A stretch of 50,351 nucleotides of DNA from Corynebacterium lipophiloflavum DSM 44291 (GTDB lineage: Bacteria; Actinomycetota; Actinomycetes; Mycobacteriales; Mycobacteriaceae), in assembly GCF_000159635.1 (NCBI RefSeq), contig NZ_GG667193.1, forward strand, positions 87,308 through 137,658. Direction: 5' to 3'. Shown one piece after another: positions 1 through 50,351 of this stretch (its first letter is position 1; each line of letters opens with the position of its first letter). The notes beneath the pieces were generated by a model, which worked only from the letters and a program-made list of their open reading frames with translations, made no database searches and was not told the DNA's origin. Position numbers and translations under genes: made by a program.

Positions 1-473
1 GACAGGCTCGCAGCCGCCAGCGCCCCGGTCGGTGTCAGCGAGGCCACCCACATTGCTGTCACTGATCCAGTGACCGCGATGAACGGCATGAGCCAGGCCG
101 CCACCGCCAGCGACCACTGGCCCTGTAGAAGCCTCTCGATGACAAAGGGGTTCCACACCGCCACCGTCATCGCGGCGGCGCGGGCGAAGGGCGACGTGCC
201 GAGCCGGTATCCCGCCCATGCCGCCGCGCACGCCGCCCCGACAACGATCAGGCGCACCGCAAGGACGGGAAAGACCAACTGCGACAGCACCGCGTCTTGG
301 GGCACGTTGCGCGCCGGTAGGTCCCCGAACCCCAAGGACGCGTGGGTGAGCGCCATCTCGGGCAGCACCACCATGTCGCGCAGCGCGAACGCCTCGCCGG
401 GCACCATGAAAGGCCAGGTCACCGCTACAACGAGGACAGCGGCCCACGCGCCCAGCCAGCTACCGGCGCGCAA
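1..473 (-). CDS. Polytopic membrane protein, 5' part only (cut by window start)
   Basis: An open minus-strand frame runs off the window start without a stop. I read 157 codons from a TTG at 473. The product is hydrophobic, with a first membrane segment right after the start, an extracytoplasmic loop, and a later stretch reading WNPFVIERLLQGQWSLA, a pattern I associate with large corynebacterial integral-membrane envelope proteins next to DUF3068 genes. In the frame before the inserted cassette (see 502-2428) a TAG lies just upstream (2505-2507 in the other repeat copy), so TTG 473 is the only plausible ancestral start, overlapping the DUF3068 stop. The present sequence also offers GTG at 542 and GTG at 560. 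The one at 560 overlaps the toxin stop as GTGA, so translation may now be coupled to the toxin gene. The family is not recognised with certainty; a role in lipoglycan or mycolate assembly is inferred from the neighbours. Confidence 0.75.
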   Translation of the reverse strand, partial: MRAGSWLGAWAAVLVVAVTWPFMVPGEAFALRDMVVLPEMALTHASLGFGDLPARNVPQDAVLSQLVFPVLAVRLIVVGAACAAAWAGYRLGTSPFARAAAMTVAVWNPFVIERLLQGQWSLAVAAWLMPFIAVTGSVTAMWVASLTPTGALAAASL

Positions 474-501
474 CGGCCACCGCCGCCCACGCGAGCGCGA
501 C
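426..501. repeat. 76-bp direct repeat, left copy
   Basis: These 76 bases are identical, base for base, to 2429-2504. The repeat covers the 3' end of the DUF3068 gene (including its stop) and the first codons of the downstream membrane-protein gene. This copy supplies the 5' end of the membrane-protein gene. The two copies bracket the nucleotidyltransferase/HTH cassette. Confidence 0.97.
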
Positions 502-556
502 CGCGCTACGTTGCGGGTGAGAGTTCTTAGAACTGTCCGCACACCGAGTGTATAGC

Positions 557-1345
557 TCACTCACAGTCCAACCCCTGCCTTAACCCATCTTGTAGTGCAT
601 CGACCTTCTCAATTCGGCTCTGCAGCGGGGCGCTTGGGCCGCGGCCTTCGAAGAGCTTGTCCGCGAGGTGCGGCCCCTGGTGCTGTGCAAAACGCTGCAG
701 AAGCTCCGCGGTTCTCTCTTGCCCCAAAGTCTTCGCGATCTCACTGCCCAATACCCATGCCGTCATAACGGCGACAACCCCGAAGTTTTCGTCATCATCG
801 GGAAACAGATCCCACAGGTCTTGCCTGGATTCGTACCAAGTTAGCACCAGTGCGAGATCGGATGCGTCCTTGTAAACACCTCCGGGCGCACGGTCGAACC
901 AGGCGTGGAGTTTAAGCGCCGCGAAACCGGGATAGGACGGTACCCGGATACACAGTCCATCACCGAAGTCCCTGTGCTCAGCGGAATCAAAAACCTCCTT
1001 GAAGCAGCTGACGTTGAAGCGTATGCCATCGACTGGTGAAACTTCACCAGGAGGATTCTCCACAGCACCGAAGGGAACGACATCTGAACGCATGCCGTCG
1101 ACGCAAATCTCCTGCCAGGGTCGGTCCTTGGTGGAGAAATGCTCCTTCAACCTGGCGAAGGATTCTAAGCCTTGCGCCGCCATGGCCAGATCGACATCGC
1201 GCGTCATCCGCAGCGGGGTCTCGCAGGAAAAATCCGCGTGGAGGATATCGCGGCATTTCGCCCCGATCAGCATGAAATTGTCCACATCGACCACACCGGA
1301 GATTCCCTTCAGCACCCGGCGGACATCATCAGCGTCAGATGTCAT
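557..1345 (-). CDS. AbiEii-like nucleotidyltransferase (probable toxin)
   Basis: A 262-residue protein with a nucleotidyltransferase fold. An IGAKCRD segment (about residues 27-33) is followed by TRDVDLA (48-54) with the two metal-binding aspartates D50 and D52. Later blocks SDVVPFG (about 85-91), the LKLHAW segment (about 150-155) and KDASDL match predicted nucleotidyltransferases of the COG4849 / AbiEii-AbiGii toxin type. In characterised AbiE systems the toxin is a nucleotidyltransferase and the partner is a winged-helix antitoxin; MenT relatives modify tRNA ends. The start overlaps the end of the upstream antitoxin-like gene by 11 bases, giving the usual antitoxin-then-toxin order. The stop overlaps a possible GTG start of the next gene. 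The substrate is unknown, and the TA function is inferred from family and pairing. Confidence 0.8.
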   Translation of the reverse strand: MTSDADDVRRVLKGISGVVDVDNFMLIGAKCRDILHADFSCETPLRMTRDVDLAMAAQGLESFARLKEHFSTKDRPWQEICVDGMRSDVVPFGAVENPPGEVSPVDGIRFNVSCFKEVFDSAEHRDFGDGLCIRVPSYPGFAALKLHAWFDRAPGGVYKDASDLALVLTWYESRQDLWDLFPDDDENFGVVAVMTAWVLGSEIAKTLGQERTAELLQRFAQHQGPHLADKLFEGRGPSAPLQSRIEKVDALQDGLRQGLDCE

Positions 1346-2351
1346 CTGACCCTCCGAGGTCCCCGGCGATCCTCGTCTCCAGCTCTCCAGCGATTTCCGA
1401 TACCCGCGGGTCGCCGACTGACCGAAGATCTGCCAGTACCACGATCGCAGGGGCGACAGGCCACGACCAAGTGGACTGCGTCAACGCGGAGGTGTTACGA
1501 GTCCGTGGGCTCCAGAAAGAACTCCTGATCACCACATTTCCTTGTGGATCAGCGCGCAGCCGGGCGCTTTTAACAATGCGGGCCATTTCAGCGGGGTTCT
1601 CGACGTAGAAGTGCGCGCTCTGCCCTCCCAGGATTTCAGTTGAGACGGCTGGTTCTCCACTTATCCACCCAAGCGGCGGACCTTGTTTGAACAGCTCGGT
1701 ATCTCCCGACCCTCGAAACAACTCCCGGCGTGCACCGAGGCCGCCGGCGTAGGAGTGTACCCAGGCGTCAATGAGGCCCCTCACGTTGGCGAAACGGTAG
1801 AAAGCTGGTTCGCCTTCGAGGTAGCCCGAATCCACCAATAGGGAAAGAGTCTTATGGGCTGTTGCGACGGACGTGCACGCTGCCGAGGCGAGCTCCCGGA
1901 TGGGGGCTCGAAGCAGTTCTGGTGTGGTAATCAGGGCCGCGCTGACTTGCGCTCGTTGGGGCGTGAAGAGGGAGGCCGTTCCCCGGCGCCGCCGCGATGA
2001 GCTCACCTGGCTGTTGCCGGCGGTCGTTCTTCCCCTGACATCGATATAGAGGTTTGGCCGGTTGATGTAGCAATTTCCGCGGCCATCGGCGAAAGCCTGG
2101 TCGAGTTCGCGAAATCGCTCCGCAACCCGGGGCGTAATTGCAGGTGCGAGGAGAATTTCGTGGGAGGCTACCCTGGTTTGGGAAGAGGGTTGCTGGTCGG
2201 GGTTTTCTTCATACCGGATGTGGAAAGTTGCGCCTTCTCCGCTGATTTCCAGCAGCGGCTTGCCCTCGGAGAGGATTATCCGGAGTGGCACGGAAGCGCT
2301 GGCGAAGTTGTCATTCCATTTCTCCCAGTTCACGTGGTCCATGGTGCTCAT
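1335..2351 (-). CDS. AbiEi-like winged-helix protein (probable antitoxin/regulator)
   Basis: A 338-residue protein translated immediately before the nucleotidyltransferase and overlapping it by 11 bases. Residues about 140-180 form a winged helix-turn-helix: LRAPIRELASAACTSVATAH is the recognition region and SGYLEG the wing. The C-terminal half, with GWISGEPAVSTEILGG and WPVAPAIVVLADLRS, resembles the conserved C-terminal part of the COG4861-type partners of COG4849 nucleotidyltransferases. The first 130 residues are variable. ATG 2351 and ATG 2342 are both possible starts; neither has a strong ribosome binding site. Autoregulation is likely, because a palindrome lies 23 bases upstream. Antitoxin assignment is by pairing and domain pattern, not by experiment. 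Confidence 0.72.
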   Translation of the reverse strand: MSTMDHVNWEKWNDNFASASVPLRIILSEGKPLLEISGEGATFHIRYEENPDQQPSSQTRVASHEILLAPAITPRVAERFRELDQAFADGRGNCYINRPNLYIDVRGRTTAGNSQVSSSRRRRGTASLFTPQRAQVSAALITTPELLRAPIRELASAACTSVATAHKTLSLLVDSGYLEGEPAFYRFANVRGLIDAWVHSYAGGLGARRELFRGSGDTELFKQGPPLGWISGEPAVSTEILGGQSAHFYVENPAEMARIVKSARLRADPQGNVVIRSSFWSPRTRNTSALTQSTWSWPVAPAIVVLADLRSVGDPRVSEIAGELETRIAGDLGGSDDI

Positions 2352-2373
2352 GGTAGCAGTCGTTTGCTATTGA

Positions 2374-2400
2374 CGAACGTTTAACAAAAGTGAACGTTCG
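2374..2400. promoter_or_regulatory. Palindromic operator candidate upstream of the TA-like operon
   Basis: CGAACGTT at 2374-2381 and its exact reverse complement AACGTTCG at 2393-2400 are separated by 11 bases. The same bases also give a direct repeat GAACGTT with a 17-base period. The element lies 23 bases before the ATG at 2351. This position and symmetry fit an autoregulatory operator for the winged-helix protein. Confidence 0.55.
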
Positions 2401-2428
2401 ACTTTTTGGAACGGCGGCACCGTGCGGG

Positions 2429-2504
2429 TACAACGAGGACAGCGGCCCACGCGCCCAGCCAGCTACCGGCGCGCAACGGCCACCGCCGCCCACGCGAGCG
2501 CGAC
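2429..2504. repeat. 76-bp direct repeat, right copy
   Basis: Identical to 426-501. This copy supplies the authentic C-terminal codons and stop (2465-2463) of the DUF3068 gene; past the stop the copied membrane-protein codons break off at 2429, where cassette sequence begins. Confidence 0.97.
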
Positions 2505-3173
2505 TACCGCAATAAAGCGCGTCACCCACGCAAGTACCTGCAGTCCCCGCAGCACATGCACCTCCGCCGCGGCCCGCTGCCACGCCACATCGCGGGATTG
2601 CTCCGACATGCGGTACAGCCCCGCAACGGGGCCCTCGCGTACCGTCCACGTCTCGTCCAGGACCTCACCCGTCCTGACCTGCAGGTCGATGATCCGCTGC
2701 GCCTCGTAGCCCGGCGCGGTGATGTTGGCGCGGTACTTGTACGTGTCCAGGCCGCCGACGCTGCCCGGGCCGAGGTAGTCGAGCCGCGCCGGGGTGTCGA
2801 ACGTCCCGGGCGCGAACGGGTCGGAATAGGGGTAGGAGATCCGCTCTGGGCGGTAGGGAAACACGTAGGTCAGCCCCGCCCGGCCATCGACGGGCAGGGC
2901 GGTGCTGGCGTGGACGGTGTAGGAGTCAGCCAACTCGTTCCCGCCGAGCACGGTCATGGCGTTGATGACAACCTGGCCGGACTCGGGGCCCTCGGACGTC
3001 GAGAACCTTTTCGTCAGCTCCGCCGGTCCATCGAAAGTGACCACGGAGGTCTCCCCGGGGTGGATCGTGCGCTGCTGCGCGATCACCACCGGCGAGATCA
3101 AGTTCAGGACGAAGCCGGCGACGAGCACCACGAGGCACTTCGCTAACGTCCGCCTGACTCCTACACTGTTCAT
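2463..3173 (-). CDS. DUF3068 (PorA-like fold) envelope protein
   Basis: A 236-residue protein with an N-terminal hydrophobic segment (about residues 10-32, signal anchor), an extracytoplasmic beta-rich domain and a C-terminal membrane helix (about 213-233, ending in VARR). The block PGTFDTPARLDYLG and the layout signal-anchor/domain/TM are those of the DUF3068 family, which includes mycobacterial PgfA/LmcA (MSMEG_0317), linked to mycolate trafficking and lipoarabinomannan. The last codons lie inside the 76-bp repeat; the reading frame is intact. The start ATG 3173 is head-to-head with the acyltransferase gene. It probably formed an operon with the membrane protein at 1-473 before the cassette arrived. 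Confidence 0.85.
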   Translation of the reverse strand: MNSVGVRRTLAKCLVVLVAGFVLNLISPVVIAQQRTIHPGETSVVTFDGPAELTKRFSTSEGPESGQVVINAMTVLGGNELADSYTVHASTALPVDGRAGLTYVFPYRPERISYPYSDPFAPGTFDTPARLDYLGPGSVGGLDTYKYRANITAPGYEAQRIIDLQVRTGEVLDETWTVREGPVAGLYRMSEQSRDVAWQRAAAEVHVLRGLQVLAWVTRFIAVVALAWAAVAVARR

Positions 3174-3206
3174 ATCGCTAACACTCTACTTCCCGAGCTC
3201 GAGGGC

Positions 3207-4226
3207 TTGCGCGCTGTCGCCGCCCTCGGCATCGTCGTCACGCACGTCGCCTTCCAGACCGCGACGTACCACCCGGTGCTGGAGCGCTTCGATTACTTCG
3301 TCGCGGTGTTTTACGCTTTGTCGGCGTTCCTGCTGACGCGCGGGGGACAGCGCCCGGGGTACTACCGCCGTCGCCTAGCGCGGCTCGCGCCTGCCTATCT
3401 CGTCTGCGTCGCAGTGGTTCTGGCGACGCTGCCGGAGCTGGCGCACATCTCGCCGCCGCAGGTTCTGGCGCAGGTCTTCATGGTGCAGATCTACCTTCCC
3501 GACGGCCTCGTCGCCGGGTTGACGCAGATCTGGTCGCTCTGCGTGGAAGTGGCCTTCTACCTGGTTTTGCCCCTGTACCTGCGCTTATCGACGCCCCACC
3601 GCACGCTCACCCTCGCCGTGACGATCCCCCTGTCACTGGCGTGGCCGTGGGCTATTGCGGGTGTTACGGCAGTGAACATGCAGATCTGGCCGCCGTCGTA
3701 CGTGCTGTGGTTCGCCGTCGGCCTCATCCTGGCGGAGCTGGAGCGGATCGGGGTGAGCTACCGCGGCCCCCGCCTGCCATTCGCACTTGTGGCGCTACCC
3801 GTTGCGTGGTTCGCGGGTGTCGTGGGGCCGGCGGGGTTGGAGCACCCCTCGCCGGCGGAGTTCAACGCGCGCGTGATCCTGGGCGCCCTGTTCGCGGCGC
3901 TGGTGGTTGCGCCGTTTGCCCTCTCGCCGCGCGAGGATGGCGTACTGGCTTCGAGCGCGATGCGACGTCTCGGGAGGTGGTCGTACTCGATCTTCCTGTG
4001 GCACGTCTGGGTGCTGTCGTTTGCCTTCCCGCTGCTCGGGGTGCCCGTCTTTGGCGGGCATTTCGCCGCGGTGCTGGTATTTACTGTGGCGTTTAGCGTG
4101 GCCGTGTCCTACGTCTCCTACGAGCTCGTGGAGGTGCCGGGTGCGCGCTGGGTCACCTCCCGGTTCCACCGAAACTCGGACACCCCTAACCTGGTCCGAG
4201 TTTCGGTGGAACCGGCGCACTCTTAG
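3207..4226 (+). CDS. Acyltransferase-3 family membrane protein (TmaT-like)
   Basis: An integral membrane acyltransferase of about 340 residues with roughly ten hydrophobic segments. The opening LPELEGLRAVAALGIVVTH and the later QIWSLCVEVAFYLVLPL are the two conserved blocks of acyltransferase family 3 (catalytic His in the first). Its place next to a DUF3068 gene and AftD suggests the corynebacterial trehalose-mycolate acetyltransferase TmaT, but O-acetylation of another envelope glycan is possible. The start is a problem. The conserved LPELEG begins at 3186, yet the first ATG/GTG/TTG in frame is the TTG at 3207. The frame is open back to a TAA at 3144. An ATC at 3174, directly against the ATG of the divergent gene, is the most natural alternative. 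The last 20 or so residues are encoded by a perfect hairpin (4160-4215). Confidence 0.85.
   Translation: MRAVAALGIVVTHVAFQTATYHPVLERFDYFVAVFYALSAFLLTRGGQRPGYYRRRLARLAPAYLVCVAVVLATLPELAHISPPQVLAQVFMVQIYLPDGLVAGLTQIWSLCVEVAFYLVLPLYLRLSTPHRTLTLAVTIPLSLAWPWAIAGVTAVNMQIWPPSYVLWFAVGLILAELERIGVSYRGPRLPFALVALPVAWFAGVVGPAGLEHPSPAEFNARVILGALFAALVVAPFALSPREDGVLASSAMRRLGRWSYSIFLWHVWVLSFAFPLLGVPVFGGHFAAVLVFTVAFSVAVSYVSYELVEVPGARWVTSRFHRNSDTPNLVRVSVEPAHS
4160..4215. repeat. 21-bp perfect inverted repeat, possible terminator or REP-like element
   Basis: Positions 4160-4180 and 4195-4215 are exact reverse complements, separated by a 14-base loop. The element overlaps the 3' end of the acyltransferase gene and lies between two convergent genes. 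No T-run follows, so a simple Rho-independent terminator is uncertain. The stem codes for the acyltransferase residues FHRNSD...VRVSVEP, an unlikely natural protein end, which suggests a repeat element that has added a tail. Confidence 0.8.
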
Positions 4227-4259
4227 GCGTCCGGGTTTAGGGGGAAGGGGAGGGCAGCG

Positions 4260-7175
4260 CTAGTCGTCGGGAAACGCCAGCGCCGCGACGGCCACGCACC
4301 CGGCGAAGAGCACCAGAACGGAAGAACCCGCGTAGTTCTCCCCCGGCCACGGGGCGCGCGCCAGCCACAGCCCCATGAAACCGGCGGCGCCGGCGCTTAA
4401 GCCCCACGCCGGGATGGCGGTGAAGCGCCGCACAGTCCACGCCAGCGCCACCGCAACCGCGCCGGGAACAAGGCCCACCGCCAGCGCCGTGAGCAGCGGG
4501 GATATCGGCGTCGACGCGGAAGACGGAGTGAAGCGCGAGATGGTGCGCCACCGCACCCACAGGCACAACGCCACGGTGAGTAGAGAGACCACGGCGCCGA
4601 GCAGCAGGCTCCACCGGTACGGAGCGTCGCCGGCAAAGCGCATCTCAAACGTTCCGCTCACACCCGGCGGCACGCGGAAGGCCTGCATGCCGGCGTCGAT
4701 ACGCACCGGCTCCAGCTCGACTCCGCCGACGCGTGCGCGCAGCCCCTCGTTGAAGCCGCGCGCGGTGAGGATGAGCTGCTCGCTTGTCGACGCCCCCACC
4801 ACGCCCCCGAAAGTCTCCGCGCGAGCCGTGGGCACCTCGCCGCGCGTGATGGTGATGGTCTCGGCGTCGGTGACTAGCTCGTGCGCCCCGGCGGGGAGGA
4901 ACACCTCGCCCTCGACCGCCTCGCCGTCGATGGTGGCGGGTGCGCTTAAACGCCACGTCGCGTCGGCGGCGGTGGTGAACCGGCGCTGCAACACGTCGGT
5001 GTGGGGGAGCAGGCGTTGGAAAAAGTAGGTGTCGGCCGTGCCGGGGACGTCGACAATGCGGCGCACCCCGGTGTCCAGCTCGGCGATCCCGACCGGTTCC
5101 GTCAGCTCGATGCGCACCGTGTCGCCGGGGACGCTGACCGTGCGCGGCTCGCCCGCTTCCAACGTCAGGTCCCGGGTCTCGGAGCCGGATACCACGCGCA
5201 CCACGGTGGAGTCGGTGGCGGTGATGGTGACGCGCCCGCCGGAGACCGTCGAGCTAATCCAGCCGAGATCACCCGGCGCGGGCCACCAGGCGGTGTCCTC
5301 CAGGCCGTCGAAGGCGGCGGTGAGCGAGCGCGAGGGATCCGCCCCACCGAAAGCAGTGGCGTCAGCGGCCGAGCTCGACGCCGAAGCGGTGCCGCCCGAC
5401 ATGTCCACCCCGACGCGCGTGCCGGCGGAGGGGTAGTCCGGCAGGCGGTTGCGCACGTCCGCACCCTCCTCGGGAGAGGCGAGGTGCGCCGAGACGGCCG
5501 AATCGAGGGTGCCGTAGTTGCGCACCGCGGCGGCCGGGGTGTCGGTGACAATCTGCGCCTCCGAATCCACCAGCTGGGCGGGGAAGTAGCCGTAGCGCTG
5601 CCACAACAGGGCCAGCACCTCGCCGCCGCCATCGACGCGCACGGGCGCAGCGGAGGTCACCATCATGCCGCGCTCGGGGGAGATGAGGTGGATCTCCACG
5701 TCGCCGAAGGCAACTTCAGGCTCGCCCGGCCACCGGCCACGCGCGCCGGAGTCGAGATCGCCGCGCACGACCACCGCGCCGACGCCGATGGAGCGCAGCG
5801 CGTCGGCGTCGAGGGCCTCCATCTGGCCGTCGAGGCCGCGGATCGCCTCCGGATCGACCAGGGGGATCGCGTCGCGCACGGCAAAGGGAACGTGTGCGAC
5901 GGCCTGGATCGGCTCGTCGCGTGTCCACCCCCACGTCTGCCGCGCGAAGGACGCCGGCGGGATGACCACGGTGCGGGTTGCGCCGACGTGCTGGTCAAGC
6001 CAGTGCCCCGCGGCAACCCAGTCCGGGGACACCTCCGACCACGTGCCGGTCGGCAACAGCCGCAGTGACCACGCCGGGGCCACGGCGGCGGCAACCACCA
6101 GAGACACCGCCACCACACCGGGGGCGCGCACCTTCGAAACAACCCAGCCCACGCCCAGCACCAGCGGCAGGCGCACCAGCGGATCAAACTTGTGTAGGTT
6201 GCGAAACGGGGCCAGGGGGCCGTCGTAAAGCGAAGTCAGAAAGTGCGCGGTGGCCAAGATGGCCACCCCAAGCGAGAACACAACCACGAGAAAGCCGCGC
6301 CAGGGCATGTCCGCGCGCGCCAGTCCGGCCAGCCCGAGCGCGGCGACGGCCATGGTCGCCAGGACGAAGACCGGCTCCGAAACCAGCAGGAACCCGGCGG
6401 TGCGCTCGGTATCCACAAACGGCGCCCAGCTCGTCGTGCCGCGCAACACCTCGGCCAGGTTGAGCCAGTAAGAGGTGACAAACGCCGACTCGATGAACTC
6501 GGTAAACGGCGGGGAGTAGCGCCCCAGCACCAGCAGCGGACCGAGCCACCAGGCGCTGACAAGGACGCAACCCGCGACGTAGAGCGCCGCGCGCGAGAAC
6601 TCGCGGCGCCACACAAGCAGCACGAACGCCGGCAGGCACGCCGCGATGGTGGCCGCGGCGTTGACCGCGCCCATCAGGGCCACCGCCACCAGCGCGGGCG
6701 CGACCTGCGGGCGCCGGTTGAGCAGCGGCAAAATGGTCCACGGCACCAACGCCACCGGCCACGCCTCGGAGGAAATCGCCGTCAGCGTCGTCACGATGCG
6801 CGGGCTCAGCGCGTAGAGCAGCGCGGGTATCACACCCGGCACACCCATGCGCCGCGCCACGGCGAGCGTGCCGGAGTACGCGATGCACAGCACAAGCACC
6901 CACCACAGTCGCTGCAGCACCCAATCAGGCAGTGGCAGCAGGAAGAACGGTCCCTGCGGAAAGAGGTAGCCGTAGGCCTGGTTCTGAATCTGGCCGAGCG
7001 TGAAGTGATCCGTCCACGCGCGCGTCGCCGAGGCGAGGAACGCGCCGGGGTTGTGGGTGAGGTTGAACTTGGTGTCCGCCGCGACTTGGCCCGGCGGCTG
7101 GGCGAAGGAGACGAGTGCCAGCGCCAACCAGCCGAGCAGGTGGGCGGCGGAGGGGTGATTCAGGCGGGCGCGCAC
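4260..7175 (-). CDS. aftD: AftD-like arabinofuranosyltransferase
   Basis: A 971-residue membrane glycosyltransferase of the GT-C type. After the first membrane helix (about residues 12-26) comes VAADTKFNL, with the acidic residue (D34) typical of the catalytic first extracytoplasmic loop. About ten hydrophobic segments follow to residue 380. Then comes a long periplasmic beta-rich region (about 400-850, carbohydrate-binding-like, with AFDGLEDTAWWPA resembling a discoidin-type module), and finally four membrane helices. This architecture is that of AftD (DUF3367), which adds arabinofuranose to arabinogalactan/lipoarabinomannan from decaprenyl-phosphoarabinose. Mycobacterial AftD is longer (about 1400), and the shorter form is usual in corynebacteria. 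The start is GTG 7175, eight bases after the stop of the DUF2613 gene, with which it likely forms an operon. Confidence 0.9.
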   Translation of the reverse strand: MRARLNHPSAAHLLGWLALALVSFAQPPGQVAADTKFNLTHNPGAFLASATRAWTDHFTLGQIQNQAYGYLFPQGPFFLLPLPDWVLQRLWWVLVLCIAYSGTLAVARRMGVPGVIPALLYALSPRIVTTLTAISSEAWPVALVPWTILPLLNRRPQVAPALVAVALMGAVNAAATIAACLPAFVLLVWRREFSRAALYVAGCVLVSAWWLGPLLVLGRYSPPFTEFIESAFVTSYWLNLAEVLRGTTSWAPFVDTERTAGFLLVSEPVFVLATMAVAALGLAGLARADMPWRGFLVVVFSLGVAILATAHFLTSLYDGPLAPFRNLHKFDPLVRLPLVLGVGWVVSKVRAPGVVAVSLVVAAAVAPAWSLRLLPTGTWSEVSPDWVAAGHWLDQHVGATRTVVIPPASFARQTWGWTRDEPIQAVAHVPFAVRDAIPLVDPEAIRGLDGQMEALDADALRSIGVGAVVVRGDLDSGARGRWPGEPEVAFGDVEIHLISPERGMMVTSAAPVRVDGGGEVLALLWQRYGYFPAQLVDSEAQIVTDTPAAAVRNYGTLDSAVSAHLASPEEGADVRNRLPDYPSAGTRVGVDMSGGTASASSSAADATAFGGADPSRSLTAAFDGLEDTAWWPAPGDLGWISSTVSGGRVTITATDSTVVRVVSGSETRDLTLEAGEPRTVSVPGDTVRIELTEPVGIAELDTGVRRIVDVPGTADTYFFQRLLPHTDVLQRRFTTAADATWRLSAPATIDGEAVEGEVFLPAGAHELVTDAETITITRGEVPTARAETFGGVVGASTSEQLILTARGFNEGLRARVGGVELEPVRIDAGMQAFRVPPGVSGTFEMRFAGDAPYRWSLLLGAVVSLLTVALCLWVRWRTISRFTPSSASTPISPLLTALAVGLVPGAVAVALAWTVRRFTAIPAWGLSAGAAGFMGLWLARAPWPGENYAGSSVLVLFAGCVAVAALAFPDD

Positions 7176-7183
7176 GCGGGCGC

Positions 7184-7402
7184 CTACTGGCGGGAGCCGT
7201 ACTCCGGGCCACCCAGCACGGCTTGGTCGGCGGTGACCGCGTTGCCCGCCGGGACCGTGGACTGCCCCGAGAACGCGGCGATGCCGATCACACCGATGGC
7301 GCCGAGCACGACACCCACCACGGCGCTGGCAAGCACACTGGTGGTGGCGCGGCGCGGAGCGGAGGCGGCCCCTGTGGCGTCAATGGCAACTGCGCTAGAC
7401 AT
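7184..7402 (-). CDS. DUF2613 small membrane protein
   Basis: A 72-residue protein with one membrane helix (about residues 24-45, VLASAVVGVVLGAIGVIGIAAFSG), a short cytoplasmic arm and a polar extracytoplasmic tail ending in EYGSRQ. This size and pattern fit the DUF2613 family, found next to aftD in corynebacteria. ATG 7402 is preferred over the TTG three codons upstream. It is probably co-transcribed with aftD. The function is unknown; a small partner of the arabinosyltransferase is one possibility. Confidence 0.75.
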   Translation of the reverse strand: MSSAVAIDATGAASAPRRATTSVLASAVVGVVLGAIGVIGIAAFSGQSTVPAGNAVTADQAVLGGPEYGSRQ

Positions 7403-7474
7403 GGTGACCAATCGTAGCAGCCTTGCCGTGGCAGGTAGAGTAAGTGCGCGTCACGGGAGGAAAGGAGGCCGCGG

Positions 7475-8632
7475 ATGGGCCGAGTGCGCATCGCTGTGGC
7501 CACGGTGACGTCTTCGGCCCTGGTCAGCACGGTGTTGGCGTGTGCGCCGGCGCCGCACGTGGTGGAGACGACGCTGACGGTGACCTCCACGCAGACTGTA
7601 ACCAGCACGGCCCCGCCGCCCCCGCCGAGCGCCGCGCAGCGCGTCCCGGACGACCTGCGCGCGAAGGTCGCCTCGCTGATGGTCGTCGGTGTAGCCAATT
7701 ACGACCAGGCCCGTTTCGCCCTCGATCAGGGCGCCGGCGGGTTGTTCATCCCCTCGTGGGCGGACCCGGCGCTGCTTGTCGAGCCGGGCCGCGACATCAA
7801 CGCCCTGCGCGCCGAGTACGACCGGCCGTTCTCCGTCGCCGTGGATTTCGAGGGCGGGCGAGTGCAGCGCCACACGCAGGTTTTCGGGCAGTGGATGCCG
7901 CCGCGCGCGCTGGCCGGGCAACCGGACGAAGTAATCCAGGGCTCCGGCTACGACATCGGCCGCTCGCTGCGCGAGCGCGGCGTCAACGTCGACTACGCCC
8001 CGCTGCTTGACCTCGACGTCACCGGCCTCAACATCATCGGCGACCGCTCCTTCGGCGCGGAGCCGGGCGACGTGGCGCGCGTCGGCGGGCTGTTCTCGCA
8101 AGGGCTTATCGACGCCGGCGTGACCCCCACCTTCAAGCACTTCCCCGGCCACGGCCGCGCCACGGGGGACACGCACCTGACGCTGGCCACGACACCTCCC
8201 CTCGACGTGCTGGAGGGCTCGGACATGCAGCCTTACGCAGAGGTGCTGCCTTCCCGCCCGACGGCGTCGGTGATGATGGGCCACATGATCGTGCCGGGCC
8301 TTGGCGGCGGCGACGTGCCCAGCTCCTTGAACCCGGAGGCCTACCGCATCCTGCGCGAGGGCGATTACCCGGGCGGCGAGCCCTTCGACGGGGTGATCGT
8401 CACCGATGACCTGTCGGGGATGCGCGGCATCACGGACTACCGCCCCACCCCGGAGTCGGTGCGCGACGCGATCGCCGCCGGGGCGGATCAGGCACTGTGG
8501 TCATCGGGGGAGGACCTCGTGGCAATTATCGACCTGGTTACCTCGGCCGCCGCGGACGGGACAATCGCGCCCGAGCGCATCGACGCCGCCGCGGTGCGCA
8601 CGCAGCAGCAGTTAATCGATGTCGGGCTCTAA
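7475..8632 (+). CDS. Glycoside hydrolase family 3 lipoprotein (NagZ-like)
   Basis: A 385-residue GH3 enzyme. The N-terminus is a signal sequence ending near VLAC (Cys about 23), consistent with a lipoprotein, followed by a Thr/Pro-rich linker. The catalytic domain has VAVDFEGGRVQR, the family signature KHFPGHGRATGDTH (about residues 219-232, with the acid/base His of NagZ-type enzymes) and VIVTDDLSGM carrying the nucleophile Asp (about 311). NagZ-type enzymes release terminal beta-N-acetylglucosamine from muropeptides; in actinobacteria they often act outside the membrane. An AAAGGAGG ribosome binding site precedes the ATG by a few bases. It is followed 15 bases later by the VanW gene, pointing to a joint role in cell-wall turnover. 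Confidence 0.88.
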   Translation: MGRVRIAVATVTSSALVSTVLACAPAPHVVETTLTVTSTQTVTSTAPPPPPSAAQRVPDDLRAKVASLMVVGVANYDQARFALDQGAGGLFIPSWADPALLVEPGRDINALRAEYDRPFSVAVDFEGGRVQRHTQVFGQWMPPRALAGQPDEVIQGSGYDIGRSLRERGVNVDYAPLLDLDVTGLNIIGDRSFGAEPGDVARVGGLFSQGLIDAGVTPTFKHFPGHGRATGDTHLTLATTPPLDVLEGSDMQPYAEVLPSRPTASVMMGHMIVPGLGGGDVPSSLNPEAYRILREGDYPGGEPFDGVIVTDDLSGMRGITDYRPTPESVRDAIAAGADQALWSSGEDLVAIIDLVTSAAADGTIAPERIDAAAVRTQQQLIDVGL

Positions 8633-8647
8633 GGTAATCTTGTTGAG

Positions 8648-10342
8648 GTGACTACGGTAAATGCAACAGGTGCCCGCGGTGGGCGCGGGGTCAGCACCGG
8701 GAAGATTCTCCTCGGTGTGCTGCTCGGTGTGCTCGCGGTGCTGCTCGCGATCTACCTCGCCGACCTCGCAATGAACCGCGGGAACGTGCCGCGTGGCACC
8801 GCCGTCGGCGGTGTCGAGATCGGCGGCATGAGCCACGACGAGGCCACCGCGAAGCTCGAAGCAGAGCTCGGCGAGACGGCGAGTAACCCGGTGACGGTGA
8901 AGGCAGCGACGCAAAGCTCGCAGCTCGTGCCCGCCGAATCCGGCCTCGGCATCGACTGGGAGGCGACCGTAGCAAGCGCGGGCGAAGAGTCCGCGAACCC
9001 GTTCACTCGCCTCGCCGGGTTGTTTCGCACACGCGAAGTCGACATTGTGTCGACCGTGAACGAGGCCGCTCTCACCCCGCAGCTTGAGCGAGTGGCCGGC
9101 GAGTTGCACCTCGACCCCGCCGACGGCGCGATCGCCATCGACGGTGGCGAGGCGAAAGTGACCGAACCGGTGCCGGGCCAGGAGGTTGACAAAACCGAGC
9201 TGTTCGAACGTGTCACCACCGGCTGGCTCAACCCCGACGGTGTGGAGGTCGAGCCGCGCGAGATCGAACCCGCTATCGGCGACCAGGCGATCAAGGAAGC
9301 CTTAGACGGGCCGGTTAAGGCGGCGCTGTCCGGCGCCTTGACGCTGCACGGCCGCGACGGCATCGACGGTGTCATTGCCCAAGAGCGCATCGGCGAGGTC
9401 GTCCAGTTCCCCAACGTCGACGGCAAAATCGCCCCCGAGGTGAACGTGGAAAACGCCCAGGGCATCTTGGGCGAGCAGCTCGCTGCGACCGAGACGCAGA
9501 TGAAAAACGCGCGCGTGCTGCCCGGCGGCGGGGTGGAACCGTCCGTCGACGGCTCCATTATCGACTGGGAGGCCGCGATGGACGGTTTCGACGAGCGGTT
9601 GATCGGTTCCGCCGAGCGCACCTGGGACGCGCAATACAAGGCCCGCCCGGCCGACTTCACTACAGAGGAAGCCCAACGTGCCACCTTCGACGAGGTGGTG
9701 GGAAGTTTCACCACCGGCGGGTACAGCGGCGCATCCGGCACGAACATCGCTACGGTGGCCCGCGTTGTCAACGGCGCAATTGTCAACCCCGGTGAAACCT
9801 TCTCGCTCAACGGCTACACCGGCGCGCGCGGTGCCGCGCAGGGTTACGTCGAGTCGGTCATCATCGAAAATGGACGCCCCGGCAAGGCAGTGGGTGGCGG
9901 AATCTCCCAATTTGCCACGACCTTGTACAACGCGGCTTACTTTGCCGGCATGACGGATGTCGCCTCCACCCCGCACTCCTACTACATCTCACGCTACCCG
10001 GCTGGCAGGGAGGCGACCGTGTATGAAGGGGCGATTGACCTGCAATTCCGCAACGATTCGCCCCACCCGGTCAAGATTTCCACGAGCGTCGGGGGCGGCG
10101 AGGTGACGGTGAGCCTGATGGGCACCAAGACCGTCGAGGTGGAGTCCATCAACGGAGGGCGCTGGGCCTACACCTCGCCGAAGCCCGTGACCGTCACCAG
10201 TGGTGACTGCATTCCCTCGGGCGGGGCGCAGGGCTTTACCACCTCCGATACCCGGATTGTGCGTGACCTCAGCGGCAATGAGATCAGTCGCAACACCTCC
10301 ACCACGGTCTACGACCCGCAGCCGATAGTGCGCTGCGAGTAG
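8648..10342 (+). CDS. VanW/YoaR family cell-wall protein
   Basis: A 564-residue membrane-anchored protein. It starts at GTG 8648, 15 bases after the GH3 gene. One membrane helix lies at about residues 18-40, followed by two peptidoglycan-binding-4-type repeats (about 50-330, each beginning near GVEIGGMSHDEA or an equivalent), then the VanW domain (about 370-480) with FSLNGYTGARGAAQGY, GGGISQFATTLYNAAYFAG and SRYPAGREATVYEG. VanW-domain proteins are extracytoplasmic and wall-associated; no enzymatic activity is established. Pairing with a GH3 hydrolase suggests envelope maintenance. Confidence 0.88.
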   Translation: MTTVNATGARGGRGVSTGKILLGVLLGVLAVLLAIYLADLAMNRGNVPRGTAVGGVEIGGMSHDEATAKLEAELGETASNPVTVKAATQSSQLVPAESGLGIDWEATVASAGEESANPFTRLAGLFRTREVDIVSTVNEAALTPQLERVAGELHLDPADGAIAIDGGEAKVTEPVPGQEVDKTELFERVTTGWLNPDGVEVEPREIEPAIGDQAIKEALDGPVKAALSGALTLHGRDGIDGVIAQERIGEVVQFPNVDGKIAPEVNVENAQGILGEQLAATETQMKNARVLPGGGVEPSVDGSIIDWEAAMDGFDERLIGSAERTWDAQYKARPADFTTEEAQRATFDEVVGSFTTGGYSGASGTNIATVARVVNGAIVNPGETFSLNGYTGARGAAQGYVESVIIENGRPGKAVGGGISQFATTLYNAAYFAGMTDVASTPHSYYISRYPAGREATVYEGAIDLQFRNDSPHPVKISTSVGGGEVTVSLMGTKTVEVESINGGRWAYTSPKPVTVTSGDCIPSGGAQGFTTSDTRIVRDLSGNEISRNTSTTVYDPQPIVRCE

Positions 10343-10351
10343 CGCGCCGCG

Positions 10352-11973
10352 CTAGTAGGTCACGTCGCGGGTGCCGAACATGTCGAGGTCCATCGGGCAC
10401 GTGTCGTCGCCAAGCTCACGTTCGATCAGCGCGTTGAGCTTGGCCAACAGCGTGGCGACTAACTCTTCGTCGTAGCGAGGGTGCTCCGGGTTGCCCAGGT
10501 TTTCCAGCTCATTAGGGTCCTCCACCAGATCGTGCAGGGACACATCCGAGGTGGCGTAGAGCTCCTCAACCGTGGACGGGGTGCAGTACTCTTCCGGTGA
10601 GAACCAACGCACCAGTTTGTAGAGCCCATCGACGACCGCGCGGAAGAAGGATCGGCGCGTGAAGTCGGGCGCGCCGAACTTCTCACCCGCTTCGCGCATC
10701 TTTTCCTCGCGCAACTCTGTGTCCAGCGGCAGGTCCACCAACTCGCCGAGTGCGCCTGTCACAGCCCACGCCGGGTCGAGTTGGTGCAATCCTTCCCACA
10801 TCAACAGCGCACCGTCACCGGGCTCGCTGGCGCTGCCGCGCGGCGGTACCGTCGAGGTTGGGTTGGTCAGCACTGCGGAGAGGTTGCGGCCCGGTAGAGC
10901 GGGGTAGCGTCTAGTGCGGGTGGCGTCGTCAAGCCCGGCAAAAGCGAGGGCGGTGGGCACGAGATCGATGTGCGAACCGACAGCGGTGCTCTCGACGCCC
11001 TGCGCCCCGCCGGGGACCACGGCTGTCATATTCACCACGGTCGCCTCGTCGAAGTGGATGCCACCCTTCTGCGTCTTGCCGTGGGCGCCGTTCATCTCGC
11101 CGTGGTCGGACGTGAAGATGACCACCGTGTTGTCCCACAGGCCCTGGGCGGTGAGCTCGTCGAGGATCTTGCCGAACTCGGCATCGACAAGGCGCATGCA
11201 GTTAATCAGGTAGTTGCGACGCTGCTTCCAAATATCGGCGCGGCCCTTCGGCACGTCGGTGTAGTTGAGCTGCGCGAACTCCTTGTAGTTGTGCGGGCCT
11301 AGCGGTTGCTGCGCCATGTCGTCGTCGACCGATTCCGGAAGGGCAGGGTCCCACCAGCGCTCGAGCTTCGCCATGGGGGCAAACCGTGCAGCTTCGGGCG
11401 CATCACGCCATTTTCGTGGCCCAGCTCGTCCTGATCCGCCAGGTAGTACATAATGTCGTGGGGGTTGACCATGAATGAGATTAGCAGCCAGGGCTGGTCC
11501 TTCGGTGCTTTATATCGCAGCCAATCGACTGTCTCCATCGCAACCGTGCCGTCCTTGACCTGGCCCTCGAGCGGGCGGCCCCAGTTGTCACCCCAGAGCT
11601 GGTAGTCGGAGAAGCCGAACTTCTCGAGCACCTCCGAGGTGCCAAAGCCGGTGTCCGAGAGGTGCCACTTGCCCTTGAACGCGGTGTAATAGCCCTGTTC
11701 GCGCATCATGTGCCCGAGCGTGGGGGTGTCCGGTGTCAGCGGCTTGATCCAGGCGAAGTCCGTGTTGTCCCACGTGCCCAGCGTTTTCGCGTGCTGGCCG
11801 GTCCACATCGCGGTACGAGACGGTGTGCACTGCGGAACCGTGCAATAGTGTTGATCGAGGGTGACGCCTTTGTCCATCAGCGACTGCAGTGCGGGAAGCT
11901 CGACGTCGTCGGGAAGTTCCATGCGCATGTCTCACTGGTCCATGCAGAGAATGAGAATGTGGGGTTGTGTCAT
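10352..11973 (-). pseudogene. Sulfatase, broken by a stop and a frameshift
   Basis: The full frame begins at ATG 11973 (MTQPHILILCMDQ, the metal-binding Asp region of sulfatases), but TGA at 11934-11932 is codon 14. The same frame continues with ADMRMELPDD-like sequence after the stop, through CTPSR, the formylglycine motif (C-x-P-S-R), and KGKWHL. Near 11385 one base is missing (HG/FAPMAKLE), shifting the rest (from about 11374) into another frame, which carries TSDHGEMNGAHGK and runs to the stop at 10352. Re-joined, it gives about 540 residues, normal for the family. It lies 29 bases after the transporter gene at 12003-12833 on the same strand. Substrate unknown; probably an organic sulfate ester. 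Confidence 0.85.
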
Positions 11974-12002
11974 GCCACCCCATAGTATCGACCTTTACGT
12001 TG

Positions 12003-12833
12003 CTATTTTTGGGCATAGGGGCGGGTGATGCCGCCGGGCATGTCCGCTTCAAGGGGTTCTAAGAACGCAATGGCGGAGTCGTTGCCCAAGCGAGTAGCGA
12101 GCTTGAGCAGCACAAACATCATCAACGTGTTGCGCTGCGCGGTGGCCAATGCACCGAGCTGAGCGTGGTTCGTGTTGCCCTGGCCAGTACCGTATCCCAT
12201 GTAGAAGGCGATCAGAAGCACGACGACACCGATGATGATCGCGATCCACAGGTCAACGTCCGCCATCTCGGGCAGGTAGCCAATGATGGTGAAGATGAGC
12301 AGCCCGTAGAGCGCCAGGTTAGAAATCTTCGCCACCCAGGGCTGCATGGTCGCCGCGAGCTTTTCGACGCCAACGTGGCAGACCATGCCGAGCGCCAGCG
12401 GGAGGATCATCTGCAGAAGTAGCGGCTGGGCGATCTGCCACACGTCGACCTCGATGCCGTCGATAAGGCGTGGCAACAGGAAAGGCAAAAAGCCGACGGT
12501 GGAGACCATGAGTACCATCTGTACGGTCGCGCCGGCAGCGATGTCGTTGTCGCTTTCCTGCGTTAGCTTGATAAGCAGCGGGGCCCCGGCGGCGCAGGCG
12601 AACAGGATCAGCGCCGCCGAGTACGGCGCGCCGATGCCGGTGATGATGATGAACAACAGCATCACACCGGGCACGACTAGGAAGTTAGCCACAACCATGC
12701 GGGTGAGAAACTGCCAGTCGCGCAGGTGCTTGGCAATGCGCGCCGGGTGCTGGGTAAGGCCCACGTTGAACATGCTGGTGAGTATGAAGAGCGTGGTGAG
12801 CGTACTCGCTAAGGATTGGAAGAACTCAAACAT
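12003..12833 (-). CDS. BASS-family (bile acid:sodium symporter-like) transporter
   Basis: A 276-residue protein with about eight hydrophobic segments, FILTSMFNVGLTQHP at the start and FACAAGAPLLIKLTQ in the middle. These resemble the bile-acid:sodium symporter (BASS/SLC10) fold. ATG 12833 follows a GCGAGG ribosome binding site; a longer frame upstream would overlap the divergent gene and is not supported. The last 25 residues are polar (EADMPGGITRPYAQK), so the protein ends one helix earlier than many relatives. Lying upstream of the sulfatase in the same transcription direction, it may import the sulfatase substrate or export a product. Some SLC10 members carry sulfated organic anions, so this fits but is not proof. 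Confidence 0.72.
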   Translation of the reverse strand: MFEFFQSLASTLTTLFILTSMFNVGLTQHPARIAKHLRDWQFLTRMVVANFLVVPGVMLLFIIITGIGAPYSAALILFACAAGAPLLIKLTQESDNDIAAGATVQMVLMVSTVGFLPFLLPRLIDGIEVDVWQIAQPLLLQMILPLALGMVCHVGVEKLAATMQPWVAKISNLALYGLLIFTIIGYLPEMADVDLWIAIIIGVVVLLIAFYMGYGTGQGNTNHAQLGALATAQRNTLMMFVLLKLATRLGNDSAIAFLEPLEADMPGGITRPYAQK

Positions 12834-12865
12834 GGGCTGACCTCGCCACTGGTAGGGTCGCTGAC

Positions 12866-13783
12866 ATGGCCAGGCTGACAAAGCTAATCGACGTCGCGCC
12901 GACCACCTTTACGGCCGGGTCTAACGATTTCTACCCTGAGGAGTCCCCGCAGCGAACAGTCCGCGTCGACGCGTTTGCGCTGGAGGCCGACCCCGTCACC
13001 AATGCCCGATTCGCACGGTTCGTCCAAGAGACGGGCTACGTCACCGTGGCCGAGCGGGTGCCATCCGCGGAGGAATTCCCCGGCGTCGACCTGGAGCTGC
13101 TGGTCGCGGGCGCGCTGGTGTTTCAGCCCACCACGGGCCCGGTGGACCTGCGCGACTGGCGGCAGTGGTGGCGCTTCGAGCCTGGGGCGTCGTGGCGCGC
13201 GCCGTACGGGCCGTCCGGCGTGAGCCACGAGGACATTCCGGATCACCCGGTGGTCCAGGTGGCCTAGCCGGATGCCGTGGCGTACGCGCGGTGGGCGGGG
13301 CGCCGGCTGCCGACCGAGCTGGAACTCGAGTGCGCTGCCCGCGCCGGGCGCGCGGCAACCACCTACGTCTGGGGTGAGGAGTACGCGCCGGACGGGATCG
13401 TCCGCGCCAACACCTGGCAGGGTCGCTTCCCCTACGACAACCAGGGATGGGGTACGACGTCGCCGATGGGCCAGTTCGGCCGTAACCCGTGGGGTTTTTC
13501 TGACCTGATTGGCAACGTGTGGCAGTGGAGCTCGACCTACTACGCGTCCGGTGCGGCGCGCGGTGTCGTCGAGCGAGCCGGCTCGTGCTGTGCGCCGTCG
13601 TCAGCCCTGGATGAGGCGCGCCGCGTGGCGACGGCTCCGGGCGAGACCTACCCGCGCCGGGTGGTCAAGGGCGGCTCGCACCTGTGTGCGCCCGAGTACT
13701 GCCACCGCTACCGCCCGCCCGCGCGCCAAGGCCAGTTGGGGGACTCTGCGACCACGCATATCGGGTTCCGCTGCGCGGCGTAA
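12866..13783 (+). pseudogene. Formylglycine-generating enzyme, interrupted by an in-frame TAG
   Basis: One continuous frame of 306 codons, divergent from the transporter, interrupted only by TAG at 13265-13267 (codon 134). The position corresponds to the conserved Trp in the HPVV-V-W-DA-AYARWAG block of the FGE/SUMF1 family, so TGG changed to TAG is the likely event. The downstream part keeps RLPTE, GNVWQW and the two active-site cysteines in GGSHLCAPEYCHRYR. FGE oxidises the Cys of C-x-P-x-R sulfatases to formylglycine; its client, the sulfatase at 10352-11973, is also broken. A GTG at 13277 could restart translation but would give only the C-terminal half. Confidence 0.85.
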
Positions 13784-13792
13784 GTGCCGGTG

Positions 13793-14623
13793 TTACTGCG
13801 GGGTGTGGGCCTCGCGCTCGAGTCCCCACCGCGTCAGCTCGGCGACGTTCGGGTCGCGCGGCAGCAGCGAGTGGATCACCGGGGCGAAGCCCGGGTAGGC
13901 CTTTTCCAGGTCGATGTTGATCACGTCCGCCCCGTCGACGCTGTCGAGGATGGACGCCTCGTTTGGGGTGACCGTGCGGTCGGCCGGGGTGTAGATCGAG
14001 GTGTAGACCACCCGCGGGTCGGAATCGGGCAGGTCCCCGATCTCCTCGAAAAACGGCGAGCCCGCCAGCTGCTGCAGCGCGCTCGTGCTGGCGACGGCCT
14101 CGGCGATGCCGGGGCGGCGCTGGATAAACGGGATGACGCGCTCGGCCAACCCGCCGATGTCGGTGCCGTGGAAGTTCGCCCCGATGGCCACGACGCGGCG
14201 GACGTTCTCGGCGCCGCCGCCGGCGATGTAGAGCTTGGTCAGCAGCCCGCCCTGGGAGTGGGCAACAATGTCGACCTTGTCTGAGCCTGTCGCGGCTTTG
14301 ACCCTTTCCACGTTGTCGGCGAGCTCGCGAACGAGGTCGTTGAGGTCGCCGAAGCCGTGCAGTACGGGGATGATCGCGGCCAGGCTCGCGCGATCGTTGG
14401 TGCCGTAGTCGAAGCCCCACGTCCAATAACCGTGTTCGCGCAGGTACAGGGCGTTGACGGTGAACGTGTTCGTGGCGCTGGTGAACCCGTGGACATACAG
14501 CACCGGGGTCGGGTGGGAGGGTGAGAAGTCCGGGTCATTAAACGGTAGCTCGGGTCGCCGCGTGGCGCCGATGTAGATGCCAGCGGCGTACATTCCCAGG
14601 AGCGCGAGGTGGGTGAGCTTCAT
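13793..14623 (-). CDS. Secreted or membrane-anchored alpha/beta-hydrolase (lipase)
   Basis: A 276-residue lipase-type hydrolase. It starts with a short hydrophobic signal-anchor (about residues 4-19). The oxyanion-hole motif VLYVHGFTSATNT lies at about 41-53, and the nucleophile elbow AHSQGG puts Ser at 123. The later ASILDSVDG and the VIHSLL segment (about 255) are candidates for the catalytic Asp and His. This arrangement matches EstA/LipA-like triacylglycerol lipases of actinobacteria. It is convergent with the formylglycine-generating enzyme gene (9-base gap) and on the same strand as the MFS gene upstream. Confidence 0.85.
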   Translation of the reverse strand: MKLTHLALLGMYAAGIYIGATRRPELPFNDPDFSPSHPTPVLYVHGFTSATNTFTVNALYLREHGYWTWGFDYGTNDRASLAAIIPVLHGFGDLNDLVRELADNVERVKAATGSDKVDIVAHSQGGLLTKLYIAGGGAENVRRVVAIGANFHGTDIGGLAERVIPFIQRRPGIAEAVASTSALQQLAGSPFFEEIGDLPDSDPRVVYTSIYTPADRTVTPNEASILDSVDGADVINIDLEKAYPGFAPVIHSLLPRDPNVAELTRWGLEREAHTPQ

Positions 14624-14656
14624 ACCTAAAGCCTAGTGCCGCGGGGGCGCGATGAG

Positions 14657-16537
14657 CTAGGCGTCGATGTAGGTGCTCACCAGGAAGCGGTTGATGTCGG
14701 AGCGGTTGATCACGCCGACGACATGGCCTGCGTCGTCGACCACGGGGGCCTTCTTCAGATGCCGGTCCGCGAGCACTGCGGAGATGTGGCCGAGATCGTC
14801 GTTGACGTTGACGGTGATGACCGGCTCCGTGGCAATGCTCGCAACCCTCCGGTCCAGCACGGCGGAAACATCCGTGGAGAACTCGGGGGAGTCCTCGTTC
14901 TTCAACAGTGCGTACGGGGTGGTGAAGGCGGGCACCGAATCGCTAATGGCGTTGAGCACGTCACCGTCGGAGACGAAGCCTCGCAGCGTCCCGTTCGTGA
15001 TCAGCGGGGCGCCGGAGATGCGGTTGGACACGAACAGGTGCAGGGCCTCGCGGATCGTGGCGTCGGGTGCGAGGTGGTAGACGTCGGTCTTCATTAGGCG
15101 GCTGACCAGGGAGTCCGGGGCGACCGGCGTTGCTTCCGTGCGCGGGGCGTCCGCGGTTGCGCGCGTGCCGGTGTAGCCGAGCACGGCTGCGGCAAGGGCC
15201 AGGGCGAACAGAACCGCGCCGACGAGAAAGAACCCGGTGTTGGCGGTGTCAGTGCCCTCACCGCGGGCAAGAACCGCGCCGTAGATTCCGGTGGACAGCC
15301 CGGTACCGAGGCAGCCGGCGATCTGGAAGCTGGTGGAGAAGATCGTTACGCCGTCCGGGTTGAGCTGGCGGGGCAGCGAGCCCAGCGCGAAGGACTGCAC
15401 TGGGCCGATGGTCAGGGCAGAACCCACGATCGCGGGGATGTAGACCAGGGTGATCATCCACAGGGCGTCGACACGCATGGTGTACGCGGTGGCGAGCGCG
15501 AAGATGGCCATCAGCGTCATGCCGGCGGGCAGCAGCCAGCGCGCGCCGTGCGCGTCGTAGATGTTACCGGCGATGGGGCCGAACACGGCCGCGCACAAAA
15601 TCGCGGGGAAAAGCACGAGCGAGGCGGTCAGCCCCGAGGTGCCCTGCACGCTTTGCAGGTGCGTGGGCACGAGGATGTTCATGGAGAACACGATGATCAG
15701 CGCGACGACGTTGATGACCACGCCCGCGGTAAACGGGAAGACCCTCAGCGGGGCGAGGTTGATCAGCGGGTTGGCAATCGTGCCCTGGCGCTTAACGAAC
15801 AGCCCCAGCGCCACCGCGCCGACGAAGAATGCGGCGGCCGCGGTGAACTTCGCCGGGCCGAAGATGGTGGAAATGCCGTAGAGCAGGCCGATCAGGCCGA
15901 TCGCGACGAGTACGAGCGAGGGGTAATCCAGGCGCGCCTTCTCGGACTCGGAAATGTTGTACACCGTGGCTGCGCCGACAACGAAGACCAGCGCGGATAG
16001 CGCGGTGAAGGCCCAGCACAGGGCGCGCCAGTTGCTGTCGGTCAGCTCCAAAATGAAGCCCGAGGCCAAGATGGCTATCGACGGCCCGAGGGTGGTCATG
16101 GAGCCCATGATTCCCATGTACTTGCCGATCTTCGGCTTCGGGGAGACCGTGAGCGCGATCATCACGCCGATCGGGACCAACAAGCCGGTGCCGATGGACT
16201 GGATGATGCGCCCGGCGAGCAAGAAGGGGAAGTTCGGTGCCAGCGCGGTGACGATACCGCCGATCAACAGTGTGGATGTGGTGGCGAGGAAGAGCGGTTT
16301 GGTGCCGAAGCGGGTGATAAAGAACCCGGCGGTGGGCGTCATCACGGCGGCGCCGAGCATGTAGGCGGTGGCGAGCCACTGCACGGTGGGCACGGTGACG
16401 CCGAGATCAGCCATGATCGGGGTGAACCCGACGTTGAGGAATGTTTCGTTGAAAGTGGCGATGAACGCGGCGAGCGCGGCCGCCACCATGATGAAGCGCG
16501 AACCGCCGGTGTGGCGGTGGGGAACCGAAGCAGACAT
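14657..16537 (-). CDS. MFS transporter (DHA2-like, 14 TM) with C-terminal CBS pair
   Basis: A 626-residue protein. Residues about 15-465 are a major-facilitator transporter of the drug:H+ antiporter-2 type with about 14 helices; signature pieces are WLATAYMLGAAVMTP and LLAGRIIQSIGTGLLVP. Residues about 485-626 are two CBS domains: MKTDVYHLAPDATIREALHLFVSNRISGAPLI and the second ending VVDDAGHVVGVINRSDI. CBS pairs bind adenine nucleotides or SAM-like ligands and usually gate the attached protein. ATG 16537 follows an AGAGG site; the frame upstream is not needed for the first helix. Substrate unknown. The CBS fusion suggests transport controlled by cellular energy or a nucleotide ligand. Confidence 0.88.
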   Translation of the reverse strand: MSASVPHRHTGGSRFIMVAAALAAFIATFNETFLNVGFTPIMADLGVTVPTVQWLATAYMLGAAVMTPTAGFFITRFGTKPLFLATTSTLLIGGIVTALAPNFPFLLAGRIIQSIGTGLLVPIGVMIALTVSPKPKIGKYMGIMGSMTTLGPSIAILASGFILELTDSNWRALCWAFTALSALVFVVGAATVYNISESEKARLDYPSLVLVAIGLIGLLYGISTIFGPAKFTAAAAFFVGAVALGLFVKRQGTIANPLINLAPLRVFPFTAGVVINVVALIIVFSMNILVPTHLQSVQGTSGLTASLVLFPAILCAAVFGPIAGNIYDAHGARWLLPAGMTLMAIFALATAYTMRVDALWMITLVYIPAIVGSALTIGPVQSFALGSLPRQLNPDGVTIFSTSFQIAGCLGTGLSTGIYGAVLARGEGTDTANTGFFLVGAVLFALALAAAVLGYTGTRATADAPRTEATPVAPDSLVSRLMKTDVYHLAPDATIREALHLFVSNRISGAPLITNGTLRGFVSDGDVLNAISDSVPAFTTPYALLKNEDSPEFSTDVSAVLDRRVASIATEPVITVNVNDDLGHISAVLADRHLKKAPVVDDAGHVVGVINRSDINRFLVSTYIDA

Positions 16538-16658
16538 GGAACCTCTTGTGACGTGAGAAGACGAGTTACTGACCAGTGGCTTCGGTGGCGTCATCAGGTT
16601 TACGCGCGTGGTGCGCTACATGTCTCGTGTTCCAGGCCGACACTCAACCATAGCGTTT

Positions 16659-17915
16659 TCAAATTTTCGCTGCTAATTGGGGCTTGCGTGCGCGGACGGT
16701 GTGCGCGGCGATGAAGGTGGTGATCGGAACCGCCAGGACCAGCGAAATCGCGCCGATCGCCGAGCGGATCAGCTCGGTGGCAACCACGTCGGAGGACAGC
16801 GCCTGCATCAGCGGGCGGTCGGAGACGCTCAGCAGCATGGCCAGCGGCAGCGCGGTGCCCAGGTACGCCAGCACGAGGGTGTAGACCATCGAGGCGATGT
16901 GGTCGCGGCCGACGCGCAATGCCGCGGCGAAGGTGGAGCGCGCCGAGGACTCCGGGGAGGCGAGGAAGAGTTCGTGGACGGTGGAGGATTGCGCGATGGT
17001 GACGTCGTTAAGCACGCCGAGCGCTCCAATGATGAAACCCGCCATGAGCAGCCCGGGGACGGATACCTCAGGCAGGTAGAGGTGGATGAGCAGGTTGTCC
17101 TCGTTGCCCAGGCCGCGCAGTTGAGAGGTGTCCACCGCGACGTTGCCTAGTACCGCCGCCAGCGCCATCGCGGCCAGTGTTCCGGCGAGCGCTGACGCTG
17201 ATTTCCAATTGACGCCGTGAACCAAAAACAGCACGGGGAAGAGGATCGCGGCGCCGGCAGCCATCGCCACCGCCGTGGGGTCGGTGCCGCGCAGCAGCGC
17301 GGGGATGAGGAAGCCGAACACGACCAACCCGGTCAGCACCAGCCCGACGAGGCCCAGCAGGCCGCGCAGGGCGCCGATGGCCACGATGAGTATCACCGCC
17401 ACGGCGATCCACAGCCAGATTGCCTGGCTGCGCTCCATGTCCAAAAGCGTGTAGGTGGTGGTGTCGCCGTCGGTGTTGGTTGCCAGGGTGATCGCGTCGC
17501 CGGTGGCTAGGGTGGATTCCCCGGGCAGCCCGGAGCTTGAAAGAAGTGTGCGTTTGCCCACGTCAGGGCCGGATGTCAGCTTGACGATGGAGAGCTCGCA
17601 CACCGGCTCGTCGGCGATGGTGCCCAGCGGCACGGGCTGCGGGGTGGCGGGGCGAGGTTCGCCCTCGAAGACGCGCCCCACGTCGGGGGAGGAGCAGGGG
17701 CCCTGGCGGTGGTCGATGACGGTGCCGTTGACCGCGTCGGCGGCCATGGATTGGGACTGCTTGAAACCCGGCCCGGGGGTGGGGGCGGGCCCGGTCGGTC
17801 AGAGGACGGCGAGCGCGACAAGTGTCGCGACGAAGGCTGCGACGAGGACCCCGGCGAGGATGAGCCGGGCGGTAGAGCGTGTGCGCGGCGGCATTATTGT
17901 TGCGTGCTTTCCCAT
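16659..17915 (-). pseudogene. YibE/F-family membrane protein with in-frame TGA
   Basis: The frame from ATG 17915 encodes a short arm and a membrane helix (ARLILAGVLVAAFVATLVALAVL), then TGA at 17801-17799 (codon 39), then continues in the same frame for 380 codons. After the stop come an extracytoplasmic region with VCELSIVKLTSGPDVG, and then seven or eight membrane helices including GLVVFGFLIPALLRGTDPTAVAM and the GVLNDVTIAQSSTVHEL block of YibE/F proteins. The stop is explained by TGG to TGA or CGA to TGA. An ATG at 17747 could restart translation without the first helix, leaving the YibE/F core topology uncertain. YibE/F function is unknown (membrane transport suspected). Confidence 0.75.
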
Positions 17916-17988
17916 GCTGATAACCGTAGTCGTTAATGATGCGGGTTCCGCGAAGGCGCTAGACTCTGACGCGCGTAAGGGAGGGCGT

Positions 17989-18097
17989 ATGGCAAAGACG
18001 GTAGCGAAGGTTTTTGGGGTAATTGTCGCCGCTGCTTAACGACGGCCCCGAGCGCGACGCGCACCAGTGGCTGGTTGAGCGTGGGTGCCTGGGTTAA
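17989..18097 (+). pseudogene. Small ORF, possibly frameshifted
   Basis: ATG 17989 follows a good site (GGGAGG) and gives 16 residues, MAKTVAKVFGVIVAAA, then TAA. A shift at the GCTGCT run would continue as LLNDGPERDAHQWLVERGCLG to TAA at 18095-18097. The first part looks like the start of a membrane helix. It could be a short leader peptide, or the remains of a 36-residue membrane protein. I do not recognise it. Confidence 0.3.
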
Positions 18098-18133
18098 GCT
18101 GCACTAGACCGAGCTGTCTGTTAGGGTGGTCGG
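18098..18133. other. Intergenic sequence before the riboswitch
   Basis: Together with 17916-17988 and 18225-18273 this makes up the gene-poor stretch 17916-18273. I see no further gene. A promoter for the riboswitch-led transcript should lie here; no convincing -35/-10 pair was recognised. Confidence 0.4.
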
Positions 18134-18224
18134 TGCGATCAAGAAGTTCGACGCTTTTTCGGGTCTCCCGGCCCGTCGACTAGCAACCGCGCAATCGCGC
18201 ACGGTGCTCCCGGGGGAAGATCGG
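18134..18224 (+). ncRNA. SAM-clan riboswitch candidate (SAM-I/IV-variant type)
   Basis: The sequence holds the core of SAM-binding riboswitches: GCAACC at 18183-18188, then a GCGC-AATC-GCGC hairpin (18189-18200), then CGGTGCTCCC and GGGGGAAGATC. Closing stem P1 is CGATC (18136-18140) with GATCG (18219-18223). A second stem TCGACG (18148-18153) pairs with CGTCGA (18174-18179), with an inner CGGG-TCT-CCCG. This matches my memory of the actinobacterial SAM-I/IV variant. A further hairpin CCGGCG/CGCCGG (18225-18247) follows and ends shortly before the ribosome binding site (AGGAG at 18263-18267), so it could be the expression platform. The controlled gene would be the one starting at 18274. Confidence 0.68.
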
Positions 18225-18273
18225 CCGGCGACGCGACCGCGCGCCGGAAGTGCGATATTTCTAGGAGATTTCC

Positions 18274-18915
18274 ATGTCCGACGACATGTCCATGTTCTTT
18301 CCCGATGACCTGCCCGAAGATTGGGTGCCAGTGAGGATGTAAAACCTCAACTCAACAGAGGTGACGTTCTCTTCAGAGATCGAAGTTGTGGCGAGGGCGT
18401 TTGCTACTGAACCGGCCGCGCTGAACTTCGCCACCTCACTCACGCGAAAGTTTGACTATTCTCCCGCCCGAAACGCCGTGCGGTTCGACGATGGCGAGGT
18501 TGTCCTCCTGCCGCAGCCAAATGGCGAACGTGTGCAGGTCACACCCCGCGAATGCGACCTGCTTTCCCGGGGCCATCTCCCCTCCATCGCCGGCATCCGA
18601 GGCGCTTCCCGAGTCCCGGCCGCCGATTGGGTGCCGGTCGAGATCATCGAAGTGGATGGCAACCGGGTCACGCTTAGCACCCCAGAGGAAACACTCGATG
18701 TCTACAACCACTTCGTGCTGGACCACGATGATGCTGTCGCGTACCACCCGCGGTTCAGTTTGTTGCAAGGTAAGAAGCGGCCCAACGGCAGCCACGCAAT
18801 TTTCTGGGTCTCGCCGACGCCGATCGCGCCGTGCACCGCGTCGCAGAAGTACCCGACTCTGCCCTGTGACCAGGTTCAGGTGATGGAAGGGCATACGGTG
18901 GCGTCTGCTTCCTAG
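18274..18915 (+). pseudogene. Unknown protein behind the riboswitch, in-frame TAA at codon 23
   Basis: ATG 18274 with an AGGAG site encodes 22 residues (MSDDMSMFFPDDLPEDWVPVRM), then TAA at 18340-18342, then continues in the same frame to TAG at 18913-18915. A GTG at 18361 could restart and would give 184 residues. CAA changed to TAA would explain the stop; a deliberate short upstream ORF coupled to the GTG start is the alternative. The main part is soluble, with DWVPVEIIEVDGNRVTL and no signal peptide or membrane helix. I do not recognise the family. The motif DWVPV occurs twice (before the stop and at about residue 81 of the restart form). The riboswitch suggests a link to methionine/SAM metabolism. 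The end overlaps the convergent AraC gene by four bases. Confidence 0.55.
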
Positions 18916-19700
18916 AGGGTATGCGCCGTCCTCCGGTAGTCGGATGGTGTGGTCCCGAACGTAGCGCGGAACTCGCGCGTGAAATGCGATTGATCCGCGT
19001 ATCCCATGCGAACGGCGATGGCTCCCACCGGCGCCGGGGTTGCGCGCAGCTCATGGGCGGCATCTTGAAGCCGCCGGCGCCGGATTATGGCTAGGGGCGT
19101 TAACCCTACATGCTTCGCAGTGAGCCGGTGCAGTGTGCGCACTGACACATGCGCGGCGCCTGCCCACTCCGTGACGTTGCGGATCGGGGGATCAGACTCA
19201 ACTCGCTCCATCACTGCGTTGGCCAACAAGCCATTGCTACTTACGGGCCCAACTGTGCTGGTCAGCCAATGTTCAAACGCGCAGAAGGCTGCCTCCACGT
19301 CAAGCTTTACGACGCTTTCCCCCACATCCTTGAGTAGTCCCGGGGCGGCCAATGCACGGTAGCTATCGCGGTATCGTGCGGGATCTCCGACCACTGCGGG
19401 AACTGCCGCGGGTTGCAAAAGCGCGGCGACGGCCCAGCCACTGCCTTCCAACGTTCGGGTGGAGCTCTTCGTTGTGGGCCCGGATATTCCAACCATGTGG
19501 GGCTCAACCACCACGTTTGAAGATGGAAAGGCCAAAATTTGTTGCGTCGCCGATTGCCCATGTGGAAGGTCCCACGAAGAGAACCACCACCAGCGAACGA
19601 GCCCGGAAATGCTCTCGGCGGGGGCGAGTCGTCGGAAAGCAACCGGCAGCAAGTCCGGCCTGAGTACTCCCCGCTCCGCGCGAGATAGCGGATCATTCAT
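18912..19700 (-). CDS. AraC-family transcriptional regulator
   Basis: A 262-residue regulator. The C-terminal 100 residues carry two helix-turn-helix motifs: VTEWAGAAHVSVRTLHRLTAKHVGLTPL and the signature region VGAIAVRMGYADQSHFTREFRATFGTTPSDYRR. The N-terminal half is a DUF6597-like effector domain (ISGLVRWWWFSSWDL). ATG 19700 was chosen because the frame upstream reaches across the divergent gene start. It is divergent from the VOC gene with 49 bases between starts, so it probably controls that gene. Base composition is lower in GC than the surrounding core genes. Confidence 0.85.
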   Translation of the reverse strand: MNDPLSRAERGVLRPDLLPVAFRRLAPAESISGLVRWWWFSSWDLPHGQSATQQILAFPSSNVVVEPHMVGISGPTTKSSTRTLEGSGWAVAALLQPAAVPAVVGDPARYRDSYRALAAPGLLKDVGESVVKLDVEAAFCAFEHWLTSTVGPVSSNGLLANAVMERVESDPPIRNVTEWAGAAHVSVRTLHRLTAKHVGLTPLAIIRRRRLQDAAHELRATPAPVGAIAVRMGYADQSHFTREFRATFGTTPSDYRRTAHTL

Positions 19701-19749
19701 GGCACAAATATACAAGCGAGCGTCGCTTGGGCCCTCTACTTTGATTTTC

Positions 19750-20250
19750 ATGACCGATAACACCACGCCAGCCGATGGCGCGCACACCACAAACGGCGTG
19801 CCACACGGATACTCCACTATCACCCCCTTCTTGGCCGTCACAGACGCGAAAGCGGCACTGGATTTCTACGCTTCAGTCTTCGACGCGAAGATCATCACCG
19901 CCATGACAAACAACGAGGCAGTGGTCCATGCAGAAATCCAATTCGACAATGGGCGACTCGAGCTGGGCGAAGCGTCCTCTGACTACAACACCGTTGCTTC
20001 TGAACCAGAGTCGGATACGGTGGCATTCTCCCTAGCTTTGTACTGCACGAACGTGGATCGGGTAGTTGAACTGGCCATTGCCCATGGAGCCACACTTCGC
20101 GAGCCAGTGGCCTACTTCGCCTCCGGCGATCGCTATGGCAGTATTCGTGACCCCTTCGGGGTTCGGTGGACGATCATGACGCGCGTCGAAGACTTGAGTG
20201 ACGAGGAGTCTGAGCAGCAGGTCAAGGAATGGATGGAAACGCTTGGCTAG
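19750..20250 (+). CDS. VOC-superfamily (glyoxalase/PhnB-like) protein
   Basis: A 166-residue protein of the vicinal oxygen chelate fold. It opens with YSTITPFLAVTDAKAALDFYASVFDAKI, has the second beta-alpha unit VVHAEIQFDNGRLELGE, and ends with DRYGSIRDPFGVRWTI, the usual C-terminal VOC motif with a metal-binding position. These small proteins include glyoxalases, bleomycin-resistance proteins and PhnB/3-demethylubiquinone-like proteins. Substrate unknown. Its divergent AraC neighbour is the likely regulator. Confidence 0.85.
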   Translation: MTDNTTPADGAHTTNGVPHGYSTITPFLAVTDAKAALDFYASVFDAKIITAMTNNEAVVHAEIQFDNGRLELGEASSDYNTVASEPESDTVAFSLALYCTNVDRVVELAIAHGATLREPVAYFASGDRYGSIRDPFGVRWTIMTRVEDLSDEESEQQVKEWMETLG

Positions 20251-20389
20251 CTCTAAAACTGTCGGCCGCAGCCTGTGGTCATGTCGGGGGGGGTTGGGTC
20301 ACCAATCTCACCGCCACTGGTACAGAAAACTTTTAAGTCGGGGCTGGTGTGGTGAGGGGGTCGCGGCAAAAACCGCCACCGACTGAAGA

Positions 20390-20428
20390 AAACCGGCGCC
20401 CCAGCTTAAACAGCCAGGGGGCCGGTTT
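20390..20428 (-). terminator. Terminator downstream of tRNA-Gly
   Basis: AAACCGG-C-GCCCC (20390-20402) pairs with GGGGGCCGGTTT (20417-20428). On the minus strand the stem is followed by TTTTC, as expected for termination of the tRNA transcript. It could also stop read-through from the VOC gene. The rest of 20251-20456 shows no gene. Confidence 0.65.
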
Positions 20429-20456
20429 ACCACTTTTGCCCGTGTACTCAGAAAAT

Positions 20457-20530
20457 TGGAGCCGGCGACGAGAATCGAACTCGCACTCTCAGCTTGGGAA
20501 GCTGATGTTCTACCACTAAACTACGCCGGC
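20457..20530 (-). tRNA. tRNA-Gly (anticodon CCC)
   Basis: The minus strand folds into a complete cloverleaf: acceptor GCCGGCG with CGCCGGC, D-loop with TAGTGGTAGA, anticodon stem TCAGC/GCTGA around loop TTCCCAA (anticodon CCC at 20498-20496), and T-arm with GTTCGATTC. The 3' CCA is encoded (20459-20457). It would read GGG glycine codons. Confidence 0.95.
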
Positions 20531-20615
20531 AGCGTAAAACGTAAAACACAGTGGAAAACACTGTAGCACCGGTCAAACCCCGAACGTAAAACCGCTGACA
20601 GCTAGACTTGCAGGC

Positions 20616-21182
20616 GTGCTTTTATCCGACCATGACATCCGCGCCGCCATCGATTCGGGCCGCTTGGCCATTGAGCCGTACGACTCGGAGCTCGTGCAGC
20701 CGTCGTCGATTGACGTGCGTATGGACAGGTTCTTCCGCGTGTTCAACAACTCGCGCTACACGCACATCGACCCGAAGCAGGAGATGCCTGACCTGACCAC
20801 GCTGGTCGAGGTGGCAGACGGCGACGCGTTCGTCCTGCACCCCGGCGAGTTCGTGCTCGCCTCCACCTTGGAGACGTTCACGCTGCCAGCCGACCTCGCG
20901 GGCCGGCTCGAGGGGAAGTCCTCGCTGGGCCGCCTGGGCCTGCTCACCCACTCCACCGCCGGTTTTATCGACCCCGGCTTTTCCGGACACATCACGCTAG
21001 AGCTGTCGAACGTGGCCAACCTGCCGATCACTCTGTGGCCCGGCATGAAGGTCGGTCAGCTCGCGCTGTTCCGCATGTCCTCGCCGGCGCAGACGCCGTA
21101 TGGCTCGGGGAAGTTGGGCTCGAAGTACCAGGGGCAGCGCGGCCCCACTCCATCCCGCGCGTACTTGAACTTCCGCGACTAG
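20616..21182 (+). CDS. dcd: dCTP deaminase
   Basis: A 188-residue protein starting at GTG 20616 ([17 protein letters not shown]). It shows [41 protein letters not shown] (the nucleotide-binding/catalytic block with the essential Glu downstream of [10 protein letters not shown]) and [12 protein letters not shown]. These are the conserved segments of trimeric/hexameric dCTP deaminases, which make dUTP (or dUMP in bifunctional forms) for thymidylate synthesis. Length is normal. It is followed ten bases later by the sugar-nucleotide dehydrogenase gene. Confidence 0.95.
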
Positions 21183-21192
21183 AGTAGCGCCC

Positions 21193-22512
21193 ATGCGAAT
21201 GACGGTGATCGGGACCGGCTACCTCGGGGCAACGCATGCCGCCTGCATGGCGGAGTTGGGCCACGAGGTGCTGGGCGTGGACGTGGACGAGAGAAAAATC
21301 GAGCAACTCAAGGCGGGCAAGGTCCCGTTTTATGAGCCGGGCCTGCCGGAGGTCCTTGAACGTAACATCGCCGCCGGGCGCCTTGACTTCACCACCGATT
21401 ACGCCCGCGCGGCCGAGTTCGCCAACGTCCACTTCATCGGCGTGGGTACTCCGCAGCAGCGCGGCTCGTATGCGGCAGATACGCGCTACGTGGAGGCGGT
21501 GATCGAGGATCTCGTGCCTAAGCTCACGGGCCGCCACGTGATTTTTGGCAAGTCCACGGTGCCGGTGGGCACGGCAGCTGCGTTGCAGGAGCGCGCCAAC
21601 GAGCTCGCACAAGAGGGCACCGAGGTGGAGATCGCGTGGAACCCGGAGTTTCTGCGCGAGGGCTACGCGGTGAAGGACACGATTGAGCCGGACCGCATTG
21701 TGCTGGGCACCCGCGCGGATAACACCCAGGCCGAGCAGATCGCCCGCGAGGTCTACGCCACACCGCTGGAAACCGGCACTCCGTTCGTGGTCACCGATTT
21801 GCAAACCGCGGAGCTGGTGAAAGTCTCCGCCAACGCGTTCTTGGCCACCAAGATCTCCTTCATCAACGCCGTCAGCGAGGTCTGCGAGATTGTGGGTGCG
21901 GATGTCACCCAGCTTGCCGACGCCATCGGCTACGACGACCGCATCGGCCGCAAGTTCCTCGGCGCCGGCCTCGGCTTCGGCGGCGGCTGCCTGCCCAAGG
22001 ACATCCGCGCGTTCATGGCCCGCGCCGGTGAGCTCGGCGCCGATCAGGCGCTCACATTCTTGCGCGAGGTCGACGCGATCAACATGCGCCGACGCCAGCG
22101 CGTGGTCGATCTCGCCCGCGAGGAGCTGAGGTCGTTGATCGGCCGTCGCGTCACCGTCCTCGGTGCGGCGTTCAAGCCGAACTCCGACGACGTGCGTGAT
22201 TCGCCGGCCCTCGCTGTCGCGGGTCAGCTGTCCCTGGCGGGCGCGGCGGTGCGCGTGTTCGACCCGGAGGCGATGGACAACGCGAAGAAGGTCTTCCCGA
22301 CGCTGGATTACGCCACCTCGCTTGACGACGCTCTCCGCGGCGCGGAACTTGTCATCCTCGCTACCGAATGGACCGAATTCAAGAAGCTCGATCCGAAGCA
22401 TGCCGCCGAGCTAGTGGCCGAGCAGCGCATTATCGACGGCCGCAACGTCCTGCCCGTCGACGCGTGGCAGGCCGCAGGCTGGGAGATCCACGCCTTGGGG
22501 CGCAGCCTGTAA
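21193..22512 (+). CDS. udgA: UDP-glucose/GDP-mannose dehydrogenase
   Basis: A 439-residue NAD-dependent sugar-nucleotide dehydrogenase. N-terminal Rossmann motif IGTGYLGATHA; central NPEFLREGYAVKDTIEPDRIVLG; catalytic cysteine in FGGGCLPKD (C266); C-terminal LGAAFKPNSDDVRDSPA and the second nucleotide-binding region. The protein oxidises UDP-glucose to UDP-glucuronate (or a related sugar) for envelope glycans. Likely co-transcribed with dcd. Substrate choice cannot be read from the sequence. Confidence 0.92.
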   Translation: MRMTVIGTGYLGATHAACMAELGHEVLGVDVDERKIEQLKAGKVPFYEPGLPEVLERNIAAGRLDFTTDYARAAEFANVHFIGVGTPQQRGSYAADTRYVEAVIEDLVPKLTGRHVIFGKSTVPVGTAAALQERANELAQEGTEVEIAWNPEFLREGYAVKDTIEPDRIVLGTRADNTQAEQIAREVYATPLETGTPFVVTDLQTAELVKVSANAFLATKISFINAVSEVCEIVGADVTQLADAIGYDDRIGRKFLGAGLGFGGGCLPKDIRAFMARAGELGADQALTFLREVDAINMRRRQRVVDLAREELRSLIGRRVTVLGAAFKPNSDDVRDSPALAVAGQLSLAGAAVRVFDPEAMDNAKKVFPTLDYATSLDDALRGAELVILATEWTEFKKLDPKHAAELVAEQRIIDGRNVLPVDAWQAAGWEIHALGRSL

Positions 22513-22519
22513 GGGGTTT

Positions 22520-22990
22520 TTATCCCTTCGTGTTCAGCGCAAAGAGCAGCGTCGCTCCAACAGCGACCGTCTGCGCTACGCATCGGGCAGCGTTGAGCGA
22601 GTTCCACCGGGACTCGAAGTTCGCGCGAATCTCGGACACCGCATTCTGACTTGTGAACGCATTGTCGAGGTAGTTGTTCAGTGGGACATTTCCCGCGACG
22701 GTGATGCCCAGTGCGACGAGCGACGCTGTTGCAGCGAGAATCGTCCATCTGGTCGGTACGAGGATGGCCAGTAATACTGAGGACAGTGGTGCAAGCGCGA
22801 ATACTGTCAGGAATCGGGGGTTGAGGATCGCCTGGTTGATGCCTGCGAAGACCTCGACGTACTGATCATCGGGTAAACGTGCGAAGCTCTTCCGAGTACT
22901 GACCTCAAAGGCAAAATAGAGACCGCTGAGCAGCCCGCCGGTGACCGTTGCGCAAAGCGCCACTGCACTGGTGATGATGGGAAGATTCAT
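22520..22990 (-). CDS. DUF1772 membrane protein
   Basis: A 156-residue protein with four hydrophobic helices. The opening GGLLSGLYFAFEVS and VPLNNYLDNAF are hallmarks of DUF1772 (anthrone-oxygenase-like). Its ATG directly follows the stop of the NmrA-like gene (no gap), so the two are translated as a unit. The function is unknown. Confidence 0.85.
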   Translation of the reverse strand: MNLPIITSAVALCATVTGGLLSGLYFAFEVSTRKSFARLPDDQYVEVFAGINQAILNPRFLTVFALAPLSSVLLAILVPTRWTILAATASLVALGITVAGNVPLNNYLDNAFTSQNAVSEIRANFESRWNSLNAARCVAQTVAVGATLLFALNTKG

Positions 22991-23860
22991 CTACGCGCCC
23001 TCCCGATTCTGCAGGACGGTGCTGACCGTCTCGGTAAGCGGCGTCGGGGCCGAGATCGATTTCGACGCGCAAGGTGCAAGCAACCCATCACTGTCCGCCC
23101 GGTACATCAGGGCAAGGCTGTGAGCGACGCCGGTTGAAAAACCAGCCCGCTCGAGCTCGGACTCCCACGCCTCATCGGGAATTTCGACGACCGCCACGTC
23201 TTTGTGAAGCTGCTCCGCAATCACACCGGCCACGTCCCGTTCGGTGTAGCTCGGACCGATGATGTCAACCGGCTCTTGAGAGACGGGAGGATTCATCAAG
23301 TTGTGTGCGGCGAAAACACCGATATCCTTGGTCGCGACCATCGGCTTCGGCTCATCAGCTGCGCCGAAAACGGGGTACACGCCCTCCTGGAGAATTGCGG
23401 GCAGCACATCCTGAAACTTCTCTTGAAAATGTCCCGGCCGAAGGGCGGTGAGCAGGGGAGTAGCGGACAGGAGTGCCTGCTCCATTCGGTGCAGTCCTGT
23501 GATTGGGCCCGTTGAATGCTCGTGTTGGGCGCCTCCCGACGAGAGCATGACGACGTGAGGAACGTTTGCGGATTCGACCGCAGAGCGCACTGATGCGATG
23601 ACTGCATCTGCGTAGCGGTCAAGGTCGTCTGCACCGAAGTGGAACGGGAGCAATGCGAAGAATCCCTCCGCACCCTTCAGCGCCGCGGACAATGCCGCGC
23701 TGTCGAGCAGGTCAACCGCTGCAGTCTCGACGCCTTGCGCTGACCACTGTTTCAAGGATTCTTCCGATCTCGCGAGAGCTCGAACGGGTTGGTCGTGCTT
23801 GAGTAGTTCGGCGACAACGTTGGATCCAACGCGTCCCGTCGAACCGGAAATAGCAAACAT
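22991..23860 (-). CDS. NmrA-like NAD(P)-binding protein
   Basis: A 289-residue short-chain-dehydrogenase-like protein starting at ATG 23860 with an AAAGAGG site. The Rossmann motif is ISGSTGRVGSNVV (residues about 4-16). It has VVMLSSGGAQHEHSTG and LRPGHFQEKFQ, typical of NmrA/azoreductase-like proteins (QOR2 type), which sense or use NAD(P). It is followed without gap by a DUF1772 gene and is divergent from an AraC regulator (156 bases apart), so a small inducible redox or detoxification unit is likely. Lower GC than its neighbours. Confidence 0.85.
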   Translation of the reverse strand: MFAISGSTGRVGSNVVAELLKHDQPVRALARSEESLKQWSAQGVETAAVDLLDSAALSAALKGAEGFFALLPFHFGADDLDRYADAVIASVRSAVESANVPHVVMLSSGGAQHEHSTGPITGLHRMEQALLSATPLLTALRPGHFQEKFQDVLPAILQEGVYPVFGAADEPKPMVATKDIGVFAAHNLMNPPVSQEPVDIIGPSYTERDVAGVIAEQLHKDVAVVEIPDEAWESELERAGFSTGVAHSLALMYRADSDGLLAPCASKSISAPTPLTETVSTVLQNREGA

Positions 23861-24016
23861 CGGGGCCTCTTTTCTCAAAGTAGGGAGGGTTACGGAGACT
23901 GGCTCAATTCACGTTAGGAATCGCCAGCGACCGTCAGTAGGCCCGTCAGTCCATTTTTCTTTGCCGATCGTCCGGATATGTGGAGTTGACAACTCCGAGG
24001 GTGCGATCATAGTTCT

Positions 24017-24967
24017 ATGAATGTGAAACCGGAGGTAGCGCACTTCCTGAGGCAGTTGCGTATGAGCGGTGTGTTCTACTGCAATACGACTGCCCGCGGT
24101 GATTGGGGTCTGCGGATGCCAGTTGATCCCCAATGTCTGAGTTTTCATGTGGTCACCGAGGGCTCATGCTGGTTGATTTCGGACGGCATACCGAAGCTCC
24201 AACTCCGGGAAGGGGATGTTGCTCTCGTGCAGCTCGGAAGGGAGCACATGCTCTCCGCCAGCCCGGATAGAACGGTAGCTCCCCGGGTCGATCAATTGCC
24301 CCAGAGGTATCTCAGCGAGAACTACTCAATCGTCAACGTAGGTTGCGACGGATCATTCACACGGTTGCTCTGCGGGATGGTGAGTTTTGACGCTCCAGAT
24401 GTTCACAACATCGTGCAAGCCCTTCCCCCTGTGGTCTCTGCAAGAGGTATGAATTTGAACGACGCTTCGTCCGTCGTGAAGCTAGTCGGCCTCTTGGCAG
24501 ACGAACTTTCCGCAGACAGGTTGGGTGGGGAGGCCGTAGCGGTTCGGCTGGCCGACATCATCGTGGTGCAGATCATTCGAAAATGGTTCTACGAGGAAAG
24601 CTCCTTCGAACCTGGGCTCATCGCGGGATTAGCTGATCCTGCGATCGGGAGAGTCCTACACGCAATCCATGATGAGCCAGAAAAACCGTGGGCTATCGCA
24701 GATATGGCAAAAATTTCCGCCATGTCACGCACATCGTTTATCGAGAAGTTCCGCGAGGTCGTCGGAGTAGCGCCGGCAGCGTACGTGACGAACTGGCGCA
24801 TGGAGGTCGCAAAAACCCGGTTGATTGAGACCAACGAGCCGATCGCAGTAGTTGGTTCTTCGGTGTCGTATTCTTCCGAATCCGCCTTCTCCAAAGCGTT
24901 CGCCCGCAGCGTCGGGATCTCACCCAGCGCCTTCAGGCAGGCAGCGCTTCGTCGTCAAGCAAACTAG
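24017..24967 (+). CDS. AraC-family regulator with cupin-like sensor
   Basis: A 316-residue protein. The N-terminal half is a cupin_6-type sensor domain: SFHVVTEGSCWLISDG, LREGDVALVQLGREHML. The C-terminal AraC domain has WAIADMAKISAMSRTSFIEKFREVVGVAPAAYVTNWRM and VVGSSVSYSSESAFSKAFARSVGISPSAFR. Proteins of this layout commonly control adjacent oxidoreductase genes and respond to small electrophiles or their products. The end overlaps alaT (convergent) by four bases. Confidence 0.88.
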   Translation: MNVKPEVAHFLRQLRMSGVFYCNTTARGDWGLRMPVDPQCLSFHVVTEGSCWLISDGIPKLQLREGDVALVQLGREHMLSASPDRTVAPRVDQLPQRYLSENYSIVNVGCDGSFTRLLCGMVSFDAPDVHNIVQALPPVVSARGMNLNDASSVVKLVGLLADELSADRLGGEAVAVRLADIIVVQIIRKWFYEESSFEPGLIAGLADPAIGRVLHAIHDEPEKPWAIADMAKISAMSRTSFIEKFREVVGVAPAAYVTNWRMEVAKTRLIETNEPIAVVGSSVSYSSESAFSKAFARSVGISPSAFRQAALRRQAN

Positions 24968-26286
24968 TGCTGGTGGTAGTCGCTCAGGAAGTTGCCCAGG
25001 CGCTCAATCGCGTTCTCCAGCTGCGACGCCCACGGAAGCGTGACCACACGGAAGTGGTCGGGTGTGGGATAGTTAAAGCCCGTGCCCTGCACCATGAGGA
25101 TCTTCTCCGATTTGAGCAGGTCGAGCATGAAGCGCTCGTCATCGTGGATGTTGTACATTTCGGTGTCGATCTTGGGGAAGCAGTACAACGCCCCCTTCGG
25201 CTCGACGACGGAGATGCCCGGGATCTCGCGTAGCTTGCGCACGGTGACGTCGCGCTGCTCACGCAGGCGCCCGCCAGCCCCGGTGAGCTGGTAGATCGAC
25301 TGCCGTCCACCGAGCGCCACCTGGATGGCGTGCTGGCCTGGCACGTTGGCGCACAAACGGGTGCCGGACAGGAGGTTGAGGCCTTCGATGAACCCGGTGG
25401 CGCGGCGGCGCGGGCCGGTGATGACCATCCAGCCGGCGCGGTATCCGGCCACGCGGTACGCCTTGGACAGGCCGTTGAACGTCACGGTGATCAGATCGGG
25501 GGCGACCTCTGCCATGGAGATGTGCTGCGCATCGTCGTAGAGGATGCGGTCGTAGATTTCGTCGGCAAGCACCATCAGCTCGTGCTCGCGGGCAATGTCG
25601 GCGATACCCTCGAGCGTTTCACGGGAGTAGACCGCACCGGTCGGGTTATTGGGGTTGATCACCACGATCGCCTTGGTGCGGTCGGTGACCTTCGAGCGGA
25701 TGTCCTCGAGCGAGGGGTTCCACCCGTCGTCCTCGTCGCACAGGTAGTGCACGACCTTGCCACCGGCGAGCGTCGAGGCGGCGGTCCACAGCGGGTAGTC
25801 GGGGGCGGGGATGAGGATCTCGTCGCCGTCGTTAAGCAGGGCCTGGGTGACCATGCTGATCAGCTCGGAGACACCGTTGCCCAAAAAGACGTCGTCGATG
25901 TCGAACTCGGGGAAGTCTTCGATCATCTCGTAGCGGGTCACAATTGCGCGCCGCGCCGGCACGATGCCTTTCGACGTGGTGTAGCCCTGCGAGGTGGGCA
26001 GCGCGGCGATCATGTCGCGCATGATCACGTCCGGCGCGTCGAAGCCGAAGAGCGCCGGGTTGCCGGTGTTGAGCTTGAGAATAGTGTGCCCGTCGCGCTC
26101 CATTTCCTCCGCGGTGGTGCTCACCGGCCCGCGAATGTCGTAAAACACGTTCTTCAGCTTCTCCGCCTCGTCGAAGTGGCGGTGCTTCTTCAACGGCTTT
26201 CCGCTTGCCGACGCCCCCGTCACCGCTTCCTCGACAACGTCGTTAGCGGGGTAGGAGTTCTCGTCGTGTGCCTGCTTCTTGCTCAT
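24964..26286 (-). CDS. alaT: Alanine/valine aminotransferase AlaT
   Basis: A 440-residue class I/II aminotransferase. The PLP-lysine motif is FNGLSKAYRVAGYRAGW (Lys about 265). INPNNPTGAVYSRETLE and LADEIYDRILYDD carry the cofactor-binding Asn and Asp. The N-terminal KLKNVFYDIRGPV and the whole pattern match corynebacterial AlaT, which makes alanine and valine from pyruvate or 2-ketoisovalerate with glutamate. It is the last gene of a tight run with the DUF1707 gene (9-base gap) and the ABC exporter genes. Confidence 0.9.
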   Translation of the reverse strand: MSKKQAHDENSYPANDVVEEAVTGASASGKPLKKHRHFDEAEKLKNVFYDIRGPVSTTAEEMERDGHTILKLNTGNPALFGFDAPDVIMRDMIAALPTSQGYTTSKGIVPARRAIVTRYEMIEDFPEFDIDDVFLGNGVSELISMVTQALLNDGDEILIPAPDYPLWTAASTLAGGKVVHYLCDEDDGWNPSLEDIRSKVTDRTKAIVVINPNNPTGAVYSRETLEGIADIAREHELMVLADEIYDRILYDDAQHISMAEVAPDLITVTFNGLSKAYRVAGYRAGWMVITGPRRRATGFIEGLNLLSGTRLCANVPGQHAIQVALGGRQSIYQLTGAGGRLREQRDVTVRKLREIPGISVVEPKGALYCFPKIDTEMYNIHDDERFMLDLLKSEKILMVQGTGFNYPTPDHFRVVTLPWASQLENAIERLGNFLSDYHQH

Positions 26287-26295
26287 AGGTCAATA

Positions 26296-26919
26296 CTACT
26301 TGCCCCTGAAACGTTTGACCGTCCGCTGCGCGACATCGAGAGCGTCGTCCGTCAGCTGGCTTACCTGGGCCTTGCGCTGGGCGCGTCGCAACGCTTCCTC
26401 GTGCGCGTTCGCGGACTCGATCTCCAGCTGCCGCATGCGCACCAGCTGCCGGCGCTTGCGCTCGAGCTGGCGCAGGCTGGGGGTGTACCAGGATTCGGGG
26501 CCCACCTTCATCACGTAGAGCAGGATGAACAGGGTGGGTATGAGCAGCAGGATCAGTGCGGCGAGCCCGCTGCCGCCCGTGGCGGAGGCAACGATGGCGG
26601 TGCCCGCGACGGAGCCGAGGGTGCCCAGCCAGAACACCCCCGCGCGGGTCTTCTGGCCGTCGCGGCGCGCGGCGACGATCTCGTCGGCGCTGTAGACCTC
26701 GACCGCGGTGGTGGGCGTGGCGCGCAGCACCGGGTGCTGCGGGATATCGGTGAACACAGGCTCGAGATCTCCCTGGAACTCGGCCTGGGCGATCATGGTG
26801 CAGCGCCGGTCGAACTCGTCCATGGTCAGGCGGCCCTCGCCGAGTGCTGTGCTGAGCGCGCTCATGGCGTCGTTGCGCTCCGCGTCGCTCAACCGGTACC
26901 TGCCGTAGGGGGTGCTCAC
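26296..26919 (-). CDS. DUF1707 membrane protein
   Basis: A 207-residue protein. N-terminal DUF1707 block: YRLSDAERNDAMSALSTALGEGRLTMDEFDRRCTMIAQAEFQGDLEPVFTDI. Two membrane helices (about 100-136) are followed by a charged coiled-coil-like tail (LERKRRQLVRMRQLEIE). DUF1707 resembles SHOCT-type small domains at the end or start of membrane proteins. The function is unknown. The gene follows the second ABC gene by 10 bases. Confidence 0.85.
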   Translation of the reverse strand: MSTPYGRYRLSDAERNDAMSALSTALGEGRLTMDEFDRRCTMIAQAEFQGDLEPVFTDIPQHPVLRATPTTAVEVYSADEIVAARRDGQKTRAGVFWLGTLGSVAGTAIVASATGGSGLAALILLLIPTLFILLYVMKVGPESWYTPSLRQLERKRRQLVRMRQLEIESANAHEEALRRAQRKAQVSQLTDDALDVAQRTVKRFRGK

Positions 26920-26929
26920 GGGGTTGATT

Positions 26930-28912
26930 CTAGCCTTCCTCGGCGAACTGGGACTGGTTCAACCGCCAGTAGGCGCCGCGCGCCGCGAGCAGGTCGTCGT
27001 GCGAGCCCTGCTCCGCAATCCGGCCGTTCTCCATGACGATGATCAGGTCCGCGCCGCGGATCGTGGACAGCCGGTGCGCGATCACGAACGAGGTGCGCTC
27101 GGCGCGCAGCGCGTTCATCGCCTCCTGGACCAGCACTTCAGTTCGCGTATCGACGCTCGACGTGGCCTCGTCCAGAATCAGAATCGTTGGCTGGGAAAGA
27201 AACGCCCGCGCAATGGTGATCAGCTGGCGCTCACCCGCGGAGATCGCCCCGGAGTCCTGGTCGATGACGGTGTCGTAACCCTCGGGCAGGGCGTGGACGA
27301 AGCGGTCGACGTAGGTGGCCTTGGCCGCGGCGATGACCTCCTCGTCGGTGGCGTCGAGGCGGCCGTAGCGGATGTTGTCCATGATGGTGCCCTTGAACAG
27401 CACCGCGTCCTGCAGCACCATGCCCATGTTGGAGCGCAGCTCACTGCGGGTCATCGCGCGCGTGTCCACGCCGTCGATGCGGATCGCCCCGGCGTCGATT
27501 TCGTAGAAGCGCATGATGAGGTTGACGAGAGTGGTTTTGCCCGCGCCGGTGGGCCCGACGATCGCGGCTGTGCGCCCCGGCTCCACGCGCAGCGAGAGAT
27601 CCTGGATCAGCGGGGTGTCGGGGGAGTAGGAGAAGTCGACGTTGTCGAACTCGACCAGGCCGCGGGCGCGCCCGGGCAGGGTTGCGTCCGCGGACGTGTC
27701 GGTGACCTCCTCCTCGGCGTCGAGGAACTCGAAGATGCGCTCGGCCGAGGCCACACCCGACTGCACCATCTGCGCCATGCCGGCGATCTCGCCGAGCGGC
27801 TGGTTGAACTGACGCGAGTATTGAATAAATGCCGTCGCATCTCCCAGCGTCATGTGCCCGGAGGCCACGCGCAGCCCGCCGGCGACGGCGATGGCCACAT
27901 ACGACAGGTAGGAGATGAACTGCATGATGGGGTGCATCGAATTGGCGAGGAACTGCGCGCGCGAGGCGGCGCCGTAGAGCGCGGAGTTTCGCTCGTCGAA
28001 GACGCGGTTGAGCTCCTCGGTGCGGCCGAAGATCAGCGCCAGCTCGTGGCCGGAGAAGGACTCCTCGACGTGCCCGTTGAGTTCACCCGTGGACTTCCAC
28101 TGCGCGGCGAAATGCTTTTGCGAGCGGGTTCCGATGATCCCCATCACCGCGCCGGTCAGCGGGATCGCCACCAGCGCCAGCAGAGCGAGCTGCCAGGAGA
28201 TCCAGAACATCATCACGATGATGCCCAGGACCATCATCACGGCGTTGAGGATCTGCGACATCGCCTGCTGCAGGGCCTGCTGGACGTTGTCCACGTCGTT
28301 GGTGGTGCGCGAGAGCAGGTCACCGCGCTGGCGGGAATCGAAGTAGTTCAGCGGCAGGCGGTTGACCTTGCGTTCCACGGACTGGCGCAGGTCGAAGACG
28401 GTCGCCATGGTCAGCCGGTTCAAAATCGCACCCTGGGCCCACATGAGCAGGGAGGAGACGACGTAGAGGACGATGACGAAGGTGATCAGCTGCGCGAGCC
28501 GGTCAAAGTCGATGCCGAAGCCGGGGCGCAGGTCCATCGCCTCGGCCATGTCGGCGAAGCGTTCCTGCCCGGAGGCGCGCAGGCCGTCGATCACCTGCTG
28601 CTTGCTCGCCCCCGCGGGGAGATCGCGCGAGATGACGCCGGAAAAGATGACGTCCATCGCGTGGCCCAGCACGCGCGGGGCGTAGACCGCGAGGACGACG
28701 GAGCCGATGTTCATTGCCAGCACCAGGACGAGCTTGAACCGGTGGGACATGAGCAGCCCGATCAGTCGCTTGGCGCTGGGCCAGAACTGCTTCGCCTGGC
28801 GCGGTGCGCTGCCGGAGAAGTCGTCGCCGGCCATGCTCGCCTCGAGGGCGGCGAGCTCCTCATCGGTCATATCGGCGGGGTCGGCCGGGGTGGTTGTGCG
28901 TGTCTCAGACAT
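26930..28912 (-). CDS. ABC exporter, subunit B (canonical Walker B)
   Basis: A 660-residue half-transporter: a Glu/Asp-rich arm (1-35), six-helix membrane domain (about 60-350), then an ATPase. Walker A is VGPTGAGKTTLVN; Walker B is ILILDEATSSVD with a catalytic Glu; the signature is altered to SAGERQ rather than SGGQ. The start ATG 28912 follows the stop of subunit A by one base. Compared with subunit A, the two degenerate elements would fall together in one site of a heterodimer, as in TM287/288-type exporters. Substrate unknown (drug or lipid). Confidence 0.9.
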   Translation of the reverse strand: MSETRTTTPADPADMTDEELAALEASMAGDDFSGSAPRQAKQFWPSAKRLIGLLMSHRFKLVLVLAMNIGSVVLAVYAPRVLGHAMDVIFSGVISRDLPAGASKQQVIDGLRASGQERFADMAEAMDLRPGFGIDFDRLAQLITFVIVLYVVSSLLMWAQGAILNRLTMATVFDLRQSVERKVNRLPLNYFDSRQRGDLLSRTTNDVDNVQQALQQAMSQILNAVMMVLGIIVMMFWISWQLALLALVAIPLTGAVMGIIGTRSQKHFAAQWKSTGELNGHVEESFSGHELALIFGRTEELNRVFDERNSALYGAASRAQFLANSMHPIMQFISYLSYVAIAVAGGLRVASGHMTLGDATAFIQYSRQFNQPLGEIAGMAQMVQSGVASAERIFEFLDAEEEVTDTSADATLPGRARGLVEFDNVDFSYSPDTPLIQDLSLRVEPGRTAAIVGPTGAGKTTLVNLIMRFYEIDAGAIRIDGVDTRAMTRSELRSNMGMVLQDAVLFKGTIMDNIRYGRLDATDEEVIAAAKATYVDRFVHALPEGYDTVIDQDSGAISAGERQLITIARAFLSQPTILILDEATSSVDTRTEVLVQEAMNALRAERTSFVIAHRLSTIRGADLIIVMENGRIAEQGSHDDLLAARGAYWRLNQSQFAEEG

Positions 28913-28913
28913 G

Positions 28914-30629
28914 TTAGGCGTCCACCGTTCTTTGGGACTCGACAATTTCGCGGTAGGTTTCCGAGCTCTCGAGCAGCTCCGCGTGGCTGCCGCGGGCGAC
29001 GATCTCCCCGGCTTCCATGACGATGATCTGGTCGGCCTGTTCGATGGAGGCAACCCGCTGGGCGACGATGATGGTTGTCGCGTCGGCGGTGTAGGCGCGC
29101 ATCGCGTCGCGTACCTTGGCGTCGGTGATGGCGTCCAGGGCGGAGAAGGAATCGTCGAAGAGGTAGATCCTCGGCCGGCTGATCAGCATGCGGGCGATGG
29201 ACAGCCGCTGGCGCTGCCCGCCGGAGACGTTGGTGCCGCCCTGGGAAATGGGCATGTCCAAGTCGGTGACGAAGTGCGCCTGAGCGGTGCGCAGCGCCTC
29301 CCACATCTCGGCGTCGGTGGCATCCGGCTTGGCCATGCGCAGGTTGGACGCCACCGTGCCGGAAAACAGGTAGGGCTTTTGTGGGACCATGGAGACGCGC
29401 TCGACGATGTCGGCGCGCGCCATGTCGGTCACGTCGACGCCGTCGAGTAGCACGCGCCCGGACGTGGCCGCCGTCAGGCGCGGGATGAGGGAGAGCAGCG
29501 TCGACTTGCCCGCCCCGGTGGAGCCGATGATCGCCGTCGTTTGCCCCGGCACAGCTCTCAGCGATACCTCCTTGAGCACGGGTTCCTCGGCGCCGGGGTA
29601 GGTGTAGGAGACTCCCTCGAGCTCGACGACGCCCGCGCGCGACGGCGCCTTTGCGGGCGCGCTAGGTTCCTCGATCGTCGGGCGGCGATCCAGCAGTTCC
29701 TCGATGCGGCGCGCGCAGATGATGGCACGCGGCAGTATCATCGCCATAAAGGTGCCCATCATCACGGCCATGAGGATTTGCATCAGGTACTGCATGAACG
29801 CGGTGAGCGATCCGACCTCGACCTGTCCGGCGTCGACGCGGTGGCCGCCGAACCACAGCACCGCGGCGGTGGCGACGTTGAGGATGAGCATGATCACGGG
29901 AAAGAGCAGCACGAAGATCCGCCCGATGTTCAGCGAAACCCGGGTGATGTCGTCGTTGGCGGCGGTGAAGCGCTGCGTCTCGTGCTCCTCGCGGCCGAAG
30001 GCGCGCACCACGCGGATGCCAGTGATCTGCTCGCGCAGCACCCCGTTGACGTTGTCGAGCTTGTCCTGCATGCTGCGAAACAGCGGCATGAGCAGGGCGA
30101 TGAGCACGCCGGCGACGACGGCGAGAACGCCGACGGCCGCGACGACCAGCCAGCTCATCCCCGGGTCCTGGCGCACCGCCATGATGATGCCTCCGACGGC
30201 CATAATCGGCGCGGCGACCATGAAGTTGAGGAAGAGTAGGTAGACCATCTGCACCTGCTGCACGTCGTTGGTGCCGCGGGTGATCAGCGTCGGGGTGCCG
30301 AAGTAGCTCATATCTTCGGCGGAGAACAGGCTGACGTGCCGGAACACAGCGCGGCGCACGTCGCGTCCGACTCCCATCGCCGTGCGGGAGGCGAAATAGA
30401 CGGCGACGACCGCGGCGATGACCTGGACGAGCGCGACGACGAGCATGACACCGCCCACGCGCCAGATGTAGGGGATGTCGGCGCGGGCCACGCCGTTGTC
30501 GATGATCTTGGCGTTGAGGTCGGGCAAGTACAGCGTGGCCAGGGTGGTGATTAGCTGGAGCACCACCACGGTGACGATGTAGCCCGCGTAGGGTTTCGAA
30601 CTGCGGGCGAGGATTCTGACGAGGTCCAT
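28914..30629 (-). CDS. ABC exporter, subunit A (degenerate Walker B)
   Basis: A 571-residue half-transporter with six membrane helices (about 10-310) and an ATPase domain. Walker A is IIGSTGAGKSTLL, the signature is VSGGQRQRLSIARML, and Walker B is IYLFDDSFSALD, where Asp replaces the usual catalytic Glu. This subunit would supply the Walker A/B of the inactive site, whose signature comes from subunit B (SAGER). First gene of the run that includes subunit B, DUF1707 and alaT; it is divergent from pyrG, with 149 bases between starts. Confidence 0.9.
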   Translation of the reverse strand: MDLVRILARSSKPYAGYIVTVVVLQLITTLATLYLPDLNAKIIDNGVARADIPYIWRVGGVMLVVALVQVIAAVVAVYFASRTAMGVGRDVRRAVFRHVSLFSAEDMSYFGTPTLITRGTNDVQQVQMVYLLFLNFMVAAPIMAVGGIIMAVRQDPGMSWLVVAAVGVLAVVAGVLIALLMPLFRSMQDKLDNVNGVLREQITGIRVVRAFGREEHETQRFTAANDDITRVSLNIGRIFVLLFPVIMLILNVATAAVLWFGGHRVDAGQVEVGSLTAFMQYLMQILMAVMMGTFMAMILPRAIICARRIEELLDRRPTIEEPSAPAKAPSRAGVVELEGVSYTYPGAEEPVLKEVSLRAVPGQTTAIIGSTGAGKSTLLSLIPRLTAATSGRVLLDGVDVTDMARADIVERVSMVPQKPYLFSGTVASNLRMAKPDATDAEMWEALRTAQAHFVTDLDMPISQGGTNVSGGQRQRLSIARMLISRPRIYLFDDSFSALDAITDAKVRDAMRAYTADATTIIVAQRVASIEQADQIIVMEAGEIVARGSHAELLESSETYREIVESQRTVDA

Positions 30630-30772
30630 TGGGGGGATGGCCCTTCCGTGAGCGGTAGTAAGGCTCTGTCAGCCTACACACCAGGGCGGACAGGCATGTC
30701 GTCGTGCGTGCGCGCAGGCTCGGTGGATGCCGCATTCGTATTGCCAGTGCAGCCTGTCACTTGATAGTCTGA

Positions 30773-32413
<1,641 letters not shown>

Positions 32414-32422
32414 GGACCGAGG

Positions 32423-33787
32423 TCAGGGCACCTGCGGCACGGCGCGGGCGTGGGCGACCATCTCTTCCCACTCGACGATCTTGCGGCGCTCGCGCGGCAA
32501 AAGATCGCTGGTCTCGCCGAGGCGTCGCTCCTCGGCGTCGAGGCGGTACCAGCCGTCCCAGGTGGTGTAGGCAATGCCGCGCTCTTGCAGCAGGGCGATG
32601 ATAGCGTCGGGGTCGGGGTACTTCGGGGCGTGCAGCTTGCCGGCGGCGGCGTCCTCGAAGAGCATGCCCGTGGTTTCCTTGGCGTCGGACTTGGTGTTGC
32701 CGATCAGGCCGACGGGGCCGCGCTTGATCCAGCCGGTGACGTAGAGGGAGTTCTCGATGCCCTCCTCGTTAAGGACGTGGCCGCCGTCGTTGGGGATAAC
32801 GTTGCGGTCGTGGTCGAAGGGCACGCCGATGACGGGCTCGGAGCGGTAGCCGATCGCGTGGTAGACGGCCTGAACGGGCCAGTCGGTGAACTTGCCGGTG
32901 CCGCGGATGCCACCTTCGCCGTCGAGTTCCTGACGCTCAGTGCGCACGCCGACGATGGCGTCGCCCTCGGTGAGCACCTCGACGGGCTCTTCGAAGAAGT
33001 GGATGTGTATCTTGTGCGGCGCGTCATCCGGCTCGCGCATCGCGTACTGCTCGAGCACCTGGCAGTTGAGGTCGATGGACTTGTCGGCGCGGCGCAGCTC
33101 TTCGGAGAGCTGGTCGTAGTCGATGTCCTCCGGGTCGACGAGCACCTGGATGGTGTCGGAGAGGTCGAGTTCGCGCAGCTCCTTCGGGGTGAACTTCGCC
33201 TGGGCGGGGCCGCGGCGGCCGAACATGTGGACAACCTCGGCCTTGTTGTCTTTCAGTGAGTTGTAGACGTTGTCCGGGATTTCGGTGACCAAAAGTTCGT
33301 CGCCGGTCTTGGCCAGGATGCGGGAGACGTCGAGGGCGACGTTGCCGACGCCGATGACGGCGACCTCGCGCGCGGAGAGGTCCCAGTCACGCTCGAAGCG
33401 GGGGTTGCCGTCGTAGAAGCCGACGAACTCGCCAGCGCCGATGGACTTGTCTCCACCCGGGATCAGCAAGTCGCGGTCGCGAACCGCACCCGTGGAGATC
33501 ACAATCGCGTCGTAGTAATCGCGCAGCTCCTCGATGGTGACGTCCTTGCCCACCTCGATGTTGCCGAGCAGCCGCAGGTGGGGCTTGTCCAGCACGTTGT
33601 GCAGGGAGGTGACGATGCCCTTGATACGCGGGTGGTCAGGCGCAACGCCGTAGCGGATCAACCCGAACGGCGCAGGCATCTGCTCGAACAGGTCGACAGA
33701 GATGTCGAGCTCTTCGTTGCGGATCAGCAGGTCGGAGGCGTAGATGCCGGCGGGGCCGGCGCCGATGACGGCGACGCGCAGACTCAT
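32423..33787 (-). CDS. fpr2: Ferredoxin/flavodoxin-NADP reductase Fpr2-type
   Basis: A 454-residue adrenodoxin-reductase-like flavoprotein (FprA type). FAD-binding motif VIGAGPAGIYASDLL (residues about 6-20). NADP region VIGVGNVALDVSRIL, C-terminal VTGWIKRGPVGLIGNTKSDA. In corynebacteria this enzyme is encoded divergently from cysI and passes electrons from NADPH to the sulfite reductase by ferredoxin. The start is ATG 33787. A longer frame upstream would reach into the operator region. A McbR-type palindrome lies 55 bases before the start. Confidence 0.92.
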   Translation of the reverse strand: MSLRVAVIGAGPAGIYASDLLIRNEELDISVDLFEQMPAPFGLIRYGVAPDHPRIKGIVTSLHNVLDKPHLRLLGNIEVGKDVTIEELRDYYDAIVISTGAVRDRDLLIPGGDKSIGAGEFVGFYDGNPRFERDWDLSAREVAVIGVGNVALDVSRILAKTGDELLVTEIPDNVYNSLKDNKAEVVHMFGRRGPAQAKFTPKELRELDLSDTIQVLVDPEDIDYDQLSEELRRADKSIDLNCQVLEQYAMREPDDAPHKIHIHFFEEPVEVLTEGDAIVGVRTERQELDGEGGIRGTGKFTDWPVQAVYHAIGYRSEPVIGVPFDHDRNVIPNDGGHVLNEEGIENSLYVTGWIKRGPVGLIGNTKSDAKETTGMLFEDAAAGKLHAPKYPDPDAIIALLQERGIAYTTWDGWYRLDAEERRLGETSDLLPRERRKIVEWEEMVAHARAVPQVP

Positions 33788-33841
33788 AGAGGGTGGGTCC
33801 TTTCGGGTTTTCAATGTTTTATATTCATCCATGGTAAACCA

Positions 33842-33857
33842 TAGACCGCTTGGTCTG
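33842..33857. promoter_or_regulatory. McbR-type operator, fpr2 side
   Basis: TAGAC-CGCTTG-GTCTG matches the McbR palindrome TAGAC-N6-GTCTA with one mismatch in the last base. McbR is the TetR-type repressor of sulfur and methionine genes in corynebacteria, released by S-adenosylhomocysteine. It sits before fpr2. Confidence 0.75.
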
Positions 33858-34040
33858 AAAATTTACCTACGATCCCCAGCATGTCAAGTTTCAACGTATA
33901 AATTGATTCAACGGGCCAGGGTAATCTTTTAAATTCATCTCAAAAATCCCTGTTCAAACCCGGTTAACCCCCCTCTGCTGTTGCCATAGACAAAGTAGTC
34001 CGGCAGACTGCCGTTGCAGCGCCGAAATCTGGCTATCTAA

Positions 34041-34056
34041 TAGACCATCCGGTCTA
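34041..34056. promoter_or_regulatory. McbR-type operator, cysI side
   Basis: TAGAC-CATCCG-GTCTA is a perfect McbR palindrome. It lies just before the cysI ribosome binding site (AGGAG, 34063-34067) and would block transcription of the cys operon. The stretch 33858-34040 between the two operators is AT-rich and should hold both promoters; I do not place them individually. Confidence 0.85.
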
Positions 34057-34071
34057 TATTTAAGGAGTGTT

Positions 34072-35748
34072 ATGACAGCCCCCACCGCGAAAACGCGCGC
34101 AGTCAAGGCCCGGGCCAGAAAGCCCGAAGGGCAGTGGCTCATCGACGGCACCGCGCCCCTGAACCACGACGAGGAACTCAAGCAGCTCGAGCCCGTGATG
34201 CAGGTCAAGCAGCGCGTCATCGACACCTACTCGAAGCAGGGCTTCGCCTCCATCCCGCCGGAGGACCTCGCGCCGCGCTTCAAGTGGCTGGGCATGTACA
34301 CCCAGCGCAAGCAGAACCTCGGCGGCGAGTTCACCGGCCAGGACAACTCGGTGCTCCAGGACGAGTACTTCATGATGCGCATCCGCTTCGACGGCGGCCG
34401 GTGCTCCACAGAGCAGGCCCGCGCCGTCGGCGAGATCTCGCGGGACTGGGCCCGCTCCACAGTGGACCTGACCGACCGCCAGAACATCCAGTTGCACTGG
34501 GTGGCCATCGAGGACGTCCCAGCGATCTGGGAGAAGCTCGAATCGGTCGGCCTGAACACCTGGGACGCCTGCGGCGACGTGCCGCGCGTCGTGCTGGGCT
34601 CCCCGGTCGCCGGCATTGCGAAGGACGAGATCGTCGACGCCACCGAGGCGATCGAGAAGATCCAGCAGATTGTCACCGACGAGGAGTTCCAGAACCTGCC
34701 GCGCAAGTTCAAGTCGGCAATCTCCGGTAACGCCCGCCAGGACGTCGTCCACGAGGTCAACGACCTCGCCTTCATCGGCGTCGAGCACCCCGAGCTCGGC
34801 CCTGGCTTCGAGTGCTACGTCGGTGGCGGCCTGTCCACCAACCCGATGCTCGCTCAGTCGCTTGGCGCGTTTGTCACCCTCGAGCAGGTGCCCGAGGTAT
34901 GGGCGAACGTGGTGCGCATTTTCCGCGATTACGGCTACCGCCGCTTGCGTAACCGCGCGCGGCTGAAGTTCCTCGTCGCCGAGTGGGGTGTCGAGAAGTT
35001 CCGCGAGATCCTCGAGCGCGACTACCTCGGCTACCAGCTTCCCGACGGCCCGAAGGCGCCGAACAACCTCGTGGACCGCGACCACATCGGGGTCCACGAG
35101 CAAAAGGACGGCAACTTCTACATCGGGGTCAAGCCGACGCTCGGCCACATGTCCGGCGAGCAGCTCATCGCCGCCGCTGAGCTGGCGGAATCCTACGGGC
35201 TAACCCGCCTGAGGTTTACGCCGTTCAAGGAGATGCTCTTTTTGGACGTGCGTGAACAGGACGTCGACAAGCTGCGCGGCGACCTAGAGCAGATGGGCTT
35301 GTATTCGCAACCGAGCGAGTTCCGCCGCGGCCTGCTCTCGTGCACGGGCCTGGAGTACTGCAAGCTCGCGCACGTCACCACCAAGTCCCGCGCCATCGAG
35401 CTTGCCGACGAGCTCGAGGAACGCTTCGGCGACCTCGACTCGCCCGTGTCCATCTCGCTCAACGGCTGCCCGAACGCGTGCGCCCGCCACCACATCTCCG
35501 ACATCGGGCTCAAAGGCCAGATGGTGGTCAACTCCGAGGGCGAGAAGGTCGAGGGCTTCCAGGTGCACCTCGGCGGCACCATCGGCGAGGGCGCGAACTT
35601 CGGCCGCAAACTGCGCGGGCACAAGGTGCTCTCCAGTGAGCTGACCGATTACGTCAGCCGCGTCGTGCAAAATTACGTGGACCAACGCCACGACGGCGAG
35701 ATCTTCCGCGACTGGCTACTGCGCGCCGATGAGGAGGACCTGAGGTGA
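34072..35748 (+). CDS. cysI: Ferredoxin-dependent sulfite reductase
   Basis: A 558-residue siroheme/4Fe-4S enzyme. The two half-domain repeats each carry nitrite/sulfite-reductase blocks; the first has DLTDRQNIQLHW. The cluster/siroheme cysteines are CTGLEYCKLA (about residues 424-433) and SLNGCPNACARHHISDIG (about 462-479), the usual C-x5-C and C-x3-C. It reduces sulfite to sulfide with six electrons. It is the first gene of the cys operon, preceded by a perfect McbR operator and overlapping cysX by four bases. Confidence 0.96.
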   Translation: MTAPTAKTRAVKARARKPEGQWLIDGTAPLNHDEELKQLEPVMQVKQRVIDTYSKQGFASIPPEDLAPRFKWLGMYTQRKQNLGGEFTGQDNSVLQDEYFMMRIRFDGGRCSTEQARAVGEISRDWARSTVDLTDRQNIQLHWVAIEDVPAIWEKLESVGLNTWDACGDVPRVVLGSPVAGIAKDEIVDATEAIEKIQQIVTDEEFQNLPRKFKSAISGNARQDVVHEVNDLAFIGVEHPELGPGFECYVGGGLSTNPMLAQSLGAFVTLEQVPEVWANVVRIFRDYGYRRLRNRARLKFLVAEWGVEKFREILERDYLGYQLPDGPKAPNNLVDRDHIGVHEQKDGNFYIGVKPTLGHMSGEQLIAAAELAESYGLTRLRFTPFKEMLFLDVREQDVDKLRGDLEQMGLYSQPSEFRRGLLSCTGLEYCKLAHVTTKSRAIELADELEERFGDLDSPVSISLNGCPNACARHHISDIGLKGQMVVNSEGEKVEGFQVHLGGTIGEGANFGRKLRGHKVLSSELTDYVSRVVQNYVDQRHDGEIFRDWLLRADEEDLR

Positions 35749-36041
35749 GTGTGCGCCGGGCCCCGAATCCGAACCGGAATTTCCCCACGCACTGCCCCTA
35801 CTGCGCGGGGGAGGACCTCTACCCCAACGAGGAGACCGATTTCGCCTGGAAGTGCGGGGAATGCCTGCGCATCTTCGAGGTGAAGTTTTTCGGCCAGGAC
35901 GACCCGCACACCGCCCCCGCTCCCGCGCCGTCCACCGAGGAGGCCTTCCAGGCGTCGTTGCGCAAGCACGGTCACGCTGCGGTCTTGCGCGAAGTAGGTA
36001 ACACTGGAGAGAAACGTTTGAAAGGGATTAGCAATGATTAA
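35745..36041 (+). CDS. cysX: CysX, small Cys-rich electron-transfer/accessory protein
   Basis: A 98-residue protein with two CxxC pairs, HCPYCAGED (about 17-25) and KCGECLRIF (about 36-44), and an acidic Pro/Ala-rich middle. Its position between cysI and cysH, with 4-base and 8-base overlaps, is that of corynebacterial CysX, proposed to be a ferredoxin-like partner of the sulfite reductase. The spacing of four cysteines also fits a zinc-ribbon/rubredoxin-like metal site, so the cofactor is open. GTG 35745 is the start that gives the overlap. Confidence 0.85.
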   Translation: MSVRRAPNPNRNFPTHCPYCAGEDLYPNEETDFAWKCGECLRIFEVKFFGQDDPHTAPAPAPSTEEAFQASLRKHGHAAVLREVGNTGEKRLKGISND

Positions 36042-36813
36042 CCTGCTCTCAGGATCTTCCGGCAACTTCGCAGACCCCGAGGTCAGCCCCGATGGCCCGC
36101 GCGAGACGACACCGCTTGCGCCCGAGGTGAGAAAGCGCAACGAGGAGCTCGTCGATAAGCACGCGCGCGAGCTTTACGACGCCCCCGCCGACGTCATCCT
36201 CGACTGGGCGCACGAGCACGCCCCGGGCCCGCTCGTGGTGACCTTATCCATGGAAAACACCGTGCTGGCGGAGCTCGCGGAGAGACACCTGCCGGATGCT
36301 GACTTCCTTTTCCTCGACACCGAGTACCACTTCCCGGAAACCCTCGAGGTCGCCGAGGAGGTCGAGCAGCGCTACCCCAACCACGAGCTGGTGCGCGCCA
36401 CGGCTGTGCTCTCGCGCGAACAGCAAGACGAAACCTACGGGCCGAACCTCTACCGCTCCCACCCGCAGGCTTGTTGCCGCATGCGCAAGGTCGAGCCCCT
36501 GGCGGTGCACATGAGCCCCTACGTGGGCTGGATCACGGGCTTGCGCCGCGCCGATGGCCCAACGCGCGCGAACGCGCCGGCGCTGTCCCTGGACGCCACC
36601 GGGCGGCTGAAAATTTCCCCGCTGGTGACATGGTCGTTGGATGACACCGACGCGTTCGAGGAACGCAACAACTTAATCATTCACCCGCTGACCAGGCAGG
36701 GGTATCCCTCCATCGGTTGCGCCACCTGCACGCTTCCTGTGGCCGAGGGCGACGACCCGCGCGCGGGTCGCTGGGCGTTTAGCGCCAAGACCGAATGCGG
36801 ACTCCACGAATAA
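36034..36813 (+). CDS. cysH: Adenylylsulfate (APS) reductase, 4Fe-4S type
   Basis: A 259-residue reductase. The PP-loop-like region VVTLSMENTVLAEL (about 68-81) binds the nucleotide; FLDTEYHFPETLEV is a family block. ACCRMRK (CC at about 147-148) and GCATC (about 229-233) together are the four cysteines of the [4Fe-4S] cluster found in APS-type, not PAPS-type, enzymes. The catalytic cysteine is in KTECGLHE near the end. This predicts APS, and not PAPS, as the substrate, in line with the absence of an APS kinase domain in CysN. It overlaps cysX by eight bases. Confidence 0.93.
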   Translation: MINLLSGSSGNFADPEVSPDGPRETTPLAPEVRKRNEELVDKHARELYDAPADVILDWAHEHAPGPLVVTLSMENTVLAELAERHLPDADFLFLDTEYHFPETLEVAEEVEQRYPNHELVRATAVLSREQQDETYGPNLYRSHPQACCRMRKVEPLAVHMSPYVGWITGLRRADGPTRANAPALSLDATGRLKISPLVTWSLDDTDAFEERNNLIIHPLTRQGYPSIGCATCTLPVAEGDDPRAGRWAFSAKTECGLHE

Positions 36814-36822
36814 AGGCTATAG

Positions 36823-37758
36823 ATGACTGTTGCTATGAACACGAATACTTCTGCACACGCGGGCGGCATCTCGCCCCACCTCAAGGACTTGGAAGACGAG
36901 TCCATCCACATCCTGCGCGAGGTGGCGGGGCAGTTTGACAAGATCGGGCTGCTGTTCTCCGGTGGCAAGGACTCCTGCGTGGTGCTTGAGCTGGCGCGCC
37001 GCGCGTTCGCGCCCGCGGCGATGCCGATTGAGCTGCTCCACGTTGACACGGGCCACAACTTCCCGGAGGTCATCGAGTTCCGCGACTCCATCGTCGCCGA
37101 GTACGGGGTGCGCCTGCGTGTCGCCAAAGTCCAGGACTGGATCGACCGCGGGGACCTCGTGGAGCGCCCGGACGGCACCCGCAACCCCCTGCAGACCGTC
37201 CCACTGGTGGAGACCATCGCCGAGGTCGGCTACGACGCCGTTCTTGGCGGGGCGCGCCGCGACGAGGAGCGGGCGCGCGCGAAGGAGCGGGTCTTTTCAA
37301 TCCGCGACACCTTCGGTGGCTGGGATCCGCGCCGCCAGCGCCCCGAGCTGTGGGATCTCTACAACGGCGAAAAGCTCCCGGGTGAAAACGTGCGCGTGTT
37401 CCCCATCTCCAACTGGACCGAGGCCGATGTGTGGGAATACATCGGCGCGCGCGGGATCCAGCTGCCGGAGATTTACTTCGCGCACGAGCGCGAGGTGTTC
37501 AATCGCGATGGAATGTGGTTGACGGCGGGCGAGTGGGGCGGACCGCGCGAGGGCGAGAAGCTCGAGGTACGCCGCGTGCGCTACCGCACGGTGGGCGACA
37601 TGTCGTGCACCGGCGCGGTTGAGTCGGACGCGACGTCGATTAGCGCCGTGCTCGCGGAGATCGCCAACTCCACCTTGACGGAGCGCGGAGCCACGCGTGC
37701 CGACGACCGACTGAGCGAGTCCTCCATGGAAGACCGCAAGAAAGAGGGGTACTTCTGA
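36823..37758 (+). CDS. cysD: Sulfate adenylyltransferase small subunit
   Basis: A 311-residue PP-loop enzyme. The motif LFSGGKDSCVVLELA (about residues 44-58) binds ATP; later blocks GGARRDEERARAKERVFS and FPISNWTEADVWEYI are typical of CysD. With CysN it makes APS from sulfate and ATP. ATG 36823 with a moderate upstream site; the stop TGA overlaps the cysN ATG by one base. Confidence 0.96.
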   Translation: MTVAMNTNTSAHAGGISPHLKDLEDESIHILREVAGQFDKIGLLFSGGKDSCVVLELARRAFAPAAMPIELLHVDTGHNFPEVIEFRDSIVAEYGVRLRVAKVQDWIDRGDLVERPDGTRNPLQTVPLVETIAEVGYDAVLGGARRDEERARAKERVFSIRDTFGGWDPRRQRPELWDLYNGEKLPGENVRVFPISNWTEADVWEYIGARGIQLPEIYFAHEREVFNRDGMWLTAGEWGGPREGEKLEVRRVRYRTVGDMSCTGAVESDATSISAVLAEIANSTLTERGATRADDRLSESSMEDRKKEGYF

Positions 37759-39026
37759 TGAGCGCCACTGAACTTCTCGCCCAGCGCCAGACGCTGCGCC
37801 TGTGCACCGCCGGTTCCGTCGACGACGGCAAGTCCACCTTCGTCGGGCGTCTGCTGCACGACACCAAGAGCGTGCTCGCTGACCAGCTCGCGTCGGTGGA
37901 GCGCACCTCCGCCGACCGCGGCTTCGACGGCCTCGACCTCTCCCTGCTTGTCGACGGTCTGCGTGCCGAGCGCGAGCAAGGCATCACCATCGACGTCGCC
38001 TACCGCTACTTCGCCACCGACAAGCGCACCTTCATCCTCGCCGATACACCGGGCCACGTGCAGTACACGCGCAACACGGTCACGGGCATGTCCACCTCCC
38101 AGGTCGTGGTCTTGCTTGTCGACGCCCGAAACGGCGTGGTCGAACAAACCGTGCGCCACCTCAACGTCGCCGCCCTGCTCGGCGTGAGAACCGTGATCCT
38201 CGGCGTGAACAAGATCGACCTGGTCGACTACTCCGAGGAGATCTACAACACCATCAAGGCTGAGTTCGAGGCCAAGGCCGCCGAGCTCGGCATCGAGGAC
38301 CCACACGTGGTTCCCATCTCGGCGCTCAAGGGCGACAACGTGGTCGAGCGCTCCGCGCACATGGACTTCTACACCGGCCCGACGGTGCTGGAGCTCCTTG
38401 AATCCATCCCCGTCACCTCCGGCCGCGCGCTCGAGCTCGACTTCCGTTTCAACATCCAGTACGTGCTGCGCGAGCACGCCACTGACTACCGCGCGTACGC
38501 CGGGCGGGTCAACGCCGGCAGCGTGACTGTCGGCGACACCGTCCACGCCGGCGGGCGCAGCACCACCGTCACCCACATCGACACCGCTGACGGGGAGCAG
38601 GAAACGGCCCAGGCCGGCGACTCCGTGGCCCTGCGCCTGGCCGACGAAATCGACCTGGTGCGCGGCGAGCTGATTGCCGGGGCAAACCCGCCCGAGCATG
38701 TGCGCGAGTTCGTGGCAACCGTCGTTGGCCTGACGGAGAAGAACATCTCCGCGGGCCAGGCTGTGAAACTGCGGCTGGGCACCTCGCTTGTGAGGGCGCG
38801 TGTGGTGAGCGTTGATAAGCTGATCGACATTGATTCGGCCGATGGCGATGTCGACTACCCGGACGCCTTCGGTCTCAACGACATCGCCCACGTCACCATC
38901 CACACCGCGCAGGAGCTGCCGGTGGAGGATTACGCCGCGCGCGGTGCCGTGGGCAACTTCCTGCTCATCGACCAAGCCTCTGGCAGCACACTTGCCGCGG
39001 GTCTTGTGGGAACGCGGCTGAGGTAA
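37758..39026 (+). CDS. cysN: Sulfate adenylyltransferase GTPase subunit
   Basis: A 422-residue elongation-factor-like GTPase. G1 GSVDDGKST (about 18-26), the G3 motif ADTPGHVQYTRN, G4 VNKIDLVDY, then beta-barrel domains. GTP hydrolysis drives the CysD reaction. There is no fused APS kinase (CysC) at the C-terminus, which agrees with an APS-type CysH. Confidence 0.95.
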   Translation: MSATELLAQRQTLRLCTAGSVDDGKSTFVGRLLHDTKSVLADQLASVERTSADRGFDGLDLSLLVDGLRAEREQGITIDVAYRYFATDKRTFILADTPGHVQYTRNTVTGMSTSQVVVLLVDARNGVVEQTVRHLNVAALLGVRTVILGVNKIDLVDYSEEIYNTIKAEFEAKAAELGIEDPHVVPISALKGDNVVERSAHMDFYTGPTVLELLESIPVTSGRALELDFRFNIQYVLREHATDYRAYAGRVNAGSVTVGDTVHAGGRSTTVTHIDTADGEQETAQAGDSVALRLADEIDLVRGELIAGANPPEHVREFVATVVGLTEKNISAGQAVKLRLGTSLVRARVVSVDKLIDIDSADGDVDYPDAFGLNDIAHVTIHTAQELPVEDYAARGAVGNFLLIDQASGSTLAAGLVGTRLR

Positions 39027-39031
39027 GCGCG

Positions 39032-39760
39032 ATGCAGGCACTGATCACCCTGTCACACGGCTCGAGGCACGACGTCGCCCAGCGCGGTGTCGAACGCCTC
39101 ACCGCGGCAGCGGCGATCACGCTCGGTGTCGAGGCCGTCGACGCGCACCTCGAGTTCAACACCCCCGACCTCGCAGGTGCCGCCGAGGTCGCGGCGGATG
39201 CGGGCTACACAAGCGCCGTAGTCGTGCCGCTGTTGTTCACCCGCGCCTTCCACGCCACCGTCGACGTTCCGGCCGCGCTGCGCGAAGCCCGCGCCGCGAC
39301 CGGCGTGCAGCTCACGTTGGCGAACGGCCTCGGCCAGGGCGCCGACATTGTCAATGTGCTCGCCCGGCGGGTGTGGCGCGATTCGCCGCCATCGGTTCCG
39401 GTGATCCTCTACCCCGTGGGTACGTCCAACCTCGAGGCGGCGGCGCGCACCACGGCCCTCGGAGCCGCGCTGGCCGAGAAACTCGACCGCGAGGTCACCG
39501 TCGTCCCGGCAACCGGTGCTGGTGACCTCATCGGCAACCCGGGCATTGAAGCCGCCGCGCGGGATCGGGAACGAATGCACCTGCTTCCGTTGTTCGTCAC
39601 CGACGGACTCCTGCTCAACCGCGCAACGCGCGACCTGGGGCGCATCCAGGACGCAACAGGCGCGATCCTGACCCACTCGGCACCACTGACCACAGATCTG
39701 TCGGACATTGTCGCTTCGCGTTACCGCGAGGCCCTAAGCGAAAGCTCGGATCCCACATGA
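39032..39760 (+). CDS. cysY: Sirohydrochlorin ferrochelatase-like protein
   Basis: A 242-residue chelatase-family protein. It starts ITLSHGSRHD (His about 9, a metal-site residue) and repeats a VVVPLLFTRAFHATVD block (second His about 75), the CbiX/SirB signature. It should insert iron into sirohydrochlorin to make siroheme for CysI. It overlaps cysZ by ATGA. Confidence 0.88.
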   Translation: MQALITLSHGSRHDVAQRGVERLTAAAAITLGVEAVDAHLEFNTPDLAGAAEVAADAGYTSAVVVPLLFTRAFHATVDVPAALREARAATGVQLTLANGLGQGADIVNVLARRVWRDSPPSVPVILYPVGTSNLEAAARTTALGAALAEKLDREVTVVPATGAGDLIGNPGIEAAARDRERMHLLPLFVTDGLLLNRATRDLGRIQDATGAILTHSAPLTTDLSDIVASRYREALSESSDPT

Positions 39761-40707
39761 ACAACCTCACGACGCTGATTCTCATCGCGCTCGCCGGCCT
39801 CGCGGGCCAGCTTGTCGACGGTGGCCTCGGCATGGGCTTCGGCGTGACATCCACCACCATGTTGGTGATGCTCGCCGGCCTCGGTCCGGCACAGGCGTCT
39901 GCGGTAGTCCACACCGCTGAGCTGGGAACGACGTTCGTCTCCGGCATCTCTCACTGGCGCTTCGGCAACGTCGACTGGAAGGTCGTCGCCTCCATCGGCA
40001 TCCCGGGCGCGGTCGGCGCTTTCGCCGGCGCGACGGTGCTGTCGAACCTCTCGACGGAAGCGGCGAAGCCGATCATGTCCCTGATACTCGCGCTGATAGG
40101 CGCGAACCTGATGCTGCGCTTCTCCCGCGGCCTGACCAGGCGCAAGCTCGGCGTCAAACCGCACTCCCGCGGCTTCCTCGGGGTCCTGGGCCTCTTCGGC
40201 GGCTTCGTCGACGCCACCGGTGGCGGCGGATGGGGCCCGGTGACCACCTCGACGTTGCTGTCCGCGGGTCGCTCCGAGCCGCGCCGGATCATCGGCACCG
40301 TCAATACCGCCGAATTCTTTGTCACCTTGGCTGCCACGTTGGGTTTTGTGCTCGGTATGTGGGACGACCTCGTGGCTAACCTGGCCGCCGTGGCTGCGCT
40401 GTTGATCGGCGGCGTCATCGCCGCGCCTCTGGCCGCATGGTTGGTCACCCGCCTCAACCCGATTCTGCTGGGCGGAATCGTGGGCACGCTCATCGTGATG
40501 CTGAACCTGCCGATCGTTCTTACGGCGATCGGCTTGGACAGTCACCTGTGGATCCCCCGTCTGCTGATTTTGGGCATCGGCCTGGTGCTGTCGTGGCGCG
40601 GTGTGGTCAAGGCGCGCCAGCACTCCAAGGCAGCCTCGGACCGCGAGCGGATCGAGGCTGCCCCGCACGCCCCCGAGAGCGTGGAAGACCACGCGAAGTC
40701 GCGCTAG
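39757..40707 (+). CDS. cysZ: TauE/SafE-family permease
   Basis: A 316-residue membrane protein with eight or nine helices. GLAGQLVDGGLGMGFGVTSTTMLVM near the N-terminus and GGFVDATGGGGWGPVTTSTLL in the middle are the duplicated TauE/SafE motifs. In corynebacteria this is the permease at the end of the cys operon, thought to carry sulfate (or export sulfite). The name CysZ here denotes that corynebacterial gene, unrelated to E. coli CysZ. Confidence 0.9.
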   Translation: MNNLTTLILIALAGLAGQLVDGGLGMGFGVTSTTMLVMLAGLGPAQASAVVHTAELGTTFVSGISHWRFGNVDWKVVASIGIPGAVGAFAGATVLSNLSTEAAKPIMSLILALIGANLMLRFSRGLTRRKLGVKPHSRGFLGVLGLFGGFVDATGGGGWGPVTTSTLLSAGRSEPRRIIGTVNTAEFFVTLAATLGFVLGMWDDLVANLAAVAALLIGGVIAAPLAAWLVTRLNPILLGGIVGTLIVMLNLPIVLTAIGLDSHLWIPRLLILGIGLVLSWRGVVKARQHSKAASDRERIEAAPHAPESVEDHAKSR

Positions 40708-40815
40708 GGAAGCCGACCCTGATTTTCAAGGCCACTCATCTCTCCCGGGTAGAGTAACGGTTGCATAACGCACCCCGATGTATAAGCGAATATGCACGGA
40801 TGACGGGAGAGATCA

Positions 40816-41961
40816 TTGAGAGTATTTTCGCGGCGCGTCGCGGCAGTAGCCGCAGCCACGGCGCTACTGGCGGCAACCATGGGTTGTACGGCGCACGCCT
40901 AGGAAGTGGCCAACGGCAGCTCGGCCCTGGTGGCGCCGCTGACGGTGAACGGGCTTGATGCCCGCGCGATGGGCGACTACGTTCCGCCGCAAGCTGAGCT
41001 CGACGCCGCGTTCGGGTGTGCGCAACCCACGGCCGACCCGGCCGCGAAGAAGACGGTGGTCCTCGTGCCCGGTGTGGGGGAGTCCGTCCACGCCGCTTTC
41101 GCGTGGAATTACATCCCGCAGTTGCGTTCATAGGGTTACGACGTCTGCTGGGTGCAGCCCCCGCACGGCGGCCGCGGCGACCTCACGCAGAGCGCGTTGT
41201 ACGTGGCCAATGGCATCAAGGCGGCGCACGAGCGTTCGGGCGACAAGGTCGCCGCTATCGGGCACAGCGCCGGCCCGCCCGCCATCATGTGGGCGTTGCG
41301 CTACGACGCCGAGGCCGCCTCGCTTGTCGACGACTTTATTTCCGTGGCCGGGGCAAACCGCGGCACGGCCCTCATCGAGCCTGTCTGCGGGGCGGTGGGC
41401 AACTGCCCCGTCATCGCGTGGCAAATGTACCCGAACTCTGATTTCGTCCAGGCGCTTCACGCACAGCCGCTTCCCGATTCGGTGGACGTCACCAGCGTCT
41501 ACAGCCTGACCGATGAAGGCATTCAGCCAGCTACGCAGGTGAGCTCGATATCCTCGGCGGCGAACATCGCCGTGCAGGATGTCTGCCCGACTCACCTGGT
41601 GGGGCACATCGGGATCTTGAGCAGTAACGCCGCCTACCAGTTGATCCTCGACGCCTTGGAGCACGAGGGGCCGGCAGATCGGACGCGCGCCGCTCAAGCG
41701 ACTGAATACAGCCAGTACTTCGCACCCGGGATTGAGCCGAGCAAGCTGACCGAGTTGTTGCCGGCGATCGGGGAGTATCTCGCCGCGCTCGGTGAGCCAC
41801 GCTACGCATCGCAGCCCCCGCTGCCGAGCTACGCCCAACCTGATGTGGCAAACCCGCTGCGCCCGGACGAGCTCGCCGATGGGTCAAGTGAGCGCTTCAG
41901 CTCGGCGGGTCAGGGGATCGCTGCAGCGGTTGCGGGAAGTGCACAAAGCGCCATCGACTAA
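40816..41961 (+). pseudogene. Secreted lipase-like hydrolase with two in-frame TAG codons
   Basis: One frame from TTG 40816 (good site GGGAGAG upstream) to TAA 41959-41961, 382 codons, interrupted by TAG at 40900-40902 (codon 29) and TAG at 41131-41133 (codon 106). The N-terminus is a signal peptide ending ATMGCTAHA; the first TAG falls at the cleavage site, where Gln is usual. The second lies in LRS-GYDVCWV. Both fit CAG to TAG. After them: ALYVANGIKAAHERSG, nucleophile elbow IGHSAGP and a 12-kDa tail with a low-complexity LPSYAQPDVANPL. The family is the actinobacterial secreted lipase/esterase type (alpha/beta hydrolase). Not translated in full unless the stops are read through. Confidence 0.8.
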
Positions 41962-41980
41962 GCGCGTCAGCTCTAGCGCG
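41961..41980. repeat. 20-bp direct repeat, copy 1
   Basis: These 20 bases recur exactly at 42037-42056, on either side of a terminator. This copy starts at the lipase stop codon and contains an extra copy of the DNA that forms the end of the PfpI gene. Confidence 0.85.
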
Positions 41981-41983
41981 CAG

Positions 41984-42012
41984 AAAAGGCCAACCCCGCG
42001 GGGTTGGCCTTT
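41984..42012. terminator. Bidirectional terminator
   Basis: AAAAGGCCAACCCC and GGGGTTGGCCTTT form a strong stem with a CGC-type loop, followed by T on one strand and preceded by A on the other. It ends both the plus-strand lipase gene and the minus-strand PfpI gene. Confidence 0.9.
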
Positions 42013-42036
42013 GTTGGCGAGTAAGAGACCCGCCGA

Positions 42037-42056
42037 AGCGCGTCAGCTCTAGCGCG
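42037..42056. repeat. 20-bp direct repeat, copy 2
   Basis: Identical to 41961-41980. This copy includes the last codons and stop of the DJ-1/PfpI gene. Confidence 0.85.
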
Positions 42057-42573
42057 AGAACTCCTTGACAATGGCGTTGTTGAACGCTGGGAGGTCCTTC
42101 GGGGTTCGGGAGGACACGAAGCCGGAATCGACGACGACCTCTTCGTCCACCCAGGTCGCGCCGGCGTTGCGCAGGTCCGTCTGCAAGGACTTAAAGGAGG
42201 TCAGAGTGACATCCTTGATCACGTCGGCGTCGGTAAGGATCCAGCCGCCGTGACAAATCACGCCGACGGGCTTGCCCGCCTCGCGCAGCTTCTTCACCAG
42301 CTCGACCGCATCCGCGTCGGTGCGGATGGTATCGGCGTTGCTGGTGCCGCCCGGGAGAATAAGTGCGTCGTAATCGTCGGCCTTTGCATCTGCGCTGGTG
42401 ACGTCGACGGTAACCTTCGTGCCGTTCTTGCCCTCGATCTCACCTGACTCGGTGGAGATGACGTGGGTCGTTGCACCCGCGGCCTCGACAGCCTCTTTCG
42501 GGGAGGTCAGCTCGGAGTCCTCGAATCGGTTCGTTGCGATGATTGCGATACGCTTGCCATTAAGATCAGCCAC
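42049..42573 (-). CDS. DJ-1/PfpI family protein
   Basis: A 174-residue protein. The nucleophile motif VICHGGW carries Cys 107 and His 108; EDSEL near residue 19 includes the conserved acidic residue (E18). These are the features of PfpI/YhbO-type deglycases or stress hydrolases of the class I glutamine-amidotransferase fold. ATG 42573 with an AGAAAGG site. Shares a terminator with the convergent lipase gene. Confidence 0.92.
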   Translation of the reverse strand: MADLNGKRIAIIATNRFEDSELTSPKEAVEAAGATTHVISTESGEIEGKNGTKVTVDVTSADAKADDYDALILPGGTSNADTIRTDADAVELVKKLREAGKPVGVICHGGWILTDADVIKDVTLTSFKSLQTDLRNAGATWVDEEVVVDSGFVSSRTPKDLPAFNNAIVKEFSR

Positions 42574-42617
42574 TACATAAATCCTTTCTTCTGGTTTCTT
42601 CTTCCCATGGTAGGCGA

Positions 42618-42659
42618 AAACCCGGTGTCGCGCATTGCGGGATGCTCGCCACCGGGTTT
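42618..42659 (-). terminator. Terminator of the AI-2E family permease gene
   Basis: AAACCCGGTG (42618-42627) pairs with CACCGGGTTT (42650-42659). On the minus strand the stem ends in TTTT, 19 bases after the permease stop. The DJ-1/PfpI gene starts beyond it. Confidence 0.8.
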
Positions 42660-42677
42660 CATCGGTGCATAGACGAG

Positions 42678-44168
42678 TTACGCCTCCGCGTCCTTGTCTA
42701 CGGGCTCTGTAGCGCGCGACCTGCCCGGGACTTGGCGGTCGTATTTCTTGGACGGTGCCTTCTTATCGGATGGAATGCGGGTCGAACCGGCTTTGGTCGC
42801 ACTCTTGTCGCTTTTGCCCAAGCCGGGGCGGGCGAGGGAGCGCATGCGCTCGCGCACGGCGAGGAAGGCCTCCTTAGAGTCCAGCGTCTGGCTTTGTTGC
42901 GTAGCTATTTTGATGTCGTCGGCTGAGATGTGGCCCGCGCGCAGCGAGACCATTTCCGCCCAGTAGCCGAGGAACACAGCGGCCACCGCTGCGACCGGCA
43001 CGGCGAGGAAGGCGCCGATGATTCCGAACAGTGTGCCACCAAGAGCGACGGAGAGCAGAACGACGGCAGCGTGTAGTCCCATGGCGCGCGATTGCAGGAT
43101 CGGCTGCAGCACGTTGCCCTCAATCTGCTGAACTGCAATGACGAGCAGCAGAACCAAAATCGCGTTGGTGAAACCGTTGGACACTAGGGCGACAACTACT
43201 GAGAGAGCACCGGCGGTAAACGCGCCGATGATGGGGATGAAGCCCGCGAAGAAAGTGACCACCACGAGCACCGGCCACAGCGGGACGCCCAGCAGGATGA
43301 GGCCGACCCCGATAAACACGGCGTCGACGGCGGAAACGATCGCCTGGGTGCGGATAAATCCGGACAGGGTGTTCCAGGAGCGCATCAAGACCTCGGTGAG
43401 GTGCCAGCCGGCGCGCACACCAGAGTACTTTCGCACGAACGGCAGGAACTGGTCGCCGTCTTTGAGGAAGAAGAATGTCAGAATCAGTGTCAGCACCAAT
43501 GTGGTGCCCACGCTGGCGACTGCGCCGAGACCACTGAACACGCCTGATGCGATGTTGGAGGCCTGGCCGCGCATGAACTCGGTGAACTGAGCAACGCCTT
43601 CCTGGACCCGCTCCGCCTCGATAAATCTGAGGTTCTCCTCAGTCAGGCGGAGAAGTTCGTTGAATCCTGCTTGGGCTTGGACGATGAGGGCGCCGCCTTG
43701 ATCGCGCACAATCGGCGCCATCGCGGCGATGATGCCGCCGATGATGGCGAAGGAGAGGACGAGGACGACGAGGACGGCCAACGCTGACGGCAGGCCGACA
43801 CGGCGCAGTGCACGTACCGGGGGCCACAGCACTGTACTGATGATGAGCCCCAGCAGGATGGGCAGTAACCCGAACCAGACGTAACGCAGCAGGTAGAACA
43901 GAAGCGCCGTGGCTGCGACGATAATGATGAAGCGCAGTGCCCACGCTGCCGCCGCTCGGCCGTCAGCTGCGATGACGTCGCCGCGGTCAATCTCCTGGCC
44001 GGAAAGTTCCTGGGCGGCGTCGGCCGGGGTGGGGTACATTTCCGGCTCGTCGGCCGGCGTGTCTAGCGCGCCGACGAAATCGCGATCGTTCTTAACTGCC
44101 TGCGGGTCACGACTCTTGTCGCCCGATGAGCCCTGTTGGGGTCTGTTGTTCACCCGATTGGTATCCAC
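42678..44168 (-). CDS. AI-2E family transporter
   Basis: A 496-residue membrane protein. Eight hydrophobic segments (about residues 75-410) with VLVVVTFFAGFIPIIGAFTAGAL and VLQPILQSRAMGLHAAVVLLSVALGG as the AI-2E transporter (PF01594) blocks. A polar N-terminal arm and a long basic C-terminal tail (GKSDKSATKAGSTRIPSDKK) are extra. GTG 44168 with an AGGA site is preferred, because the longer frame upstream runs into the divergent ald promoter. Members of this family export small molecules or act as Na+/H+ or peptide permeases. Substrate unknown. Confidence 0.88.
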   Translation of the reverse strand: MDTNRVNNRPQQGSSGDKSRDPQAVKNDRDFVGALDTPADEPEMYPTPADAAQELSGQEIDRGDVIAADGRAAAAWALRFIIIVAATALLFYLLRYVWFGLLPILLGLIISTVLWPPVRALRRVGLPSALAVLVVLVLSFAIIGGIIAAMAPIVRDQGGALIVQAQAGFNELLRLTEENLRFIEAERVQEGVAQFTEFMRGQASNIASGVFSGLGAVASVGTTLVLTLILTFFFLKDGDQFLPFVRKYSGVRAGWHLTEVLMRSWNTLSGFIRTQAIVSAVDAVFIGVGLILLGVPLWPVLVVVTFFAGFIPIIGAFTAGALSVVVALVSNGFTNAILVLLLVIAVQQIEGNVLQPILQSRAMGLHAAVVLLSVALGGTLFGIIGAFLAVPVAAVAAVFLGYWAEMVSLRAGHISADDIKIATQQSQTLDSKEAFLAVRERMRSLARPGLGKSDKSATKAGSTRIPSDKKAPSKKYDRQVPGRSRATEPVDKDAEA

Positions 44169-44244
44169 GGTAAGTAATCCTGCCACAAGGTGGCTCCAAA
44201 CAAGCCCCGGTGAATCAGCCGATTGCGCACGCCACACCCGCTAG

Positions 44245-44260
44245 TGTAACCTCGGTCACA
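44245..44260. promoter_or_regulatory. GlxR/CRP-type site upstream of ald
   Basis: TGTAA-CCTCGG-TCACA differs by one base from the consensus TGTGA-N6-TCACA of GlxR, the cAMP-responsive regulator of corynebacteria. It lies 33 bases before the ald start. A CATAGT -10-like element follows (44263-44268 region). Confidence 0.6.
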
Positions 44261-44292
44261 GTCCATAGTTTTGCTAGAAAAAGGAGGCGGGA

Positions 44293-45813
44293 GTGACTGT
44301 CTATCCCAACCCGGGTACCCAGGGTTCAAAGGTCAGCTTCAAAAAGCGCTACGACAACTACATCAACGGTGAGTGGGCCGCGCCCGCAATGGGGCAGTAC
44401 TTCGACAACATCACCCCGGTCACCGGGGAGGTGTTCTGCCAGGTTGCACGAGGCACGGCCGCCGACGTCGACAAGGCGCTGGATGCCGCGCACGCCGCTG
44501 CCCCCGCCTTCGGCGCGACGACCCCGGCGGAGCGGGCGCGGCTGTTGAACAGGATCGCCGACCGGATGGAGGAGCACCTCGAAGAGCTCGCCGTCGCGGA
44601 AACGTGGGAGAACGGAAAGGCCGTCCGAGAGACGTTGGCGGCGGATATCCCCCTGGCCATCGACCACTTTCGCTACTTCGCGGGCGCGATCCGCGCCCAG
44701 GAGGGCAGGTTGTCGCAAATTGACGACGACATGGTCGCGTACCACTTCAATGAGCCTCTGGGCGTGGTGGGCCAAATCATCCCGTGGAACTTTCCGCTGC
44801 TGATGGCGGTGTGGAAGCTCGCGCCGGCACTCGCCGCCGGCAACGCCGTGGTGATGAAGCCGGCGGAGCAAACCCCGGCGTCGATCCTGTACCTGATGGA
44901 CCTCATCGGAGACCTCATCCCGGCCGGCGTGGTCAATATCGTCAACGGCTATGGTGACGAGGCCGGCGCCGCCTTGTCCGGTTCCGACCGGATTGCCAAA
45001 ATCGCGTTCACGGGCTCCACCGAAGTGGGCAAGATCATCAACAAAGTGGCCGCGGACAAGATCATTCCGGTCACGCTCGAGCTCGGTGGCAAATCCCCGT
45101 CGATCTTCTTCGCCGACGTCATGGATGCCGATGACGCGTTTCGGGCCAAAGCGGTCGAAGGTTTCGCCATGTTCGCCCTCAACCAGGGGGAGGTGTGCAC
45201 CTGCCCGTCACGGGCGCTGGTGCACGAATCCATCGCCGACGAGTTTCTCGCCCTCGGGGTAGAGCGGGTCAAGCAGATCAAGACCGGCAACCCCCTGGAT
45301 ACGGACGTGCAAATGGGCGCTCAGGCGTCGCAGGAGCAGATGGGCAAGATCACCAGCTACCTCAAGCTCGGTCCGGAGGAGGGTGCGGAGACGCTCACCG
45401 GGGGCAACATCAACCGCATCGACGGCCTCGACGGCGGCTTCTACATCGAACCGACCGTGTTCAAGGGCACCAACGACATGAGGATTTTCCAGGAGGAGAT
45501 CTTCGGCCCTGTGCTGTCCGTGGCCACGTTCAAGGATTTCGACGAAGCGATCTCCATCGCCAACGACACGATCTACGGCCTCGGCGCCGGCGTGTGGTCG
45601 CGCAACGGCACCACCGCCTACCGCGCGGGTCGGGCCATCCAGGCCGGTCGCGTGTGGGTGAACCAGTACCACTCCTACCCGGCGCACGCGGCATTCGGCG
45701 GGTACAAGCAGTCTGGTATCGGCCGGGAGAACCACCTGATGATGCTGAACCACTACCAGCAGACGAAAAACCTGCTTGTTAGCTACGCGGACCAGCCGAC
45801 GGGACTGTTCTAA
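44293..45813 (+). CDS. ald: Aldehyde dehydrogenase
   Basis: A 506-residue NAD-dependent aldehyde dehydrogenase. [20 protein letters not shown] and LALE-type motif [12 protein letters not shown] (catalytic Glu) with [14 protein letters not shown] (catalytic Cys about 302) are canonical; [12 protein letters not shown] near the end. The neighbourhood (next to dnaK-grpE-dnaJ-hspR) and the GlxR-type site match corynebacterial ald, which oxidises acetaldehyde in ethanol use. GTG 44293 follows AAGGAGG. Confidence 0.92.
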
Positions 45814-45868
45814 ACGCCGGGCCGTTCGGACCGCTGCGCGGCGGCAACAAAGATTTTTTCGGGCTGCG

Positions 45869-45895
45869 GGAACAAATCTTGTCGGCGCCCTGTTA
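45869..45895 (+). promoter_or_regulatory. SigH-like promoter for dnaK
   Basis: GGAACA (45869-45874), 17 bases, then GTTA (45892-45895) resembles the GGAA-N16-18-GTT pattern used by the ECF sigma factor SigH in corynebacteria under heat and thiol stress. It is followed by the first HAIR element. Confidence 0.7.
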
Positions 45896-45900
45896 GATAG

Positions 45901-45921
45901 GTTGAGCGTGATCAACTCAAG
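45901..45921. promoter_or_regulatory. HAIR element 1 (HspR operator)
   Basis: GTTGAGC-GTGATCA-ACTCAAG matches the HspR box CTTGAGT-N7-ACTCAAG with two mismatches in the left arm. HspR (gene at 49908) binds such sites and shuts down dnaK in the absence of stress, with DnaK as co-repressor. Confidence 0.85.
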
Positions 45922-45954
45922 GTTCTGAGTCTGGTATGTATACTGGGGTCAGAA

Positions 45955-45975
45955 GTTGAGTCAAGCGCATTCAAC
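45955..45975. promoter_or_regulatory. HAIR element 2 (HspR operator)
   Basis: GTTGAGT-CAAGCGC-ATTCAAC matches the HAIR pattern with one mismatch on the left and two on the right. Spacing to the first site is 54 bases. Between the two lie a TATGTATACT-type -10 region. Confidence 0.75.
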
Positions 45976-46009
45976 TTAGGAACAAACTCTATCTAACAAG
46001 GAGACTTAC

Positions 46010-47863
46010 ATGTCACGTGCAGTAGGCATCGACCTCGGTACCACCAACTCCGTCGTCGCGGTACTTGAGGGCGGCGACCCCGTCGTCATCGCCAACTCCG
46101 AGGGTTCCCGCACCACCCCGTCGGTTGTCGCATTCGCGAAAAACGGCGAGGTCCTCGTCGGTCAGTCGGCCAAGAACCAGGCTGTGACCAACGTCGATCG
46201 CACCATCCGCTCCGTCAAGCGCCACATGGGCGAGGACTGGACGGTTGACATCGACGACAAGAAGTACACCCCGCAGGAGATTTCCGCCCGCACGCTGATG
46301 AAGCTCAAGCGCGACGCGGAGGCCTACCTCGGCGATGAGGTGACCGACGCCGTCATTACCGTCCCGGCGTACTTCGAGGACGCCCAGCGCCAGGCCACGA
46401 AGGAAGCCGGCCAGATCGCGGGCCTCAACGTCCTGCGTATCGTCAACGAGCCCACCGCCGCAGCGCTGGCATACGGCCTGGAAAAGGCCGACAAGGAACA
46501 GACCATCCTCGTCTTCGACCTCGGCGGCGGCACCTTCGACGTGTCCCTGCTCGAAATCGGCGACGGTGTGGTCGAGGTGCTCGCCACCGCCGGTGACAAC
46601 GAGCTCGGCGGCGATGACTGGGACCAGCGCATCGTTGACTGGCTCGTCGATAAGTTCAAGGCCCAAAATGGCATTGATCTGACCAAGGACAAGATGGCCC
46701 TGCAGCGCCTGCGTGAGGCCGCCGAGAAGGCAAAGATCGAGCTGTCCTCCCAGCAGCAGTCCTCCATCAACCTGCCGTACATCACCGTTGACGCTGAGAA
46801 GAACCCGTTGTTCCTCGACGAGACGCTGACGCGCACCGAGTTCCAGAAGATCACCTCTGACCTGCTCGATCGGACGAAGGCCCCGTTCCACCAGGTGATC
46901 AAGGACGCCGGCATGTCCGTCGGCGACATTGACCAGGTGGTCCTCGTCGGCGGCTCGACCCGTATGCCCGCCGTCGCTGACCTGGTTAAGGAGCTCTCCG
47001 GCAAGGACGCCAACAAGGGTGTTAACCCGGACGAGGTCGTCGCTGTCGGCGCTGCCCTGCAGGCCGGCGTCCTGCGCGGCGACGTCAAGGACGTGCTGCT
47101 TCTCGACGTCACCCCGCTCTCGCTCGGCATCGAGACCAAGGGCGGCGTGATGACCAAGCTCATCGAGCGCAACACCACGATCCCGACGAAGCGCTCGGAG
47201 ACCTTCACCACCGCTGAGGACAACCAGCCGTCGGTGCAGATCCAGGTCTTCCAGGGCGAGCGTGAAATCGCCTCCGCGAACACGCTGCTCGGCTCGTTCG
47301 AGCTCGGCGGGATCGCGCCCGCACCGCGCGGCGTGCCGCAGATCGAGGTCACCTTCGATATCGACGCCAACGGCATCGTCTCTGTCTCCGCGAAGGACAA
47401 GGGAACCGGCAAGGAAAACACCATCACCATCCAGGACGGTTCCAAGCTGTCCCAGGAGGACATCGACCGCATGATCAAGGACGCCGAGGCTCACGCTGAC
47501 GAGGACCGCAAGCGCCGCGAGGAGCAGGAGACCCGCAACAACGCGGAGACCATGGCGTACCAGACCCGCAAGTTCATGGATGAAAACACCGACAAGCTGC
47601 CGGAGGACCTCAAGACGCGTGTGAGCGCCGCAGCCGACGAGGTTGACGAGGCCCTCAAGGGCGACGACCTCGAGGCAATCAAGTCCGCGGTGGAGAAGCT
47701 CACCACCGAGTCCCAGGAACTGGGCAAGGCTCTCTACGAGGCCGAGGCCAACTCCGGCGCCACCCAGGCTGACGTCCCGGCCGACGACAACGTCGTCGAT
47801 GCAGAGGTCGTCGAGGACGACGCCGAGGAGACCGGCACCACCGGCGACTCCGACAATAAGTAA
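46010..47863 (+). CDS. dnaK: Chaperone DnaK (Hsp70)
   Basis: A 617-residue Hsp70. Nucleotide-binding domain (1-360) with [13 protein letters not shown] at the start, [11 protein letters not shown] and [13 protein letters not shown]; substrate-binding domain (about 370-510) and a helical lid. The C-terminal tail is acidic ([17 protein letters not shown]). Length is normal for actinobacteria. It is the first gene of the heat-shock operon; grpE follows 12 bases later. Regulated by HspR and probably SigH. Confidence 0.98.
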
Positions 47864-47875
47864 AGGACGTAACTG

Positions 47876-48544
47876 ATGACGAACCCGACCAACTCTCAGA
47901 TGCCGGATGACCCCGGCGCTCCAGAGAACACGGACGAGCAGTACGTCTCCCCCGACCAGGCTGAGACCCTGGCGGACGAGGCGGCTGAGTCCGCGGCGCT
48001 CGATGCGGACGAGGACCCCCTCGGGGACATCACCGACGCCGAGATCGAGGACGCTCTGGCGAGCGAGGTCAACCCGGATGCCGACGGTGACGGAGTGATC
48101 TCGGAAACCGAGCTCAAGCTCGCGGAGCGCACCGAAGACTTGCAGCGGGTGAGCGCCGAGTACGCGAACTACCGGCGCCGCACCGAGCGCGAGCGTGGCC
48201 AGATCGCCGAGCAGGCGAAAGCGCGCGTGCTCTCCGACATGCTGCCGCTTCTCGACGACCTCGACCTCGCCGAGCAGCACGGCGACCTCAATGAAGGTCC
48301 GCTGAAAGTGTTCGCGGACAAGTTCCGCTCCGCGCTCGGCAGCCACAAGGTCGTCGCCTTCGGCGAGGAGGGCGAGGACTTCGACCCGGAAATCCACGAG
48401 GCGGTACAGGACCTCTCCGAGGGCGACACGAAGGTTCTCGGGACCGTGCTGCGCAGGGGATACCGCGTCGGCGACCGGCTCGTGCGCAACGCCATGGTCA
48501 TCATCACCGACCCGGCCGACCCAGCTGGCGGCACTGGAGCTTAA
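47876..48544 (+). CDS. grpE: Nucleotide exchange factor GrpE
   Basis: A 222-residue GrpE. C-terminal domain has [10 protein letters not shown] and [14 protein letters not shown] blocks; the long helix follows [24 protein letters not shown]. The N-terminal arm is acidic and contains [12 protein letters not shown] at residues 68-79, a complete EF-hand loop with D in positions 1, 3 and 5, G at 6, hydrophobic at 8 and E at 12, flanked by helices. Calcium binding by GrpE would be unusual. It releases ADP from DnaK. Confidence 0.96.
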
Positions 48545-48568
48545 CCCCTCCACTTAAAGGGTTGAGAT

Positions 48569-48613
48569 GGCCGGGGACTGAGGACACGCCAACGCGGGGC
48601 CTCATCCCCGGCC
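48569..48613. terminator. Hairpin between grpE and dnaJ
   Basis: GGCCGGGGA-C-TGAGG (48569-48583) pairs with CCTCA-TCCCCGGCC (48600-48613), leaving a C bulge. There is no T-run. It may attenuate or process the operon transcript, lowering dnaJ relative to dnaK-grpE. A weak promoter for dnaJ may follow (48614-48671, AT-rich). Confidence 0.6.
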
Positions 48614-48689
48614 TTAATCACGATTAGATTCAACGAAAACTACTTAGCCCCAACACACACAAACTGATCACGTGAAAGGAGGCTGTGAC

Positions 48690-49883
48690 ATGGCGATGCA
48701 GCAGGACTGGGTGAACAAGGACTACTACGGCGACCTCGGCGTCTCATCGACGGCGAGCGCCGCTGACATTAAAAAGGCGTACCGCAAGCTCGCGCGCGAG
48801 AACCACCCTGACAGCAACCCCGGTAACAAGTCAGCGGAGGAAAAATTCAAGCGCGTAGCCGAGGCGTACGACGTCATCGGCGACGAGGCGAAGCGCAAAG
48901 AGTACGACGAGTTGAAATCTATGGTGAACTCCGGCGGCTTCGGCCGCTTCGGAGGGGCAGGAGGCTCGGGCTTCCCGGGCGGGTTTCGCTCCACGTCGAC
49001 GCAAGACTTCGACCTCGGCGACATCTTCGGATCAGCCGCATCTCGTGGACAAGCTGGAGACAGCGGCCTTGGTGATATCTTCGGTGGCTTCTTTAACCGC
49101 GGCGGCGCTGCTGGCAGGAATGCTAGGCCGACGCGGGGGGCCGACGTCGAAACGGAAATAACCCTCGACTTCCGCGAGGCGGCGAAGGGCACCACCATCC
49201 CGGTGGAGCTCACCGGCGACGCGCCCTGCACCACCTGCCACGGCTCCGGTTCGAAGTCGGGCACGACAACGACGTGTTCGCAATGCTCGGGCACCGGTTA
49301 CCTCCGCGAGAACAGCGGAGCATTCGGCATGGCGCGGCCCTGCCCGCAGTGCGGTGGCACGGGCGAGATCATCGAGGATCCGTGCACTACATGCTCGGGG
49401 ACAGGAACCGTGCGGCGCAGCAGGTCTATTACGGTGCGCATCCCGCCGGGGGTGATCGACGGGCAGAAGGTGCGCCTTGCCGGCCAGGGTGAAGCGGGTC
49501 CGAACGGCACGCCGGCGGGCGACCTCTTCGTCTCCGTCAACGTGCGCCCGGATGCGGTGTTCACGCGCACCGGCGACGACCTTGAGGTCACAGTGCCGGT
49601 GAGTTTCAGCGAGCTCGCACTCGGCGGAACCGTCACCGTACCGACGTTGGACAACCCGGTTAAGGTCAAGGTGCCGGCCAACACCCCGAACGGCCGGACG
49701 CTGCGTGTCAAGGGCCGCGGCGTGCCCAAGAAATCGGGTGCCGCGGGTGACTTGCTGGTGGCCGTGGAAGTGGCAGTCCCGTCCCATCTAGACGCTGCCG
49801 CGACCTCGGCTCTGCGCGCCTACGCGCAGGCCGAAAAGGATTCCGGCTTCGACCCGCGCGCCGGGTGGGCCGGGTTGAAGTAA
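48690..49883 (+). CDS. dnaJ: Chaperone DnaJ (Hsp40, class A)
   Basis: A 397-residue DnaJ. J domain has HPD in [13 protein letters not shown] (about residues 34-46); Gly/Phe-rich stretch follows. Four zinc-finger repeats [32 protein letters not shown] and [10 protein letters not shown] (about 170-250). The ATG at 48690 follows an AAAGGAGG site; the GTG upstream would disturb this. It stimulates DnaK ATPase and delivers substrates. Confidence 0.97.
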
Positions 49884-49907
49884 GAGGAAGGGGGGTGCCA
49901 ATCTACG

Positions 49908-50294
49908 GTGGCTTACCACAGCGATGACCAGGAGTACTTCGTCATTTCCGTCGCCGCGGAGCTGACTGGGATGCACGCCCAGACGCTGCGCACTTATGAC
50001 CGGATGGGGTTGGTGACTCCGATGCGCACGAGCGGCGGGGGGCGTCGCTACTCGCGCCGAGACATCAGCCTGCTGCGTCGCATCCAGTACCTGTCCCAGG
50101 AAGAGGGCGTCAACCTCGCGGGCATCAAGACGATCATTGAGCTCACCAGCCAGATCGAACAGCTGCAGGAGGAAAACGACGAGCTTCGCCGCCGCGCCGA
50201 GTCCGCTTTCCGACGCGGCGGGGAACTCGTTCACGTGCCCCGCTCAACCGCAATCGTGGCGTGGGATCCGAACATGCGTCGCCGCGGACGCTAA
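49908..50294 (+). CDS. hspR: Heat-shock repressor HspR (MerR family)
   Basis: A 128-residue MerR-type regulator starting at GTG 49908. The helix-turn-helix is EYFVISVAAELTGMHAQTLRTYDRMGLVTP (about residues 9-38) and the wing is GGGRRYSRRDISLLRRIQ. A coiled-coil QIEQLQEENDELRRRAE is the dimer helix. It binds HAIR elements upstream of dnaK and represses its own operon, with DnaK as co-repressor. Confidence 0.95.
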   Translation: MAYHSDDQEYFVISVAAELTGMHAQTLRTYDRMGLVTPMRTSGGGRRYSRRDISLLRRIQYLSQEEGVNLAGIKTIIELTSQIEQLQEENDELRRRAESAFRRGGELVHVPRSTAIVAWDPNMRRRGR

Positions 50295-50301
50295 GGCATG
50301 A

Positions 50302-50336
50302 AAAAACTGCACCGGGAGGTTCCCGGTGCAGTTTTT
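50302..50336 (+). terminator. Terminator of the heat-shock operon
   Basis: AAAAACTGCACCGGGA (50302-50317) and its exact complement TCCCGGTGCAGTTTTT (50321-50336) form a 16-bp stem with a GGT loop; the stem ends in a T-run. It ends dnaK-grpE-dnaJ-hspR. Confidence 0.95.
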
Positions 50337-50351
50337 CGTTGCTAGTGTTTA

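Follow-up and report, generated by a model that had tools for sequence, protein, structure and literature searches.

An AbiE-type cassette between 76-bp direct repeats at a gene junction of Corynebacterium lipophiloflavum

The route by which small toxin–antitoxin (TA) units having no recombinase reach new chromosomal sites is, to our knowledge, largely unexplained, and this question is raised by one gene junction in the window, i.e. in the whole analysed stretch of 50,351 nucleotides from Corynebacterium lipophiloflavum DSM 44291 (contig NZ_GG667193.1). According to the original prediction, a TA-like pair composed of a nucleotidyltransferase and a partner had been inserted there between perfect 76-bp direct repeats spanning the junction, so that both neighbouring genes remained intact, and the absence of a recombinase, together with the unlikeness to common transposons, was taken to suggest site-specific or homology-driven mobility. 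Repeat search within positions 1–6000 registered exactly this pair of sequences as a direct repeat of 76 nt with 100% identity (Table 1), the runner-up being 38 nt long at 71%. Along the minus strand the upstream gene is followed by copy 2, the antitoxin gene, the toxin gene, copy 1 and the downstream gene, with all genes read in the same direction. The stop of the PorA/DUF3068-like gene lies inside copy 2. In the one-copy state the frame of the downstream gene opens at position 500, and the first start codon met from there is a TTG at 473, which belongs to copy 1; an overlap of about 14 bp between the two genes can be deduced, which rests on this inferred TTG start. Both neighbours are thus preserved, with one gene end in each copy, as had been foreseen. 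In the window's genome the downstream gene breaks off at a gap of 480 N immediately outside the left edge of the window, and its part within the window gave no Pfam match.

Table 1. Coordinates of the features at the cassette-bearing junction (positions within the window).
Feature	Position	Strand	Remarks
Downstream neighbour, 5' part of gene	1..473	-	484 aa and whole in G020; scaffold gap beyond the left edge of the window
Copy 1 of the 76-bp host-derived direct repeat	426..501		contains inferred 5' end of the downstream envelope gene; single copy in relatives
Inserted AbiE-type cassette	502..2428		1,927 bp; without recombinase gene
AbiEii/MenT-like nucleotidyltransferase, predicted toxin	557..1345	-	262 aa; PF08843 score, MenT1-like model
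AbiEi-type predicted antitoxin/repressor	1335..2351	-	338 aa; PF09952 score
Predicted AbiEi operator	2371..2400		GAACGTTC palindrome at 2392–2399 and weaker adjoining copy
Copy 2 of the 76-bp host-derived direct repeat	2429..2504		contains 3' end of the PorA/DUF3068-like gene
PorA/DUF3068-like upstream neighbour, intact	2463..3173	-	236 aa; PF11271 27.8 bits, cut-off 29.5

The cassette differs from its surroundings in GC content (58.8% versus 64.7% for the window overall and a window median of 64.9%), and the segment from the toxin stop to copy 1 has an ordinary RNA structure (z −0.20). Visual inspection of the two joints of the insertion showed no evident microhomology. In none of the 18 inverted pairs of at least 18 nt do the arms coincide with 502 and 2428, and an ordinary DNA transposon was rejected both on the size of the duplication and on the lack of terminal inverted repeats, in line with the predicted unlikeness to common transposons. 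Between the repeats no convincing gene is present other than the two of the cassette, and no integrase or other recombinase gene was found, also as expected. These genes overlap by 11 bp. The antitoxin gene product matched the Pfam family AbiEi_2 with 83.7 bits at a cut-off of 21 and showed weak helix-turn-helix matches, under the Pfam cut-off, in residues 150–180. The score of the toxin gene product against AbiEii (22.3 bits) is slightly below the Pfam cut-off of 22.5; a match to this family at E 0.001 was registered in 9/11 members of the toxin family, and of two more distant relatives that of G466 scored 20.0 bits and that of G578 gave no match. Residues D50, D52 and D88 are invariant. Sequence search among solved structures gave no convincing homologue for either protein, and the best PDB match of the predicted-structure model of the toxin (pLDDT 85.3) was MenT1. 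Based on this data the second gene is predicted to encode a toxin, namely an AbiEii/MenT-like nucleotidyltransferase, and assignment of the pair to the TA type is supported. Of 13 cassettes (G020 is not counted separately from the window), nine have the sequence GAACGTTC in the 300 bp preceding the antitoxin gene, against 0.0186 occurrences expected per 300 bp in the same stretches. The wider pattern discerned by eye is GTTCA, six bases and TGAAC, repeated, and in G139 and G202 the operator position is occupied by ATGATCGATCAT. Since autoregulation by AbiEi is known (PMC7725324), this repeated palindrome is probably the AbiEi binding site.

Comparison with other species, each represented in the survey by one genome, gives the state of the junction without the cassette. 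The upstream-gene query matched 30 loci, including those of the window's genome (G000) and of G020, nine loci without a match to both neighbours and 19 with both. In 18 of these 19 the neighbouring genes abut or overlap, their ends being estimated at −19 to +17 bp apart, and at the 19th, L052, 209 bp between gene ends were estimated from a partial match. When the flanks of the window were fused through one copy of the repeat, 1,297 bp aligned to G179 at 76.7% identity with no gap opened; G162 aligned at 74.9% with one gap, and five remoter relatives aligned over most of the length at 66–72% with 5 to 14 gaps. The counterpart of the 76 bp in G179 and G162 is single and lies within the genes. 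Because the one-copy join aligns gap-free to G179 and the neighbours abut or overlap at 18/19 loci, the structure in the window is an insertion, and the 76 bp are duplicated host sequence, single when the site is empty. The search for empty sites proposed originally was therefore productive, and the possibility raised with it, that all relatives have the cassette, did not hold. The “precise and non-damaging” character of the event can be a matter of survivorship, since, with overlapping neighbours, any insertion lacking a duplication would interrupt one of them.

The filled junction was registered only in the window's genome and in G020, so that one independent insertion is known at this site; G245 and G139 carry the cassette elsewhere and have the junction empty. 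G020 is another species with a one-contig genome, in which the matching 2,079 bp contain one mismatch and both repeats, and the downstream gene is intact. Divergence between these two genomes amounts to 0.33%, 0.05% and 0.52% over positions −2504 to 4436, the middle value corresponding to the cassette with its repeats, and this tract is bounded by 6.56% on the left and 3.95% on the right (to 7500). The filled allele lies within a tract shared in recent time, which is what transfer by homologous recombination in the flanks would leave. Farther to the right the divergence swings between 0.14% and 15.7%, with other low values at 7501–21250 (0.84%), 22301–24800 (0.32%) and 27101–29200 (0.14%); since such low-divergence stretches are common elsewhere in this pair of genomes, transfer of the cassette is not proved by the tract.

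The same cassette family was found, as had been suggested, at other junctions, and there it has other repeats (for instance, in G183 and G578). For 24 cassettes with usable flanks a direct repeat was sought within 600 bp on both sides, and 600 random segments of equal length from the same stretches served as control. At E 1e-10 direct repeats were registered at 6/24 cassettes versus 2/600 random segments (Fisher p 4.5e-8), and without the two operator pairs described below at 4/22 (p 1.7e-5), both p-values being rough, as the random segments are not independent. Both control positives represent one pair encountered twice. At E 1e-4 the numbers were 7/24 and 14/600, and in 17/24 cassettes a flanking repeat was absent even at this threshold; the link between repeat and cassette is not universal, and old repeats may have decayed. 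G020, which has the insertion of the window, L113–L115, which are phylum matches without a detected toxin, and the short contigs L107, L110 and L111 were excluded from the sample; since identical 141-bp ends were found in L110, this exclusion does not favour the target-duplication reading. In a census of 29 stretches (531,363 bp, the majority picked for containing a cassette) every exact direct repeat of at least 40 bp with a spacing of 0.5–6 kb brackets an AbiE cassette, except for the repetitive locus L026, which is more than chance would give.

Besides the window (76 bp, 100%), the six strong cases comprise G183 (186 bp, 88.7%, 75 of them perfect), G578 (52 bp, 98%, representing the 3' part of tRNA-Ala, with no further convincing gene inside), G813 (35 bp, 94%), G118 and G017 (41 and 42 bp, 90% and 88%). 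In the last two the repeated sequence is an operator belonging to the cassette itself and not a target sequence; no empty sites were found for them with the right flank as query, and the left flank of G017 was absent at the four matching loci compared. With two operators, one tRNA 3' half of the kind usual at integrase sites and the unclassified repeat of G813, the six cases need not have one mechanism. Beyond the 600-bp limit, a perfect 40-bp 3' part of tRNA-Phe lies on both sides of the G466 cassette and two more ORFs, for which no Pfam match was obtained. In G338, G543 and G567 the cassette adjoins the tmRNA gene, the end of which is not copied on the far side. Thus both length and sequence of the repeats differ between targets; that target duplications proper vary in this way may be indicated by the 76 bp of the window and the about 190 bp of G183, but the copies of the latter are mosaic, and the other long repeats are tRNA parts, operators and the repeat of G813. 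Since other loci have other repeats, site-specificity at this junction, as part of the original suggestion, is not supported, but the suggestion holds for the most part, including insertion of a TA-type pair with a long host-derived duplication.

The second case in a protein-coding target is G183, where the genes on either side of the cassette were assigned by eye as a membrane-protein gene and rpsL. The relative G024, 88% identical over the membrane-protein gene, has the region as a single copy of about 193 bp. Compared with G024, each copy in G183 resembles the recipient on its own outer side, the left one at 15 sites against 2 and the right one at 13 against 4, Fisher p for this mosaic pattern being 0.00036. 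The switch falls within the 75-bp identical block, where six differences from G024 are common to both copies, and beside the right copy there are 60 additional bp from the neighbouring gene. A crossover with a diverged donor, of which this pattern is the footprint, accounts for it at least as well as a target duplication of recent date. Part of the pattern could also result if redundant halves had decayed, but not the 75 unchanged central bases. A donor of the mosaic was not found in 242 genomes of the genus.

Homologues of both antitoxin and toxin were registered in 14/242 genomes of the genus, the 14 being identical for the two genes, and the antitoxin profile matched 10/397 genomes of the order and 10/396 of the phylum (G000 is included in both counts and G017 in the former). 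Carriage by a plasmid or phage was considered and rejected: the cassette DNA had no plasmid match, the 18 plasmid records matched by the antitoxin protein are all below 60% identity and none of them belongs to Corynebacterium, no phage record was matched by this protein, and none of 32 candidate viral contigs was confirmed as having the cassette. Back-translated antitoxin patterns yielded 27 stretches in the genome contig collection, none of which was confirmed, and a 23-mer of the repeat core had no exact match in this collection, where records of the window's genome or genomes near it are possibly absent.

For the window we consider insertion of an AbiE cassette with long target duplication, followed by spread through homologous recombination in the flanks, to have an about even chance of being correct. 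The cassette probably came in as a very small mobile unit that is itself passive. Its DNA would have been joined to the chromosome at two points 76 bp apart, for instance on two sister copies of the replicating chromosome, and selection would have retained only those duplications that cover the gene overlap and preserve both genes, hence only they would be observed. Once established, the cassette could reach relatives by means of ordinary homologous recombination in the flanks, so that the first landing and the later spread possibly took different routes, and recombination between the repeats could remove it cleanly. It would be kept because its product would be addictive. AbiEi is predicted to repress the operon via the GAACGTTC palindromes, and the AbiEii/MenT-like enzyme, if left unchecked, would block tRNA charging.

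The same structure could be produced by a tyrosine recombinase acting in trans, with the cassette as an integrase-less passenger; the attachment site would be the 3' end of the PorA/DUF3068-like gene, and the 76-bp copies would represent attL and attR. This is suggested by the related cassettes lying between duplicated tRNA 3' parts (G578 and G466) and by the tmRNA gene adjoining three others. Moreover, among the ORFs scanned at the same tRNA-Ala gene as in G578, a Phage_integrase ORF was registered in the elements of at least two of four relatives, so passengers without integrase can use such sites. However, at the junction studied here there is no tRNA nearby, the unit itself has no integrase, and 76 bp would be a long att core. 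Identity of the region to the two nearest relatives found is only about 75–77%, and an incoming attP would therefore need a source in this species or one almost identical to it. A confident insert at this junction was registered at 0/19 loci of other species (L052 gave a partial match only), and the single hit that a 19-mer from the repeat gave among viral contigs was taken as chance, the surrounding sequence looking dissimilar on visual inspection. Taken together, these data make recombinase action in trans a rather doubtful origin of the insertion.

A further explanation is a Campbell-type single crossover, in which a circle carrying the cassette and a piece of the target locus is integrated, and the duplication consists of donor and recipient sequences. 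The mosaic of G183 relative to the empty G024 is what such an event would leave, and the additional 60 bp beside its right copy look as if a longer donor piece had entered, although neutral decay of redundant halves could imitate the mosaic in part. In the window, however, the copies are identical and hence bear no readable footprint. Besides, 76 bp is short for a RecA-dependent crossover, and a donor with 76 identical bases at this fast-evolving site implies the same or a near-identical species already having the cassette, which leaves the first insertion unexplained. For the window we thus regard this origin as improbable. An assembly artefact or an unrelated later duplication has a negligible probability: the assembly is a 77-contig draft with the N gap 425 bp left of copy 1, but the artefact, which the original prediction had itself raised, is ruled out by the same structure in the one-contig genome of G020, unless an error is common to both assemblies.

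Insertion with long target duplication, preferred here for the window, has been described in print for restriction-modification genes (PMC1643837, PMC3874152), where the Helicobacter pylori case is credited to Nobusato et al. 2000, Gene 259:99, and the passages concerned settle no mechanism. Common to the H. pylori case and ours are a small unit, addictive or, in our case, predicted to be so, an empty site in a relative and a long, apparently variable duplication of the order of 100 bp, whereas the unit studied here is an AbiE-type TA pair in Corynebacterium, located at overlapping genes. With the AbiE type IV TA system (PMC7725324) the cassette shares an upstream partner with an AbiEi domain, an overlapping gene for a putative nucleotidyltransferase of the AbiEii/DUF1814 type and an upstream palindromic operator, predicted in our case; it differs in the toxin score slightly below the Pfam AbiEii cut-off. 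The nucleotidyltransferase toxins of the mycobacterial MenAT systems, MenT1 and MenT3 (PMC10435456), represent a close known system. Small variable segments (PMC2884548) are also short strain-variable inserts flanked by direct repeats, but 66–94% of their flanking repeats are shorter than 30 bp, in contrast to the perfect 76 bp of the window. In integrase-driven elements at tRNA genes direct repeats of the host gene end likewise leave the gene whole, which resembles the AbiE cassettes of G578 and G466; unlike them, the window has neither integrase nor tRNA, and its repeat extends across an overlap of protein genes. Apparent mobility of restriction-modification and TA systems is merely likened in PMC2654758, and at the level of titles and abstract openings no published case of a TA unit with long target duplication was found, which does not prove its absence.

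The precedent has thus been known since 2000 for restriction-modification genes, and what is new here is a TA family in another phylum. As a tentative and still unlikely generalisation, AbiE-type cassettes of Actinobacteria may be bare mobile addiction units of about 1.9 kb without a recombination gene, which repeatedly duplicate 40–190 bp of any target, be it a gene overlap, a gene start or a tRNA end; this would provide them with a harmless landing and a ready-made exit, and their retention would be paid for by addiction. The junction in C. lipophiloflavum is a clear-cut example, since sequenced species provide both the filled and the empty site and the repeats are perfect, and the recurrence of long repeats around such cassettes (6/24 versus 2/600) puts recombinase-less mobility within experimental reach via a 2-kb unit.

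Several other features were registered in the window. At the point where the acyltransferase gene and the AftD-like gene converge there is a perfect 22-bp inverted repeat with a loop of 12 bp, which is likely to serve as a two-way terminator. Further along, about 2.7 kb of extra DNA is present in G020, a one-contig genome of another species, and just to the left of this point identity between the window and G020 falls to about 84%; the place is another variable site.

In two relatives, G118 and G017, an array of predicted operators for the AbiEi-type antitoxin is present in the same orientation at both ends of the cassette, the toxin end included. Since the toxin gene of G017, encoding 172 aa, is apparently truncated, this cassette may be decaying. 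The cassette region of a third relative, G139, has long near-tandem repeats on either side.

Coordinates of features in the window and in stretches from relatives
Feature	Stretch	Position	Remarks
Inverted repeat	window	4160-4215	
SAM-IV riboswitch	window	18137-18258	Rfam 69 bits, gathering 38
tRNA-Gly	window	20457-20530	
Site of extra DNA in G020	window	26890-26940	
Operator array copies, G118	L022	9411-9451 and 11376-11416	41 bp, 90%
Operator array copies, G017	L028	8825-8866 and 10672-10713	42 bp, 88%
Toxin gene, G017	L028	8964-9482	
Near-tandem repeats, G139	L026	2303-3304 and 13631-15156	

Contig L110 (G991:C201) of 3,568 bp, which by eye carries an AbrB/PIN-like pair, an AbiE pair and an MsrA-like gene, has two ends identical over 141 bp and can be read as a 3.4-kb unit that is either circular or in tandem; this identity may represent an assembler k-mer overlap.

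In three genomes of one genus (G338, G543 and G567; L104, L105, L106), cassettes directly adjoin the tmRNA gene, where integration is common, and no second copy of the tmRNA end was detectable at these cassettes. At the tRNA-Ala gene that harbors the cassette of G578, other elements lie between 3′-half copies in four relatives (L149, L150, L151, L152); at least two of the four contain a Phage_integrase ORF, and in one a reverse transcriptase that has an HTH_17 domain is present. In three species (L025, L029, L030), diverged AbiE cassettes occupy the same part of the chromosome, which lies near tRNA-Ser genes and is possibly a hotspot.
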